Position numbers and translations under genes: made by a program. DNA of 64,000 nt, taken from contig NZ_MKGQ01000002.1 in NCBI RefSeq assembly GCF_001908105.1, positions 124,001 to 188,000 on the forward strand, in the 5' to 3' direction. Positions 1-64,000 of the stretch are shown in pieces. The notes beneath the pieces are model-generated. The model saw nothing but the letters and a program-made list of their open reading frames with translations. It made no database searches and had not been told where the DNA came from. The first letter of the stretch is position 1. Every line of letters starts with the position of its first letter. The stretch is from Xenorhabdus eapokensis (GTDB lineage Bacteria > Pseudomonadota > Gammaproteobacteria > Enterobacterales > Enterobacteriaceae).

Positions 1-1
1 T

Positions 2-70
2 ATTGGCTGGGAAGATACCGAAACGTTACTGCGTCAGTTGTCTCAGGCCGTTCAGAACCGCAGAAGCTAA
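2..70 (+). CDS. aroG: 3-deoxy-D-arabino-heptulosonate 7-phosphate synthase, C-terminal end (partial)
   Basis: Only the last 22 codons and the stop lie in the window. The readable tail, IGWEDTETLLRQLSQAV followed by QNRRS, matches the end of the phenylalanine-sensitive DAHP synthase of E. coli, the first enzyme of the shikimate pathway. The gene runs towards gpmA, the same convergent arrangement as in E. coli, and the two share a terminator hairpin. The identification rests on a short tail plus synteny, so it is good but not certain. Confidence 0.75.
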   Translation: MGWEDTETLLRQLSQAVQNRRS

Positions 71-91
71 TTTATTGTAAAAATGCCATAA

Positions 92-117
92 AAAAGCCGG
101 ATTAATTTCCGGCTTTT
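92..117. terminator. Bidirectional Rho-independent terminator between aroG and gpmA
   Basis: A perfect 9-bp stem (AAAAGCCGG / CCGGCTTTT) encloses an 8-nt loop, with A and T runs at either side, so it can end transcription from both convergent genes. Confidence 0.85.
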
Positions 118-143
118 AACATTCTTTTTATGCGATGTGAGGA

Positions 144-896
144 TTACTTCGCTTTACCCTGATTTGCAACTGCTGCCGCTTTTGCCGCGATTTCATCAGC
201 GTTGCCCAGATAGTAGTGTTTGATAGGCTTCATGTTTTCATCAAACTCATAAACCAGTGGTACAGCAGTTGGAATATTCAGTTCAAGAATTTCTTCTTCA
301 CTCATATTATCCAGATACTTCACCAATGCCCGCAGGGAGTTACCGTGAGCAGCGATAATGACTTTTTCGCCTTTTTCTACGCGTGGCTTGATAACTTCTT
401 CCCAATAAGGAATAACACGTTCGATAGTAGTAGCAAGGCTTTCAGTGACTGGGAGTTCTTCTGGTTTCAGGCTTGCGTAACGAGGATCGTGGCCTGGGTA
501 GCGTTCATCATCTTTGGTCAAATCAGGAGGAGTAATAGCGAAGCCACGACGCCACAATTTAACTTGATCATCGCCGTATTTGGCTGCGGTTTCTGCTTTA
601 TCCAGACCTTGTAATGCGCCGTAGTGACGTTCATTCAGTTTCCAGCTTTTCTCAACGGGCAGCCATTGCTGATCAACCTGATCCAGAATGTTCCACAAAG
701 TGTGAATAGCACGTTTTAGAACGGAAGTGTAGGCGAAATCAAAAGTGAAACCTTCTTCTTTCAATAGTTGACCAGCTTGTTGTGCTTCAGAGCGGCCTTT
801 ATCGGACAATTCAACGTCAGTCCAGCCAGTAAAACGGTTCTCTTTGTTCCACTCGCTTTCTCCGTGCCTTACAAGAACCAGTTTAGTTACAGCCAT
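144..896 (-). CDS. gpmA: 2,3-bisphosphoglycerate-dependent phosphoglycerate mutase
   Basis: Cytoplasmic glycolytic enzyme that interconverts 3- and 2-phosphoglycerate through a phosphohistidine. The 250-residue length equals the E. coli protein. The phosphohistidine motif VRHGESEWN is at residues 9-17 (His11), the [14 protein letters not shown] segment is near residue 87, and the second catalytic histidine is in AAHGNS near residue 184. The start is the first ATG, preceded by AGGAG-like sequence. It stands alone, convergent with aroG. All expected residues are visible, so the call is firm. Confidence 0.97.
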
Positions 897-1124
897 AGCT
901 TAAACTCCTATCAGTACTTTTTAATACAAAATGAAAAAGATCGCTGCGGGCATTATATGGCGCGACAGGCCAAAACGGCAAACAATAGTCTCGTATCTCC
1001 TGTTTTAAATCATGTTTGGTGATAATTACGGCGATTATATATCTGGCAAGGGAGGGGATAGCGGGGAGTTTATGATCTGAACTGTCCCCGAATAGGAGAC
1101 AATTCAGCTCAAATATAATTCAGT

Positions 1125-1994
1125 TTAGTGCATGACTACTGATTTTATTGGGTAGGTGAAAAATAGCAGATGCATCAGATTGAGTGAAAAATGGAAAGCA
1201 ACAGCCACCCATAAACGACCACTCCACAGCCAGGTCAGGCCATAAATTAACCCTGCCAGCGTAGCAAAAATCACCAGCAAACCACCGCCGGCAAAATGGG
1301 CGGCGCCAAACAGTAGAGAGGTGATGACCAGAGCTAAGTAAGGATTCATCCATTGACTGAGCTTCTGCTGAATATAGCCACGAAACAGCGCTTCTTCAGC
1401 CAAAGAGACAAAGAAAAGATTAGCAATAACAAAGGCAGGGAACCAATTAGGTAAATGGAGTTCAACGGACAATCCACCTAATACGGTTGCAAGCCCTAAT
1501 AATGCTGGAATGGCTGCGATCAATAACGCCCATCCATGAGCCGGTGCATTAACCAAAGGTTTTCTGATAAACAGAGTTGGCATACAGAATATTAGGATAA
1601 ATGGCAGCAGCGCCTTGTCAAAGTTGAAGTACATTGAAAAAGGTGCGCTGAGCGAGCCTACCTGTACTTTATCCAAGTACTTGAGATTATGGAATCCTGG
1701 GATGTAATGTACAAACAGTAAAATACCACCGATAAGCAATAACAGCTCGATGACGATCCTGGGGATAAAATGTTTTTCGCTGTTTTTTTGGCAATAAATA
1801 TATGCCATACCTAAAAGAGTTATCACTGTCAGCGTGATTATAGCAGGATAGGTAAGTACGTTAGTGCTGATCCCAGCAATGATAGCGAAGAGCGCGACGA
1901 AAAAAGCAATTTTCTGGCGACTCTCTAAAAGAGCCAATGCAATGGCAAGTAATGCCCAAGCCATATAATTCCCTATTATCTTTAAAAAAACCAA
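1125..1994 (-). CDS. CPBP-family (Abi/CAAX protease-like) intramembrane metalloprotease
   Basis: A 289-residue polytopic membrane protein with about eight hydrophobic segments. The C-terminal half has the three CPBP motifs: EE-x3-R (E200, E201, R205, in LAEEALFRGY), FGAAH (H233) and HFSLN (H268, N272), which form the metal site in Rce1-type proteases. Family members process prenylated or other membrane proteins, or confer bacteriocin self-immunity; the substrate here cannot be told. It is a single gene between gpmA and modF with no operon partner. Confidence 0.88.
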   Translation of the reverse strand: MVFLKIIGNYMAWALLAIALALLESRQKIAFFVALFAIIAGISTNVLTYPAIITLTVITLLGMAYIYCQKNSEKHFIPRIVIELLLLIGGILLFVHYIPGFHNLKYLDKVQVGSLSAPFSMYFNFDKALLPFILIFCMPTLFIRKPLVNAPAHGWALLIAAIPALLGLATVLGGLSVELHLPNWFPAFVIANLFFVSLAEEALFRGYIQQKLSQWMNPYLALVITSLLFGAAHFAGGGLLVIFATLAGLIYGLTWLWSGRLWVAVAFHFSLNLMHLLFFTYPIKSVVMH

Positions 1995-2173
1995 TGAAAT
2001 AGTCTAAAAATGGACGGTGATTTTATAGTAATGGTTAAAAAATTCAAAAATAATAATAAAAAATATCAAAAAAATATGACTTGATTTTATTAAAGAGTGA
2101 TTACATAGAACGGTAATAGGAATCCCTCTCTTGATAGAGAGGGATAATTAATATGCTGAACGAAGAAAGAAGA

Positions 2174-3658
2174 TCACAGCGATTCTACGGAAATACTCTC
2201 GGTTTCATACCGATAAATATCACCGTCAGGAATAAATCGCAGGCGATGGGTAATGCACTGTGGTGCATCTTCTTGATGGTGAGAAACAAACAGAAGCTGC
2301 GTATCACCATTAGCAATCATGATGTCAATGAAGCGCAGGATTAACTGGCGGTTTAGCGGATCAAGCCCTTGCAACGGCTCATCTAAGATCAATAAAGCGG
2401 GATGTTTCACCAGAGCACGGGCAATTAAAACCAGCCGCTGTTGCCCCCATGACAGACTATGAAAGGGGCTAGTTGCCGTTGATCCCGATAACCCTAATAA
2501 GTCCAGCCACTCATCGGCTAACTGTTGCTGTCGATCTGAAACAGCCTGATAAATTCCTATTGAATCGAAGAAACCCGATAGAATAACGTTTCGAACGCTG
2601 GTACTGACACGATACTCCAGATGAATACTGTTACTGACATAACCAATGTGACGTTTGATGTCCCAAATCGTTTCCCCGCTTCCCCGTTGACGGCCAAATA
2701 AGACTAACTCATTGCTGTAACCTTGGGGGTGATCGCCTGTAATCAGGTTAAGTAGTGTCGATTTTCCGGCACCATTTTCACCGATGATTTGCCAGTGTTC
2801 ATTCGGATTCACTTGCCAGCTCAAGCCGTGCAAAATGGGTTTGTCATTGTATTGAACAATAACATCACGCATTGATACCAAGGGTTGGTCAAGTGGAAGT
2901 TGTCCATCAGTCCGGTATTCATCGGTTTCGGGCAGATGAATATTTTTCAGTCCTTCACTGTGTGCTAACTGTGCCACGAGAGATTGTGCCAGAATGCTCT
3001 CTTTCTTTCCGGCCAGCATCAGGTGGCAATCCGCCAATACGCCAACTTGTTCGACAAAATCAGGAATTTCATGGAATCGGGTTAAGATCAAAACTAAAGT
3101 AATGCCTTTTGCAGCCAGAGAACTCAATAATTGGGAAAGTTGATTGCGGGCATAATTATCTAACCCATCAAAAGGTTCATCAAGAATAAGCAGGTCAGGA
3201 TTTGCCATTATTGCCTGACATAGCAGAACCTTACGGACTTCCCCGGTTGAGAGGTATTTGAATCGTCGCGAGAGTAAATCTTTAATACCAAAATATTCGC
3301 TTAATTCAAGGCACAATTCATTGTCTTTATGGTGAAGTTGAATAATATCTGCGGCAGTACGCCCAGTATCCTCTTCTCCGTCACTAATCAAATCTGTATT
3401 GTTGCGTTGCCACTCTTCATCAATCAGTTTTTGCAATTGTTCGAAAGACAGACGTATTGGTATGCGAAACGAACAATGGCGGTCACCTGTCAGTTGGATT
3501 AATTCATCCGACAATGCACGAGCCAGTGAAGATTTTTCACTGCCATTTGCCCCAACAAAAGCCCAGCTTTCCCCAGAAATAATTTTCAGTGACGGTAACC
3601 GTAGGGTACGGGTGTCACTTAAACGGAAACTAGCTTGCGTTATTTGCAATTCAGACAT
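2174..3658 (-). CDS. modF: ModF-type tandem ABC ATPase with an altered first Walker A motif
   Basis: A 494-residue protein of two ABC ATPase domains in one chain, very similar to E. coli ModF (PhrA) and in the same place next to modE. ModF is an ATPase linked to molybdenum by gene context; its job is poorly defined. Domain 1 spans about residues 1-240 and has a signature (LSTGEVRKVLL) and a DEPFDGLD box. Its Walker A reads GANGSEKSS, with Glu41 where GxGKS needs Gly. Domain 2, from about residue 260, has intact GENGAGKST, LSWGQQR and DEPLQGLD. The first site is therefore probably weakened or dead. Confidence 0.92.
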   Translation of the reverse strand: MSELQITQASFRLSDTRTLRLPSLKIISGESWAFVGANGSEKSSLARALSDELIQLTGDRHCSFRIPIRLSFEQLQKLIDEEWQRNNTDLISDGEEDTGRTAADIIQLHHKDNELCLELSEYFGIKDLLSRRFKYLSTGEVRKVLLCQAIMANPDLLILDEPFDGLDNYARNQLSQLLSSLAAKGITLVLILTRFHEIPDFVEQVGVLADCHLMLAGKKESILAQSLVAQLAHSEGLKNIHLPETDEYRTDGQLPLDQPLVSMRDVIVQYNDKPILHGLSWQVNPNEHWQIIGENGAGKSTLLNLITGDHPQGYSNELVLFGRQRGSGETIWDIKRHIGYVSNSIHLEYRVSTSVRNVILSGFFDSIGIYQAVSDRQQQLADEWLDLLGLSGSTATSPFHSLSWGQQRLVLIARALVKHPALLILDEPLQGLDPLNRQLILRFIDIMIANGDTQLLFVSHHQEDAPQCITHRLRFIPDGDIYRYETESISVESL

Positions 3659-3776
3659 TCCTCTTCCTTATTTAAGCAACATCAACTAAAGGATCACCAG
3701 AAATAAGCGGAATAATGTTTAATGTCAATGTGTAGCTGTTTGTTATTCATTGAGGATTAATCATTTTTGTAATCGA

Positions 3777-4568
3777 TTAACATAGGGTGGCAATCATCAC
3801 TTTATCGGCATTGAAAAGTGCGGTAACAGAATCGTGGGGCTGGAGCTGTAAATGCGCCACGTCTTGGTTAGATAACGTAACACAAAGGGATTCACCGCCA
3901 TCAAGTGTCAGAATAATTTCACTGTATTCTGTTCCTGTTTCAATATGGCTAACCTGGCTGGATAGGATATTTTCGCATGAAACAGCAGGAGCCTGATCTT
4001 TGGTTAAAGTTATCCACGGCGCTTTAATCAATACCAACACTTCTTTTCCGGTGACTAAATTCAGCCGATTGGCACTTTGTTCCGTTACAGCCGCATAGAT
4101 TGATGTTTTACCATCTGCCAGCAAAACCCGAACATGTTGTTGAATATTGGCGTGGCTACGTTCAGTGATCGTACCGAAAAATTGATTGCGGGCGCTGGTT
4201 TGTAACGAAAAACGAGATATAGCCGCGAGCAAGCTGTCTAAGGGCAGAGAATCCTCTTTCAGGACATCAAACGCTTTTTGTTGAATTTTTTCCAATAAAT
4301 CATAAAGTTGCAACAGACGTTCACCATAATGGCTCAGTTGGGCACCGCCGCCGCCTTTTCCACCCGTGGCACGTTCCACTAAAATCTCATCGGCGAGTTG
4401 GTTCATTTCATTGATGGCATCCCAGGCACTTTTGTAACTGATCCCAGCCTGCTTTGCACCTTGGCTAATAGAACCCGTGACTTTAATTTGCTTAAGCAAT
4501 GTAATTCGCCGAGGATCAGCGAACAGGCGTTGTTGCAATTTCAGTATTAATAATATTTGGGCTTGCAT
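3777..4568 (-). CDS. modE: Molybdate-responsive transcriptional regulator ModE
   Basis: A 263-residue DNA-binding regulator. The winged helix is at about residues 18-85 (GSISQGAKQAGISYKSAWDAI). Two molybdate-binding TOBE (Mop) repeats follow at about 125-190 and 195-263. With molybdate bound it represses modABC and, in E. coli, activates moa and dmsA. The gene lies divergent from acrZ-modABC as in E. coli, and two candidate ModE sites are visible in this window (5046-5069 and 21535-21558). The first in-frame ATG fits the family start. Confidence 0.96.
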   Translation of the reverse strand: MQAQILLILKLQQRLFADPRRITLLKQIKVTGSISQGAKQAGISYKSAWDAINEMNQLADEILVERATGGKGGGGAQLSHYGERLLQLYDLLEKIQQKAFDVLKEDSLPLDSLLAAISRFSLQTSARNQFFGTITERSHANIQQHVRVLLADGKTSIYAAVTEQSANRLNLVTGKEVLVLIKAPWITLTKDQAPAVSCENILSSQVSHIETGTEYSEIILTLDGGESLCVTLSNQDVAHLQLQPHDSVTALFNADKVMIATLC

Positions 4569-4744
4569 AGTGATTTATTTAGGGCAACTATTTGAGAATT
4601 TTTACAACAGAACCATAAGAATCGCACGTTTCGTCGGTTACTGTTACTGTTTTATTGTCTAGAATAACGGAATTAATGTCTGTGTTATGTCATTTTCAGA
4701 TATGATTCAGTTAATTTGTTAGTCACTCAGGATATGAGGTTAGC

Positions 4745-4879
4745 ATGTTTGAATTGCTTAAAAGTATGGGATTTGCGCTGATCATGGTTCCCGTGGTGAT
4801 GGCGGCTATTTTGGCGTTGATTTACGTGCTTGGGGGATTATTCAATCTGATCTCCAAAACAGAAAACACCAGTCGATAG
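4745..4879 (+). CDS. acrZ: AcrZ, small membrane partner of the AcrAB-TolC pump
   Basis: A 44-residue protein, [18 protein letters not shown] continuing into [17 protein letters not shown], with one long hydrophobic helix. It aligns closely with E. coli AcrZ (formerly YbhT), which sits in the inner membrane, binds AcrB and changes its export of some drugs. It occupies the same slot, between modE and modA, as in E. coli. The C-terminus is shorter than the E. coli form. An ATG preceded by GAGGTTAGC supports the start. Confidence 0.93.
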
Positions 4880-5045
4880 TCTTGAGCTTTACCATTTTTA
4901 TTACCCGGTTATCCGGGTAATCATCAACTCCTGCCTTCCTCTTCATATATAACTTTTCATATGTAATTGTTGCATTGAGATCAATATAAAAGCTAAAACT
5001 AACTCACAACTTGCCGATTAATCACAAAATAGCGTTTTCATTTAA

Positions 5046-5069
5046 CGTTGTATCTTGTTATATACAACG
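5046..5069. promoter_or_regulatory. ModE operator upstream of modABC
   Basis: A perfect 8-bp inverted repeat (CGTTGTAT / ATACAACG) with an 8-nt spacer, 31 bases before the modA start. This matches the known ModE box design (CGTTATAT-type half sites), and the repressor gene lies next door. Confidence 0.85.
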
Positions 5070-5100
5070 CACCATATTGATTATCTCAGGTGAGTGTAAA

Positions 5101-5871
5101 ATGAAAAATAAAATTTATCAGTTGTTGGCAGGAGCCGTGGTCACTTTTGCGCTTGCCGGAAATGGTTGGGCGGCAGATAAAGTTACTGTGTTTGCGGCGG
5201 CTTCATTAACTAATGCGTTGGATGAGATTGCAACACAATATAAAAAAGAGAAACAGGGCAATATCGTGGCTTCCTACGCTTCATCGTCGACATTGGCGCG
5301 CCAGATAGAGCAAGGAGCTCCGGCCGATATTTTTATTTCTGCCGATCAGCAGTGGATGAATTATGCTACTGATAAACAATTAATTGCCGAGAATACCCGT
5401 CATACCTTGTTGGGGAACCGGATCGTCCTGATTGCGCCTAAAGAGAGTAACTTGAATCAAGTGGAGATCAACCGAGAAACCAAATGGAAATCTTTGCTGG
5501 CAGGAGGGCGATTAGCGGTTGGCGATCCTGATCATGTACCCGTTGGTATTTATGCTAAAGAATCGCTGCACTATTTGAATGCATGGGATACGGTTAATCC
5601 GCTGATGGCTCGTACTAATAATGTGCGTAGCGGTATGGCACTGGTAGAACGAGCCGAAGCTCCGCTGGGCATTGTTTATGGCTCTGATGCCGTTGCCAGC
5701 AATAAGGTGAAAGTTGTGGGGGTTTTCCCCTCTGAAAGCCATAAACGGGTGGAATATCCGATGGCAATAATCAAAGATCATGAAAGACAGGCCGTTCGCG
5801 ATTTTTATGATTACCTTAAAACCTCTGAAGCCGCTGCCATTTTTAAACGTTACGGCTTTAGTCCACTGTAG
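5101..5871 (+). CDS. modA: Molybdate ABC transporter periplasmic binding protein
   Basis: A 256-residue periplasmic protein that captures molybdate or tungstate and hands it to ModB. It starts with a clear signal peptide (MKNKIYQLLAGAVVTFALA, cleavage near GWA-AD). The ATG at 5101 is chosen over upstream in-frame codons because it gives a normal signal peptide, has AGGTGA before it and lies downstream of the ModE box. Family landmarks include VFAAASLTNALDE, ASSSTLARQIEQGAPADIF and SGMALVERAEAPLGIVYGSDA. It is the first gene of modABC. Confidence 0.96.
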   Translation: MKNKIYQLLAGAVVTFALAGNGWAADKVTVFAAASLTNALDEIATQYKKEKQGNIVASYASSSTLARQIEQGAPADIFISADQQWMNYATDKQLIAENTRHTLLGNRIVLIAPKESNLNQVEINRETKWKSLLAGGRLAVGDPDHVPVGIYAKESLHYLNAWDTVNPLMARTNNVRSGMALVERAEAPLGIVYGSDAVASNKVKVVGVFPSESHKRVEYPMAIIKDHERQAVRDFYDYLKTSEAAAIFKRYGFSPL

Positions 5872-5888
5872 GAACTGATCTTTTGGAG

Positions 5889-6581
5889 ATGTTAAGTGAA
5901 TATGAGTGGCAGGCAATTTTACTGAGCTTAAAAATCTCAGCGATTGCTGTGCTATTCAGTTTGCCATTTGGGATCTTAATGGCATGGATGCTGGCTCGTT
6001 GCCAGTTTGTTGGTAAATCCTTGCTTGACAGCATTATTCATCTGCCACTGGTATTACCGCCAGTGGTAGTGGGATATCTGTTGCTCATCAGCATGGGACG
6101 GCGCGGGGTCATTGGTGAATACCTTTATGATTGGTTCGGTATCAGTTTTGCATTTAGTTGGACAGGGGCGGCATTGGCTTCGGCTGTGGTGGCTTTTCCG
6201 CTGATGGTCAGGGCTATTCGTTTGTCATTGGAGAGTATCGATCGGCGACTGGAACAGGCTGCCCATACTTTAGGGGCAGGTTCGTTTAAAGTCTTTTTCA
6301 CCATTACCCTGCCATTATCATTACCCGGCATCATTGTTGGTGCAGTATTGGCGTTCGCCCGTTCATTGGGGGAATTTGGTGCCACTATTACCTTTGTTGC
6401 CAATATTCCGGCGGAGACGCGAACCATTCCTCTTGCCATGTATACATTGATAGAAACACCAGGCGCTGAAACCGCCGCAGCCCGTTTGTGCATCATTGCT
6501 ATCGTATTGGCGCTGATTTCATTAATGCTTTCCGAGTGGCTGACACGCTGGGGCAGGAAACGTTTGGGGGCAGCATGTTAG
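5889..6581 (+). CDS. modB: Molybdate ABC transporter permease
   Basis: A 230-residue inner-membrane permease with five or six helices. It contains the EAA loop that docks on ModC (around [21 protein letters not shown]) and a C-terminal segment like E. coli ModB ([20 protein letters not shown]). The ATG at 5889 aligns with the E. coli start. A GGAG sits immediately in front of it, too close for ideal spacing, so an AGGA further upstream may be used. Its last bases overlap the modC start by 7 nt, which suggests translational coupling. Confidence 0.95.
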
Positions 6582-7636
6582 AGCTGGATTTTGAGCAGCG
6601 ATTGGGTGAGCTGCACATGCAGGTTAACACCACTTTACCAACAGAAAGCATTACTGCCATATTTGGGCTTTCAGGGGCAGGGAAAACCTCACTGATCAAT
6701 ATGATTGCGGGATTGAGCCACCCACAACAAGGTCGCATTGTTTTAAACGGCTCCACGTTGGTGGATACCGAACAAAAGATCTTTGTGCCACCAGAAAAGC
6801 GCCGGATTGGTTATGTTTTTCAGGATGCACGCCTTTTTCCGCATTATCGTGTGAAAGGAAACTTGCAATACGGCATGGCACCTGAGATGAAATCGCAGTT
6901 TGACGGTATTATTGGCCTATTGGGAATTGAACATTTATTGTCACGTTTCCCCATCACATTATCTGGCGGAGAAAAACAGCGGGTAGCCATTGGCCGTGCA
7001 TTACTGACCGCCCCAGAAATCCTGCTGATGGATGAACCACTGGCATCATTAGATTTACCCCGTAAGCGTGAGTTATTGCCTTATCTTGAAAAGTTGTCCG
7101 AAGACGTCAAAATCCCGATCCTCTATGTCAGTCACAGTTTGGATGAAATCTTACGGCTGGCAGAGAATGTCATTGTGATGGATAAGGGAAAAATCAGGGC
7201 AACAGGAACCTTAGAAGAGGTCTGGTCGAGCAGTGCACTGCGTCCGTGGCTGCAAAAAGAGAGTTTGGGCAGCATACTAAAAGTGTCTGTTATGGAACAC
7301 CATCAACGTTATCAAATGACCGCAGTCGCAGTGGCTGACAAGCTCCTTTGGTTGCCACAAGTTAATGCTGTTCCAGGAACTGATCTGCATATCCGCGTTG
7401 ATGCATCAGATGTTTCCTTAGTTTTGGAACCGCCGAAAACCAGCAGCATTCGTAACACTTTGCAAGTCAAAGTCATTGAGTTGTTTGAGGATAATGGTCA
7501 GGTTGATGTCAAATTGGCGCTGAGTGAACATACACTGTGGGCGAGAATTACGCCTTGGGCGCGGGAAGAGCTTAATCTGCGAGTAGGGCAATGGCTCTAT
7601 GCACAGATAAAGAGTATTTCGTTGAATCGTCACTGA
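6575..7636 (+). CDS. modC: Molybdate ABC transporter ATPase
   Basis: A 353-residue ATPase that powers molybdate import. Walker A is GLSGAGKTS near residue 31, the signature is [16 protein letters not shown], and Walker B is [11 protein letters not shown]. The C-terminal third (about 290-353) is a TOBE/Mop molybdate-sensing domain. The start at 6575 ([11 protein letters not shown]) is chosen by close match to E. coli and by its overlap with the modB stop. It completes the modABC operon. Confidence 0.96.
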
Positions 7637-7652
7637 TAAATATGTCGGAAGT

Positions 7653-7672
7653 TGGGAGCTGATTTGCTCCCA
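7653..7672. terminator. Hairpin between convergent modC and ybhA
   Basis: A perfect 7-bp stem (TGGGAGC / GCTCCCA) with a 6-nt loop in the short gap between convergent genes. It lacks a strong T run on either side, so terminator function is only likely. Confidence 0.5.
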
Positions 7673-7693
7673 GTGAATGGACATCAAAGGTAA

Positions 7694-8509
7694 TTACAGT
7701 ACATATTTTCTTAAAACTTCAGCGATACCGGGTTGGGTATTATCCCGTGTGACAATATCTGCCCGCTCTTTGACGGCATCAACGCCATTCCCCATCGCAA
7801 CACCCAGTCCGGCGCTTTCCAGCATACTGAGATCGTTATAATTATCACCAAAAGCAATCACATCTTTCATGCTCATGCCTTGCGATTCCACCCATTGTTG
7901 CAACCGTATACCTTTACTATTGCCTTTTTTGGCAATATCGACTTGATCAAACCATGACCATTCACACTCAAGGCCAATATTTTCCTCAATTTGTTCACTA
8001 ATCTCACGTAATTTCACTAAATTGGGTGAGCTGGTGGCAAATTTCCAAATCGCACTAACCTCGTGGATCGCGTCTTGAAAATTCCCTGTTTGCTGGAGAT
8101 TCGGACGCTGGTACTCAGGCAGAGAATCCGACCATGCAAGGGTTCGGGCTACAGTGTGAGGAAATTGATATAAAATGGCATCATCAACATACATCAGATG
8201 CTGAATTTCTGTATCTTGCAGATAGGCAAGTGCTTGAGAGGCTTCATGGATGGAGAGTGGGTCAGAGGCCAAAACTTTCTTTGCATGATAATCATACGAA
8301 TAAGTTCCATTGCAACAGATGGCAGGCGTATCAAGTTGCAGTGCTTGATAGAAAGGATGGATGGCGACATGATGGCGTCCGGTTACAATCAAAACTTTGA
8401 TACCTGACTGGCGGGCTTCATTTAGGGCTGCCAGTGATTCTGGCAGAATACGTTTTTGTGGATCGAGCAGTGTTCCATCGAGATCCAGAGCGATAACGCG
8501 ATACGACAT
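7694..8509 (-). CDS. ybhA: HAD-family sugar/pyridoxal phosphatase YbhA
   Basis: A 271-residue Cof-type haloacid dehalogenase hydrolase. Motif I is DLDGTLLDP (Asp9 nucleophile), motif II is VTGRH near residue 43, motif III has Lys in IAKKGNSKG, and motif IV is AFGDNYNDLSML near residue 220. E. coli YbhA dephosphorylates pyridoxal phosphate and several sugar phosphates. The position between modC and pgl is conserved with E. coli. The first ATG fits the family start. Confidence 0.93.
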   Translation of the reverse strand: MSYRVIALDLDGTLLDPQKRILPESLAALNEARQSGIKVLIVTGRHHVAIHPFYQALQLDTPAICCNGTYSYDYHAKKVLASDPLSIHEASQALAYLQDTEIQHLMYVDDAILYQFPHTVARTLAWSDSLPEYQRPNLQQTGNFQDAIHEVSAIWKFATSSPNLVKLREISEQIEENIGLECEWSWFDQVDIAKKGNSKGIRLQQWVESQGMSMKDVIAFGDNYNDLSMLESAGLGVAMGNGVDAVKERADIVTRDNTQPGIAEVLRKYVL

Positions 8510-8657
8510 GGATTGGCCTCTAAGTTGTCTATGATATAAACAAAATATTATACGTTAGTTGAATATAGTTAAACCGTCATATAGGCAGTTTAGCCGTTAA
8601 AATTTTTTAAGAATCGTTATAGATCAATAAAATGGCAATACGCATTAAGGAGATAAC

Positions 8658-9650
8658 ATGAAACAGGTGGTTTATACAGCCAGCCCAAATAGCCGACAAA
8701 TTCACGTATGGTCGCTTAATGTGGCGGGGGAACTTGCGCTTCTCCAGACCGTAAATGTACCAGGTGAAGTGCAGCCAATGGTTGTCAATCCAGATGGTAA
8801 ACACTTATATGTGGGAATTCGTCCGCAATTTAGTATCGTAACTTATGCCATTGGGGTAGATGGATGCCTTGAACAGCGAGCCATTGCCCCCTTGCCGGGT
8901 AGCCCGACCCATATATCCACTGACAGAGCAGGGCGTTTTTTATTCTCTGCTTCTTACAGCTTCAATAACTTAAGTGTTCATCCTATTGATGAAAATGGGA
9001 TCGTTAAAGCTCCAGACCAAATTGTAGAAGGTCTGCAAGCGCCACACTCTGCTAATATTGATCGGGAAAATCGTCAACTGCTGGTTCCCTGTCTGAAAGA
9101 AGATCATATTCGTATTTTCAATTTGAATGAGCAGGGCTATCTGACAGAAAGTCGGACAGATGAAATTACGACAGCAACAGGTGCAGGCCCACGTCATATG
9201 GCATTCCATCCGGAAAAACAGGCCATCTATTGCATTAATGAATTGGATTCAACCGTTGATGTTCTGCGTCAATGGGAAAAATATCGTATTGTGCAATCAA
9301 TTGATTCGTTGCCAGCAGATTTTTCCAACGTTCGTTGGTCGGCTGATATTCACATGACACCGGATGGTCGGCACCTCTATACCAGTGAGCGTTCAGAGAG
9401 CCTGATCAGCCATTTCCGCGTTTCAGAAGATGGTTATCGCCTGACATTAGCCGGACATTATCCGACAGAGAGTCAACCGCGTGGTTTTGCTATTGATCAC
9501 AGCGGTCATTTTCTGATTGCATCAGGGCAGAAATCGGATCATATTTCAGTATCGCGTATTGACAAATATTCAGGGGAATTAACTCAACTGGCGCGCTATC
9601 CGGTTGGCAAAGGCCCGATGTGGGTGACGATATTGGCAATAGTGGCATAG
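8658..9650 (+). CDS. pgl: 6-phosphogluconolactonase, seven-bladed beta-propeller type
   Basis: A 330-residue enzyme of the YbhE/Pgl family, which hydrolyses 6-phosphogluconolactone in the oxidative pentose phosphate pathway. Repeating propeller blades are visible through motifs such as [44 protein letters not shown] and [16 protein letters not shown]. Length and position next to ybhA match E. coli. AAGGAG lies before the ATG. It is a single gene followed by a hairpin. Confidence 0.95.
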
Positions 9651-9693
9651 CAATATTGGCAAAAGTAATATCGGCGAAGGTAAGTCGTGATCA

Positions 9694-9726
9694 CGCCAGC
9701 CATATAGCTTGGCTATGTGACTGGCG
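9694..9726 (+). terminator. Candidate terminator after pgl
   Basis: A long imperfect hairpin: CGCCAG pairs with CTGGCG, and inside it CATATAGC pairs with GCTATGTG (one G-U pair), with a 3-nt loop. An A/T-rich stretch follows. It lies 44 bases after the pgl stop. Confidence 0.6.
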
Positions 9727-9776
9727 AAAATTTATTTGCTACAAACAAGATAAAAAATTAATGTAATTAATTGATG

Positions 9777-10349
9777 TTAAATTAAATTAAACGTTCCGAC
9801 ACCTGGTAAAACAATAGGATAGGTGATTAATATGTGATTCTGTTGTACGGAATATAAATCGCCTAAATAAACATTTCCTTTTAAAAGTCGTAAGATTATA
9901 TTTCTTGGGTAAATATAAAGTTGAATGTTTAATGGTGTATTGATAATGGAGTAAGGATATTTGACTACACCTCCAAGATGAATATTATTAAAGTTCAATA
10001 TTGGTGTGTTATATACACCATTAATATAGCCATTGAAATTGGCCTTTTTCCCTATATTAGGTTCGTGCCCAATGGTAGTGGAGTTAGAAGATATTTGGGT
10101 AAAAGGTAAGCCGCCATATTGATAATATGTGTTAATGTTAAAATACCCACTGACAAATTCGGTTTGGTTCTGGGTTGGACTGGTTAATGAATCTGGTTGA
10201 ATATTTTCAACAAACAGATGGGCTAATTCAGGTTTTTCTATTACCAGAGTTTCGTAATGCGAAATTTCTTGCTCATACCTATTTTGAGATAGTTCAAAGA
10301 CATCTTGTATTTCATTATTGGAAGATGTAAACAAATTTTCTGTATTCAT
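9777..10349 (-). CDS. Orphan protein, AT-rich accessory gene (remote VapA-like possibility)
   Basis: A 190-residue protein I cannot assign firmly. Residues 1-60 are acidic, Asn/Gln-rich and probably flexible. Residues 65-190 are rich in Gly, Asn, Tyr and alternating hydrophobic residues, typical of a small all-beta domain, ending LPGVGTFNLI. No signal peptide, helix or cysteine pattern is seen. The C-terminal pattern vaguely recalls the beta-barrel of VapA-type virulence proteins, but I cannot confirm it. AGAGGA in front of the ATG supports translation. AT content is well above the neighbouring pgl and bioA, suggesting acquired DNA. Confidence 0.55.
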   Translation of the reverse strand: MNTENLFTSSNNEIQDVFELSQNRYEQEISHYETLVIEKPELAHLFVENIQPDSLTSPTQNQTEFVSGYFNINTYYQYGGLPFTQISSNSTTIGHEPNIGKKANFNGYINGVYNTPILNFNNIHLGGVVKYPYSIINTPLNIQLYIYPRNIILRLLKGNVYLGDLYSVQQNHILITYPIVLPGVGTFNLI

Positions 10350-10796
10350 GATATTTTCCTCTTTGTTTAAATAAGCGTGGTTTCATCATGAATATATCAA
10401 ATAATTTGTTTTTAGGTGATGTAATAGCCTCTGTTTTTGTCATTAATATTTGTCAGTGATTGACGTTTGGAAATGCATTTAATATGCTTTGTTTTTTATT
10501 AGAAATATAATAAATGGGTCACCTATTCAACCTATTGATAGTTATGTATAATCACCATTTTTTCTGGTCATGATTCCAAAGTGTATTATTGCTCACACGT
10601 TATAACAGAATTAACCGCTTGAATCGTAAAACACTCAGCTACTCAAAATCCCCCGAAATGAATGAAAAAGTTATCGGTACTTTTATCGAAAAAGAATACT
10701 ATATTTAAGGCAAATCAACGGATTGAATACATGACCGAAAATGTATGTTTTTATTTATTTCAATTAATTAAGATATACCCTATACTTTCCATCTCG
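10350..10796. other. AT-rich intergenic region between two orphan genes
   Basis: No convincing gene is present. A 46-codon plus-strand reading frame (10662-10802) exists without a ribosome site. The 22 bases at 10718-10739 are nearly identical (20 of 22) to 35919-35940 between dusC and sseA. Promoters for the 9777-10349 gene must lie in the part nearest 10350. Confidence 0.4.
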
Positions 10797-11762
10797 TTAT
10801 AAAGCCATTATTTTTACGTTCTTGTCAGGTGATATAACTGCTAGATTAAATACTTTTTTCATACTGTTTTGAATTGTAAGATATGTATTTTTCTTTAAAG
10901 GAGAGTGGCATTTAGCAGAAGGGGGGATTACTTTCCTATTAGGAATAGGATCTTCTTCTGCTAACACAATACATTTACCCATGTAATGCCATTTATCCAT
11001 TTTGCTTTTCCACAGGTCATTATATTTTTCAGCAGGGCAAACAATATTTGCCCAAGGATCGCATACCCATAATTCCTTTGGTAGATTGTGATATAACCTC
11101 CCCAGTATAGGTTTAAACATATTATGATTAAAAGAGCCTATTGTTATAAATACATGATCATGTACTCCTACAGCCCCCACTATTTGAATATAGACATGAT
11201 CAGGGTTTTCTAAACCAGAATTAAAAAACTTCAGAATATTATCAAGACAATTATGTATTAAATAATGAAACGCACAATTGCAGTAATCAGGGCAATTTCC
11301 GGATAGAAAATTATCTTTATTTTTCAATGTATAATTATATAGCGCCTTATAAGTATCAGCTTCTCTTTCTATTTCATTACGTTTATATAACCTCTCGTGT
11401 TTTTCTTGTTCATGAAGTTTAGATTTTATTTCATTTCTTTTTTTTATGCTTTGTTCATTAATTTCACTACCATGCATAATATTCTCATACATACTTCTAT
11501 AAATGTCATTTTTAAATTTGTCATTTTTAAATTTGTCATTTTTTTCAATATTATGTTCTTTTTTTCTGAATACATCTATAAAGTTTCTCATTTTATTAAA
11601 TTCATTATATTTATGTTTTTGCATTTCATTTCCATATAAAAATTCCTTATATGTTCCTTTTTCCTTAAGGGGAGCGTTGTCAAAATAATACTTATTACCT
11701 GATTTTGCTTTTAACATTTCCCTGGAGTGTCTTACCGCATCATTTAGAATAGATTCGATCAT
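10797..11762 (-). CDS. Putative Cys-His-Asp hydrolase or deamidase, effector-like
   Basis: A 321-residue protein without signal peptide. Residues 1-150 are highly charged and helical (Lys, Glu, Asn), with a tandem KNDKF repeat at 75-84. The C-terminal part has an ordered triad: Cys157 in SGNCPDYC, His203 in VHDHVFITIGS and Asp235 in WVCDPWAN. The order Cys, DH-V/F-hydrophobic, CDPWxN is typical of papain-like or transglutaminase-like folds used by bacterial toxins and secreted effectors. Function and target are inference only. GGGAG precedes the ATG by 7 nt. The low GC and the nearby transposase remnant suggest horizontal origin. Confidence 0.55.
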   Translation of the reverse strand: MIESILNDAVRHSREMLKAKSGNKYYFDNAPLKEKGTYKEFLYGNEMQKHKYNEFNKMRNFIDVFRKKEHNIEKNDKFKNDKFKNDIYRSMYENIMHGSEINEQSIKKRNEIKSKLHEQEKHERLYKRNEIEREADTYKALYNYTLKNKDNFLSGNCPDYCNCAFHYLIHNCLDNILKFFNSGLENPDHVYIQIVGAVGVHDHVFITIGSFNHNMFKPILGRLYHNLPKELWVCDPWANIVCPAEKYNDLWKSKMDKWHYMGKCIVLAEEDPIPNRKVIPPSAKCHSPLKKNTYLTIQNSMKKVFNLAVISPDKNVKIMAL

Positions 11763-11903
11763 AATGAACTCCCATTAATAATTTTAAAGATACTTATAAT
11801 TCGGAAGTATTTTCCTACTGATATTAATATCAGTCAAGAAAATAATAAGATAAAAGTGGGTATAAATATATTTATATTTATATTTTTTATTCATAACTGA
11901 ATA

Positions 11904-11922
11904 CCACCTCCTACGGAGGTGG
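11904..11922. repeat. Perfect hairpin at the edge of the IS200-like remnant
   Basis: An 8-bp perfect stem (CCACCTCC / GGAGGTGG) with a 3-nt loop, directly in front of the transposase remnant. Short imperfect or perfect hairpins near the ends are usual for IS200/IS605 elements, so this may be the old left end; it could also act as a terminator. Confidence 0.5.
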
Positions 11923-11923
11923 T

Positions 11924-12120
11924 CAATATCATATTGTCTGAATGCCAAAATGCCGATTTAGAATACTGAAAAATAATGTAAGAAGGGAGGTTTATAAGCA
12001 GATACGGATTTCATGTGAGCAACTCGAGATAGAAATTGTAGAATTGACTGTTCAAATAGATCATGTTCATCTTCTGGTAAAAATACCGCCAAAATTATCT
12101 ATATCTCAGGTGGTTGGACA
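11924..12120 (+). pseudogene. Remnant of an IS200/IS605-family Y1 transposase (TnpA)
   Basis: Translation gives QYHIV, a TGA at 11939-11941, then MPKCRFRILK and further on QIDHVHLLVKIPPKLSIS. This is the core of a Y1 (HUH) transposase: YHIVW-PKYR, and the metal-binding H-hydrophobic-H in DHVHLLV. The TGA sits exactly where the family has Trp (TGG), so the frame is broken by one base. The C-terminal half with the catalytic tyrosine helix is absent; similarity ends around 12115 against the bioA 3' end. The copy cannot be active. Confidence 0.85.
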
Positions 12121-12123
12121 CCT

Positions 12124-13407
12124 TCATTTGAGCGGTGAGGATGTCAATGTACCCGCAATGGCATTTGTCAGCCTTGCTAGCTGTTCTGGTTGAATAATAT
12201 AAGGTGGCATCAGGTAAATTAACCGACCAAATGGCCTGATCCATACACCATTTTGAACAAAATGGCGTTGCAATGAAGCGACATTGACGGGCTGTTTCAT
12301 TTCAACCACACCTATCGCGCCTAACACCCGAACATCTTTGACCAAACTGTGTGATTTGAGGGGAAATAGTTCTGCTTTTAATTGAGTTTCTATTGATTGA
12401 ATACGTTGTGGCCACGGGCTATCAGCGAGCAATTTCAGACTGGCACAGGCGACGGCACAAGCCAGAGGATTTCCCATAAAAGTTGGGCCATGCATAAAAC
12501 AGCCTGCTTCACCTTGGCTGATAGTTTCAGCAACGTGGCGGGTAGTCAGTGTTGCGGACAATGTCATATACCCCCCCGTCAATGCTTTGCCTAAGCACAA
12601 TATATCCGGTTCGATCTGCGCATGTTCACAAGCGAATAGCTTGCCAGTCCGTCCAAATCCGGTCGCAATCTCATCTGCAATTAACAAAATCTGATATTCA
12701 TCACAAAGCTGACGAATCTGGCGCAGATATTCAGGATGATAAATCCGCATTCCGCCAGCACCCTGAACAATAGGTTCTAAAACCACAGCAGCGATTTCAT
12801 CATGATATTGCAGCAATAATCGTTTAAAAGAATCGATATCTTCGGCTTGCCATTCATCACCAAACTGGCATTGCGGCGCATTGGCAAACAGATGATTGGG
12901 GAGATAGCCTTTGTACAGATTATGCATAGAGTTGTCTGGATCGCAGACAGACATGGCTCCAAAAGTGTCACCATGATAACCATGACGCAGGCTCAGGAAA
13001 CGATGGCGTTTTTTCCCTTTGGCTTGCCAATATTGCACTGCCATTTTCAGGGCGACTTCTACGGCGACAGAGCCAGAATCTGCCAAAAAAACACACTCCA
13101 AAGGATCTGGTGTCATTGCCACCAATTGCTTGCACAGTTCAACCGCCGGGGGGTGGGTTATGCCGCCGAACATAACATGGGACATCTTATCGATTTGTGA
13201 CTTTGCTGCCTCATTGAGAACAGGATGATTATAACCGTGGATAGCTGCCCACCATGAAGACATACCATCAATCAATGTACGTCCATCTGATAAAACCAGT
13301 TCCACACCAGTGGCTGATACGACAGGATAGGTGGGAAGTGGATTCGTCATTGAGGTATACGGATGCCAAATATGGCGCTGGTCAAATTTAAGATCTGAAG
13401 GAGTCAT
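12124..13407 (-). CDS. bioA: Adenosylmethionine-8-amino-7-oxononanoate aminotransferase
   Basis: A 427-residue PLP enzyme that converts KAPA to DAPA in biotin synthesis with S-adenosylmethionine as amino donor. Family landmarks: HIWHPYTSM at the N-terminus, [27 protein letters not shown], the PLP aspartate in [14 protein letters not shown], and the Schiff-base lysine in [10 protein letters not shown]. It is divergent from bioBFCD across a shared BirA operator. Its 3' end abuts the transposase remnant but the tail looks intact ([14 protein letters not shown]). Confidence 0.97.
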
Positions 13408-13417
13408 AATAACTTTG

Positions 13418-13451
13418 TTGTAAACCTTTTAAAGTTCATTTTGGTTGACAT
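13418..13451. promoter_or_regulatory. BirA operator controlling bioA and bioBFCD
   Basis: An inverted repeat, TTGTAAACC then 16 bases then GGTTGACAT, lies between the divergent bioA and bioB genes. It matches the known BirA consensus (TTGTAAACC-N15/16-GGTTTACAA) with two differences in the right half. Holo-biotinyl-BirA would repress both directions here. Confidence 0.88.
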
Positions 13452-13502
13452 GATAACGGTGTTATTTAAACTGACAACATTTTTTACATCGGAGATGTTA
13501 TT

Positions 13503-14543
13503 GTGAGCGAGCGTCAACAATGGACAATCAGACAAACGCAGACGTTGTTTGATAAACCTTTTTTTGAATTATTATTTCAGGCACAACAAGTACACCGCGA
13601 ACATTTTGATCCACAACAAGTACAGGTCAGTACACTGCTTTCGATAAAAACGGGCGCTTGTCCAGAGGATTGCAAATATTGCCCACAAAGTTCCCGCTAT
13701 AAAACCGGTTTGGAAAAAGAACGGTTGATGGAAGTGGAAAAAGTCATTGAATCAGCGCGCAAAGCGAAAAATGCGGGTTCAACCCGTTTCTGCATGGGGG
13801 CAGCCTGGAAAAACCCACATGAGCGTGATATGCCGTATTTGGAAAAAATGGTCAAAGAAGTCAAATCACTAGGGATGGAAACCTGCATGACGTTAGGCAT
13901 GTTAAACCAATCGCAGGCACAGCGTTTGGCACAGGCCGGTCTGGACTATTACAACCATAATCTGGATACCTCGCCAGAATTTTACGGCAATATCATCACC
14001 ACTCGCAGTTATCAGGACAGGCTGGATACTTTAGGCAATGTCCGAAATGCAGGTATTAAAGTCTGCTCCGGCGGTATCGTTGGTTTGGGTGAGCAAATTC
14101 GTGATCGGGCAGCATTATTGGTGCAATTGGCAAACCTGCCTAAGCCGCCGGAAAGTGTACCGATCAATATGCTGGTAAAAGTCAAAGGAACACCACTGGA
14201 AGACAATGAAGATGTCGATCCTTTTGACTTTATTCGTACCATCGCTGTGGCACGGATCATGATGCCAAAATCTCACGTCCGTTTATCCGCAGGACGTGAA
14301 CAGATGAATGAGCAAACTCAGGCACTGTGCTTTATGGCAGGGGCTAATTCCATTTTCTACGGTTGTAAATTGCTGACTACACCAAACCCGAATGAAGATA
14401 AAGATCTGCAACTGTTCCGCCGCTTGGGAATTAACCCTCAACAAACAAAAACGGCATTTGGTGACAATCAGCAACAGCAGAATTTGACTGAAGCTATGAT
14501 TCATCATGCTGATAACGAACAATTTTATAATGCGGCAATATGA
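13503..14543 (+). CDS. bioB: Biotin synthase
   Basis: A 346-residue radical SAM enzyme that inserts sulfur into dethiobiotin. The radical-SAM cluster motif [10 protein letters not shown] is at about residues 53-62. The second 2Fe-2S cluster ligands ([16 protein letters not shown] and the conserved Arg in RLSAGRE) are present. The ATG at 13503 is preceded by GGAGATG sequence. Its stop overlaps the bioF start by 4 nt (ATGA), typical of this operon. Confidence 0.98.
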
Positions 14544-15694
14544 TGAGCTGGTCAGACTTTCTCTCCCTGCGTTTGGCCGAACGTCGGGGCACCCCGCTAT
14601 GGCGTAACAGGCAAATCCATCACGGCGCTGATGGGCGTTTATTATCCACTTCGGACGGCCAATATCTTAATTTTTCCAGTAATGATTACCTTGGCTTGAG
14701 TCAACATCCCCAGATTATTACTGCCTGGCAACAAGGTGCCCAGCAATATGGTGTGGGCAGTGGCGGCTCAGGGCATGTTACGGGTTACACTGCTGCACAT
14801 CACACGCTGGAACAACAACTCGCGGAGTGGTTGGGATATTCTCGTGCTTTACTTTTCATTTCCGGTTATGCCGCTAATCAAGGGGTGATTGCGGCCTTGA
14901 TGGAAGGGAAAGATCGCATTATTGCTGATCGCCTGAGCCATGCGTCGTTACTCGAAGCAGCAATGCACTCTCCCGCACAACTTCGGCGTTTTCTGCATAA
15001 TGATATGGGATCTTTGCAGCAACATTTGGCAAAAACGTGTATCGGTAAAACGCTGGTGGTCACGGAAGGTGTTTTTAGCATGGATGGGGATTATGCGCCA
15101 CTTGATGTTATTGCACAGCAAGCGAAATCGACGGCAAGTTGGTTGATGGTGGATGATGCCCACGGTATCGGCATTCATGGTGATGAAGGGCGCGGCAGTT
15201 GCTGGATGCAAAATGTTAAACCGGAGATTCTGGTCGTCACCTTCGGCAAGGCATTTGGATTAAGCGGAGCCGCAATTTTATGTGATGAACAAACCGCAGA
15301 ATACCTGCTCCAATATGCCAGACATCTGATTTACAGCACCTCAATGCCACCTGCGCAGGCACTGGCACTTTCCGAAGCAGTACGACAAATCAGGGCTGGG
15401 GATGAATTGCGTCAGCGGTTGCAAAACAACATCCGTTATTTTCGTCGCGAAGCACAGCATCTGCCTTTTGCATTGCTGAATTCAGAAACGGCTATCCAGC
15501 CATTAATCGTTGGTGATAATGAGCGTTGTACCGCACTGTCTCATGTACTTAAGCAAAAAAAAGTGTGGGTTAAAGCAATACTTCCACCCACGGTTCCCCC
15601 TGACAGCGCACGATTGCGTATTACATTGACAGCAAACCATACCCGACAGGACATTGATGCATTACTGGAGGCGTTGCATGGTTCTGGCTGTTAA
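14540..15694 (+). CDS. bioF: 8-amino-7-oxononanoate (KAPA) synthase
   Basis: A 384-residue PLP-dependent alpha-oxoamine synthase joining pimeloyl-ACP and alanine. Visible motifs are [41 protein letters not shown] and the lysine region [13 protein letters not shown]. Either of two adjacent ATG codons could start it; the first overlaps the bioB stop. Second gene of the bioBFCD operon. Confidence 0.97.
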
Positions 15695-16451
15695 ATCCGT
15701 TGACAAGCAGGCGATTGCCGGTGCTTTTGACCGTGCGGCTGCCAAATATGACACGGTGGCTAAGTTACAACAGCAAACCGGTGAGTATTTGATGGGGTTG
15801 GCACAAGCGGAAGATATCGGTATGCAGGTATTGGATGCAGGGTGCGGAAGCGGTTTTTTTAGTGCTCGTTGGAAACAGCAGGGTAAACAAGTTATCGCAC
15901 TGGATCTGGCTTCCGGTATGTTGAGCTATGCAAAAGGGCAGCAAGTTGCTGATTATTATTTGCAAGGAGATATCGAACATTTGGGGTTAGCAGATAACAG
16001 CGTCGACATCTGTTTCAGCAATCTGGCGGTACAATGGTGCAATGATTTATCATGCGCTTTACGCGAATTTTACCGTGTTACCCGTAGCGGTGGCCTTATC
16101 GTATTTTCCACGCTTGCACAGGGTTCGCTGAATGAATTGGCAACCGCTTGGGCGCACGTGGATGATTATCAGCATGTTAATCAATTCCTGCCATTGCGAA
16201 CAATTATCCAGGCATGCCAACCCTATCGACATAAAATCATTAGCCGAAAATATTACCAGCGCTATCCACAATTGTTGCCTTTATTGAATTCCCTAAAAGG
16301 GATCGGTGCAACACACCTTCATCATGGCCGCCAGCAAGGATTAATGACGAGAAAACGTCTAAACGCCCTTGCAGAAGCCTACCCACGAAACAATGGGGAT
16401 TATCCATTAAGCTATCAAATTGTTTTTGGAGTTATTTATTGTGACAAGTAA
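15678..16451 (+). CDS. bioC: Malonyl-ACP O-methyltransferase
   Basis: A 257-residue SAM-dependent methyltransferase that caps malonyl-ACP as the methyl ester to prime pimelate synthesis. Motif I is [12 protein letters not shown] near residue 53; the [12 protein letters not shown] segment is typical of BioC. The ATG at 15678 is chosen because GGAGG (15667-15671) precedes it and it yields the usual N-terminus ([18 protein letters not shown]). It overlaps bioF by 17 nt and bioD by 11 nt. Confidence 0.95.
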
Positions 16452-17124
16452 ATATTTTCTGACAGGAACGGATACTGATGTAGGTAAAACAGTGGTGAGT
16501 TGTGCCTTGCTGCAAGCGGCTAATAAGAAGGGATATTTGACTGCCGGTTATAAACCTGTGGCATCAGGAAGTGAAATGACGTCAGAAGGAATACGTAATG
16601 GTGATGCATTGGCCTTGCAGCGTAATAGTTCGGTGTCACTCACTTATCGGGAAGTGAATCCGCTGGTATTTATGGAGCCGACATCGCCGCATATTGTAAG
16701 TGCGGAACTTAATCAACCAATAGATTTTTCCGTTTTGTCGGAAGGTTTGGCAGTACTGGTAAAAAAATCTGACTGGATTTTGGTTGAAGGCGCAGGAGGA
16801 TGGTATACGCCATTATCGGAAAATACGACTTTTGCCGATTGGGTGATCCAGGAGAATTTAGCGGTAATTTTGACAGTGGGTGTCAAATTGGGCTGCATCA
16901 ACCATGCTGTATTAACCGCAAAGGCAATTCAGTATGCTGGGCTAAAGTTAGCTGGCTGGGTTGCCAATGAAATTGAACCGGCCGGCAAACATCAGGCTGC
17001 CTATCTGGAGACACTGGAGCGCCTGATCCCCGCACCTTTATTGGGAATTATTCCTTATCTGAGTGAATCATGCGATAAAAATAATATAGGAAAATATATT
17101 ACTATTGATTCTTTGGTTAACTAA
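16441..17124 (+). CDS. bioD: Dethiobiotin synthetase
   Basis: A 227-residue ATP-dependent carboxylase that closes the ureido ring of dethiobiotin. The N-terminus, [20 protein letters not shown], contains the P-loop GTDTDVGKT; also visible are YKPVASGSE, VEGAGGWYTPL and VGVKLGCINHA. The start is a GTG at 16441 with GGAG 9 nt upstream; it aligns with the E. coli start, whereas the upstream in-frame ATG would add seven unrelated residues. Last gene of the operon. Confidence 0.96.
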   Translation: MTSKYFLTGTDTDVGKTVVSCALLQAANKKGYLTAGYKPVASGSEMTSEGIRNGDALALQRNSSVSLTYREVNPLVFMEPTSPHIVSAELNQPIDFSVLSEGLAVLVKKSDWILVEGAGGWYTPLSENTTFADWVIQENLAVILTVGVKLGCINHAVLTAKAIQYAGLKLAGWVANEIEPAGKHQAAYLETLERLIPAPLLGIIPYLSESCDKNNIGKYITIDSLVN

Positions 17125-17648
17125 TTGTTTACTTTGGGCTAGTTAAAATTGATGCTTAGGGTTGTGATTTAATCGATGTTCTTACGTAGAAGATGTTTTA
17201 TTTCAACAACGATTGAACTATTTTTGATCAACAAATAGCGTGAATCAATCCCAAAGCAGCATAAAAATATTCCACTATTGAAAAAATGTATCAGTGGGGA
17301 TAACTCTGCAACCGCCCATGCTTAATAGGTTTTGCTGAGTTATCCACTATTCCTGTGGATAACCTTGTGTATTAGTTTTAGAAAAGTATCCTCGTGCAAG
17401 GTAATACGCGGCCTGCGGCAGATTTGCTGTTATTCTCTACTTGGATTTTTTTATAGTCAAAATCAATGCGTTAAATAAAAGCAATTCCTTTTTGCATCTC
17501 TTTGCTATTCAGTGCCCCATCATTTCAGCCAATAATACAAAAATAGAAAAAAGCAAGATCATTATCTGGGGATAAAAATAGTTACCTTTGATGTTAAGCA
17601 AAGGTTAATAACATCCGGACAACAACATTATTTTGCCAACTTACTTGA
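17125..17648. promoter_or_regulatory. bioD-uvrB intergenic region with a cluster of DnaA boxes
   Basis: No gene is seen. Four sites resemble the DnaA box TTATCCACA: TGGGGATAA at 17295-17303, TTATCCACT at 17340-17348, TGTGGATAA (perfect, reverse) at 17354-17362, and TGGGGATAA at 17567-17575. The middle two form an inverted pair 5 nt apart. DnaA binding upstream of uvrB is described in E. coli, so this is probably the conserved arrangement. Confidence 0.7.
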
Positions 17649-17668
17649 AGCTGGTTTTTTATCCAGTA
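17649..17668. promoter_or_regulatory. LexA (SOS) box of uvrB
   Basis: CTGG-N8-CCAG within a 20-bp element that is nearly identical to the E. coli uvrB SOS box; it ends 41 bases before the uvrB start. Confidence 0.85.
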
Positions 17669-17709
17669 TGATAAAAATAATTTTGTCAGTGTATGGATGG
17701 CGTGGGGAA

Positions 17710-19737
17710 ATGAGCAAAGAAACGAATAAAATATTTAAGTTGCACTCTGATTTTAAACCGGCAGGTGATCAGCCATCGGCTATCAGACAGTTACAGGAAG
17801 GGCTTGAAGATGGACTGGCTCATCAAACCCTTCTGGGAGTCACGGGATCGGGTAAAACTTTCACGATTGCCAATGTTATCGCAAACTTAAATCGCCCCAC
17901 CATGATCCTTGCTCCCAATAAAACCCTGGCAGCACAGCTCTATAGCGAAATGAAAGCGTTTTTCCCTGAGAATGCCGTGGAGTATTTTGTTTCCTATTAC
18001 GATTATTACCAACCAGAAGCTTATGTCCCCAGTTCCGATACCTTTATCGAAAAAGATGCGTCAGTGAATGAACATATCGAACAGATGCGACTGTCTGCAA
18101 CGAAAGCCTTGCTGGAACGCCGTGATGTCGTCGTGGTGGCTTCTGTCTCCGCGATTTACGGTTTAGGTGATCCTGATAGCTATTTGAAAATGATGCTTCA
18201 TTTAACTGAGGGCATGTTAATTGACCAGCGCGCTATCTTGCGTCGGTTAGCGGAACTGCAATATACCCGCAATGATCAGGCATTCCAGCGCGGAACATTT
18301 CGGGTTCGTGGTGAAGTCATCGATATTTTCCCCGCAGAATCGGATGAACGTGCTTTGCGCGTAGAATTGTTTGATGATGAAGTCGAACGCCTTTCCCTGT
18401 TTGATCCGCTGACGGGACAGGTAGAGTACCATGTCCCGCGTTATACCATCTATCCCAAGACCCACTATGTGACACCACGTGAACGCATCCTTCAGGCGAT
18501 GGAGGAGATCAAGATTGAGCTGGAACAACGGCGTCAGATTCTGTTGGCGTCAGACAAGTTGTTGGAAGAACAGCGTGTCACCCAGCGAACCCAATTCGAT
18601 CTCGAAATGATGAATGAATTGGGCTATTGCTCTGGTATTGAAAACTATTCTCGTTATTTGTCTGGACGTTCTGCTGGTGAACCACCTCCAACGCTGTTTG
18701 ATTACCTGCCGGCAGAGGGTTTGCTGGTGGTGGATGAATCCCACGTTACTATCCCACAGATTGGTGGAATGTACCGAGGGGATCGCTCCCGCAAGGAAAC
18801 ATTGGTGGAATATGGTTTCCGTTTGCCATCAGCGCTGGATAACCGTCCATTGCGGTTTGAGGAGTTTGAGGCATTGGCACCACAAACCATTTATGTTTCA
18901 GCCACTCCCGGCAATTATGAATCAGAAAAATCAGGCCACGAAGTTGTTGAACAAGTTGTGCGCCCAACGGGGCTAATTGACCCTGAAGTTGAAGTTCGAC
19001 CGGTGGCAACTCAGGTCGATGATCTGCTGTCTGAAATCCGTATCCGTGCGGCAAACAATGAACGAGTGTTGGTCACAACCTTAACCAAACGCATGGCGGA
19101 AGACTTGACTGAGTATCTGGAAGAGCATGGTGAGCGGGTACGTTATCTCCATTCTGACATTGATACCGTAGAGCGAGTGGAAATTATCCGTGATCTTCGT
19201 CTCGGTGAATTTGATGTTTTGGTTGGCATTAACTTATTGCGCGAAGGTTTGGATATGCCAGAAGTTTCCCTTGTGGCAATTTTGGACGCAGATAAAGAGG
19301 GTTTTCTTCGTTCAGAACGCTCCCTGATCCAAACCATCGGTCGTGCAGCGCGTAACCTGCATGGTAAAGCCATTTTATATGGTGACAAAATTACGGATTC
19401 GATGGCAAGGGCTATTGAAGAAACCGAACGCCGTCGCGCCAAACAGCAGGCGTTTAACCAAGAGCACGGCATCGTACCACAGGGTTTGAAGAAAAAAATT
19501 GGTGATATCCTGAAAATTGGTCAGCCGGTTAATGGCAAAGGGAAGGCCAAAGGAAAAAATAAAGTTACCCTGGGTACAGATGATTACCGCAACCTGCCGG
19601 CGAAAGAGCTGGAGAGAAAAATCCGTGAACTGGAAGAGAAAATGTACCAACATGCACGGGATCTTGAATTTGAGCAAGCAGCCAATATTCGTGACCAGGT
19701 TCAGGCATTGCGGGCACAATTTATTACCAATTCCTGA
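17710..19737 (+). CDS. uvrB: UvrABC excinuclease subunit B
   Basis: A 675-residue damage-verification helicase of nucleotide excision repair. Walker A is GVTGSGKT near residue 45. The beta-hairpin [21 protein letters not shown], the DESH box ([14 protein letters not shown]) and helicase motif VI (QTIGRAARN) are all present, as is the C-terminal UVR domain that binds UvrC ([19 protein letters not shown]). The ATG at 17710 is chosen over one at 17668 because it aligns with E. coli and the upstream one overlaps the SOS box. Confidence 0.98.
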
Positions 19738-19775
19738 AAATTTATATCCGTGTCTATGTGATCCATCGTGACTTG

Positions 19776-19823
19776 TTAACTGGTCTTTTATGGAATATTA
19801 TCAGACCGATTAACAGGTCTTTT
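19776..19823. promoter_or_regulatory. Direct repeats in front of the toxin-antitoxin pair
   Basis: TTAACTGGTCTTTT (19776-19789) and TTAACAGGTCTTTT (19810-19823) match at 13 of 14 bases, 34 bases apart, immediately upstream of the antitoxin. Such repeats are commonly where antitoxins autoregulate; that role is inferred. Confidence 0.5.
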
Positions 19824-19833
19824 GGGAGGGGTT

Positions 19834-20082
19834 ATGGCTGCTATTATTTTGAGTGACATGAGTGCCAGTGTTAGTGAGTTAAAACGCAACCCTATGGCGA
19901 CTGTCAGTGCTGGAGGGGGCTCTCCAGTGGCTATATTGAATAGAAATAAACCTGCATTTTATTGTGTTCCCGCGGAACTGTATGAAAAAATGTTGGATGC
20001 CTTGGATGATCGGGAATTAGTCAAGATAGTGCAGGAGCGTGAAAATCAGCCTCTAGTCGATGTAGATTTGGATCAATATTGA
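19834..20082 (+). CDS. StbD/YefM (Phd family) antitoxin
   Basis: An 82-residue protein with the Phd/YefM DNA-binding and dimerisation fold at residues 1-55 (LSDMSASVSELKRNPMATV, VAILNRNKPAFYCVPAELYEKMLD) and an acidic C-terminal tail that would neutralise the toxin. This reading is like StbD of plasmid-type StbDE systems. The ATG at 19834 follows GGGAGGGG. Its stop overlaps the toxin start by one base (TGATG), so the two are translationally coupled. Placed between uvrB and ybhK, where E. coli has no such genes, so it is probably acquired. Confidence 0.88.
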   Translation: MAAIILSDMSASVSELKRNPMATVSAGGGSPVAILNRNKPAFYCVPAELYEKMLDALDDRELVKIVQERENQPLVDVDLDQY

Positions 20083-20375
20083 TGATTTATGCGGTCAAAT
20101 TTAGGGAAGATGCTGCAAAAGAGTGGGCTAGACTGGATAGCACTATTCAGCGACAATTTGCTAAGAAACTAAAGAAGTTATGTGAAAATCCACATATTCC
20201 TTCTCTTAAACTCAGTGGAATGCCCAATTGTTATAAAGTAAAATTACGTGCTTCTGGTTTTAGGCTTGTTTATCAGGTAATTGATGATAAATTAATTATT
20301 GCTGTTGTTGCCGTTGGTAAACGTGAACGGAATGAAGTTTATCGGTTGGCTATTAATCGTATTTCGGAACCATAA
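20082..20375 (+). CDS. StbE/RelE-family mRNA interferase toxin
   Basis: A 97-residue basic protein with the RelE/ParE fold: KFREDAAKEWARLD at the N-terminus, LKLSGMPNCYKVKLRASGFRLVYQV in the centre and VVAVGKRERNEVY near the C-terminus. The conserved Arg and Tyr positions of RelE-like RNases are present (R in ASGFRLVY and KRERNEVY). Predicted to cleave ribosome-bound mRNA when the antitoxin is degraded. The start at 20082 overlaps the antitoxin stop. Confidence 0.88.
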   Translation: MIYAVKFREDAAKEWARLDSTIQRQFAKKLKKLCENPHIPSLKLSGMPNCYKVKLRASGFRLVYQVIDDKLIIAVVAVGKRERNEVYRLAINRISEP

Positions 20376-20465
20376 ATTTATCATAATTAATGATGGATGA
20401 CAGTGTTTATCATAAAAAAGACAAACTCCATTATTTTAAATAGAGCTTGTCAGTGGACTGAAATG

Positions 20466-21374
20466 CTAACCCAACTTTTGCAGAGTATGCTCAATTGCCT
20501 GACGCAACAATTCACGGTCGTGACGGTAAGGGATATCCTGTGCTTCCAAAACCCGTTGTGTCACAACGCGGTCATTGAAAGGGCTGATATCGGTACGCGG
20601 GCCGACAATCAGCGCATGAATCATCTTGCGGCCAATCTTGTTCTCCATGATGGCAAGTTTATCTTTTAATGATAGATTGGCCGCAGCGTGGCTGAGTTCT
20701 TTCCCTAAGTTACCGATATAAATCATGTTCGCATTACTGCGTCGTAAGGATTGGGTTAAATCTTCCAATAGCAACAATGGCATTAGGCTGGTGAAAAAGC
20801 TGCCAGGGCCGATCAAAATCAAATCGGCTTGCTCAATAGCATCCAGTGCCTCTTTAGTGGCATTGACATGAGGGTAAAGCGAGAGTTCCTGTGGTACACA
20901 ATTGAGCTGATCGATATTCACTTCACCATATACGGTATTACCTTGATCATCGACTGCCATTAAATCAACTGATTGCTCGGACATAGGAATCAATTGTGCA
21001 TTAACTTTCAGTAGATTGCGGATCAGGTTAATGGCCTCAAGAGGACGGACACTTAAATGATCCAGCGCTTTCAACATCAAATTGCCTAAATTATGTCCGG
21101 CCAATTCGCCATTGCCACTGAACCGATATTCAAACATGGCAGAAGCAATGGTCGGTTCCGTGATTAACTGATTGAGGCAATTGCGCATATCTCCCCAGGC
21201 AATCCCGCCTTCCGAACGTCGTATTCTACCGGTTGAACCACCATTGTCCGTTGTCGTGACAATTCCTGTCAGACGTGCTCCGAGGGAGGAAAGGGAAGAC
21301 ATAACGCGTCCAAGTCCATGACCACCGCCGAGGGCGACAACGCGATCTAAATCAGCTAATGTGCGATTTCGCAT
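20466..21374 (-). CDS. ybhK: YvcK/YbhK-family gluconeogenesis and cell-shape factor
   Basis: A 302-residue protein almost identical in layout to E. coli YbhK. It has the Rossmann-like CofD fold: [19 protein letters not shown] at the N-terminus, [14 protein letters not shown], and [19 protein letters not shown] near residue 190. In Bacillus the homologue YvcK binds UDP-sugars and supports growth on gluconeogenic carbon; the enterobacterial role is not settled. It is divergent from moaA, as in E. coli. Confidence 0.94.
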
Positions 21375-21534
21375 AGGATTCCTGTTACTGGCTAAACGTA
21401 GGGGCTTTAGTAAATCTCGTGTAATTTATCATAAAATATGATGCATTCAGAAATTGATGTGATTTTATGCGATCTTTGCGCATGGCAGCTTAAAAACATC
21501 GCAGGGAATTTGATATTATCGCGATCAGCTAACT

Positions 21535-21558
21535 CGTTGTGTAATAAGATATATATCG
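21535..21558. promoter_or_regulatory. Candidate ModE site upstream of moaA
   Basis: CGTTGTGT, 8 bases, then ATATATCG: the same geometry as the modA operator at 5046-5069, with half sites 1 and 3 bases different. E. coli moaA is activated by ModE from a comparable position. This is inference from similarity. Confidence 0.5.
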
Positions 21559-21655
21559 GATCTGATATTAGCTTTTTGTTATCTTAACGGTTAGAATCTT
21601 CGGCGGGCATGCCGCCACTCGCGCAATGATTCATATAAAAATTTAACTGATATTA

Positions 21656-21771
21656 ACTCCTAGCCTCTGTATCTAAGTCGCTGTATCACATTGATATGAT
21701 GCTCTGGCCGTGGCTCCTGAGTCACCAGGATGCAAGGTAGAAATGCCAGCATCTCCCGTACTTGGAAGGTG
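21656..21771 (+). promoter_or_regulatory. Molybdenum cofactor (Moco) riboswitch
   Basis: The leader of moaA contains the conserved blocks of the moaA-type Moco RNA motif in order: ACTCCTAGCCTCTG at 21656, CTCTGGCCGTG near 21702, GTCACCAGGATGCAAGG near 21721 and the CCAGCATCTCCCGTACTTGGAAGG block ending just before the gene. Helix pairs such as GATGC/GCATC are visible. In E. coli this RNA lowers moaA translation when cofactor is plentiful. The 3' end covers the ribosome-binding region (GGAAGG). Confidence 0.92.
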
Positions 21772-21776
21772 TTATT

Positions 21777-22757
21777 GTGGAACAACTTGTAGATGCATTC
21801 TCGCGCAAATTCTATTATTTGAGATTGTCTATTACCGATGTGTGTAACTTCCGTTGCACGTATTGCCTGCCTGATGGATACCGGCCTCATGGCCATAAAT
21901 CATTCCTTTCCCTGCCAGAAATTCGTCGTGTTAGCAGGGCATTTGCTGAACTTGGCACAGAAAAAATTCGTTTAACGGGGGGAGAACCCACCATGCGCCG
22001 CGATTTCTGCGATATCATCGCTGCGGTTCATGAAAATCCGCAAATCAAAAAAATTGCTGTCACAACGAATGGTTACCGTATGGAGCGGGATGTTTCCCAA
22101 TGGAAATCGGCTGGCCTGACAGCGATTAACGTGAGTGTTGATAGTTTGGATCCTCGCCAATTTTACGCCATTACCGGACAAGATAAATTTTTCCAGATTA
22201 TGCGTGGTATTGACACGGCTTTTGAGGCAGGCTTCAACACAGTGAAAATCAATGTCGTGTTGATGAAGAATGTGAATGATACCCACCTGCCTGCCTTCCT
22301 TGATTGGATTAAACATCGTCATATCCAGTTGCGTTTTATTGAATTGATGGAAACGGGGGAAGGTCGTGCCATTTTTCATCGTCATCATCTTTCTGGAGAA
22401 GTGATCCGCCGCCAACTGCTACAACAGGGGTGGCAACAACAGCAACGTGCGCGAAGTGATGGGCCGGCTAAAGTTTTTCGTCATCCCGATTATCAGGGAG
22501 AAATTGGCCTTATCATGCCGTATGAAAAAGATTTTTGCCAAAGCTGCAACCGTCTGAGGGTATCCGCTATTGGCAATCTTCATTTGTGCTTATTTGGTGA
22601 ACAGGGTATTCCATTGCGTGATTTATTGTCTGATGATGCATCATTGGATGCTCTGAAACTCCGTATTCAAGGTGGATTGCGTTATAAACGTGAAACTCAC
22701 TTTTTATATCAAGGGGACAGCGGGATCACCCCGAACCTTTCTTTTATTGGCGGCTAG
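21777..22757 (+). CDS. moaA: GTP 3',8-cyclase, radical SAM enzyme of molybdopterin synthesis
   Basis: A 326-residue enzyme that starts cofactor synthesis by cyclising GTP. The N-terminal radical SAM cluster motif is CNFRCTYC (near residue 24); the C-terminal substrate-binding cluster motif is [10 protein letters not shown] with a third Cys in LHLCLFG. The C-terminus ends in GG as required for activation. The start is a GTG at 21777 after GGAAGG; it aligns with the E. coli N-terminus. Moco riboswitch in the leader. Confidence 0.96.
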
Positions 22758-22790
22758 CTTGATTGCAAAATTTATTTTCAGGAGCAAAGA

Positions 22791-23270
22791 ATGTCTCAAT
22801 TGACCCATATCACGACTTCGGGTGAAGCGCATATGGTGGATATTTCTGCCAAATCAGAAACTGTGCGTGAAGCACGGGCAGAAGCCTTTATTGAAATGCA
22901 GGCTGAAACCTTAGCCATGATTATCGCGGGTGATCACCATAAAGGGGATGTTTTTGCCACTGCCCGTATCGCAGGTATTCAGGCGGCGAAACGGACGTGG
23001 GAATTGATCCCGCTGTGCCATCCGCTGTTGCTGAGTAAAGTAGAAGTCCGGCTGGAAGCCCAAACAGAACATAATCGTGTCAGAATCGAATCCTGTTGCC
23101 GCCTGGCGGGGAAAACAGGTGTGGAAATGGAAGCTTTGACAGCGGTATCTGTGGCCGCTTTGACCATTTATGACATGTGCAAAGCGGTACAAAAAGATAT
23201 GGTCATCGGGCCTGTGCGTCTGTTAGAAAAAAGGGGTGGCAAATCAGGAAATTTTAGGGTGGAGGCATGA
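22791..23270 (+). CDS. moaC: Cyclic pyranopterin monophosphate synthase
   Basis: A 159-residue enzyme that converts the MoaA product into cPMP. The conserved [10 protein letters not shown] block and the MCKAVQKDM segment (catalytic Asp/Lys region) are present. It follows moaA directly, with no moaB between them, unlike E. coli. AGGAG lies before the ATG. It overlaps moaD by 4 nt. Confidence 0.97.
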
Positions 23271-23512
23271 TAAAGGTACTGTTTTTTGCGCAAGTCCGCG
23301 AGCTGGTGGGAACAGATTCACTAGAACTGCCTCATGACTACTCAACGGTAGCGCATCTTCGTCATGCACTGACTGAAAAGGGAGAACGATGGGCATTGGC
23401 ATTGGAAGAAGGCAAAGTGTTGTCTGCCGTCAATCAATCTTTTGTCCACGCTGAACATACCCTGAATGATGGTGATGAAGTGGCTTTTTTTCCACCTGTT
23501 ACGGGGGGATAA
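23267..23512 (+). CDS. moaD: Molybdopterin synthase sulfur-carrier subunit
   Basis: An 81-residue ubiquitin-like protein ending in the required Gly-Gly (PPVTGG), which MoeB adenylates and which then carries the thiocarboxylate sulfur to molybdopterin. It overlaps moaC and is 2 nt from moaE. moeB is also in the window (53236-53991). Confidence 0.96.
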
Positions 23513-23514
23513 AA

Positions 23515-23967
23515 ATGGAAAATACGCGGATCAGTGTCCAACAGGAGGCATTTGATGTTGGTGAAGAATATCAATGGCTCTCGCAAGGTGATGAAGATGG
23601 TGCTGTTGTGACTTTTACCGGAAAAGTTCGTAACCATAACTTGGGAGACACCGTTAAGGCACTGACATTGGAGCATTATGCTGGCATGACAGAAAAAATG
23701 TTGCAGGGCATTGTGGCCGAAGCTCGCCAACGTTGGTCATTGCAACGAGTCAGCATTATTCATCGTATTGGCGAATTGTGCCCAGGGGATGAGATCGTAT
23801 TGGTTGGTGTCACCGGTTCTCACCGCAATATGGCTTTTATGGCGGCTGAATTTATCATGGATTATCTGAAAACTAAGGCACCATTCTGGAAAAAAGAATC
23901 GCTTGTAGAGGGAGAGCGTTGGGTAGAGGCAAGGCAGAGTGATCAGGATGCGGTAAGCCGCTGGTAA
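23515..23967 (+). CDS. moaE: Molybdopterin synthase catalytic subunit
   Basis: A 150-residue subunit that transfers two sulfurs to cPMP. Typical segments: GAVVTFTGKVRNHN near residue 37, LEHYAGMTEKML, HRIGELCPGDEIVLVGV and the active-site lysine region LKTKAPFWKKE. Last gene of moaACDE. Confidence 0.96.
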   Translation: MENTRISVQQEAFDVGEEYQWLSQGDEDGAVVTFTGKVRNHNLGDTVKALTLEHYAGMTEKMLQGIVAEARQRWSLQRVSIIHRIGELCPGDEIVLVGVTGSHRNMAFMAAEFIMDYLKTKAPFWKKESLVEGERWVEARQSDQDAVSRW

Positions 23968-24154
23968 AACAGCATTTGTTGGTTCATTCTGCGGATTATC
24001 ACGAAAACTGGACAAATAAATAATATGTCACTGAAATTGCCATTAATTGGCGGATGGTTTTATTAATGTTCTATGCTAATGTATAACTTTTGAATAGATT
24101 GTTTATTTTTAAACATTCTTAATCCTTAAACATTGTCATGAAAAGGTAATCGTC

Positions 24155-24865
24155 ATGGACCGATATCAACGTTCTAATGGTTCGATTGTCCAGAAAACTG
24201 GTTCTGGTATACAAACTTACATGGCACAAGTCTATGGTTGGATGACTTGTGGCTTGCTGTTAACCGCATTTGTTGCATGGTATGTGGCAAATACCCCTGA
24301 AATTCTATACGCCGTTTTCAGTAGCTCTATTGTTTTCTATGGCTTAATCATCGCACAGCTTGCGCTAGTATTTGTGCTGTCTGGTTTGGTTCATAAAATG
24401 AGTGGGGCACTGGCGACAGGGTTGTTTATGTTGTACTCCATGCTAACGGGGTTAACACTTTCCAGTATCTTTGTGGCTTACACCGCCAGTTCTATTGCCA
24501 GCACATTTGTCGTTTCAGCGGGTATGTTCGGTGCATTGAGCGTTTATGGTTATACCACTAAGCGTAGCCTGAGTGGTCTGGGTAGCTTCCTGTTTATGGG
24601 GCTAATTGGCATTGTTCTGGCTTCGTTGCTAAATATCTGGCTGAAAAGCTCGGCATTGATGTGGGCAATCACCTATATCGGTGTTGTGATTTTTGCTGGC
24701 TTGACGGCATACGATACCCAAAAACTGAAAGAAATGGGTGAACAATTGGATGTTAACGATAAAGAAACCCTGCGCAAGTATTCAATTACTGGTGCATTGA
24801 CTCTATATCTGGACTTCATTAACCTGTTCTTAATGCTGTTACGTATTTTGGGTGATCGCCGATAG
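24155..24865 (+). CDS. ybhL: Bax inhibitor-1 family membrane protein YbhL
   Basis: A 236-residue inner-membrane protein with seven hydrophobic helices and the BI-1/TMBIM pattern (GLTLSSIFVAYTASSI, LTAYDTQKLKEMG, ALTLYLDFINLFLMLLRILG). Very close to E. coli YbhL and in the same neighbourhood. Members are thought to be pH-dependent calcium leak channels; the role in bacteria is unclear. A strong terminator follows. Confidence 0.93.
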   Translation: MDRYQRSNGSIVQKTGSGIQTYMAQVYGWMTCGLLLTAFVAWYVANTPEILYAVFSSSIVFYGLIIAQLALVFVLSGLVHKMSGALATGLFMLYSMLTGLTLSSIFVAYTASSIASTFVVSAGMFGALSVYGYTTKRSLSGLGSFLFMGLIGIVLASLLNIWLKSSALMWAITYIGVVIFAGLTAYDTQKLKEMGEQLDVNDKETLRKYSITGALTLYLDFINLFLMLLRILGDRR

Positions 24866-24895
24866 TCACTGATAGATTAAATGATTTTTTGATAT

Positions 24896-24922
24896 AAAAA
24901 CCCTGTTTTGTCAGGGTTTTTT
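24896..24922 (+). terminator. Rho-independent terminator after ybhL
   Basis: CCCTG / CAGGG stem extended by A/T pairs, 6-nt loop, then a run of seven T. Confidence 0.9.
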
Positions 24923-24991
24923 TAATAGTTATTTCACCTTTATCGAATCAAACAATGATAAGTTCATAATCAATATTGGTCTTGGGGAAAA

Positions 24992-25630
24992 TCATATAGA
25001 CAGAAATAACAACCGGACAGCAAACCCAATCAATACTATTCCCATTACTCGTTCAAACCAATAACCTTTCTGTATGAATTTATTACGAATCAATGCATTT
25101 GAGAAAATGATACTCACCAACACAAACCAGACAGCATTGACTACACACATCCAAAGACCATAGAAGACTTGTATCAGAATAGGTGTATTACTACTCACTA
25201 CGGTTGTGAAAACGGCCAAAAAGAACAATGTCGCCTTAGGATTAAGGGCATTGGTCATAAACCCCATCAGAAATGCTTTCCATCTACTCTGTGAGGCCAA
25301 ACTAATTCCTTCACCCTCTAAGGTATCCAAATTAGCAGGTTTACTTCTGATAAATTTGATACCAAGCCACGCGATATAAATTGCACCAACGAGTTTTGCC
25401 ACTTCCATCAACCACGGAGTGGCATGCATTAATGCACTAACTCCCACTAGTGTATAGATAACATGTATTGATATTCCCGCTCCAATACCTACTGCCGTAC
25501 ATATCCCTGCCCAACATCCAAATCTTACACTCTGCCGTATAGTTACCGCAAAATCTGGACCTGGAGCAACTACTGCCAGGAAATGAATCACAGCCAGCCC
25601 CAGAAATTCCCCCCAATAGTTAGACAACAT
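24992..25630 (-). CDS. LysE/RhtB-family amino acid exporter
   Basis: A 212-residue inner-membrane protein with six helices and the LysE signature near the N-terminus (HFLAVVAPGPDFAVTIRQSVRFG) plus NALNPKATLFF around residue 135. Such proteins export amino acids or derivatives. The ATG at 25630 is preferred over an upstream one, because GGAG lies 6 nt in front and the N-terminus then fits the family. It directly follows the 2-oxoglutarate oxygenase and the AlaX gene on the same strand, which hints at export of a modified amino acid. Confidence 0.88.
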   Translation of the reverse strand: MLSNYWGEFLGLAVIHFLAVVAPGPDFAVTIRQSVRFGCWAGICTAVGIGAGISIHVIYTLVGVSALMHATPWLMEVAKLVGAIYIAWLGIKFIRSKPANLDTLEGEGISLASQSRWKAFLMGFMTNALNPKATLFFLAVFTTVVSSNTPILIQVFYGLWMCVVNAVWFVLVSIIFSNALIRNKFIQKGYWFERVMGIVLIGFAVRLLFLSI

Positions 25631-25631
25631 A

Positions 25632-26087
25632 TCAACTCCAGAATGACAATAGATTTTCTGTTCCACAATAGCCTATAAAACAAGACAGACTCAAACGTAG
25701 ATCATCGACACCAGCAGTCACAGAGTGCATACATCGAGAATTAAAGATCAAAAGATCACCTATCTCTGGTCGAATCTCTAGTGCTGGTTCACCAAGCAAA
25801 TAAGGCTCAATCCCATAACTATCACCACGCATAGCATCAAATTCTTCTGTAGAGAGTTCATCCTTCCAAATTTGTAAGGCTCCACCTTCACTGGGCATAG
25901 AAAGATAAACATTAGCTGCAAACTGAGCTTGAAGACTTTTAGCCTTAAAGCTATCAGGGGCATCCTTAGCAAAAATGTCATGGTGTGCAAGAAAAGTGAC
26001 CCCAGGTATGACTACCCTCGATAATCCCACATACATTTTCTTACCATAAAGTGTTTTCAATTTGGGCACCAGCAGGCCAAAACTCAT
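25632..26087 (-). CDS. 2-oxoglutarate/Fe(II) oxygenase, C-terminal catalytic part (probably disrupted gene)
   Basis: A 151-residue polypeptide with the facial triad: His35-x-Asp37 (LAHHDIF), distal His121 (CMHSVTAG) and the 2-oxoglutarate-binding Arg131 (RLSLSCFIGY). The overall pattern resembles free amino acid hydroxylases of the BesD/SyrP-like group; the Asp in HxD points to hydroxylation rather than halogenation. It is shorter than that family (about 240-260 residues). A 40-codon ORF directly upstream looks like the missing N-terminus in another frame, overlapping by ATGA. Either the gene has lost a middle segment and frame, or two coupled pieces are made. Confidence 0.7.
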   Translation of the reverse strand: MSFGLLVPKLKTLYGKKMYVGLSRVVIPGVTFLAHHDIFAKDAPDSFKAKSLQAQFAANVYLSMPSEGGALQIWKDELSTEEFDAMRGDSYGIEPYLLGEPALEIRPEIGDLLIFNSRCMHSVTAGVDDLRLSLSCFIGYCGTENLLSFWS

Positions 26088-26206
26088 CTAAAATGCATCT
26101 CAGCTAACAAATTAGGTACAAATTGTTTTACACGTATAACTAAAATTTCCTTATCTGCAAGCTTTTTCAGACATGTCGCATCAAGGCAATCAACTTCTAT
26201 AATCAT
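26084..26206 (-). CDS. N-terminal fragment of the oxygenase in a different frame
   Basis: A 40-residue ORF, starting MIIEVDCLDATCLKK and containing DKEILVIRVKQFVPNLLAEM, like the N-terminal beta strand and helix of 2-oxoglutarate oxygenases. AAGGA precedes its ATG. Its stop TGA overlaps the ATG of the 151-residue C-terminal part (ATGA), and the codon before that ATG, in its own frame, is TAG. This is either the relic of a frameshift with deletion or an unusual split gene. Confidence 0.5.
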   Translation of the reverse strand: MIIEVDCLDATCLKKLADKEILVIRVKQFVPNLLAEMHFR

Positions 26207-26259
26207 AATATCCTTTTATTTTATTTACTGGTGATTTTTAGAAACAATATATTAAATTG

Positions 26260-26892
26260 TCAGGCTACATCATAATGTACTATTAAATTGCCCTTCTTTA
26301 TTTTAACCTCCTGCACTTTAATATTTCCTAGTTGTCCTAGAGATGTTACGTGGGTACCACCACAAAGGTAAGGCGTAAAATGACCAAAACTAACTTCTCG
26401 AAATCCATCATTTCGTTGAACTACTTTGCATGGTAGATCCTGTCTAATATAATTTTCACATATCGTTTGAATATGCTTTTCCGATACACTTTGAGCATTC
26501 ACACCCGGCTTAAATACTATTCTTCCTTCACCCGGCCAATGATGAGCTTTAATCGGATGCCACATCATAAGCTCAACTACATGCCCAATAAGATGCCCAG
26601 CAGAATGCAGCCGCGAATATAATTGGCGTCGTTCAATATCAACACGAGCAAAAGCATTTCCCAAAGCCACAGGTTTTGTCGTTAAGTGGACAATGTCACC
26701 ATCTTCCACATTCACGTGAACTACTTCAACTTCATTAAGCCAGCCTATATCGCTGGGTTGTCCCCCTCCTTGAGGATGAAATATTGTAGACTTCAACCAA
26801 GTGGAATAACATCCATTATCACGAGGAATACAACCAATCACTTCAACATTATCAGTCAGTGCTTGATTTGATAAATAATTACGCTCCGTCAT
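26260..26892 (-). CDS. AlaX-type alanyl-tRNA editing domain protein
   Basis: A 210-residue free-standing editing domain of the ThrRS/AlaRS second additional domain family. The zinc/active-site motifs are RLHSAGHL (His96, His100) and CGGTHV (Cys177, His181). The N-terminal FHPQGGGQPSD segment, typical of AlaX-M, is also present. Such proteins remove wrong amino acids (Ser, Gly or a non-protein amino acid) from tRNA. Grouped with a hydroxylase and an exporter, it may protect the cell from an unusual amino acid; that link is inference. AT-rich compared with ybh genes. Confidence 0.88.
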   Translation of the reverse strand: MTERNYLSNQALTDNVEVIGCIPRDNGCYSTWLKSTIFHPQGGGQPSDIGWLNEVEVVHVNVEDGDIVHLTTKPVALGNAFARVDIERRQLYSRLHSAGHLIGHVVELMMWHPIKAHHWPGEGRIVFKPGVNAQSVSEKHIQTICENYIRQDLPCKVVQRNDGFREVSFGHFTPYLCGGTHVTSLGQLGNIKVQEVKIKKGNLIVHYDVA

Positions 26893-27155
26893 ATTTTATT
26901 CTCAGGTATTATTACAATTTAAATATAGTTTTATAATTATTTCAATTTGAACTATCTAAAATATATAATTTGATTTTCTTATGATTTTTTATGGTTTTCT
27001 AAAAAAACTAACACTCATTAGAAAAAAAGTAAAGTAACAACTAGTAAGGATATAATAAGCGATATTGCTATTTTCATTAAAAAATATAATAGAGAATTAT
27101 CCTACGTTTAATGACAGGCAATTCAATTAGGTGGTTTTTCACAGCGTTAAATTTA

Positions 27156-28262
27156 TCAGGCAATCTTATTCCGAAATAGCCGATAAGCGATCCCGCCAGT
27201 TGTTGCAGTAATTACCAATAAAGGCCATAAATTAGGCCAAATAACGGATAAATCCGCCCCTTTCAAATAAATCTGCTTGGTGATGTCGGTAAAATGCCGG
27301 ATTGGATTAATCCAGGTGATGTTTTGTAACCAAACGGGCATATTCTCGACCGGAGAGATATAACCAGAAAGCAAAATAGCGGGCATCATAAACACAAATA
27401 CACCAATAAACGCTTGTTGTTGGGTGGAACAGACAGCAGAAATCAGCAAACCGAAACCCACCAGAGATAAGCCATAAATCACCATACAGCCATAAAATAG
27501 CAGCAAGGAACCCGCGAAAGGAATTTGATAGAACAGTGTTCCAATCAGCAAAACAATGCTTGCTTGCATTGTCGCCACAACGAGTGCCGGAATGGCCTTG
27601 CCAAGGAAAATTTGCCAGGTTGCCAGTGGCGAAACCAGCAACTGATCCAGTGTCCCTTGTTCCCGCTCACGAGCGACTGACAACGCTGTGACAATCAGAA
27701 CACCAATCGTTGTAATCATGGCAACCAGCGACGGCACAACGAACCACTTATAATCCAAATTGGCGTTATACCAGTTACGCACAATAAGTTCGCTATTATT
27801 GAAATTAGGGGCATTTCCCAACCGTTGTTGCTGGTAATTCATCACAATCTGCTGGATATAGTTGGCTGCGATTTGGGCACTGTTTGAATTACGCCCATCC
27901 AACAAAACTTGAATTGATGTTGGGTTATGGTTGGCGAGATCAGCACTGAAATTTTGTGGAAAGCGTACCAGCAGCAGTGCCTTGCGGTTATCCAGAGTGG
28001 GGCGGATCTCTTGCGAACTGGTTAGTAAAATAACATCAGGAAATGCTTTTGATTTTGCCAGCCGTTGGGTTAACTCAATCGATGCCTGCCCTTTATCCTC
28101 ATTATAAATAGCGATGGTGGCGTTTTTGACTTCCAGCGTTGCGGCCCACGGAAACAGGATCATTTGTATAATCACAGTCAAAATCAAAATGTTCCGTGTT
28201 TGCGGTTCTCTCAGAAGAGACTGCAACTCTTTCATGATAAGTGTATACAGACGATAAAACAT
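27156..28262 (-). CDS. ybhR: ABC-2 type efflux permease YbhR
   Basis: A 368-residue permease with one N-terminal helix, a large extracytoplasmic domain (about 50-170) and five C-terminal helices, including the ABC-2 motif [18 protein letters not shown]. With YbhS it forms the membrane part of the YbhGFSR pump, which in E. coli exports cefoperazone, chloramphenicol and Na+/Li+-related substrates. Last gene of the operon, ending in a GC-poor gap of about 260 bases to alaX. Confidence 0.94.
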
Positions 28263-28274
28263 GCTCTTTCCTTT

Positions 28275-29435
28275 TTAATCCAGATGCCGACGCGTTTTCC
28301 ACGCGGTCAGGCCGATAAAGACGATGGAACTGGCAATCAACAGGAGCAGGTTTGTCAGCAACACAGTGCCAATATTTCCCGCCAGAAAGAGCGTCTGTAG
28401 GCTGCTGACAAAGTAACGTGCAGGTATGACATAAGTCGCAGCCTGAATAAGCACAGGCATACTGTCTATCTCGAAAACAAAACCAGACAACATAATGGCA
28501 GGCAAAAAAGCGGCATTGAGAGAAATCATCGCCGCATTGAACTGATTACGTGTCAGGGTGGAAATCAGTAACCCCATCCCCAGAGCGGTAGCGAGATAAA
28601 GGCTGGAAACTAATGCTAATATCCAGAGTGAGCCGCGATAGGGAACCCCCAGCACAAACACCGTGAATAGCATACAAAGTACCATGACGAAAGATCCCAG
28701 CATTTGATAGGGTAATAATTTGGCGAGCAGCAATTCGGTGCGGGTAACCTGGGTCGAAAGTAGCGCTTCCATAGTGCCGCGTTCCCATTCACGGGCGACG
28801 ACGAGCGAGGTAAGAATTGCGCCGACCACGGTCATAATAATTGAAACAGCACCAGGGATAAGGAAGTGCTGGCTAATGGCGGCGGGATTAAACCAATAGC
28901 GGATTTGTGTATCAATCAAGGGGGGCGTTGCAACCCCACGATTTTGCCCTCGTTGCTGTAACCAGATTTGCCAGATGCCTTTGGTATAGCCCTGCACGAA
29001 ATTGGCGGTATTCGGTTCACTGCCATCGGTAATAACCTGGATGGGAGCATGGCTGTCTGCGCGGGCAAGCTGGGCGTCAAAGTTGACAGGGATGACGATA
29101 ATGCCCCGAATTTGGTTTTCCTGCATTTTTTTGATTAAGAGCTGGCGATTGTCGCTGATGGTGGCATCAATATAGGGCGATCCGGTAAAGACATGCACCA
29201 ATTCACGGGCGTCCTCGCTCTGTTGTTCCATGAGAATACCAAGGCGCAGCTTGCTGGAATCCAGGTTAATGCCGTAACCAAAAATAAAGAGCAACATTAA
29301 AGGGATAACTACCGCAATTAAAGCACTGCTGGGATCACGGACAATTTGCTTAGTTTCCTTGATACAGAGTGCCTTCAATCGACGCCATGAGAAACTGACC
29401 GCTTGCTGGGGTGTTACATGTTCAGAATGACTCAT
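28275..29435 (-). CDS. ybhS: ABC-2 type efflux permease YbhS
   Basis: A 386-residue permease paralogous to YbhR, with the same one-plus-five helix layout and the motif [22 protein letters not shown]. It starts inside the last bases of ybhF (4-nt overlap), so translation is coupled. Member of the ybhGFSR operon. Confidence 0.94.
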
Positions 29436-31168
29436 TGCGGCTCCTTATCGTAGTTCAACACGAGGCCGATAAAAGCATCTTCCATGGAAGGATTAGGGCG
29501 CTTATCCGTGGCAACCAGTTGTTTTAGTTCATCGGGTGTTCCGGCTGCAATCAATTTGCCCCGAAAGACCAGCCCGATACGATCACAATATTCGGCTTCC
29601 TCCATAAAGTGAGTTGTAACCATCACGGTGACCCCTTTGTCTACCATGCCGTTGATATGTAGCCAAAATTCGCGGCGGGTCAGCGGGTCAACACCCGAAG
29701 TGGGTTCATCCAAAAACAGAATATCAGGTTCGTGCATCAATGCGCAGGAAAGGGCAAGTCGTTGCTTAAATCCGAGCGGAAGGCTATCCGTCTTTTGATG
29801 TAAGATTGACCCAAGATTGAAAGCACGGATCATGTCAGACATCTTTTCTTGTTGATGGCGACCTTTCAGGCCGTAAACACCGGAGAAAAACTTAAGATTC
29901 TGCCCAACCGTCAGGTTGCCATACAGTGAGAATTTTTGCGCCATATAGCCAAGGTGTTGGCGGGCTTTGCCTGAACCGGTTTTTAAATCCATACCCAAAA
30001 CCAGCGCTTTGCCTGACGTCGGGATCATTAAACCACACATCATTTTGAAGGTCGTCGATTTTCCGGCTCCATTTGGCCCTAATAGGCCGAATATTTCTCC
30101 CCGTTTCACCTGAAAATCGACATGGTCAGTGGCAGCAAAATCGCCAAATTTTTTGGTCAGGCTACGGGCTTCTATCACGGTTTCCGTTGGGTTTGGCGGG
30201 ATTTGCGGCATTATTTCAGCCAATTCGGAACGATGGGATGGGCCGCCGCCCAATAAATCGATAAATGCATCTTCGAAACGGGGTTCGGCCTCTAGAATAT
30301 TGGTTTCAGGTAAATCGATCTGTTGAAGTAATTCGTTTTTATCCACCCCTTTTTTTAAGATCAGGCGAACATATTTTCCCTGAATGACACCATCAGTCAC
30401 TTGGGGTAAGGTAAGGGCGTGTTGCAGCATTTTGCGGCGCGCATCTTGTTTAACATCAAGCAAAAAAGATCGACCCGCAATATTTTGGGTTAAGTCTTGT
30501 GGCTGGCCGCGATAGAGCAGCTTACCGCGGTTCATCAGCAAAACATCACGACATAATTCGGCTTCGTCCAAATAAGAGGTGCTCCACAGGATCAGCATGC
30601 CGTCAGAAGCGAGTTCATGAACCATTTGCCATAATTCACGACGGGCGATGGGATCAACGCCCACACCAGGTTCATCCAGTAGCAAAACTTTCGGGCTACC
30701 CAATAAAGTACAAGCAAGCCCCAATTTTTGTTTCATACCACCGGACAATTTTCCGGCTAACCGTCCGGTAAAACGGGTTAAATCCGTGAAGGTGAGTAAT
30801 TTCTGAAAGGTGGTTTTGCGCTCTTCGCCAAGTACACCACGCAGGTCGGCATATAAAGTGAGATTTTCCATTACGGTTAAATCTTCATACAAGCCAAATT
30901 TCTGCGGCATGTAACCGAGGTCAGAACGGACTTGCACACTGTCCTTGATGGGATCAAGTCCCATAATTTCAATATTGCCGCTATCGGGCTTCAATAATCC
31001 GGCTAACATTCTTATCAGCGTGGTTTTTCCAGCGCCATCTGGGCCAACAAGACCCGTCACTGATCCGCCCTGAATTTCTGCTTGCAGATGGGATACAGCA
31101 GGAACCTCTAATCCTGGAAACGTTTTCTCCACGCCGTTCAGTTTTATCGTATAAGCTGAACTGGTCAT
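29432..31168 (-). CDS. ybhF: Tandem ABC ATPase of the YbhGFSR pump
   Basis: A 578-residue protein with two ABC domains. Domain 1 has [25 protein letters not shown] and [10 protein letters not shown]. Domain 2 has GPNGAGKST near residue 365, [15 protein letters not shown] as a variant signature, and [10 protein letters not shown]. It energises YbhR/YbhS. The start is the ATG at 31168, 9 bases after the ybhG stop. Confidence 0.95.
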
Positions 31169-31177
31169 GTTATCGCC

Positions 31178-32170
31178 TTAGTTATTTATTTCAGCAAAGC
31201 GTAAAGTGACAGGCATGCCTTGTTTCAGCCCTTCATCGGGATCAAGGACAATAATGCGCAGGCGATACACTAAGTCTGTTCTTAAATCCGGTGTTTCGAC
31301 ATTTTTTGGGGTAAATTCGGCCGTTGGAGAAACAAAACCGATTTTGCCATGATAGGGTTGGTTTTTCCGCCCATCGGTATAAATCAGAACTTCCCGTCCG
31401 GCGATAGCCTGATTGAGATGAGGTTCATCAATATAGGCTCTGATCCAAACGGGATTGGTGAGTGACAGGGTAAAAACCGTGTTGCCAGCCGCCAGCATAG
31501 TGCCGGGTTCAATGGCTCTGGTCAGGATCATCCCTGCCGATGGAGAAGTGAGTTGAGTATCTTTTAGATCGAGTTCCGCCTGTGCTACCGTTGCTTCTGC
31601 CTGAATAAGTTGGGCTTTTGCTGCCGCGATTTCTTCTATGCGATAACCCGTCTCGAACTGCCGCAATTTATCTTTTGCCGCCTGGTAAGCAGCCAGTGCC
31701 TGATTGCGTCCGGTTCTGGCATTTTCCAGCTCATTGGCGGAAATGGTTTTGCTTTGCCATAAGCCCTGCTGGCGTTTCAGGAAACTATCGGCAAAATGGA
31801 AGGCTGACTCTTTTTGCTTTACTTCAGCACGTACTTGAGCGATTTCTTCGCTGCGATAACCCGCCTCAGCTTTGGCAAGATTGGCCTTGGCGACATCACG
31901 CGCCGCTTTGGCCTGATTCAAGGCATTAATAAAGGGAGCATCATCAAGGCGACCAAGCATCTGGTTCACCGTTATGGCATCACCTTCATCCACTTGTAGT
32001 TCAGCCAGTTTACCGGCAACCCGAAAACTGAGGTTGACCGTCCTGATATCGACATTGCCATACAGGGTTAGCTCCCTGCTATTTTGTTCCTGATAATAGT
32101 AGATACCGACAATCGCACCGATAACAACAATGAGCGCCAATAGGGCAAGAGCAAACTTTTTACTGTTCAT
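31178..32170 (-). CDS. ybhG: HlyD-family membrane fusion protein YbhG
   Basis: A 330-residue periplasmic adaptor with one N-terminal membrane anchor ([21 protein letters not shown]). The lipoyl halves flank a long coiled coil at about residues 85-200, rich in Ala, Glu and Gln ([37 protein letters not shown]). It would link YbhRS to an outer-membrane channel such as TolC. First structural gene of the operon after cecR. Confidence 0.95.
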
Positions 32171-32249
32171 ACCATCCCTTATGCCTTGTTCAATTTATAC
32201 CTTCTATCTTTCAAGTGGTGGCTTCGTTGGTTATGCCATTGCTTAAGAG

Positions 32250-32945
32250 CTATTGGGTATGCATTTTTGATTTCTCTCTTAACCCATCAAGCAATAAATT
32301 GATGTGCTGAGATAAAACCTGATTGATTAATTCGTATTCTTTGGCACCAATATTGTCCCATCCGGTTTGGCGCAATAAGGCTTCACGAGCCAGACGGAAA
32401 GAAAGGATCTCACCCAATAAAGCATGAGTGTGGATTTGGGTGGAAATTTGGCGTTCATCAGCGCCGATATAATTGGCGATGAGTTTATTCATTCGGGAAT
32501 AAATGGGAGCCAGTCCCTGTTCATGCATGACACTGTAAGCCGCTGTCGGCGTCAATTGTTCATGGGACATGATCCGGCTGATATTGATACTGCTTTTCTC
32601 AAAAATCAGGCGGTTATAGCTCACCATTCCCTGATGAATAAATGCCAATATTGGATCTTTTGGATAGGGTTTTGGTGTCTTGGCAAAAAAATGATCAATG
32701 GCTTCAATGAGGGGGGAAAACTCCGCTTTTAGCTTATCGGCAATATGTTGCACAACTGTGAGGTATAATCCTTCTTTGGAACCGAAATAATATGCGATAG
32801 CTGCAATATTTTGCTGTGCAAGTTGGGCAATGTTACGGGTAGTCGCACCATCCAGACCAGATTTGCCAAAAATTTCTATCGCTGCTTCCAGAAGTTGTTG
32901 TTTGGCTTGTTCGCCGCGTAATGTCTGGGCCTTCTTTGCTGACAT
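32250..32945 (-). CDS. cecR: TetR-family repressor CecR
   Basis: A 231-residue regulator with a TetR helix-turn-helix at about residues 14-60 (AAIEIFGKSGLDGATTRNIA, AYYFGSKEGLYL) and the CecR C-terminal ligand domain (SREQLTPTAAYSVMHEQ-like, AHALLGEILSFRLAREA-like). E. coli CecR (YbiH) controls ybhGFSR and the divergent rhlE. The ATG at 32945 (MSAKKAQTLRGEQ) is chosen because it fits the family; the longer upstream frame adds a non-conserved 52 residues. Confidence 0.92.
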   Translation of the reverse strand: MSAKKAQTLRGEQAKQQLLEAAIEIFGKSGLDGATTRNIAQLAQQNIAAIAYYFGSKEGLYLTVVQHIADKLKAEFSPLIEAIDHFFAKTPKPYPKDPILAFIHQGMVSYNRLIFEKSSINISRIMSHEQLTPTAAYSVMHEQGLAPIYSRMNKLIANYIGADERQISTQIHTHALLGEILSFRLAREALLRQTGWDNIGAKEYELINQVLSQHINLLLDGLREKSKMHTQ

Positions 32946-33315
32946 GTCAAAATATTTCCTGTGACAAAGCGTTTTCGGGAGTGTCGAAAAATATATCAAT
33001 CGTATGATTAACTTTAAAACTAAAGCAAGTAGATGTAAAGTTGCTACAAATTGTCTTTTTAATAGACGCCCATAAAAAATAATCGTCCAGTTTTGGCTCA
33101 TTTCCCTTGGCTAAAGAGATTTAGTCAATTTTAGACGAATTTATTACTCTCTTTGACCTGCGTTGCAAGACATATCTGTTATACTCATGCCCTATTTATA
33201 TACGGTGCATTGCAGTTTGTGTAGTTTCTTTGCGTTTTATCGCGTCTGTTTTCTTCCCATAAAACTGCCCCTGAATTGATATCAGGCATGGTGAAGTCTG
33301 GAGTATTTCTTATTT

Positions 33316-34677
33316 ATGAATTTTGAGTCACTCGGCTTGAAGGCTGATATTTTGCGTGCCGTTGAAGAACAAGGCTACGTGGAACCTACCCCTATTCAGC
33401 AGCAGGCCATTCCTGTTGTGTTATCCGGCAAAGATCTATTAGCCAGTGCCCAGACAGGTACAGGAAAAACCGCAGGGTTTACTTTGCCTATCCTGCAACT
33501 CTTGAGCGAATCCCCGATTCAGGCAAAAGGCCGCCGTCCGGTCAGGGTGTTGATTTTAACCCCAACCAGAGAACTGGCGGCTCAGGTGGGGGAAAATGTA
33601 CGTAGTTACAGCAAATACCTCAGATTACGTTCGTTTGTGGTATTCGGCGGTGTCAGTATCAATCCACAGATGATGAAACTGCGCGGTGGTGTGGATATTC
33701 TGGTAGCAACGCCGGGGCGCTTGCTGGATTTAGAGCACCAAAATGCGGTAGATCTTTCTCGCGTAGAGATCCTGGTTTTAGATGAAGCTGACCGCATGTT
33801 AGACATGGGCTTTATTCACGATATTCGTCGTGTGTTGAGCAAGCTGCCAGCAAAACGCCAAAACTTGCTCTTTTCTGCAACATTCTCTGATGAAATTAAA
33901 AACCTCGCCAGTAAATTACTGAAAGAGCCAGTCAGCGTAGAAGTGGCACGGCGTAACTCAGCCTCTGAGCAAATTGAACAAGCAATCCATTTTGTGGACA
34001 AAAAGCGCAAGGGTGAATTGCTCTCTTACATGATCGGTAGCCAGAACTGGCAACAGGTGCTGGTATTTACGCGTACCAAACATGGTGCAAACCGGTTGGC
34101 GGAGCAATTGAATAAAGATGGTGTAACTGCTGCGGCGATCCACGGTAACAAAAGTCAGGGAGCAAGAACCCGTGCGCTGTCTGATTTTAAGACAGGGAAA
34201 ATCCGCGCGTTGGTAGCAACGGATATCGCTGCCCGTGGACTGGATATTGACCAATTACCCTATGTCGTCAACTATGAGCTGCCAAATGTTGCCGAAGATT
34301 ATGTGCATCGCATTGGCCGTACAGGGCGTGCAGAAGCTACAGGGCAAGCAATATCGCTGGTGTGTGTCGATGAACATAAGCTCCTGAAAGATATTGAGCG
34401 CCTGTTGAAGCGGGAAATTCCACGCATTGCTATTTCGGGTTATGAACCTGATCCTTCTATCAAAGCTGAGCCTATCCAAAACGGCCGCAATAGCCGTGAT
34501 AATAACTCTCGTGGTAATAACTCTCGTGGTAATAATCCACGAAGTGATAATCAACATAGTAATAACCCGCGCGGTAATAACCCACATAGAAATGGTAAAC
34601 CAAGCCATGCCAAACAAAATCGGGTAAATAAAGGTCGGGCAAGCAAAACTCCACGTGCTTCGGTGGCGGGAGAGTAA
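33316..34677 (+). CDS. rhlE: DEAD-box RNA helicase RhlE
   Basis: A 453-residue helicase with the Q motif ([11 protein letters not shown]), [24 protein letters not shown] ([13 protein letters not shown]), SAT, and motif [10 protein letters not shown]. It unwinds short RNA duplexes and affects ribosome maturation. The tail from about residue 390 is low complexity, built of NNSRGN-like repeats rich in Asn, Arg and Gly, probably for RNA binding. Divergent from cecR, as in E. coli, and 3 nt from dusC. Confidence 0.96.
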
Positions 34678-34680
34678 TTC

Positions 34681-35664
34681 ATGCGCGTTTTGCTGGCTCC
34701 TATGGAAGGGGTTTTGGATTCTCTGGTTAGGGAACTGTTGAGTGAAATCAATGACTATGACCTGTGTATCACTGAATTCCTGCGTGTAGTTGACAGCTTA
34801 CTGCCGGTAAAGTCCTTTTACCGGTTGTGCCCTGAACTGCATCATCAGAGCCGTACACCAGCGGGAACGCCTGTCAGGCTCCAGCTCCTTGGGCAATATC
34901 CAGAATGGTTGGCAGAAAATGCTGTCAGGGCGGTTGAATTGGGATCATGGGGTGTCGATTTAAACTGTGGTTGTCCGTCCAAGGCAGTCAATGGCAGTGG
35001 TGGAGGCGCCAGTTTATTAAAAGATCCCGAACTCATTTATCAGGGAGCTAAAGCCATGCGTGAAGCCGTGCCTGCCCATTTGCCGGTAACGGTAAAAGTA
35101 CGTCTGGGATGGGATTCTGCTGCACGCCAATTTGAGATTGCGGATGCCGTCCAGCAAGCGGGTGCAACCGAGCTGGTTGTGCATGGGCGAACCAAAGAAG
35201 ATGGTTATAAAGCAGAGCGTATCAACTGGAAGGCGATAGGGGAAATTCGGCGTCGCCTCGCTATTCCTGTCATTGCCAACGGTGAAATTTGGGATTGGCA
35301 GAGTGCCCAGGAGTGTATCAAAACGACAGGGTGTGCTGCCGTAATGATAGGACGTGGCGCCCTGCATGTGCCAAACTTGAGTCGTGTCATTAAATATAAT
35401 GAACCAAAGATGCCGTGGCGTGGTGTACTCAAGCTGTTGCAAAAATATACTTATCTGGAAAAACAGGGGGATACGGGGCTTTATCACGTTGCCCGCATCA
35501 AGCAATGGCTAGGATATTTGCGCAAAGAGTATCATGAAGCGGATGAATTATTTATGCAAATCAGAGTATTAAAAACATCTGCTGAGATCGCTAACGTTAT
35601 TTCTTCTGCTGTAGATAAATGTTTACTGCGGCATTTTACCCAAGAGTCTCAAATCTTCTGTTAG
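34681..35664 (+). CDS. dusC: tRNA-dihydrouridine(16) synthase DusC
   Basis: A 327-residue FMN enzyme that reduces U16 of tRNA. Motifs: [11 protein letters not shown] at the N-terminus, [20 protein letters not shown] (catalytic Cys near residue 100), [13 protein letters not shown] and VMIGRGAL. It is close to E. coli DusC throughout. Starting 3 nt after rhlE, it is probably co-transcribed, unlike in E. coli where the two genes lie apart. Confidence 0.95.
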
Positions 35665-36039
35665 CCGGATTTATCCCTCCAGTGATATAGTGACATCGCA
35701 TATTATATATAGCGTTATATAGTGTCTCTATATTTGGTTGTGTATTCAATCCGTTAATTCTGTTGCGAAGTGTAAGATTTTCACGCTTTCAACGACTTGT
35801 TCTTTAATCCCTGCCTGGCATGCGCTCAAGTTGAAAGGTTCGTTGGCAAAATCGACATTTTACTTCAGTCATCGCCATTTAATTTCTCCGAAAAAAGGGG
35901 AATTTTAGACCAACATCTACGGATTGAATACGTGACCCAATTTTTTAATAATAATCTTATTCCATTTATTAGGGGATTAATAGGAAAAGGTATAATTAAT
36001 ATATAATGATTTATTAATACATTCATTAGATTTTATATA
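35665..36039. other. Intergenic region after dusC
   Basis: No convincing gene. A plus-strand frame (35797-36006) lacks a ribosome site and family resemblance. Bases 35919-35940 are 20/22 identical to 10718-10739. The rest is AT-rich. Confidence 0.4.
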
Positions 36040-36070
36040 CCCACAGGCCGAATACTAATTGGCCTGTGGG
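36040..36070. terminator. Strong hairpin between dusC and sseA
   Basis: A perfect 10-bp stem (CCCACAGGCC / GGCCTGTGGG) with an 11-nt loop, followed by TTCATTTATT on the plus strand and T-rich sequence on the other side; it can serve both convergent genes. Confidence 0.75.
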
Positions 36071-36190
36071 TTCATTTATTGTTACTTTTACAATTTTCAA
36101 TCCTTTTCATCAATGTGTTAAATTAAGGCGTAGAAGAGAAATCGAATTTGTAAATCAGTAAACTCATCGCTATTTATTCGTTCTAATCAG

Positions 36191-37030
36191 CTATTTTTCT
36201 AATGGAAGTGAATCATCGGCTCCCCATTCAGCCCAGGAGCCATCATATAATCCTGCTTCTTTATGACCAATCATATCAAGTCCCAAAACTAAAATAGCGG
36301 CTGTCATGCCAGAGCCACAACTGGCTATGATGGGTTGGTCTAAATCAATACCTTGCTTGCGAAATATTGTCGTAATTTCTTCTACTGGCTTATAACGCCC
36401 ATTATCAATCAGGGCTGTCCACGGAACATTTTTAGCTCCGGGAAGGTGTCCCATTCTCAAACCTGGGCGGGGTTCTGGCACTTTTGCCTGAAAACGATCT
36501 TCTGCTCTGGCATCCACAAATTGTACTGCTATCTCATTACGGAGAGCATCGAGGATTTGCGCCTGAGAACAGACTTTTTCAGGGATAAACTGCACATTGA
36601 AAATTTCAGATGAGCGGGTCACTTTTCCTGATTCGGTTGGATAACCAGCTTGTTGCCAGCTTTGTAAGCCTCCTTCGAGGATACGGATATGACGAGCACC
36701 AAAGATGTTGAATGTCCACCATGCCCGTGGAGCAGAAAACATATTGCCTTGATCGTAAATGACCACCAGATGATTTTCACTGATACCCATTTTACCGACA
36801 ACCTGACGGAAAGTTTCCGGCTCTGGCAGCATGTGTGGCAGATTGGTTTGTAGATTGGCAACCTTATCAAGATCAAAAAATTGTGCACCCGGAATGTGTT
36901 TTTCTAACCAGAGTTGATGATAATCAACGGTTTGGGTGGGCATTGGAGCACTGGCATCAACCACAACGATATTCTCATCATGGCGATGTTCGTTTAACCA
37001 TTGTGGACTGACAAAATATTCATTTTTCAT
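36191..37030 (-). CDS. sseA: 3-mercaptopyruvate sulfurtransferase
   Basis: A 279-residue tandem rhodanese protein. The catalytic loop of the second domain is SCGSGMTAA near residue 237, with the CGSG-T/V pattern of mercaptopyruvate rather than thiosulfate enzymes. Other landmarks: HIPGAQFFDLDKV, DQGNMFSAPRAWW and EPRPGLRMGHLPGAKNVPW. The ATG at 37030 has AGGAAG 4 nt upstream and is preferred over the ATG at 37042, which has no such site. Confidence 0.93.
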   Translation of the reverse strand: MKNEYFVSPQWLNEHRHDENIVVVDASAPMPTQTVDYHQLWLEKHIPGAQFFDLDKVANLQTNLPHMLPEPETFRQVVGKMGISENHLVVIYDQGNMFSAPRAWWTFNIFGARHIRILEGGLQSWQQAGYPTESGKVTRSSEIFNVQFIPEKVCSQAQILDALRNEIAVQFVDARAEDRFQAKVPEPRPGLRMGHLPGAKNVPWTALIDNGRYKPVEEITTIFRKQGIDLDQPIIASCGSGMTAAILVLGLDMIGHKEAGLYDGSWAEWGADDSLPLEK

Positions 37031-37069
37031 GAGCTTCCTCATCGGGTGTTACGATACAAACCAACGTAT

Positions 37070-37225
37070 TTATTGTTGCCCTGTTGGCGCATTTTCCTGC
37101 TGAGTCTGTTGTGGTGCTTCTATTGGTGTAGTTGAGCGGGTATATATATTCATCCCTGCCAGAAAGATCCCACCAATTGAGCCGATGGAAAATAATATAA
37201 TGATAATAAGCAGGATTTTTTTCAT
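37070..37225 (-). CDS. Small single-helix membrane protein, unknown
   Basis: A 51-residue protein: a positively charged start (MKK), one long hydrophobic helix (ILLIIIILFSIGSIGGIFLAG) and a soluble tail rich in Gln, Thr and Pro. A lipobox is not seen. The ATG at 37225 is chosen because the longer frame (from 37318) adds residues unlike any signal sequence. It lies between sseA and dinG, on the sseA strand. Function unknown. Confidence 0.55.
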   Translation of the reverse strand: MKKILLIIIILFSIGSIGGIFLAGMNIYTRSTTPIEAPQQTQQENAPTGQQ

Positions 37226-37437
37226 CTCTGTGTCCAATAAGGTTTTAATAAAAAGAGGATAACAATCATCAAAATCCAAAAGATAGAAAGCCAAAAGTAT
37301 ATCGGCTTCTAGAGGCAAGACAAGCGATAAACTATTTTTGCAAAAGCTGGAAACTGTTTCCCAGTAATGGCCTTATAAGGCTGATCTGAGATTCACTCTA
37401 TGAGAGAATAGCTCCTCATTTTTAAGCAGAAAAATTC

Positions 37438-38517
37438 ATGGCACTTTCCAGTTCAATAAAAAATCAGATTAGTCAGTGGCATAAAGCATTGTCTATCCAT
37501 ATTGATGGTTTCATTCCACGCGCGCCGCAACGCCAAATGATCGCTGAGGTTGCGATGACATTAGCGGATGAAGAAGGGCGGCATTTGGTGATAGAAGCAT
37601 CAACAGGAGTAGGAAAAACGTTGTCATATCTGATCCCTGGGATTGCCATCAGTCGGGCAGAACAGAAACCATTGGTGGTCAGTACAGCCAATGTTGCTTT
37701 ACAAGATCAAATCTACAGCAAGGATTTACCGCTGCTGCGTAAGATTATTCCTGACCTGAAATACACGGGCGCTTTTGGTCGGGCACGTTATGTCTGTCCG
37801 CGCAACTTGGAAGCCATTTGCGCCGCAGAAGGAGAGCAGATTGACTTGATGTTTCTGGTTGAAGACCAGACTGAAATTGCCAATAGTGAAGAGCGGGAAC
37901 TATGTCGTCGATTGCGCAGTGATTATACGACATTTGTTTGGGATGGCTTACGTGATCACCATAAACTGGCACTGACAGATTCTCTGTGGACAAAAATCAG
38001 TACGGATAAAATGAACTGTCTGGCGCGCAATTGTCAGTTTTACTCCCGTTGTCCATTTTTTCTTGCCCGTAGGGAAATTGAAGATGCGGATGTTGTCGTC
38101 GCCAATCACTCTTTGGTTATGGCTGCGTTGGAAAGTGAATCTGTTTTGCCGGAAGCAAAAAATCTACTGTTGGTTCTGGATGAAGGGCACCATATTCCTG
38201 AAGTAGCAAGGGATGCCCTGGAAGTTGAAGGGGAAATAACTTTATTCCAGCTTAATGGGCAGTTAGATGCATTTATCCGTCATGTAGAACAGTACCTGGT
38301 TCAATTTCGGCCGACCAAACCGCCTGCTTTGGCAAATATCCCTCGATTGCAGACTCATTGTGCAACAATCCGTGAACACTTTACGGAATTGGCGGAGATA
38401 ACACAGGCATTATTGCCTGAGCGTGGTGAAGCGGAAGAATATTTATCCAATCGCATTGCATCAATGTTCCATCTTGATAACTTGGTTTTGATGTATCTTA
38501 TAATCATTGATCATTAA
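37438..38517 (+). pseudogene. dinG: Truncated ATP-dependent DNA helicase DinG
   Basis: The first ~340 codons match DinG: EASTGVGKT (Walker A), the iron-sulfur cysteines (YVCPRNLE, NCLARNC, SRCPFF) and LVLDEGHHIPEVARDAL. The family is about 700 residues long; here similarity stops near EEYLSNRI (about 38450) and an unrelated 15-20 residue tail ends at 38517. Helicase motifs III-VI are missing and no second half is found in the window. The break coincides with the end of the AT-rich natural-product operon, whose last stop codon is at 38461-38463. No SOS box with the right spacing was found upstream. Confidence 0.9.
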
Positions 38518-39090
38518 CCCTTGCAAGAAACTCTCATCATGAGAGCTTAAAATAAAAATTTTTTTGTCGGCAAAGGATTTGATCATCTTCCTAAAAAAAG
38601 TGATTGATTTTAAATCAAGACCATTAGTGGGTTCATCAAAAATATAAACATCAACATCAGACATTAATGCTGATGTCAGTAAAAATTTCTTTTTAGTGCC
38701 TAAAGACATATTGCCGAATTCTGTATTTAAGTAATGAGAGATATCAAAACCTGTTAAATAATCTACCAAATGAGCGTTATGATTTATCTTTTTATAACGT
38801 TTGGTTAAATTAATGATATCAAGGCCAGTAAGAAAATGGTAAAAATTAACTTGGTCAGATAGATAAAAACCTTGCTTTTGCAAGTTGAATAAATGATTTT
38901 TATGATCTTTGACAAAATTGATTTTACCTTTATTCATCTTTTTAATGCCAGAAAGGCAAGAAAGAAAGGTTGTCTTGCCAGAACCATTGATGCCAGTGAT
39001 ACGATTTATACCAATATTAAATTGACAATTAACATTTGAGAATATCTTTCTACTACCAACCATCGTCTCCAGTTCAATGATATCAAGCAT
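38461..39090 (-). CDS. ABC exporter ATPase of the RiPP cluster
   Basis: A 209-residue single-domain ATPase. Walker A is GINGSGKTT (33-41), the signature is degenerate (MSLGT, 129-133, instead of LSGGQ), and Walker B is VYIFDEPTNGLD (148-159), followed by the H-loop (ILSSHDESF). It pairs with the permease just upstream (8-nt overlap, AGGAGG before its ATG) and would drive export of the finished product or give immunity. Last gene of the operon; its stop codon lies at the dinG breakpoint. AT-rich. Confidence 0.88.
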   Translation of the reverse strand: MLDIIELETMVGSRKIFSNVNCQFNIGINRITGINGSGKTTFLSCLSGIKKMNKGKINFVKDHKNHLFNLQKQGFYLSDQVNFYHFLTGLDIINLTKRYKKINHNAHLVDYLTGFDISHYLNTEFGNMSLGTKKKFLLTSALMSDVDVYIFDEPTNGLDLKSITFFRKMIKSFADKKIFILSSHDESFLQGLMINDYKIHQNQVIKMEH

Positions 39091-40210
39091 AAATATATCC
39101 TCCTAAACAAGAAAATAAAACTATGGAACATAATGTGAGTAATTTTGTATAGTGTGTCTTTGATAGGTTCATTAGTGCAGTGAAAACAGATATTACATAA
39201 TAATAAAGAAATAAAACTATATACAATGAATTTGTCACAAAGAGGATGAATACACAACATGAGATAGTAAAAACAGAAAGGCATATACAATAATGAAGAA
39301 ACCGAAGTTTTTTTGTTGATAGAAAATTAATTAGTTGACAAAGGTGATTTTTATTGGTGTGAATTAAATTATAGAATAATATCATTGAGATATAGAGCAT
39401 GAATCCAAAATAACCTATTGTAATATAATTGATTTTTTTAGGTGCTTGTTGACAAGCTATATAAGCGGTGAAATATAAAACAACTATTGATGTGATCATA
39501 TTCACAACAAACGTTTTGTTAGTTGAGAGGAAATAAGATAAATCTATAATATAAGGAGATAAAAGTTTATTAGATAAAACAACACCATTTCTTTGATAAT
39601 TTTTTTTATCTTTTTTCTCATGAATAAATAGCTGAAAAGAAATGGTTAAAATAATAAAGGTATAAATTAAATTATGTAGTGGACTATATCTAAAAATAGA
39701 TAGGAAAATAAACAAAAATGATAATATTATGGTGTGAGAGAATTTTAATTCTGACAAGGAAAATCCAATTACGGCAAAAGATATGATCAAGAATAATACA
39801 GAAGTGACTTGTGATAATGGATTGACACTATCAGATAATAATCCTATAAAAAAGAAAATAGAAATAGGTATAGCACTATAAGCCATAAAAATAATTCGGC
39901 ATATAAAGAAAGTTCTTTTGTCTATTAATGATGAAATAAGACTATTTGAGTGTTTTAATGGAAATAACGGTTTTTGTACTGAATAAAAGATAACATATGC
40001 CAGCAGGAATATTGATATCAAGTAAAGGGAGGTTATCATGTTATTTGTAGTTATTACATATTGTGATAAATGTATCAATCCGATAAAAATCCCTCCCGCT
40101 TTTGCTGGAATAAATAAAAAACATAAAAATAAAATAAGATTTTTATTCCCTGATGCAAATTGTTTTATTTTACCTTTGTATTCTAATATATCTGCAATAA
40201 GTAAATTCAT
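39083..40210 (-). CDS. ABC exporter permease of the RiPP cluster
   Basis: A 375-residue polytopic membrane protein with about ten hydrophobic segments and no soluble domain; no C39 peptidase domain is present, so it does not process the precursor itself. AGGAGG precedes the ATG. Its sequence is not close to a named permease family that I recognise; the role is inferred from coupling to the ATPase gene. Eight bases separate it from the TauD-like gene. Confidence 0.75.
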   Translation of the reverse strand: MNLLIADILEYKGKIKQFASGNKNLILFLCFLFIPAKAGGIFIGLIHLSQYVITTNNMITSLYLISIFLLAYVIFYSVQKPLFPLKHSNSLISSLIDKRTFFICRIIFMAYSAIPISIFFFIGLLSDSVNPLSQVTSVLFLIISFAVIGFSLSELKFSHTIILSFLFIFLSIFRYSPLHNLIYTFIILTISFQLFIHEKKDKKNYQRNGVVLSNKLLSPYIIDLSYFLSTNKTFVVNMITSIVVLYFTAYIACQQAPKKINYITIGYFGFMLYISMILFYNLIHTNKNHLCQLINFLSTKKLRFLHYCICLSVFTISCCVFILFVTNSLYIVLFLYYYVISVFTALMNLSKTHYTKLLTLCSIVLFSCLGGYIYA

Positions 40211-40218
40211 TTTTCCTC

Positions 40219-41016
40219 CTAAAACCAGATTCTATATAGTGTTCTTTTCGAGTTTTTTGGGAAAAATGTTCTGGAATGTAAATAGAGATAATTGCTAAAT
40301 ATAATACATTGATTTTCTTTTAGTTTAAAGAAGATTTGATTTTCTTTTTGATGTATTAGATAATTTATATCTTTAAGCATTTCATAGATTTCTTGAGTGC
40401 ATTTGAATTCATTAATTAATGGTGAAAATGATATCCCTATGTTTTCTTTTATTTTTAAAAAAATGTTCTTTGTAAACTCATTATTTTTTTTAATGCAAGT
40501 GATACAGTCATTATGGAATAATAAATCCACCTTGTCACCATATTTCTCTATAAGTAATTTGTAAATTAATTTAGAATTAACTAATATATTGTCTCCCCCA
40601 AATTCAGAGTTTTCTTTACAATAAAGAGCAAGGATATTGGGTTGAATTTTTTCATGACCCTCATCAGTATGTACTGGTTGGGAATAATGAGATTCAAAAA
40701 ACCACTGTGGATTTTCAATGGCAGTTATTATTTCATATTTATTGTTATACTTATTTTTATTGTTAATGGTTTTTCCTAAAACACTCTCAAGTAGAATAAT
40801 TATTTCATCTATTTTTTCTTCTGTATCAAATTCGGTAAGATATATAGTGCCGTTAAAATAGATATTGTTAAATATTTCTTTCTTATTTTCTAGAGTGATT
40901 TTTTCTTTTTCTATCTTTTTTGTAAAATTTATTCCACTGCTTTTCCTTATATTATATTCTTTTGAGTTTATTGTTTTTTTAATTTCTTCAAATAAGTTTA
41001 ATTTATTGTATATCAT
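40219..41016 (-). CDS. TauD/clavaminate synthase-like 2-oxoglutarate oxygenase
   Basis: A 265-residue Fe(II)/2-oxoglutarate enzyme of the TauD type. The triad is His116-x-Asp118 in QPVHTDEGH and His247 in YLHSRTFF; Arg258 (SKRTLYRIWF) would bind 2-oxoglutarate. The middle section (PNILALYCKENSEFGGDNILVNS) is typical of TauD-like hydroxylases acting on amino acids or peptides. AGAGG precedes the ATG; 13 bases from the gene upstream. Its likely job is hydroxylation of the peptide or a derived small molecule. Confidence 0.85.
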   Translation of the reverse strand: MIYNKLNLFEEIKKTINSKEYNIRKSSGINFTKKIEKEKITLENKKEIFNNIYFNGTIYLTEFDTEEKIDEIIILLESVLGKTINNKNKYNNKYEIITAIENPQWFFESHYSQPVHTDEGHEKIQPNILALYCKENSEFGGDNILVNSKLIYKLLIEKYGDKVDLLFHNDCITCIKKNNEFTKNIFLKIKENIGISFSPLINEFKCTQEIYEMLKDINYLIHQKENQIFFKLKENQCIIFSNYLYLHSRTFFPKNSKRTLYRIWF

Positions 41017-41029
41017 TTTATCCTCTCTT

Positions 41030-41815
41030 TTAATTTATTATTTTTTTTGATTTTTCAAAAATGTACTTTGAACGTGTTGAGAAAAAATAAATATTTTTTT
41101 CTATTGCAATTGAAAATTTTTTACATAAATTTATTATTCTATCGGTTGAACCATGATAATTTGAAAATGAATTTTCATTAAAGAAATTTTTTCTGAACAT
41201 AAGTATTTCTATGCCAACAATATAACTATGAAATAACGTATATAAAGGGAATTTGTTATCATGAAAAACAGATTTTACTCCTTCTACTTCTATTGTTATA
41301 AATTTAGTATCATTTTCCATATGGAAGTGTACTATATCATCAATGAATAGAATCATATGTATTAGCTGATGAAAGATTAGCTCTAAAAAATCTTGATAAT
41401 TGAAATTATCCTTAAAATCAATAAATGTAAGACCAATGGTGTCTTGTGTAGTTCCATTTGTATATGAAAAAAGTTTGTTTATTACTATTATTTTTATAAT
41501 TCTATTTATTAATTTGTATATTTGTTCGTTTTTAGATAAAATATTTAACCATTTATAAAATGTGTTGTCTTTTATCATTTTATCAATTTTTTTTGAATTA
41601 TTAGAGAATTTGTTTTTTAGTGAAATAAGATAGTCATAGCAAAATGGAAATCCTCCTTCATAAGATGTTATTAATGGTGTGTTTTTATCTGGTATATCAG
41701 AAAAAACAGAATTTTCTTTTAAAAACTCATCATAATTATAAAATGAGAGATCATAAGAATTTATTGCTTTACTTATAGAGTCTGTAATAGAATTATACCC
41801 AAGAATATAGTACAT
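41030..41815 (-). CDS. HExxH-type peptide modification protein with variant HQLIH motif
   Basis: A 261-residue protein that resembles the HExxH domain proteins found in RiPP clusters, now known as 2-oxoglutarate-dependent beta-hydroxylases. The metal motif is here His149-Gln-Leu-Ile-His153 (FHQLIHMILF), with Gln for Glu. Downstream, HDNKFPLYTLFHSYIVGIEILM (split at His196 as likely third ligand) corresponds to the family block dPRPL-xGVLHG-x. No signal peptide. AGGAGG before the ATG gives strong translation. The altered Glu may change chemistry. The family call is by pattern only. Confidence 0.65.
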   Translation of the reverse strand: MYYILGYNSITDSISKAINSYDLSFYNYDEFLKENSVFSDIPDKNTPLITSYEGGFPFCYDYLISLKNKFSNNSKKIDKMIKDNTFYKWLNILSKNEQIYKLINRIIKIIVINKLFSYTNGTTQDTIGLTFIDFKDNFNYQDFLELIFHQLIHMILFIDDIVHFHMENDTKFITIEVEGVKSVFHDNKFPLYTLFHSYIVGIEILMFRKNFFNENSFSNYHGSTDRIINLCKKFSIAIEKNIYFFSTRSKYIFEKSKKIIN

Positions 41816-41827
41816 TTTTATACCTCC

Positions 41828-42901
41828 TTAAAAGGATTTTAGAATCAGGCTATAGATTATGTTGTTTATTTTTTTATTACCAAGAGAAAATCTAATACTA
41901 TTATTAGTTATTTCTGAATAATTATGAGGAAAAATACTTACTTTTATTCTATGCTTAATTAATTCATGATTAAATTTTGCTATATTGTTTTTGTCTCCTC
42001 TAAAAAACACAAAATTAGCTTGGCTGTTTGAAACGAAAACATTTTCTACATTAGATAATTTATTTATTATTTCATCCCTATATTTTTTTATGTTTTTTAT
42101 GTGCTCTTTATTTATTTTGTTTTTATCTATTATCTCTAGTGCTAACTTAAGTTTTATATCACTTAAAGAATATTGTAGTGAAAATTTATTGATGTATGAA
42201 ACCATATCTCGGTTCGAAATTAAATATCCAAAGCGAAGTCCAGCAAAACCTATTTTAGAAAAACTTCTAAGGATAATGACATTGTCAAAATTTGTTATAA
42301 GTTCCAATGAGGTTGAGTTGTTTTTTGAATAATTAATGTAAGCCTCATCTATAATGATGGGGCATTTGCAATGACTTGCTATTATTTTTAAATCTTCAGT
42401 TTTAAATAATACACCTGTTGGGTTATTAGGATTGTCGATAATGATTATTGGATTTGGATTTTTTTTAGCTGCATCAATGAATTTTAATACATCAATATTG
42501 AGATTAATATCTAAAGGTATTTTATAAACATTTGTTCTACATATTTTAGATAACCGTGTGAACATAAAAAATGAAGGAGATGGAATTATTATCGTTGTTT
42601 TATCGGTAGAAAATGATAGTAAAATAGTTTGGATTATTTCTAAAAGGCCATTACCAAGGAGTATATTGTTATCATAATCAATCTCATGATGTTCACATAA
42701 TTTATTTTTTATAATATTACAATCAATATTTGGGTATCTATTTATATCACTAAGTTTTATTTTTTCATTTTCTTTTTCAAGATGTAAATTTGTTTGATAT
42801 GGTAATTCCATTAGGCTTAAATCATACTTTTCATTAGTTGCTTTAAATTCTGGTATTTCATCGTATGTTTCACGGCGGTAAAAAAAACTTTCTTTTAACA
42901 T
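41828..42901 (-). CDS. PLP-dependent aminotransferase, HisC/CobD-like
   Basis: A 357-residue fold-type I class I/II aminotransferase. The cofactor-binding points are NPNNPTG near residue 157, the pyridine-binding Asp185 (IIDEAYINY) and the Schiff-base Lys216 (RSFSKIGFAGLRFGYLI). Overall it looks like histidinol-phosphate aminotransferase or threonine-phosphate decarboxylase. The ATG at 42901 with GGAA upstream is chosen over a TTG six bases before it. In this pathway it might transaminate an alpha-keto product formed on the peptide C-terminus, or release an amine; that is inference. Confidence 0.87.
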   Translation of the reverse strand: MLKESFFYRRETYDEIPEFKATNEKYDLSLMELPYQTNLHLEKENEKIKLSDINRYPNIDCNIIKNKLCEHHEIDYDNNILLGNGLLEIIQTILLSFSTDKTTIIIPSPSFFMFTRLSKICRTNVYKIPLDINLNIDVLKFIDAAKKNPNPIIIIDNPNNPTGVLFKTEDLKIIASHCKCPIIIDEAYINYSKNNSTSLELITNFDNVIILRSFSKIGFAGLRFGYLISNRDMVSYINKFSLQYSLSDIKLKLALEIIDKNKINKEHIKNIKKYRDEIINKLSNVENVFVSNSQANFVFFRGDKNNIAKFNHELIKHRIKVSIFPHNYSEITNNSIRFSLGNKKINNIIYSLILKSF

Positions 42902-42931
42902 AATCAAAGTTCCATATAAAAAGACAATAAA

Positions 42932-43702
42932 TTAAAGGATTTTTAGTGCTAAACTATTTTTCCAGTTTGAGTAGTCACCAATATCATTTCGCTCTATAAT
43001 TGGAGGAAATGATTTCCTTTTAAATTTAAAATACTCATCTCTAAGATCGCCTTCCAATGAATTATTATATGTAAAAAAAATACATCTTCTTTCCCTTTCT
43101 GAAAAATTGATTTTTGACATATGTAATAGAAACGAACTAAATATGAATATATCTCCAGATCTGGCTTGAACAGGGAGCCAGTTATATTTTTTATATGTAT
43201 TTTCCAATGCTTTTCCTTTATGGTGAGGTATTGTCTTTTTTTTAAATGGGATTTTTGAAATATACAAACAGCCATTACTTATTCTCATATCATCAATAGG
43301 TACCATTATGTTAAACATTTCGTTTTTGATAAATTTAGTAAATGCAAGATGATCTTGATGTGGTTTAAATCCTCCTCCTCCTTTTAATTTAAAATTTATT
43401 TTATCTTTAAATAATATGTATTTCTTTTCTAATATCTCTGATAGTAGAATTGATAATTTATTTTCTATGAAGTTTATAGCATTGTTTTCTTTGTGATCAA
43501 TGAAATTTTCAATCCTATTCAAAATTGTCTTTCCATCAATTATGCTAGATTCATAGTATTTCATGATTTTCCCAGGCTCATCTTTCTTATCATAAAGAAA
43601 TTGAACATAGATATTGAGTGATTTTTTCTCTTTATCGCTAAGGAAATTTTTTATCAGAATATATCCTTTTCTATATAAATCCTTCTTATATTGATTGTTC
43701 AT
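42932..43702 (-). CDS. PhyH-family Fe(II)/2-oxoglutarate oxygenase
   Basis: A 256-residue phytanoyl-CoA dioxygenase-like enzyme. The triad is His115-Gln-Asp117 (FKPHQDHLAF) and His194 (FLLHMSKINF), with the 2-oxoglutarate-binding Arg206 (RERRCIFFTYN). PhyH enzymes in natural-product pathways hydroxylate, desaturate or halogenate small molecules and residues. The HxD motif argues against halogenation. Its start overlaps the glycosyltransferase stop by 4 nt (ATGA). Confidence 0.88.
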   Translation of the reverse strand: MNNQYKKDLYRKGYILIKNFLSDKEKKSLNIYVQFLYDKKDEPGKIMKYYESSIIDGKTILNRIENFIDHKENNAINFIENKLSILLSEILEKKYILFKDKINFKLKGGGGFKPHQDHLAFTKFIKNEMFNIMVPIDDMRISNGCLYISKIPFKKKTIPHHKGKALENTYKKYNWLPVQARSGDIFIFSSFLLHMSKINFSERERRCIFFTYNNSLEGDLRDEYFKFKRKSFPPIIERNDIGDYSNWKNSLALKIL

Positions 43703-44424
43703 ATTTTATATAACTCCTCTTTTTTTATTATGTTACATATTTTTTTGTCTAATTTTTCTCTATTATTATATATAGAATAGATGTCTTTATATTTTATCGA
43801 AGTACACACCCAGTCATCTTTCCTATCAATGGAAATAATTGATATTTTTTTCTTTTTTGCAATAACAGCTACCCATATGTCAGCCATATTTTTTATTGGA
43901 AATGATGACATTGAGAAAGAATAAAGAGATGAATGGTAAGCTAGGGTACCAGTTCCTGGAATATTAACAATAATATCATGATCTAGTGATTTATTAAAAT
44001 GTATTCCTTTTTTATTTTTGTAATATGAAAAAATTGAATTTTTATCAATGATATTACCATGAACACATATAAAAGCGTTTCTTTCATATTTTTCTATTTT
44101 TCCTATGAGTTTTTTCATATAGTCTGGAGGGTATATTAAATCATCATCTAATGTGAATAAATATCCTGTCTTATTCATTAATGGATAAAATTTAGATGCA
44201 TCTCCAAAATCGCCAAATTGATAGCTCATATATATATTTATTTTATCTCTTTTTAAGAATTCAGGAATTTCTTTATAGCCGTTTAAATATACATTTAATT
44301 CATCAACTTGTGGGTATATTGAATGTACAGAAAAAAATAGGTTACACTCCCTTTCTGGTATGCTTGCCATCGATGCGATTTTTAAATCATAATGTTTTAT
44401 TAACATGTTATTTATATTTTCCAT
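43699..44424 (-). CDS. GT-A type glycosyltransferase-like protein
   Basis: A 241-residue protein with a nucleotide-sugar binding pattern: IASMASIPERE at the N-terminus, QVDELNVYLNGYKEIPEFL and the metal-binding triple Asp in TLDDDLIYPPDYM (93-95). This is the usual layout of family-2-like transferases. The start is uncertain: ATG at 44424 (overlapping the MNIO gene by 17 nt) or ATG at 44406. In the pathway it may attach a sugar to the modified peptide; sugar and acceptor are unknown. Confidence 0.75.
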   Translation of the reverse strand: MENINNMLIKHYDLKIASMASIPERECNLFFSVHSIYPQVDELNVYLNGYKEIPEFLKRDKINIYMSYQFGDFGDASKFYPLMNKTGYLFTLDDDLIYPPDYMKKLIGKIEKYERNAFICVHGNIIDKNSIFSYYKNKKGIHFNKSLDHDIIVNIPGTGTLAYHSSLYSFSMSSFPIKNMADIWVAVIAKKKKISIISIDRKDDWVCTSIKYKDIYSIYNNREKLDKKICNIIKKEELYKI

Positions 44425-45235
44425 ATGTTCTTTTATAAATTTCACGTGCAATATTTATTTCATCAATAATAGTTGTGTAATCATCGATATTAGAATCTCT
44501 TTCAATGATTACACCGTAAGTATCTGTCTTTGAAAGAGCAAACTCATATAATTCCCACACCTCTTTCCATATATTATTTGCGTGAGTGTCTACAATCATA
44601 TCGAATTTGTAAGCTCCACCTGCTAGGTGTATTTCAACTATATGATCTAGAGGTAATTTAAGTAAAAAATCCTTTGGATCAAAATTATGATTTATTGAAT
44701 TAATGTATAAGTTATTAATATCTAATAGCATACCACAATCACTATCCCTGATTATATTGCTTATGAAATCTATCTCTGACATATCAGAGCCTGGCATTTC
44801 ATAATAATATGTAATATTTTCAATAATGAAATTTTCGTTTACCTCTGATTTTATTTTTTTGATTTTATCTGTTATTTTGGAACTATTTTCAATAGAAAAT
44901 TGAATGGGCATTAAATGACCAACTTCAATACGTTCATGTCGTGTGGCAGATAAATGATCACTATACCATTTAGGTTTTTTATCCATGATGATCTTTTTTA
45001 ATTTTTCAAGATATTGATTATCTAAAATTTCATCGCTCCCTAATGACATATCGAGGCCATGAAAAACAATAGGAATTTCTTTGCAGCATTTTTCTAGATA
45101 ATAATCTTCTTCATCTAAAAAAAATTTTTCTGAATGTATTTCTAATATATCAATACTTTCAAGGTTTTTTAGGATTTCGGTTGAAAATGATGCTTTATAA
45201 TTAACACCGACACCAATTTTTTCATATTTACCCAT
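44408..45235 (-). CDS. DUF692 multinuclear non-heme iron oxidative enzyme (MNIO)
   Basis: A 275-residue TIM-barrel enzyme of the DUF692 family (relatives: MbnB, TglH, ChrH). The metal-ligand series is complete: IHSEKFF (His34, Glu36), VFHGLDMSLGS (His59), YSDHLS (Asp93, His94), IENITYY (Glu139, Asn140), LLDINNLYINS (Asp172, Asn175), NHNFDP (His183), EIHLAGG (Glu201, His203), DTHAN (Asp216, His218) and a final IIERD (Glu245). Such enzymes oxidise Cys or Asp/Asn residues of RiPP precursors, giving oxazolone-thioamide, thiooxazole, excised carbon or similar products. GAGGT precedes the ATG; 10 bases from the partner gene. Confidence 0.95.
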   Translation of the reverse strand: MGKYEKIGVGVNYKASFSTEILKNLESIDILEIHSEKFFLDEEDYYLEKCCKEIPIVFHGLDMSLGSDEILDNQYLEKLKKIIMDKKPKWYSDHLSATRHERIEVGHLMPIQFSIENSSKITDKIKKIKSEVNENFIIENITYYYEMPGSDMSEIDFISNIIRDSDCGMLLDINNLYINSINHNFDPKDFLLKLPLDHIVEIHLAGGAYKFDMIVDTHANNIWKEVWELYEFALSKTDTYGVIIERDSNIDDYTTIIDEINIAREIYKRTYGKYK

Positions 45236-45245
45236 GAATTATACC

Positions 45246-46094
45246 TCATATATTAAACGATACTAGGTTATTAGATCTAAGGTTTTTGAGAGTAGTTATA
45301 AAGCATTCTTTATCTATATTATATAATTTATTAATTTCTTGATATAATTCAGAAAATGATATGACTTTTTTGCATAAAAATATAATGTGATTAATTATAT
45401 CTCCAATTGATAATGAAATTATTTTTCTTGATTTTTGTTTTTTGTAGAAAAGAATATTTAATTCATTTTTATTTGGTGTTTTTTTTATAGCGTCTTTTGG
45501 TAATTTCTTATCAATTAGTGATAACACAGAAATTATATCTATATTGAATTTCTTTATTCTTATTGTTGAATTAGAAGCTATAAATAGTCTCTCAAGATCA
45601 ATATCATCGATATTGTATTTTAAGTTTTCTTTTGTGTTTGGATTTAAAAGGTTGTTTTGTTGTAAATCGATGAGTAAACTGTTTTTTTCTTTTTCATATA
45701 TGGCTATGTTTTTTAAAATGTTATCTTTTGTTTTGTTTATTATATGCCTACAAAAAAATATGGATTCGATAATTGGGTTTTTTTTTACTTCATTATCGAA
45801 ATCTAGGTTCAGCAAATATTTTTCAAATTCATATTCAAATTGCTCTTTGGCGAGATATTTATATAGATAAGGCAAAGCCATTATTAAACCCTCCATTCTT
45901 TTGTTTTTTTGTAAAATTGATGATTTGACAAACTTATCTCCATTTTTTCTAAAAAAATCAACTAATATATCTTTATTTTCTTGGGATATATAATTTATTT
46001 TCATAAATTTATTAGGGTTTTCATACATCTTTATTGAATATTTAGGGTTTGATATCAATTTAGATAGATAAATGTTTATTTCTTTCATATTCAT
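45246..46094 (-). CDS. MNIO partner protein with HvfC/TglI-like and RRE-like parts
   Basis: A 282-residue Lys/Ile/Asn-rich soluble protein. Residues about 5-95 follow the pattern of MNIO partner proteins (KNKRMEGLIMALPYLYKYL, EYEFEKYLL), as in TglI/HvfC/MbnC. Residues about 225-282 (IGDIINHIIFLCKKVISF, then ELYQEINKLYNIDKE, ending LRSNNLVSFNI) look like a PqqD-type winged helix, the RiPP recognition element that binds leader peptides. It lies between the precursor and the MNIO gene, the usual place for the delivery protein. Starts at 46094 (MNMKEIN) or 46088 (MKEIN). Assignment is by pattern and position. Confidence 0.7.
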   Translation of the reverse strand: MNMKEINIYLSKLISNPKYSIKMYENPNKFMKINYISQENKDILVDFFRKNGDKFVKSSILQKNKRMEGLIMALPYLYKYLAKEQFEYEFEKYLLNLDFDNEVKKNPIIESIFFCRHIINKTKDNILKNIAIYEKEKNSLLIDLQQNNLLNPNTKENLKYNIDDIDLERLFIASNSTIRIKKFNIDIISVLSLIDKKLPKDAIKKTPNKNELNILFYKKQKSRKIISLSIGDIINHIIFLCKKVISFSELYQEINKLYNIDKECFITTLKNLRSNNLVSFNI

Positions 46095-46140
46095 AGTGGA
46101 TTTAATCCTTTATAAATCAATGTTTATAGCCTCTTGTTTG

Positions 46141-46174
46141 AATACTTCCCCCTAACTGGATAGGGGGAAGTATT
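46141..46174 (-). terminator. Perfect hairpin between precursor and enzyme genes (attenuator or processing site)
   Basis: A perfect 14-bp stem (AATACTTCCCCCTA / TAGGGGGAAGTATT) with a 6-nt loop, starting 4 bases after the precursor stop. There is no T run after it, so it is more likely a partial terminator or RNA-stabilising hairpin that keeps precursor levels above enzyme levels, as is common in RiPP operons. Confidence 0.8.
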
Positions 46175-46178
46175 TTAG

Positions 46179-46250
46179 TCATGGGCAACCAACGCTATTG
46201 CAAAGAACTTCAATAGATGATTCGGATTCTTCAATAAATTCAATTTCCAT
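46179..46250 (-). CDS. RiPP precursor peptide of 23 residues
   Basis: A tiny gene not caught by size-limited ORF searches. It begins MEIEFIEESESSIEV (acidic leader, seven Glu) and ends LCNSVGCP, with two Cys (17 and 22) four residues apart. AGGAG lies 8 nt before the ATG, and a hairpin follows the stop. It is the first gene of the operon that encodes the partner protein and the MNIO. A short acidic leader plus a Cys-containing C-terminal core is what these enzymes act on. It has no signal peptide. The leader strand EIEFIE could pair with the RRE. No close match to known MNIO precursors is recognised. Confidence 0.85.
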   Translation of the reverse strand: MEIEFIEESESSIEVLCNSVGCP

Positions 46251-46301
46251 TATAAAACTCCTATTTACTGTTTATCTTTTACGTGAATATATCATTTTAT
46301 A

Positions 46302-46315
46302 TAGTTAGCTAACTA
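46302..46315. promoter_or_regulatory. Palindrome in the precursor promoter region
   Basis: TAGTTAGCTAACTA is a perfect 14-bp palindrome, 52 bases upstream of the precursor start. A binding site for a dimeric regulator is possible; no regulator gene is seen in the cluster. Confidence 0.4.
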
Positions 46316-46438
46316 AATTGATTTTTAACTTTGACTGTTATTAAGTCAATAGTTTTTTTTTACTATTGATAAAAATGGGATCTATATCAAAAACAATTTA
46401 AGTACATATTGATATGTAAGAATTAATTGTCGATTGTT

Positions 46439-46558
46439 GTTTATGTTTATGTTTATGTTTATGTTTATGTTTATGTTTATGTTTATGTTTATGTTTATGT
46501 TTATGTTTATGTTTATGTTTATGTTTATGTTTATGTTTATGTTTATGTTTATGTTTAT
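46439..46558. repeat. Hexanucleotide tandem repeat, 20 perfect copies
   Basis: The unit GTTTAT (ATAAAC on the operon strand) is repeated 20 times without error, plus a partial copy. It lies about 190 bases upstream of the precursor gene, in an 800-bp stretch that otherwise has no gene. Perfect microsatellites of this length change copy number by slippage. Confidence 0.97.
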
Positions 46559-46943
46559 GTTTTAAAAATGCTTTTTTAAAAAGTAGATGATATTTTTTTT
46601 ATCTGAGAAAATCCTGTTTTAGCTTATGGTAAATAAAATAACGTTTTTCATATCATAACTTATTAAAAACAATATAAATATAATATTATTGATTTATTGC
46701 GGTTATGAACAATAAACTCAAGATTCTGGTATGAGTATAAGTGCCGATAAGACGGAGAATGCTCGAATAACTTGGATGCTGCTCAATCAGAAGTTGGTTT
46801 ATGAACATTATCTTAATTTGGATTTAAATTAGGATAAGTTTATGTTGGGTTTATTTTTTTTTATTTTAATAAATTAATTTCTCATGATAAATAATTATGA
46901 ATCAATGTCAATAAGGAATAATTTAGAGATTGTTAGTCAGGTT
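46559..46943. other. Non-coding stretch between the RiPP operon and the secreted peptide gene
   Basis: AT-rich. One 33-codon plus-strand frame (46731-46832) has a slightly higher GC than its surroundings but no clear ribosome site, so it is not called. No promoter elements can be assigned with confidence. Confidence 0.3.
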
Positions 46944-46998
46944 ATATATACCCGCCATTATTAGGGCACTAATGCCTTCAATAATGACGGGTATATAT
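46944..46998. terminator. Long hairpin after the secreted-peptide gene
   Basis: Two 19-base arms (46944-46962 and 46980-46998) match at 18 positions and surround a 17-nt loop that itself can pair partly. It lies 54 bases downstream of the 47053-47253 gene and fits a terminator; it could also be a small palindromic repeat element. Confidence 0.6.
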
Positions 46999-47052
46999 CT
47001 AGGGCTGGAACTTACAACCTATTGAGAACACTGTTCTTCAATATAGTTTAAG

Positions 47053-47253
47053 TTATATCTGGTGCATACATTCGCTATATACCTCTTTAAGGCAAAATTG
47101 GTATTTTTTATGATGTTTAATATGCTTGGCACATATAGTACGTGCGCGTTCTTGGCATTTTTCAGATTTATCATTCAATTTTGCTTCTGTTGCAAATGTA
47201 TTCCAGGATATTAATAGCAGAATAGCTGTGCATAGAGTAAGTGAAGTCTTCAT
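47053..47253 (-). CDS. Small secreted four-cysteine protein, unknown
   Basis: A 66-residue protein with a clear signal peptide (MKTSLTLCTAILLLISWNTFA) and a basic mature part of about 42 residues. Its four cysteines form twin CX7C motifs (CQERARTIC and CLKEVYSEC) joined by a Lys/His-rich linker (KHIKHHKKYQF). This suggests a helical hairpin with two disulfides in the periplasm or outside. AGAGG precedes the ATG. It lies just beyond the RiPP operon on the same strand but is separated from it by 800 bases, so a link is only possible. Could be a bacteriocin-like or metal-binding peptide. Confidence 0.7.
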   Translation of the reverse strand: MKTSLTLCTAILLLISWNTFATEAKLNDKSEKCQERARTICAKHIKHHKKYQFCLKEVYSECMHQI

Positions 47254-47657
47254 CTTGTAACCTCTATATAAATTTTAATATTTTCAATGTCTTTACTCTG
47301 TATCAGAATAAAAACATATTTATCATAAATTCTCTTGGTTGAAATTCCAATCTATTTAGTGTTTTTCTAAGGCTTGATTTATGAATTATTTATTTAATGG
47401 ATTGATTTTATAAGTGATATTGTTATTTTTTTAGCGAGAAAATTTAATTAGCAGAGGTAATAATTAGTCGCCTGATTTAATATGAGTAATACTATTCAAT
47501 TTTAATGATGGGGATACTACTCTCGGTGCCAGATAAACTGAATGTTTAAATTTTTTTACCAGTATGTCACTATAAAAAACGGGAAGACTATAATTTCATG
47601 GAATGGGCAATTGTTTAAAATTTAAACCAAAAACTAGTTAAAGGAAAAGGATATAAC
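47254..47657. other. Non-coding region upstream of the cupin gene
   Basis: Nothing coding is seen. A near-perfect palindrome, GTTTAAA-A-TTTAAAC at 47613-47627, lies 30 bases before the cupin start and could be an operator. Confidence 0.4.
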
Positions 47658-48011
47658 ATGAGCCATATTGCCGCATTGAGAAAAATTAATAATTTAAAAC
47701 AAGAATTTGATTTAATAGAAGAAATTTGGTCACCGAAGGTGATAGCTCAAACAAACGAATATAAGATAATTATATTGCTCGCTGAAGGTGATTTTATATG
47801 GCACACACATGAAGATGAAGACAAGGTATTTATGGTTATTGAAGGTGAACTTCGTATAGATTTTAAAAATGATCACGTAATAATAAAGCAAGGTGAGTTT
47901 TTTGTAGTACCTAAAGGGGAAGAAAGTAAACCTTCGTCCAAGACATTAACCAAGCTGCTATTAATAGAACCCTATATAGTCGCGAATTCAGATCAGAAGT
48001 GTCACGCGTGA
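47658..48011 (+). CDS. Single-domain cupin protein
   Basis: A 117-residue cupin. Motif 1 fits G-x5-HxH-x4-E-x6-G (GDFIWHTHEDEDKVFMVIEGEL, read as two parts around the HTH of residues 55-57), and motif 2 is GEFFVVPKG near residue 90. Two His and Glu would bind a metal. Similar small cupins are isomerases, sugar-binding or regulatory proteins; the substrate is not evident. AAGGA precedes the ATG. AT content is intermediate between the island and the core genome. Confidence 0.85.
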   Translation: MSHIAALRKINNLKQEFDLIEEIWSPKVIAQTNEYKIIILLAEGDFIWHTHEDEDKVFMVIEGELRIDFKNDHVIIKQGEFFVVPKGEESKPSSKTLTKLLLIEPYIVANSDQKCHA

Positions 48012-48116
48012 TTTGAGTTGGAGGCAAGGGCGGGCTGATTAGCTCTTCCTTCTCAAGGATAAATAATATAAAAGTTAATATTATTTATCCTTTAAGCAAG
48101 AATAGGATTGTAACTG

Positions 48117-48341
48117 TTATTTATCTATTTTTTTCAGGAAACAGGTTTTCAGGACTAATCCCTTAATTTTATCGGCATTGCATTCAATTTCATCTTCGCG
48201 GTGGGTCAGGCGGATGTTTTTGATCAGCGTGCCGCGTTTCAGTGTCTTGGAAGTCCCTTTGACTTTCAAATCCTTGATAACCTGAACTGAATCACCATCG
48301 TTCAGTAATGCGCCGTTAGAATCTTTGACTTCGATATCCAT
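48117..48341 (-). CDS. PhnA (YjdM) C-terminal domain protein
   Basis: A 74-residue protein matching the C-terminal two thirds of E. coli PhnA/YjdM (VKDSNGALLNDGDSVQVIKD, LKVKGTSKTLKRGT). The N-terminal zinc ribbon with four cysteines is absent. The start is a normal ATG with GAGGA upstream and a clean N-terminus, so this is a stand-alone short form rather than a broken gene. Despite the name, phosphonate use is not its demonstrated role. Confidence 0.85.
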   Translation of the reverse strand: MDIEVKDSNGALLNDGDSVQVIKDLKVKGTSKTLKRGTLIKNIRLTHREDEIECNADKIKGLVLKTCFLKKIDK

Positions 48342-48451
48342 CTTATAGAATCCTCATGTTTATTTTTGAATCAAACAGGGATTATAGAGAGAAAAATGAT
48401 CTTTTTAAAGGTTTGCGGGATTTTTAAGGTTATAACTTCTTTTTTTAATGT

Positions 48452-48484
48452 TTTTTCCATCAATATCTGTTGTTGATGGAAAAA
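48452..48484. terminator. Hairpin between rhtA and the PhnA-domain gene
   Basis: TTTTTCCATCAA pairs with TTGATGGAAAAA around a 9-nt loop, with T and A runs at the outer ends; it would end rhtA transcription coming from the right. Confidence 0.65.
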
Positions 48485-48606
48485 GGCCACGGATGCGGCC
48501 CTAACTTAATGAGGAATAATATTTTTATTTTATTGCTCAATATTTGTTTCGATAAATCATAGAAATTTATCAAGATCACGGGATCATATCAGTATTTTTA
48601 AAGTCA

Positions 48607-49497
48607 TTATTCTACTTTTTCTATTTTAGTTTTCCGCTTAATAGTTGAGGTGGAGCCTATAGAAGCACAAATAATGCAAAAGAGAGCAATCCATTGAATT
48701 TTTGTCAAGTGCTCATTAAGGAAGATGATGCCTGATAATGCTCCCAATGCAGGCTCAAGGCTCATTAATGTCCCAAATGTTTTGGCCGGCAGGCGAGTAA
48801 GGGCAATCATCTCCAGAGTGTAAGGAAATGCGGTGGATAAAATAGCGATCCCCAGGGCAATAGGCAGCAGAGAAGTATCGAACAGGAGTTCAGTCCCAGT
48901 CTGTATTAATCCAATTGGGAAAAAGATAAAGGCAGCAATGAGTGAACCGATAGAGACCGTCGCAGCACCATAGCCCGCCCCAGCACGTTGCCCAAAAATA
49001 ATATAAAGTGCCCAAAAAACACCGGCTCCCAGTGCGTACACAATACCTATAGGATCGAGGGTATTGACGCTATTCCCGATTGGCAGCAGGAAGCTTAATC
49101 CGGCAATGACCATGGCAATCCAGAGAAAATCCAGAGGACGGCGGGAAGAAAACATGGCTACCGCTAAAGGTCCGGTAAACTCAAGCGCAACGGCAATGCC
49201 GAGTGGAATTCGGGATAAGGACAGATAAAACAGATAGTTCATTGCTCCCAGGGAAATGCCATAGGCGAAAAGAGGGAGTAATGAAGAACGCTGAAATTTC
49301 AGTCGCCACGGTTTAAAAATCAGAAATAGAATAATCGTTCCTAATGCAAGTCTCAGAGCGGTGACACCAGGCGCACCAATGACAGGAAATAATGTTTTAG
49401 CCAGTGAGGCTCCGGCTTGGATTGATGTCATTGACAGTAACAATAAAATCACAGGAAGCAGTGGAAAAGAAGCTGCCCGATGTTTGGAAAGAGACAT
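48607..49497 (-). CDS. rhtA: Threonine/homoserine exporter RhtA
   Basis: A 296-residue DMT/EamA transporter with ten helices in two repeats. It aligns along its length with E. coli RhtA (SIQAGASLAKTLFPVIGAPG, LRLALGTIILFLIFKPWRL, FTGPLAVAMFSSRRPLDF, LTRLPAKTFGTLMSLEPAL). It exports threonine, homoserine and some other amino acids. The start follows the family. Single gene. Confidence 0.93.
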   Translation of the reverse strand: MSLSKHRAASFPLLPVILLLLSMTSIQAGASLAKTLFPVIGAPGVTALRLALGTIILFLIFKPWRLKFQRSSLLPLFAYGISLGAMNYLFYLSLSRIPLGIAVALEFTGPLAVAMFSSRRPLDFLWIAMVIAGLSFLLPIGNSVNTLDPIGIVYALGAGVFWALYIIFGQRAGAGYGAATVSIGSLIAAFIFFPIGLIQTGTELLFDTSLLPIALGIAILSTAFPYTLEMIALTRLPAKTFGTLMSLEPALGALSGIIFLNEHLTKIQWIALFCIICASIGSTSTIKRKTKIEKVE

Positions 49498-49732
49498 TTT
49501 AAAAAAACCTCAGTTACAACGTGTTATTTAAGAGATGCCATCTTCGCAGTGAAACAGATATAACTCAACAGTATTATCAGTTGCATGTTTGTTAATAGAG
49601 AGTGTTGTGGCTTCGTCGGGGGATTTTGGCACATTGGAGGTATTCAGTGAGGGGACTTGATCGTTTTAATAATTATATTATCCTGTTGGTGGAAATTCAT
49701 ACTGACTCATTAAAAATAATCGAGAGAATATA

Positions 49733-50197
49733 ATGATAATAAAAACGGCTACTATGCAGGATATTGAGTCTATTTTATCTCTTTATCGTGTATTGTTCAG
49801 TGAAATGGCGGCGTTGCAGCCGGATAGAATGCAAGTGGCTGAACAAGAAAGAGATTTTATTGCTTCCAATATCAATAACGATAAATTTCATTTATTAGTT
49901 GCAGAAGATGAGAATGGCAGCATTAAAGGTTTTGCTATTGCTCAAGAGCAAACGACGGCTCCCTTTAATTGCCTGGTTCCGAGAACTTATGGTTATGTTT
50001 TTGACTTAATGGTGAGTCAGGATGCCAGAAATCTTGGAATTGGCCAGAAATTACTGGCTGGTATGAAAAAGTGGGCGCAAGAAAACCATTATTCACACCT
50101 TGAACTGAGCGTATTATCTCAGAATGTTGATGCGATACGTTTTTATATCAGGGAAGGGTATCAAGAAACCAGCAGAACGATGGCGCTTACCTTGTGA
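49733..50197 (+). CDS. GNAT-family N-acetyltransferase
   Basis: A 154-residue acetyltransferase. The acetyl-CoA loop is visible as VSQDARNLGIGQKLLAGMKKWA near residue 100 (Q/RxxGxG/A pattern), preceded by YGYVFDLMV and followed by LELSVLSQNVDAIRFYIREGY. Substrate unknown. GAGAG precedes the ATG. It ends in a terminator facing the oxidoreductase gene. Confidence 0.88.
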   Translation: MIIKTATMQDIESILSLYRVLFSEMAALQPDRMQVAEQERDFIASNINNDKFHLLVAEDENGSIKGFAIAQEQTTAPFNCLVPRTYGYVFDLMVSQDARNLGIGQKLLAGMKKWAQENHYSHLELSVLSQNVDAIRFYIREGYQETSRTMALTL

Positions 50198-50215
50198 TCA
50201 GGAATAATATATTAA

Positions 50216-50242
50216 AACCATCAAAGCGATACTTTGATGGTT
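50216..50242. terminator. Bidirectional terminator after the GNAT gene
   Basis: A perfect 11-bp stem (AACCATCAAAG / CTTTGATGGTT) with a 5-nt loop between convergent genes. Confidence 0.8.
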
Positions 50243-50298
50243 ATTGTAATCGTTAAAGTAGCCAATTTACCCTGCATAAATTAAGGAAGTTTAAAAAT

Positions 50299-51294
50299 TT
50301 ATACAACTTGCCGCTCCCGATACTCTTTTAATACTTCATCAATAACCCAACTGGTGCGAGCGGCAGATTCACCTGTGGATGGGCAACTACCATTACCCTG
50401 TATGTTATTAATAACCGTCTGAATGAATGGCATTTGGATATGTTTGGGGTTGTCGAAATGGTATTGGTGTAGTTGGTTATTTTCGTCATAGTGTGAAATG
50501 GGGGAATCACCAAATGTGGCAAAAACTATTTTGCCTTTTGTACCGATAATTTCGACTTTATCCTCGCGAGAACTGGCGACAAAATTCCAAATGCCAACTC
50601 CCTGAACATGATTCTCGAACACAAATGACATGGAAACACAGTCTTCGGCGGGATAGGCTTTTGCCTGTGAATGGGCGTGTCCTTTGACTGAGATAATTTT
50701 GCCCAGCAGAAAATCCAATATATCGAGTGTATGGCAAGCTAAATCAACAAATAAGCCACCACCAGCTATTTCGGGTTTAACAAACCAGGGTAAGTTATCA
50801 GGATCTTGATAGATAGAGGACATTTCCCGGAATTGCATGCAATTGACAATTCGTGGTGTACCAATTGCGCCAGAATCAATTAACGCTTTTATTTTAATAA
50901 ATCTCGGTAATGCTCTGCGATAATAAGCGACGAACAGGGAAACTTTTTGAAATTGGCAGATGGCAATCATTTCGTTACATTCTTCAAATGTTAATGCCAT
51001 CGGCTTTTCGACATAAACACTTTTACCGGCCTGTGCTGCTAAAATAGTGTATTTCTTATGGGTAGAAGGTGGGGTAGCAATATAAACGGCATCAACTTCC
51101 GGATCATTAATTAAAGATTCGGCATCCGAGTACCATTTTCGAATATTGTGCCGTTCGGCAAAATCTTTGGCTAAATTCGCATTGCGCCGCATGACGGCAA
51201 CTAATTCTGAATTCTCTAACTTATAAAAAGCAGGGCCACTTTTTACTTCTGTTACATTACCACAACCTATAATACCCCATCTTACTTTTTGCAT
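50299..51294 (-). CDS. Gfo/Idh/MocA-family NAD(P)-dependent oxidoreductase
   Basis: A 331-residue dehydrogenase. The N-terminal Rossmann fold has GIIGCGNVTEVKSGP, and the family motifs AVYIATPPSTH and VYVEKPMALT (catalytic Lys in EKP) near residue 95 follow. The C-terminal beta-sheet domain includes GGGLFVDLACHTLDILDFLLG. Members act on sugars, inositols or related compounds; the exact substrate cannot be told. Single gene, divergent from ybiT. Confidence 0.9.
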   Translation of the reverse strand: MQKVRWGIIGCGNVTEVKSGPAFYKLENSELVAVMRRNANLAKDFAERHNIRKWYSDAESLINDPEVDAVYIATPPSTHKKYTILAAQAGKSVYVEKPMALTFEECNEMIAICQFQKVSLFVAYYRRALPRFIKIKALIDSGAIGTPRIVNCMQFREMSSIYQDPDNLPWFVKPEIAGGGLFVDLACHTLDILDFLLGKIISVKGHAHSQAKAYPAEDCVSMSFVFENHVQGVGIWNFVASSREDKVEIIGTKGKIVFATFGDSPISHYDENNQLHQYHFDNPKHIQMPFIQTVINNIQGNGSCPSTGESAARTSWVIDEVLKEYRERQVV

Positions 51295-51558
51295 TGTATT
51301 CTTTCCGGTATATCGAATTGTTGAGTTGTAAAATTCAGAGTGAAGTTTATAACAGTGCCTTTTTTTGTTCTATATTTCACAGTGTAATAGGTTAGATTTT
51401 TCATGAAAAATAATGAATATTCAGTATGTTATTTGAGGTGTTGCCCTGACTTTAACAGTGAGTAACGCATTCTGGCGATACTTTTTTTCTGTTGTGGCAT
51501 AATGCGCGGCTATCGGTTTTATCATCTCCCTTTTTATTCACTTATAAGAGCAACAGTT

Positions 51559-53154
51559 GTGTTAAGTACAAACAACATCACTATGCAGTTTGGCAGTAAG
51601 CCACTGTTTGAAAATATTTCTGTCAAATTCGGCAACGGTAACCGCTATGGTTTGATTGGGGCGAATGGCGCAGGCAAATCCACTTTCATGAAAATCCTGG
51701 GCAGAGATTTAACGCCAACTTCTGGTAATGTCAGCCTTGATCCTAATGAGCGTCTGGGTAAATTGCGTCAGGATCAGTTTGCTTTCGAAGAATATACCGT
51801 GTTGGATACTGTCATCATGGGGCACTCGGAGCTATGGGAAGTCAAACAAGAGCGTGACCGCATTTATGCGATGACAGAAATGAGCGAAGAAGATGGCTAC
51901 CGTGTCGCCGATCTGGAAGTCGCTTATGGTGAGATGGATGGTTACAGTGCAGAAGCGCGTGCCGGCGAATTGTTGCTGGGGGTTGGTATTCCTGTTGAGC
52001 AACATTATGGCTTAATGAGTGCAGTGGCTCCGGGCTGGAAATTGCGTGTATTGCTGGCACAAGCCCTGTTTTCCGATCCTGACGTCTTGCTGCTCGATGA
52101 GCCAACCAACAACCTGGATATTGATACTATCCGCTGGTTGGAGGAAGTGCTCAACGAACGTAACAGCACGATGATCATCATTTCCCATGACCGTCATTTT
52201 CTGAATACGGTATGTACCCATATGGCTGATTTGGACTATGGCGAACTGCGTTTGTTCCCAGGCAATTATGATGAGTATATGATTGCCGCAACGCAAGCTC
52301 GTGAACGTCTGCTGGCTGATAATGCCAAGAAAAAGGCTCAGATTGCTGAATTGCAATCATTCGTTAGCCGTTTCAGTGCGAATGCATCCAAATCTAAACA
52401 GGCAACTTCCCGTGCCCGTCAGATTGATAAGATCCAGTTGGAAGAAGTGAAAGCTTCCAGCCGTCAGAATCCTTATATCCGTTTTGAGCAAGAGAAAAAA
52501 CTGTTCCGTAACGCACTGGAATTGGAGGGCTTGACCAAGGGTTACGATAACGGGGCACTGTTCAAGAACCTGAATCTGCTGATGGAAGTCGGCGAAAAGA
52601 TGGCGGTAATCGGTGAAAACGGTATCGGTAAAACAACACTCCTGAAGACCTTAGTGGGTGAAGAAACGCCAAATAGCGGCACAATTAAGTGGTCTGAAAA
52701 TAGCACAATTGGCTATTATGCGCAGGATCATGCCAGTGATTTTAACTGTGATATGACCGTATTTGAGTGGATGAGCCAATGGAAGCGCGAAGGCGATGAT
52801 GAGCAGGCAGTCCGCAGTATTCTCGGCCGTTTGTTGTTTGGGCAGGATGATATCAAGAAGAAAGTCGGTGTACTTTCCGGTGGTGAGCAAGGCCGGATGC
52901 TGTTTGGCAAGCTGATGATGCAGAAGCCTAACATTCTGGTTATGGATGAACCAACTAACCACCTGGATATGGAGTCTATCGAATCTTTGAACCTTGCGCT
53001 GGAACTTTATCAGGGCACGTTGATTTTCGTTTCTCATGACCGTGCATTTGTTAGCTCACTGGCTAGCCGTGTTCTGGAAATTAAATCCGATAACGTTATT
53101 GATTTCAAAGGTACTTATGATGAGTATCTGAAAAGTCAGGGTATTGTCGGGTAA
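51559..53154 (+). CDS. ybiT: ABC-F ATPase YbiT
   Basis: A 531-residue ribosome-associated ABC-F protein with two ATPase domains: GANGAGKST and LDEPTNNLD first, GENGIGKTT and MDEPTNHLD second. The linker with [20 protein letters not shown] lies between them. It is close to E. coli YbiT (530 residues). The second signature is LSGGEQGRM. The GTG at 51559 is chosen as start because translation from it ([16 protein letters not shown]) matches the E. coli N-terminus; the longer frame upstream is not conserved. A terminator follows. Confidence 0.95.
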
Positions 53155-53175
53155 GCCGGATTTGTATTGGAAGAG

Positions 53176-53205
53176 AAACATCCAGCCAGATTTGGCTGGA
53201 TGTTT
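53176..53205. terminator. Bidirectional terminator between ybiT and moeB
   Basis: A 13-bp stem (AAACATCCAGCCA / TGGCTGGATGTTT) with a 4-nt loop followed by T-rich sequence. Confidence 0.9.
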
Positions 53206-53235
53206 CTTTATCAGAATAAGTTTCCAACGACATAT

Positions 53236-53991
53236 TCATTGCGACTGGCAAATTTCACACAAGGGATCTTTCCGCAATGTCATTTGGCGAAATTGCATGG
53301 TCATTGCATCGAAAAGTAATACTTTACCACGACAGGTTTGCCCGTATTGGGTTAATAGTTTAATGGTTTCCATTGCCAGCAAGGCGCCGATAGTGCCTAC
53401 TAATGGCGCCATGACACCGGCTTCAACACAAGTCAGACTGTTTTCACCAAACAAGCGGCTCAGGCAACGATAACAAGGCTCTTTCGGTTGGTAAGTAAAG
53501 ACAGAAAGCTGGCCTTCCATGCGGATCGCAGCACCCGATACCAATGTTATTTTACGTCCATAACACAAGCGATTGAGCTGTTCACGAATGGCAATATTAT
53601 CTGTACAGTCGAGCACAATTTTGTGTTGGCTGATTAGCTCATCTAATGCCGGATCATCCAGTAACCCTTCAATGGGGTTGATGGTGATGTGTGGATTGAT
53701 CTCCCGCAGGGTCAGCGCCGCAGAATGCACTTTTGCCATACCAATGCGTTCATCGCGATGCAGGATCTGCCGTTGCAGATTGGAAAGGGAGACCGTATCA
53801 AAATCCAGCAGGCTAATTGTCCCAATACCCGCCGCTGCAAGATATTGGGAAGCTGCACAACCCAGTCCCCCCGCACCCACTATTAACACCTTGGCTGATT
53901 TTAATGTTTCCTGCCCGTCGAAATCGAAACCACGCAAGATAATCTGTCGGTTATAACGCAAAGTTTCTTCATCAGTAAGTTCGACTGTCAT
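53236..53991 (-). CDS. moeB: Molybdopterin-synthase adenylyltransferase MoeB
   Basis: A 251-residue E1-like enzyme that adenylates the MoaD C-terminus. The nucleotide-binding motif VGAGGLGCAASQYL is near residue 36, with the DFDTVSLSNLQRQILH block, DCTDN and four zinc cysteines (CYRC and CEIC). It follows moeA by 32 bases on the same strand, forming the moeAB operon. Confidence 0.97.
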   Translation of the reverse strand: MTVELTDEETLRYNRQIILRGFDFDGQETLKSAKVLIVGAGGLGCAASQYLAAAGIGTISLLDFDTVSLSNLQRQILHRDERIGMAKVHSAALTLREINPHITINPIEGLLDDPALDELISQHKIVLDCTDNIAIREQLNRLCYGRKITLVSGAAIRMEGQLSVFTYQPKEPCYRCLSRLFGENSLTCVEAGVMAPLVGTIGALLAMETIKLLTQYGQTCRGKVLLFDAMTMQFRQMTLRKDPLCEICQSQ

Positions 53992-54023
53992 TTTTCGGTA
54001 TCTTATTATTGGTTTTTCAGTGA

Positions 54024-55277
54024 TTAATTTTTCAGTAAATAGTTGAAAAATTCAATTTGCACGGTTTCACCCGCAGCAACATGTCCACGTTCCCGTTCCA
54101 ACACAATAAAACAGTTGCCGAGACTGTATGAACTAAAGATATGCGAGCCTTGATGACCCGTAGTTTGTACCTCTAATTCACCATATTCATTCAGTGAAGC
54201 AATACCGCGTTGGAAATCCAGTCTGCCAGGGGATTTTTTCAAGGGGGTTGTTGTCTTGGCTGTGAGACGCATAGGCGGTTGCCATGCGGTAAAACCCGAT
54301 AGATGGGCAATCAATGGTTGTACTAATTGGTAGAAGGTGAGTACGGCAGACACCGGATTGCCGGGTAAGCCGCAGAACCAGGCATTTTCCAATTTGCCAA
54401 AGGCGAAAGGCTTACCCGGTTTAATGGCGAGTTTCCAAAAACTGATTTTTCCTGCTTCTTCTAAGATTTGCTTGGTGTAATCCGCTTCACCAACAGAAAC
54501 GCCACCGCTGCTGATCACTAAATCAGCTCGTTTATCTGCTTCGATAAAGGCCTGACGCAATGCATCGGGATCATCGCGGATTACGCCAAGATCGATGATG
54601 TCACAACCCATTTTTTCCAACATCAGGCGAATAGCAAATCGGTTGGTATCGTAAATTTGACCTGCCTGTAAGGGTTCACCGATGGCTTGTAATTCGTCGC
54701 CGGTAGAAAAAATGGCAACTTTCAGTTTGCGGACAACATCAACCGTTGCAATGCCTAGTGAAGCAATTAGCGGTAATTGTGCTGTGGAGAGTTTAATCCC
54801 TTTTGCTAATACCACCGTATTTTGGTGGATGTCTTCACCGATGGAGCGAATGTTTTGCTTCGGTTTTACCGGATGAGTGAAGCGAATTCCTGTTTCGGTA
54901 ACTTCCGTTTGTTCTTGCATAACAACGGCATCTGCGCCTGCAGGAATGGGAGCACCGGTCATAATACGAATGCAACTGCCCGCCGGCCATTCCTGCTGAA
55001 ATGGCATACCCGCCAGCGCTTTTCCTGCCATTGGCAAGGTTTGGTTTTCGCTAAGATCTGCAAGGCGAATAGCATAACCATCCATTGCTGAGTTATCAAA
55101 CGAGGGTACGTTGATCGGGGAAATGATATCAGTGGCGGTAATTCTGCCCGTAGACTCGGTCAGGCTAATGGTTTCTGTCGTGATGAGTGGGGTAGCGGTG
55201 AGGGGAATGGTGTGGGTCAGTAATTTTTCGAGTGCTTGATCAAGTGAGATTAAGTCTGAGGCATGACAGTGATCCAT
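54024..55277 (-). CDS. moeA: Molybdopterin molybdenumtransferase MoeA
   Basis: A 417-residue enzyme that inserts molybdate into adenylylated molybdopterin. Landmarks: [52 protein letters not shown] and [17 protein letters not shown]. The C-terminal beta-barrel domain is present. First gene of moeAB. Completes a nearly full cofactor pathway in this window together with moaACDE. Confidence 0.97.
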
Positions 55278-55487
55278 AAGAAACTCCCTATACGCCGCAA
55301 ATTGCGGACAAGTGTTTATGCTTATATTGAATGCATTATGGCAAAGATTGCATTGATGGGGAATGACAGGTAATGGCGACTATCACAGAGGAAGGGGTTG
55401 TTAATAAAAGATGTATATTATATTCATGGTTTGTTATAACTGAATAATACCCACCAAATCAATTAATTTTATTACTATTTAATCACT

Positions 55488-56672
55488 ATGAAAAATCAAA
55501 CTGTTGCATCTGGTAGTCGTAACTATCAATCTTTTCAGATTGCATTAAGCGGTTTTTTCGCTTTGGTTGTTGCAATGGGAATAGGACGCTTCACTTTTAC
55601 CCCACAAGTTCCATTGATGATCGCTGAGTCCCAACTCACATTAACGAGTGTGGGAATAGTTGCAGCATTCAATTACCTCGGCTATCTGGCGGGTTCTTAT
55701 GATGCCATGCGAGCGCAACGTTTTGTGGAATATCGTTTGTGGAGCGGTTTATGGGGAGCCGTCATTATCACCCTGCTTTCCGCATTGTTGGATGGACCCA
55801 TATTGCACAGTATTGCCCGCTTTTTTATCGGCTGGGCAAGTGGCTGGACGTTGGTATTGGTAGCCGCATGGTCAAATGATGAATTAGCAAAATTAAATCG
55901 TCCAGGATTGAGTGCCGCCGTTTTTTCAGGGACGGGTGTGGGGATCTTTATTAGTGGCATGCTAGCAATTGGGATTCAATCCTGGCAGATGAGCGCCGCC
56001 AGTGCGTGGATATTATATGGCGTTCTGGCGCTGTTATTCAGTATTTATGTCAGTCGTTATCTGCCTCGCAGCGGTGAATTACACCGTCCGCAGACGGCGA
56101 TCCAAACACTGAGTATGACACCAGAAATCAAGCGATTGGTGTGGTGTTATAGTTTGGCTGGGTTTGGCTATATTTTGCCTGCGACGTTTCTTTCCCAAAT
56201 GGCGACAGAGCGTTTTCCTGATAGCTTGTTTGCCCAGTTTGTCTGGCCAATATTTGGTGGTGCTTCGGTCATTGGTATCATGCTGGGAATTTTGCTGCGT
56301 CATGTAGCAACATCTCAAATCCGTCTGGCGGTCACGTTATGGCTTCAGGCACTGGGTATTTTAATTGCGGAAATATTACCGGATATTGGTGGTTTGATGA
56401 TTGGGGCATTGCTGATAGGTGGTGGATTTATGTGTGTAGTGCAGCTTGCTTTGCAGTATGGCCGTGAATTGGCTCCCGATCATGCTCGATATATGGCGGG
56501 ATTACTGACCACGGGTTATGCGCTGGGGCAATTGGTAGGGCCCATGTTATCAGCTACTTCGACATGGCTGACAGGCAAATTGGAGCCTGCACTGTATATC
56601 GCATTTATTGGGTTGCTCATTGCCGGATTGCTGGTATTTTATCGCACCAATACTCATCGTGAACCATCCTGA
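55488..56672 (+). CDS. YbfB/YjiJ-family MFS transporter
   Basis: A 394-residue major facilitator protein with twelve helices. The N-terminal GFFALVVAMGIGRFTFTPQVPLM is the hallmark of the YbfB/YjiJ family, and GTGVGIFISG and GYALGQLVGPMLSA lie further on. Substrate unknown. It stands alone between moeA and folE. Confidence 0.88.
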   Translation: MKNQTVASGSRNYQSFQIALSGFFALVVAMGIGRFTFTPQVPLMIAESQLTLTSVGIVAAFNYLGYLAGSYDAMRAQRFVEYRLWSGLWGAVIITLLSALLDGPILHSIARFFIGWASGWTLVLVAAWSNDELAKLNRPGLSAAVFSGTGVGIFISGMLAIGIQSWQMSAASAWILYGVLALLFSIYVSRYLPRSGELHRPQTAIQTLSMTPEIKRLVWCYSLAGFGYILPATFLSQMATERFPDSLFAQFVWPIFGGASVIGIMLGILLRHVATSQIRLAVTLWLQALGILIAEILPDIGGLMIGALLIGGGFMCVVQLALQYGRELAPDHARYMAGLLTTGYALGQLVGPMLSATSTWLTGKLEPALYIAFIGLLIAGLLVFYRTNTHREPS

Positions 56673-56847
56673 TTTGGTGCATTGATGATGTACAGGTATA
56701 GTTCTGCGCCTATTCGTGTATACGATATAGGCGCAGAACAAGATAAATAAAATAGATATTGTATGGTATTACATTCGCTGATATCTGCGTAAAATAAGTG
56801 TCCCGATTTCCCGTCAAGTAACGGAAATATTTACCTTGGAGAAACTG

Positions 56848-57516
56848 ATGTCATCCCTAAGTACAGAAGCTGCGCTGGTGCATTCGGCACTGGTTGAACG
56901 TGGCCTTGAAACCCCATTGCGTGGACCCACCTTGGCGCCAGAAGTGCGTAAAGCACGCATTGAGGAACATATGACAGAAATTATGAAGTTGTTAAATCTT
57001 GATTTGAGTGATGACAGTTTGGCAGATACGCCGGGTCGTATCGCGAAAATGTATGTGGATGAGATTTTCTCAGGGTTAGATTATAACAATTTCCCGAAAA
57101 TTACGCTGATAGAAAATAAAATGAAAGTGGATGAAATGGTGACAGTGCGTGATATTACAATGACCAGCACCTGTGAACACCACTTTGTCACTATTGATGG
57201 CAAAGCCACGGTTGCTTATATTCCGAAAGATAAAGTCATTGGCTTGTCAAAGATTAACCGCATTGTCCAGTTTTTTGCCCAGCGCCCGCAAGTGCAGGAG
57301 CGTTTAACACAGCAGATTTTGATTGCACTACAAACCCTGCTTGGCACAAATAATGTCGCTGTTTCCATCGATGCTGTCCATTATTGCGTGAAAGCGCGTG
57401 GTATTCGCGATGCGACCAGTACCACAACGACGACTTCGCTGGGTGGATTATTTAAAACCAGCCAGAATACACGACAGGAATTCCTGCGTGCTGTGCGTCA
57501 TTTGCACTTATCATGA
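56848..57516 (+). CDS. folE: GTP cyclohydrolase I
   Basis: A 222-residue enzyme making dihydroneopterin triphosphate, the first step of folate synthesis. It is nearly identical to E. coli FolE over the last 140 residues: zinc ligands in STCEHHF and HYCVKARGI, and [20 protein letters not shown]. The ATG at 56848 (GGAG upstream) gives the same length as E. coli; an upstream TTG is less likely. Confidence 0.98.
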
Positions 57517-57555
57517 TGAATTTCTATTACTATGAAACACAGTTGTAATGGGGTA

Positions 57556-58689
57556 ATGTGCCAGAGAATTGAGATACTTGATAGCGTGCGCGGTTTTGCC
57601 ATTTTGGGAATATTGCTGCTGAACATTTCCAGTTTTGCCTTGCCATATGCAGCCTATATGAATCTGTTTTATAAAAATTCAGTCTCGTTCTCTGACGTGA
57701 TGACATGGTCTGTATTGAACACCTTTACTCAGGGAAAGTTTTTGTTCATTTTGACGCTGTTGTTCGGAGCATCACTCGAATTGCTTCGGCAGCGGGGGCG
57801 TGATTGGAATATCCCCAGGTTACTGGTTTTGGCTGTTATTGGTTTATTGCATGGTGTTTTGCTATGGGATGGCGACATTTTGTTGTCATATGGCGTTGTT
57901 GGCTTATTGGCATGGCGTTTTATCCATAATCGTCAAAAATTGTTTGGTACAGCGGTAACTTTCTATTTATTTGGCGTCATGATGTTTTACCTTCTGGGGC
58001 TTTTTCCCTTAGCGGAAAATAATTCATTTTGGCAGCCTACACCGGAAGATATTTCTTATGAAAGCGACTGGAAAATGTATGGTGGATTATTAGCCATAGA
58101 GTACCGGATTCGTCAGATAAGCGGCGCGATGATTGTGGTGATTGTGCAATATGGCTGGCAAATAATGGGTGTCATGCTTTGTGGTGCTATGTTGCTGCGT
58201 AATGGTTGGTTAAAAGGGGAATTCAGCCGTAAGCATTACCGCCGATTAGCATTATGCCTGATCCCCGTTGGTTTGACGATTCAGGTTATTGCCTTGTCGA
58301 TACAATATTTATATCCCTACAGTTATTTTGCATCCTGGACTGTCCGTTATACCATCACTGAATTGGCAACACCCTTGTTGGCATTGGCTTATATCGCACT
58401 GTTCTATGGGTTTTGGCCTGCTATTTCCCGTTGGAAACTCACGTTTTGGCTCCGGCAGGTCGGGAAAATGGCACTGAGTAGCTACTTGTTGCAAACACTG
58501 GTTTGTACCACACTTTTTTATCGCTTTGAGTTATTTGGGCAGTTTAGCCGTTTGGAGTTAATAGCATTTATTCCCTTTATCTGGGCATTGAATATCTGGT
58601 TTGCTTGCTGGTGGTTGAAACGTTATTCCCAGGGGCCGATGGAAAAGCTCTGGCGCAGTTTAACAGTAAAGTTGGCAGGTAAAGTTTAG
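57556..58689 (+). CDS. yeiB: DUF418 inner-membrane protein YeiB
   Basis: A 377-residue polytopic membrane protein, with the N-terminal DSVRGFAILGILLLNISSFALP pattern (split by a helix) and the C-terminal DUF418 domain (GKMALSSYLLQTLVCTTLFY). It follows folE, as in E. coli. The ATG at 57556 aligns with E. coli; one at 57532 is also possible, and neither has an ideal ribosome site. Function unknown; related to acyltransferase-like membrane proteins. Confidence 0.9.
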   Translation: MCQRIEILDSVRGFAILGILLLNISSFALPYAAYMNLFYKNSVSFSDVMTWSVLNTFTQGKFLFILTLLFGASLELLRQRGRDWNIPRLLVLAVIGLLHGVLLWDGDILLSYGVVGLLAWRFIHNRQKLFGTAVTFYLFGVMMFYLLGLFPLAENNSFWQPTPEDISYESDWKMYGGLLAIEYRIRQISGAMIVVIVQYGWQIMGVMLCGAMLLRNGWLKGEFSRKHYRRLALCLIPVGLTIQVIALSIQYLYPYSYFASWTVRYTITELATPLLALAYIALFYGFWPAISRWKLTFWLRQVGKMALSSYLLQTLVCTTLFYRFELFGQFSRLELIAFIPFIWALNIWFACWWLKRYSQGPMEKLWRSLTVKLAGKV

Positions 58690-58838
58690 CAAAAGCGTTG
58701 CCATCCATTTTACCTCTGACGGATTTTAACAGGTTAACAGATTTCAGGTTGCAGTTTTAGTTTTGTCGGTAAACTGCAACTTGAAAGATCGAGGGCAAGA
58801 AGCTGATTAAATAGGTTGCTCTGATTTTTTATCCATTT

Positions 58839-59600
<762 letters not shown>

Positions 59601-59732
59601 TTAAAGGCTACTTGACTTGAAATATTGAAGCAAGTTTTGGGGGATCATATCGGAACTAAACGGATTCAATTTAAAAAATATAAAGCAATTATTTATGATT
59701 TATCTGGCTGGATGATTATTGGGTTATTTTTC

Positions 59733-59759
59733 AAGCCTGCCAATATAACTGGCAGGCTT
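59733..59759. terminator. Terminator downstream of maeA
   Basis: A perfect 10-bp stem (AAGCCTGCCA / TGGCAGGCTT) with a 7-nt loop, 13 bases after the maeA stop on the minus strand, followed by A/T-rich sequence. Confidence 0.85.
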
Positions 59760-59772
59760 ATTACCCATATTA

Positions 59773-61470
59773 TCAAAATGAAGTGCGTTTATAGATGCGA
59801 TATTCTGGTTTCCAGAAATTGCGTTCAATCGCTTCATCCAATGCATCTTCCGATGTAACAATCGCTACGCCTTGAATTTGGGCTTTTTTCGCCACTTCTT
59901 TGGCTATTTTGCGGGAAACATCCTGGATATCATCAATCAGTGGCAACAATGGGCCAGAGCCTATTTGTGCCAGTGGTGAACAATCCGCTAATGCGCGGCT
60001 GGCAGCCATCAACATATCATCGGTAACACGTTTAGCGCCGGCGGCGATAACGCCTAAACCGATCCCTGGGAAGATATAGGAGTTGTTACATTGTGCGATT
60101 GGATATTCCTGACCGTCATATTTTACTGGAGCAAACGGGCTTCCTGTCGCAACCAATGCCTTGCCTTCCGTCCAGTTGATGATGTCTTCTGGACGAGCTT
60201 CCACACGTGATGTCGGGTTGGAAAGAGGCATCACGACTGGACGTTCACAATGTTTGTGCATTTCACGGATGATCTCTTCGGTGAACAGACCCGATTGACC
60301 AGAAACCCCAATCAGGACTGTCGGTTTGGCATTGCGAACCACATCCATCAATGAGAGAGAATCGCTGGTAGCATCCCACGATTGTAAGGCAGCGCTTTTC
60401 TGTACCAATGCACTTTGGAAATCCAGCAAGTTTGGCAGCTTGTCAGTCAAGAGGCCAAAGCGGTCAACCATAAACACGCGGGCACGAGCCTGTTCATCAC
60501 TCAATCCTTCCGATTTCATTTGAGCAATGATCTGCTCTGCAATACCGCAGCCAGCAGAGCCAGCCCCAAGGAATGCCACGGTTTGATCTTTCAATTGGCG
60601 ACCTGCCGCACGGCTGGCGGCAATCAGGCTACCCAAGGCAACGGCGGCGGTGCCCTGGATATCATCATTGAAGCAGCAAAGCTCATCGCGGTAGCGGTTC
60701 AACAGTGGCATGGCGTTGTTTTGGGCAAAATCTTCAAATTGCAGCAGTACGTTAGGCCAGCGACGTTTTACTGCTTGAATAAATTCATCCACAAATTCAT
60801 CATACTCTTTGCCAGTAATACGTGGATGGCGCCAGCCCATATACAGTGGGTCATTGAGGCGCTGTGGGTTATTTGTCCCTACATCCAGAACCACAGGCAG
60901 GGTATAAGCAGGGCTGATCCCGCCACAGGAGGTATACAGTGACAGTTTACCGATAGGGATCCCCATGCCCCCGATGCCCTGATCACCCAGACCAAGGATG
61001 CGTTCACCGTCGGTAACAACGATAACTTTTACATTCTGCTTGGTAGCATTTTGCAGCATGTCATCAATGTAAGCCCGATTTGGGTAGGAGATAAACAGAC
61101 CACGAGCACGACGGTAAATGTCAGAAAAGTGTTCACACGCAGCACCAACGGTTGGCGTGTAGATAATAGGCATCATTTCGCTTAAGTGGGCATCAAGGAG
61201 ACGATAGAACAGCGTTTCGTTGGTGTCTTGAATATTCCTTAAATAAATGTGTCTATCAATATCATTTTTGAAATCGACATATTGACGGTAGGCGCGTTCT
61301 GCCTGCTCTTCTATTGTTTCAACCGCCTGCGGCAATAAGCCATGCAAGTTGAAATTACTACGTTCTTCTTCTGTAAAGGCACTGCCTTTATTCAGCAGAG
61401 GAAATTCCAACAAGATGGGGCCAGCGTAGGGAATATAGAGAGGACGTTTACTTTCGTGTTCCAGTTCCAT
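59773..61470 (-). CDS. maeA: NAD-dependent malic enzyme
   Basis: A 565-residue enzyme, the same length as E. coli MaeA (SfcA), which decarboxylates malate to pyruvate. Motifs: [43 protein letters not shown], the metal-binding [12 protein letters not shown], the NAD fold [15 protein letters not shown] and [12 protein letters not shown]. The start is the usual ATG. Single gene. Confidence 0.97.
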
Positions 61471-61632
61471 GATGCTTACTCTTTGAACTTATCAATAACA
61501 AAATCGGCTACCGATCCTAAGAAGATAAAAACAATAAGTACAGTAAATGTTACTTAGATATGATTATCATGAGCAAAAATGAGAGATAACATGCAGAATT
61601 AGCTAATAAAATGTTATTGGATGATGTGCATG

Positions 61633-62517
61633 TCAAAACATATGCCGTTCTATTTTTGTACAGCCGAGGGCAGTTAGTGTGCATTCTGTCGCACTCCATT
61701 GTGATAAATGGTTATTTTCACCTTCTACCAGTACTGCCCGCGTGATGGATTGACAATTGCCGCCTGCCATATTCATGAAAATGAGTGCTGCCTGTAATGG
61801 AGGCAGGCTTGGGTTGAATGCCGCATTTTCTGCATAACGGCCGGTATAAATTTTTCCTTGTTCATCTTGCAAAGCAATTCCTGCATGGGATTGACTATAA
61901 GGTGCATGGCTGCGGTTTGCTGCATCCAATGCTGCTTGCACCAATTCGTCACGGGTAGTTAATTGATAGCCGTGATTAACCTCATCCAGCAACAATGGTG
62001 TGTCGGCTAAATCGAGTGGGCCAAAGGCTTCTGGCAGGTAGTCGGCCAACGTTAATGGTGGACGGTTGGGAAGGTAAACCTCCAATTGTGTTCCACTATT
62101 CAGTTCATTCATAAATTGTCGGCAATGGCCACAAGGTGAATAGTTGACAGTAATGGCAACCAGCTTTTTCTCGCCACGTAGCCAGGCGTGTGTGATGGCT
62201 GATTGTTCTGCATGGACAGTTTGCTGTAATGGGACGCCAGCGAATTCCATATTGGCACCGAAATAGAGATTACCACTTTCTCCCCGTGCAATTGCTCCAA
62301 CATAAAAATGGGAAATAGGGGCAAGGGAATAGGCTGCTGCAAGTGGCAATAAGGCTAATGCCAGTGTTTGATCATCGAATCCGCTGAATTGTTTGATTGA
62401 CCCCACTTGCTCTGCTGTCAGCATGGCTGGGAAATCGTCGTTGCGAATATAAGGTAACAGGGTTTTTTGCAGTTCAGGTGTCATTTCTGACCAAATAGCG
62501 TGAAAACGAGCTTGCAT
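61633..62517 (-). CDS. cdd: Cytidine deaminase
   Basis: A 294-residue homodimeric zinc enzyme of pyrimidine salvage. The catalytic zinc site is TVHAEQSAI (His-Ala-Glu) with [11 protein letters not shown] (two Cys). The second, core-like half (residues about 190-294) lacks the zinc ligands, as in E. coli. It lies downstream of yohJK, as in E. coli. Confidence 0.97.
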
Positions 62518-62720
62518 AGAATGATCTCCAAATTAATTGAAGGTCATTCTAGGACGTCTGTTCAGGTTTGCAATGTGATAAATAGCATATAATTAATGAA
62601 ATCTGTGTAATAAAGACATTGTTTTAGTAACCTGTGTCAAATTTTTGCTGTCTTAATGGATTTATTTACCTTTTTGTTGCGATCTTGTAACGGCTGAAGC
62701 CATAGTCATTTATAAAATGG

Positions 62721-63416
62721 TTAACCAAACAGATGCAGCAACACTGGAAATAGAAAAGGTGCAATCAGTGAGGTAATAATGCCGCAGGTCATTAAGGCCA
62801 GTGAACTGTATGCCCCTTCAACATGATCCATTTCCGCACAGCGCGCCGTTCCTACCGCATGGGATGCTGTGCCCATTGCCAACCCTCGTGCCGCCTGGGT
62901 TTTTATGTTTAGGGCGTTAAATAGATTGTGACCAAAGATAGCCCCCAAGATACCTACCATAATGACACAAGCTGCGCTAATGGCAGGAATACCGCCAATG
63001 GAATCGGCCACAGCCATAGCGATTGGGGTCGTCACAGATTTGGGAAGAACAGAGGCCGCAATTTCAGGTGTAGCACCCGCCCATAATGCGATGGCCGTCC
63101 CTGTAACCATGGCGACAATACTGCCCACAAAACAGATGCTAATAATGGATTTCCATTGAGCCCGGATTTGATGTAGCTGTTCATACAGAGGAAAAGCTAG
63201 GGCAACAACGGCAGGTTGCAGCAAATCGTTCAGTATCTTGCTACCGGCAAAATAGTGTTTGTAAGGGGTATGAGTCAGCAGCAGCAAGGGAATAATAACG
63301 GCCATTGAGATCAATAAGGGATTGAATATAGGCAATTTGAGTCGTACTGCCAGCTTTTTAGCGCCGTAAAAGACAATCAGGGTTAACGGTAGTGACCACC
63401 AAATATGGCTTAACAT
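62721..63416 (-). CDS. yohK: LrgB-family membrane protein YohK
   Basis: A 231-residue polytopic membrane protein of the LrgB/CidB family, with [21 protein letters not shown] and [16 protein letters not shown] as the typical inner loops. LrgAB pairs are linked to murein hydrolase control or metabolite export. Its start overlaps the yohJ end by 7 nt. Confidence 0.94.
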
Positions 63417-63907
63417 TTTTCTTTCTCTTCCGGTTTTTGTGATAACTGTTGTGATGGCTGTGTTGGTGTTAGGGGGAATTCTGGTTGCTTAGTATTCGTC
63501 CGGTTGGTATCCATTTGCTGAGCACCAATAATGATACGTTTACGATGAATATAATGGGAGCTGTAAGCAACGACGACCATAACAATCACTGTGCTAACGA
63601 TACAAGAGAGGAGAATGGGGAGCATTTGTTGGCTAAGCTGTGGGTAATAATCCATGATCCCCACTCCGATGGGCAAAAAGAGCAGTGTCATGTTTTTCAT
63701 CAACAGGCTACAGCCTGGTTTTACCCAGTGTGAGGGAATAATTTGGGATGCGAGTAAACCAAACAGCAGAAGTAAGCCAATAATGCTGCCGGGGAGAGAG
63801 AAGGGAAGCAGTGCCGAAATAATATTCCCCGCGATCAGGCACAAATAGAGCAGCGCAAATGCGCGCAGGTATTGCCAACCGATTATCAGCACATTTTGGA
63901 AAGACAT
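63410..63907 (-). CDS. yohJ: LrgA-family membrane protein YohJ
   Basis: A 165-residue membrane protein with four helices ([57 protein letters not shown]). It is about 30 residues longer than E. coli YohJ: the C-terminal tail after residue 125 is hydrophilic and rich in Pro, Gln and Thr. The ATG at 63907 with GAGGAA upstream is chosen over an earlier TTG. Confidence 0.92.
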
Positions 63908-63961
63908 AATCAATAATTCCTCAGTATAGCGAGGGTTTTATCATACGACTAACATTGTAAA

Positions 63962-63977
63962 TGTGCCACACATCACA
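63962..63977. promoter_or_regulatory. Candidate CRP site upstream of yohJ
   Basis: TGTGC-N6-TCACA differs from the CRP consensus TGTGA-N6-TCACA at one position and lies 55 bases before the yohJ start. CRP and CytR control the downstream cdd gene in E. coli; the link here is inference. Confidence 0.5.
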
Positions 63978-64000
63978 TTAAAAAGCGGGTCTTTTTGGGA

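What the first reader, a model, noticed from the sequence alone, without database searches (positions are those of the whole stretch)
38461..46250. A ten-gene MNIO-type RiPP pathway with an unusual enzyme set
Seen: ten tightly packed, co-directional, very AT-rich genes coding for a 23-residue Cys-containing peptide, an RRE/HvfC-like partner, a complete DUF692 MNIO, a glycosyltransferase, a PhyH oxygenase, a HisC-like aminotransferase, an HExxH-type protein, a TauD-like oxygenase and an ABC permease with its ATPase. Known: MNIO enzymes with partner proteins modify Cys or Asp/Asn of ribosomal peptides (methanobactin, pearlin/TglH, ChrH). Inferred: this combination, with up to four iron-dependent oxidations, transamination and glycosylation on a core of about 8 residues, would give a heavily modified small molecule. 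I do not recognise this arrangement from described MNIO pathways. There is no obvious peptidase, so leader removal must use a cellular enzyme.
Basis: partly seen in the sequence, partly recalled or inferred. Interest (0 to 1): 0.96.

Follow-up and report, generated by a model that had tools for sequence, protein, structure and literature searches.

The report
Methanobactin-like sugar-decorated octapeptide pathway
A bacterium that is likely a Xenorhabdus carries ten tightly packed genes, a set found in related form in scattered Photorhabdus, Legionella and Xanthomonas strains, that are predicted to turn the end of one 23-residue peptide into a small, heavily oxidised, sugar-bearing natural product of a kind we did not find described.

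The parts
46179..46250 (-). precursor peptide, 23 residues, MEIEFIEESESSIEVLCNSVGCP; proposed core from Leu16
   Evidence: homologue in 12 of 12 fetched cluster loci (11 strict motif, 1 variant), strict motif in 0 of 60 other MNIO loci; upstream AGGAG
45246..46094 (-). MNIO partner protein (PME-type-2-like: helical domain plus RRE-like C-terminal domain)
   Evidence: AlphaFold model pLDDT 89.4; Foldseek 8hi7 TglI E 2.6e-6, 3dee NGO1945 E 1.2e-5; alignment A3
44408..45235 (-). MNIO (DUF692) enzyme, 275 residues
   Evidence: PF05114 267.7 bits; invariant His, Asp and Glu columns; profile matches TglH and MbnB structures
43699..44451 (-). family 2 glycosyltransferase with TLDDD motif; start uncertain
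   Evidence: PF00535 24.7 bits; motif; fused to a PIG-L-like domain in Photorhabdus L001 and L002
42932..43702 (-). PhyH-type iron/2-oxoglutarate oxygenase with HxD and distal His
   Evidence: PF05721 E 2.1e-18; HQD at 115, FLLHMS at 191
41828..42907 (-). HisC-like PLP aminotransferase with SFSK lysine; proposed N-terminal transaminase
   Evidence: PF00155 E 9.3e-41, hisC 207.5 bits; SFSK
41030..41815 (-). HQxxH protein, divergent relative of the 2-oxoglutarate-dependent HExxH oxygenases
40219..41016 (-). TauD-type iron/2-oxoglutarate oxygenase
   Evidence: PF02668 E 2.4e-18; HTDEGH and LHSR motifs
39083..40210 (-). hydrophobic 375-residue protein, likely ABC permease
   Evidence: no Pfam or NCBIfam match; homologues beside the ATPase in L001 and L002; the protein in that place in L003 gives only a sub-cut-off DUF6136 match
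38461..39090 (-). ABC transporter ATPase
   Evidence: PF00005 E 3.5e-15
37438..38445 (+). 5' part of dinG, broken at the downstream edge of the gene set
   Evidence: matches DinG 6fwr residues 1-334 of 716; 81% to an intact 745-residue DinG up to 38445, rest of the gene not found in the window
46438..46562 (.). hexanucleotide repeat TGTTTA x 20.8, 100% matches, about 190 bases upstream of the precursor

Best explanation
This is an intact ten-gene set for a predicted RiPP, in which the precursor, MNIO, glycosyltransferase, aminotransferase, PhyH, TauD and ABC ATPase genes are plain from sequence, and it likely works like methanobactin synthesis: the partner would hold the leader (about residues 1-15) while the MNIO would oxidise Cys17 and Cys22 of the core LCNSVGCP to sulfur-bearing groups. 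Further inferred steps, from which gene is gained or lost with which residue: the TauD enzyme acts on the always-present Asn18; the glycosyltransferase puts a sugar on Ser19 (in relatives de-N-acetylated by the PIG-L protein; that step is missing here); the HQxxH protein, an oxygenase by its fold, acts at residue 21; PhyH acts on the C-terminal Pro23; a general cell protease frees the core; the HisC-like aminotransferase then turns the new N-terminal amine (Leu16) into a keto group, as proposed for MbnN in Methylosinus trichosporium OB3b, where relatives use an acetyltransferase instead; the ABC pair exports the product. Metal binding is possible but not shown; none of the ten products matches an importer or copper family, so an export-only bioactive peptide fits better than a metal-uptake system.
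Against: No reaction was tested. The links rest on 13 loci from about six lineages, so they are not independent, and L006 keeps its HQxxH gene with Ala before the second Cys. Residue 21 is Gly, Asp, Thr or Ala, so one reaction there would differ in kind. Other MNIOs act on Asp, Asn, Phe or homocitrulline, so Cys is not assured. The MNIO scores far below the MbnB cut-off (52.5 of 325), and C-N-[S/T] is not the C-(G|A|S)-(S|T) motif of methanobactins. The link of PhyH to Pro23 is one case; that of TauD to Asn18 rests only on both being present in nearly all loci (12 and 13 of 13).
Confidence: 0.55

Rival explanations
1. Same RiPP pathway, but the MNIO does not act on Cys: it oxidises or cleaves at the invariant Asn18 or acts on another residue, and the two Cys form a disulfide or thioether ring.
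For: Asn18 is present in all 13 cores; characterised MNIOs hydroxylate Asp (PMC13060819 and PMC12636437, abstracts and passages) and Phe (PMC12257519, passages), and one cuts the N-C-alpha bond of an Asn (PMC11002830, passage). A LanM-like dehydratase gene in the Xanthomonas loci would fit a Cys-Thr ring, though only its DUF4135 domain matched.
Against: The nearest NCBIfam model of the MNIO is BufB (236.4 bits), and bufferin targets are Cys (PMC12452194, passage); both Cys are kept in all 13 cores although the spacing between them differs in L006.
Confidence: 0.25
2. The peptide is only a carrier, as in pearlin or PQQ synthesis, and the product is one or two modified residues cut from its end.
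For: The precursor is as short as PqqA (recalled), and the partner folds like TglI of the 3-thiaglutamate path.
Against: No tRNA-dependent amino acid ligase family as in pearlin clusters (recalled) was matched among the products scanned; core positions 19, 21 and 23 each vary with a different gene, which suggests that the whole core stays in the product.
Confidence: 0.1
3. A bufferin/captophorin-like copper buffer kept in or near the producing cell.
For: BufB is the best NCBIfam model of the MNIO (236.4 of a 310 cut-off).
Against: The precursor has no signal peptide and no EGKCG or Lys-Cys repeat (read by eye); none of the ten products matches DoxX or DUF2063; instead tailoring enzymes and an ABC ATPase.
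Confidence: 0.05
4. In this window the set is a decaying or non-functional copy: it ends in a broken dinG, lacks PIG-L and has a long hexamer repeat upstream.
For: dinG break; PIG-L missing only here among 9 loci with the glycosyltransferase; P. bodei keeps only a deletion remnant (L011) and X. populi has a stop inside the HQxxH gene, so copies do decay.
Against: All ten frames are intact, with catalytic motifs kept where I looked.
Confidence: 0.08

Closest known systems
Methanobactins (MbnABC, with MbnN)
   Same: Precursor of 23-35 residues, core of 7-15 residues that begins LC in OB3b, mostly two or more core Cys, MNIO plus partner, HisC-like aminotransferase in some operons (PMC3621798, passages)
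   Different: MNIO far below the MbnB cut-off and partner without MbnC match, of TglI/NGO1945 fold; C-N-[S/T] core; 2-oxoglutarate oxygenases and a glycosyltransferase; no TonB receptor or MATE family among the ten products
Group V 'methanobactin-like' operon of Photorhabdus luminescens TT01
   Same: MNIO cluster in the same genus as L001 and L002
   Different: As described it has one Cys in its MbnA, a MATE exporter and no MbnC (PMC3621798, passages); two Cys, an ABC ATPase and another gene set here. The two were not aligned here
TglHI (pearlin / 3-thiaglutamate)
   Same: Partner fold and MNIO relationship
   Different: No amino acid ligase family among the products scanned; short precursor that encodes its own Cys
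2-oxoglutarate HExxH clusters with an MNIO: pfl/pos, nitrilobacillin pes, biphenomycin bpm
   Same: MNIO and an HExxH-type oxygenase in one cluster; pfl has a GNAT and no protease nearby (PMC12636437 section 6)
   Different: HQxxH instead of HExxH; other precursors; no nitroreductase, nitrile synthetase or radical SAM family among the ten products
Bufferins / captophorins
   Same: MNIO nearest to BufB; partner fold of the DUF2063 protein NGO1945
   Different: No signal peptide or Cys repeats; many tailoring enzymes

Membership tests
MNIO / DUF692 superfamily | PF05114 over the whole protein and kept metal-binding residues | tested here: met
   267.7 bits, residues 8-266; invariant His/Asp/Glu columns, profile aligned with TglH
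MNIO-modified RiPP | precursor gene that travels with MNIO and partner | tested here: met
   13 of 13 cluster loci, one with a variant core; strict motif in 0 of 60 other MNIO loci
MNIO-modified RiPP | peptide shown to be modified | not testable with these tools
   needs expression and mass spectrometry
PME-type-2 partner proteins | no DUF2063 match but NGO1945/TglI-like fold | tested here: met
   definition from PMC12452194 section 18
Methanobactin | MNIO scores as MbnB | tested here: not met
   52.5 bits, cut-off 325
Methanobactin | C-(G|A|S)-(S|T) core motif | tested here: not met
   C-N-(S|T) in 12 of 13 cores, C-N-R in one
Bufferin | MNIO scores as BufB | tested here: not met
   236.4 bits, cut-off 310
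2-oxoglutarate HExxH peptide hydroxylases | ChlB-type fold | tested here: met
2-oxoglutarate HExxH peptide hydroxylases | HExxH motif | tested here: not met
   HQxxH in 44 of 44
2-oxoglutarate HExxH peptide hydroxylases | TIGR04267 match | tested here: inconclusive
   8 of 17 members match at E up to 1 (best 8.2e-9), the window's own does not
Lanthipeptide (Xanthomonas variant only) | LanM dehydratase domain and LanC-like cyclase | tested here: inconclusive
   DUF4135 205.6 bits in L013; no LanC-like match at E 0.01

The most novel reading that the evidence does not exclude
A RiPP class of its own in which each core residue is read by one exchangeable enzyme: an MNIO-modified two-Cys octapeptide, N-capped by transamination or acetylation, amino-sugar-bearing at Ser19 or dehydrated at Thr19, and oxidised at residue 21 by a new HQxxH type of iron oxygenase, made and exported by a scatter of insect-, amoeba- and plant-associated Gammaproteobacteria as a metal-active weapon.
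Probability: 0.3. Interest if true: 0.88.

Novelty: new variant of a known kind. Interest (0 to 1): 0.74.

Why it matters
MNIO chemistry cannot yet be predicted from sequence. Here a short precursor family with natural gain and loss of single tailoring enzymes gives testable residue-by-residue assignments for several enzymes at once, including one with an oxygenase fold whose motif Glu is always Gln. If right, it extends the methanobactin way of building to bacteria that live with animals, amoebae and plants, and adds glycosylation and several 2-oxoglutarate oxidations to it.

Tried and rejected

Papers: PMC12452194 abstract, sections 17 and 18 and passages; PMC12636437 abstract, sections 4 and 6 and passages; PMC13060819 abstract and passages; PMC3621798, PMC13097082, PMC12257519, PMC9491552 and PMC11002830 passages; others as search listings only. 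PqqA length and the pearlin ligase are recalled.
Full report
What is there. Ten open frames on the minus strand fill 38461-46250 in an AT-rich stretch (23-26% G+C). In gene order from the precursor: 23-residue peptide, 282-residue partner, MNIO, family 2 glycosyltransferase, PhyH oxygenase, HisC-like aminotransferase, 261-residue HQxxH protein, TauD oxygenase, hydrophobic protein and ABC ATPase. The catalytic motifs that I looked for are kept in the window: HQD and a distal His in PhyH, HTDEGH and LHSR in TauD, SFSK in the aminotransferase, TLDDD in the glycosyltransferase. The source is likely a Xenorhabdus: the HQxxH protein is 87% identical to one of X. thailandensis, against 59-65% for the other named relatives. 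The MNIO does not decide it (78% to X. bovienii and to Photorhabdus), and no genome is held for the window.

Relatives. A scan of genome contigs with an MNIO alignment returned 13 loci: 11 carry this gene set, L011 (Photorhabdus bodei) is a deletion remnant and L012 is another MNIO. With L059, found in the order of Legionella, and the window this makes 13 cluster loci: window, L001 P. akhurstii, L002 P. khanii, L003 Coxiellaceae MAG, L004 Legionellales MAG, L005 Luteibacter, L006 gammaproteobacterial MAG, L007 X. populi (decaying), L013 X. hortorum, L008 Fluoribacter gormanii, L009 L. drozanskii, L010 L. shakespearei, L059 unnamed. Holders are rare: 4 of 143 genomes of the Legionella order, with a gap in E-value from 1.7e-122 to 1.9e-72; 2 of 297 of the Xanthomonas family; 1 of 12 Photorhabdus-genus genomes intact. 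In L001 and L002 the set lies among other neighbours than here (read by eye). This looks like horizontal spread (inference).

Precursor. A frame ending C-N-[S/T]-x-x-C-P-stop lies in 12 of 13 cluster loci, once in each; L006 has LCNRACS at the same place; the strict motif occurs in 0 of 60 other MNIO loci, 238,586 bases, mostly pieces of about 3.8 kb; a looser motif gave 4 chance-like hits there. Leu precedes the first Cys in 12 of 13 (Ala in L004). The DNA of L001 and L002 differs from the window largely at third positions (by eye). The part before the core carries [I/V]-E-E in 13 of 13 (by eye), a plausible strand for the partner's RRE-like domain (inference). The words CNSVGCP, CNTVTCP, VLCNSV and CNSVDCP were found in no paper of the library.

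Which gene goes with which residue (13 loci; numbering of the window's peptide). Position 19: Ser in 9 loci, all 9 with the glycosyltransferase; Thr in 3 (L005, L007, L013), none with it and all 3 with a LanM-like gene (a fragment at the contig edge in L005, broken in L007); Arg in L006, with neither. Position 21: the HQxxH gene is missing only in L009 and L059, which both have Ala; whole-genome search finds none elsewhere in those two genomes. L008 (kin of L059, support 100/100) and L010 keep the gene and have Gly, so both changes seem to have happened twice. Against it: L006 has Ala before its second Cys and keeps the gene. Gly (5), Asp (2) or Thr (3) stand there in the other loci. Position 23: PhyH is missing only in L006, which has no C-terminal Pro. 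N-terminus: aminotransferase in window, L001, L002, L003; acetyltransferase in L004, L006, L007, L013, L008, L009, L010, L059; never both; L005, cut at the contig edge, shows neither (of the window, 36000-50000 was searched). TauD is in 12 of 13 (not seen in L005, cut) and Asn18 in 13 of 13. PIG-L stands beside or fused to the glycosyltransferase in 8 of 9 loci, each with AHPDDE, and is missing only in the window; by Pfam score it is above the cut-off in L003 and below it in the L001 fusion. These loci come from about six lineages, so the counts are suggestive only. The window's partner did not pick up those of L006, L007 and L013 by tblastn; a frame at the same place was aligned for L006 and L013.

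Mechanism. From this I propose: leader bound by the partner; MNIO on Cys17 and Cys22; TauD on Asn18; sugar on Ser19; HQxxH protein at residue 21; PhyH on Pro23; leader removal by a cellular protease; capping of the new N-terminus; export by the ABC pair. Close models exist in methanobactin: MbnB turns two Cys into oxazolone/thioamide pairs (PMC11002830, passage), the OB3b core begins LCGS, its N-terminal amine is transaminated after leader removal, and its MbnN is annotated as a histidinol phosphate transaminase (PMC3621798, passages). An acetyltransferase in place of the aminotransferase would cap the same amine. None of the steps is shown. The full-length ABC exporters of relatives that I scanned (L003, L004, L008, L010, L059) have no peptidase domain match.

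Membership and novelty. It is an MNIO RiPP system by the tests made. It falls below the cut-offs of the methanobactin, bufferin, HvfB, aminopyruvatide and chryseobasin MNIO models, and the HQxxH protein fails the motif that names its family. Searches for MNIO with Xenorhabdus (0 papers), for MNIO with glycosyltransferase, aminotransferase and precursor peptide (0 papers) and for the core words (0 papers) found nothing; searches listed no paper that by title, abstract or the passages seen describes this gene set. A genome paper on P. akhurstii mentions a RiPP cluster without details of this kind in the passages seen (PMC9491552). Most subscription papers are not in the library. I rate it a new variant of a known kind, close to a class of its own if the core assignments hold.

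Place in the genome. The downstream edge lies in dinG: residues 1-334 of a 716-residue DinG are matched, homology to an intact 745-residue relative ends at 38445, and the rest of dinG was not found in the window. Upstream of the precursor stands a perfect hexamer repeat, TGTTTA x 20.8, not reported by the repeat finder in L001 or L002; a change of its length could tune expression (speculation; the promoter scan found 7 sites against a mean of 10.4 in shuffles).

Noticed in passing
window 46438-46562: Perfect hexanucleotide repeat TGTTTA x 20.8 about 190 bases upstream of the precursor; a possible expression-switching tract, not reported in the Photorhabdus loci L001 and L002.
   Followed up: partly
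window 37438-38445: dinG is cut at the edge of the gene set and its 3' half was not found in the window.
   Followed up: partly
L011:9149-9664: Photorhabdus bodei keeps only a deletion scar: start of the MNIO gene, then what reads like the end of the ATPase gene.
   Followed up: partly
L057:7493-10655 and L058:9397-11927: A distant HELTH relative of the HQxxH protein beside a hydrophobic 459-residue frame with weak ATPase-type matches (and a weakly methyltransferase-like frame in L057), no MNIO found; L058 has a 50-residue frame just upstream that could be a precursor.
   Followed up: partly
L013:5825-8923: Xanthomonas hortorum has a LanM-like protein (DUF4135, no LanC match) directly before the precursor of this family: an MNIO and dehydratase pairing.
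   Followed up: partly
L007 (X. populi): The X. populi copy is decaying: a stop inside the HQxxH gene and split frames in the LanM-like, ATPase and MFS genes (by eye).
   Followed up: no
window 47053-47253: 66-residue frame on the minus strand with a signal-peptide-like start followed by four Cys, upstream of the gene set; no Pfam match.
   Followed up: no
window 9777-11762: A second AT-rich stretch (about 30% G+C) with two frames of unknown function between housekeeping genes.
   Followed up: no
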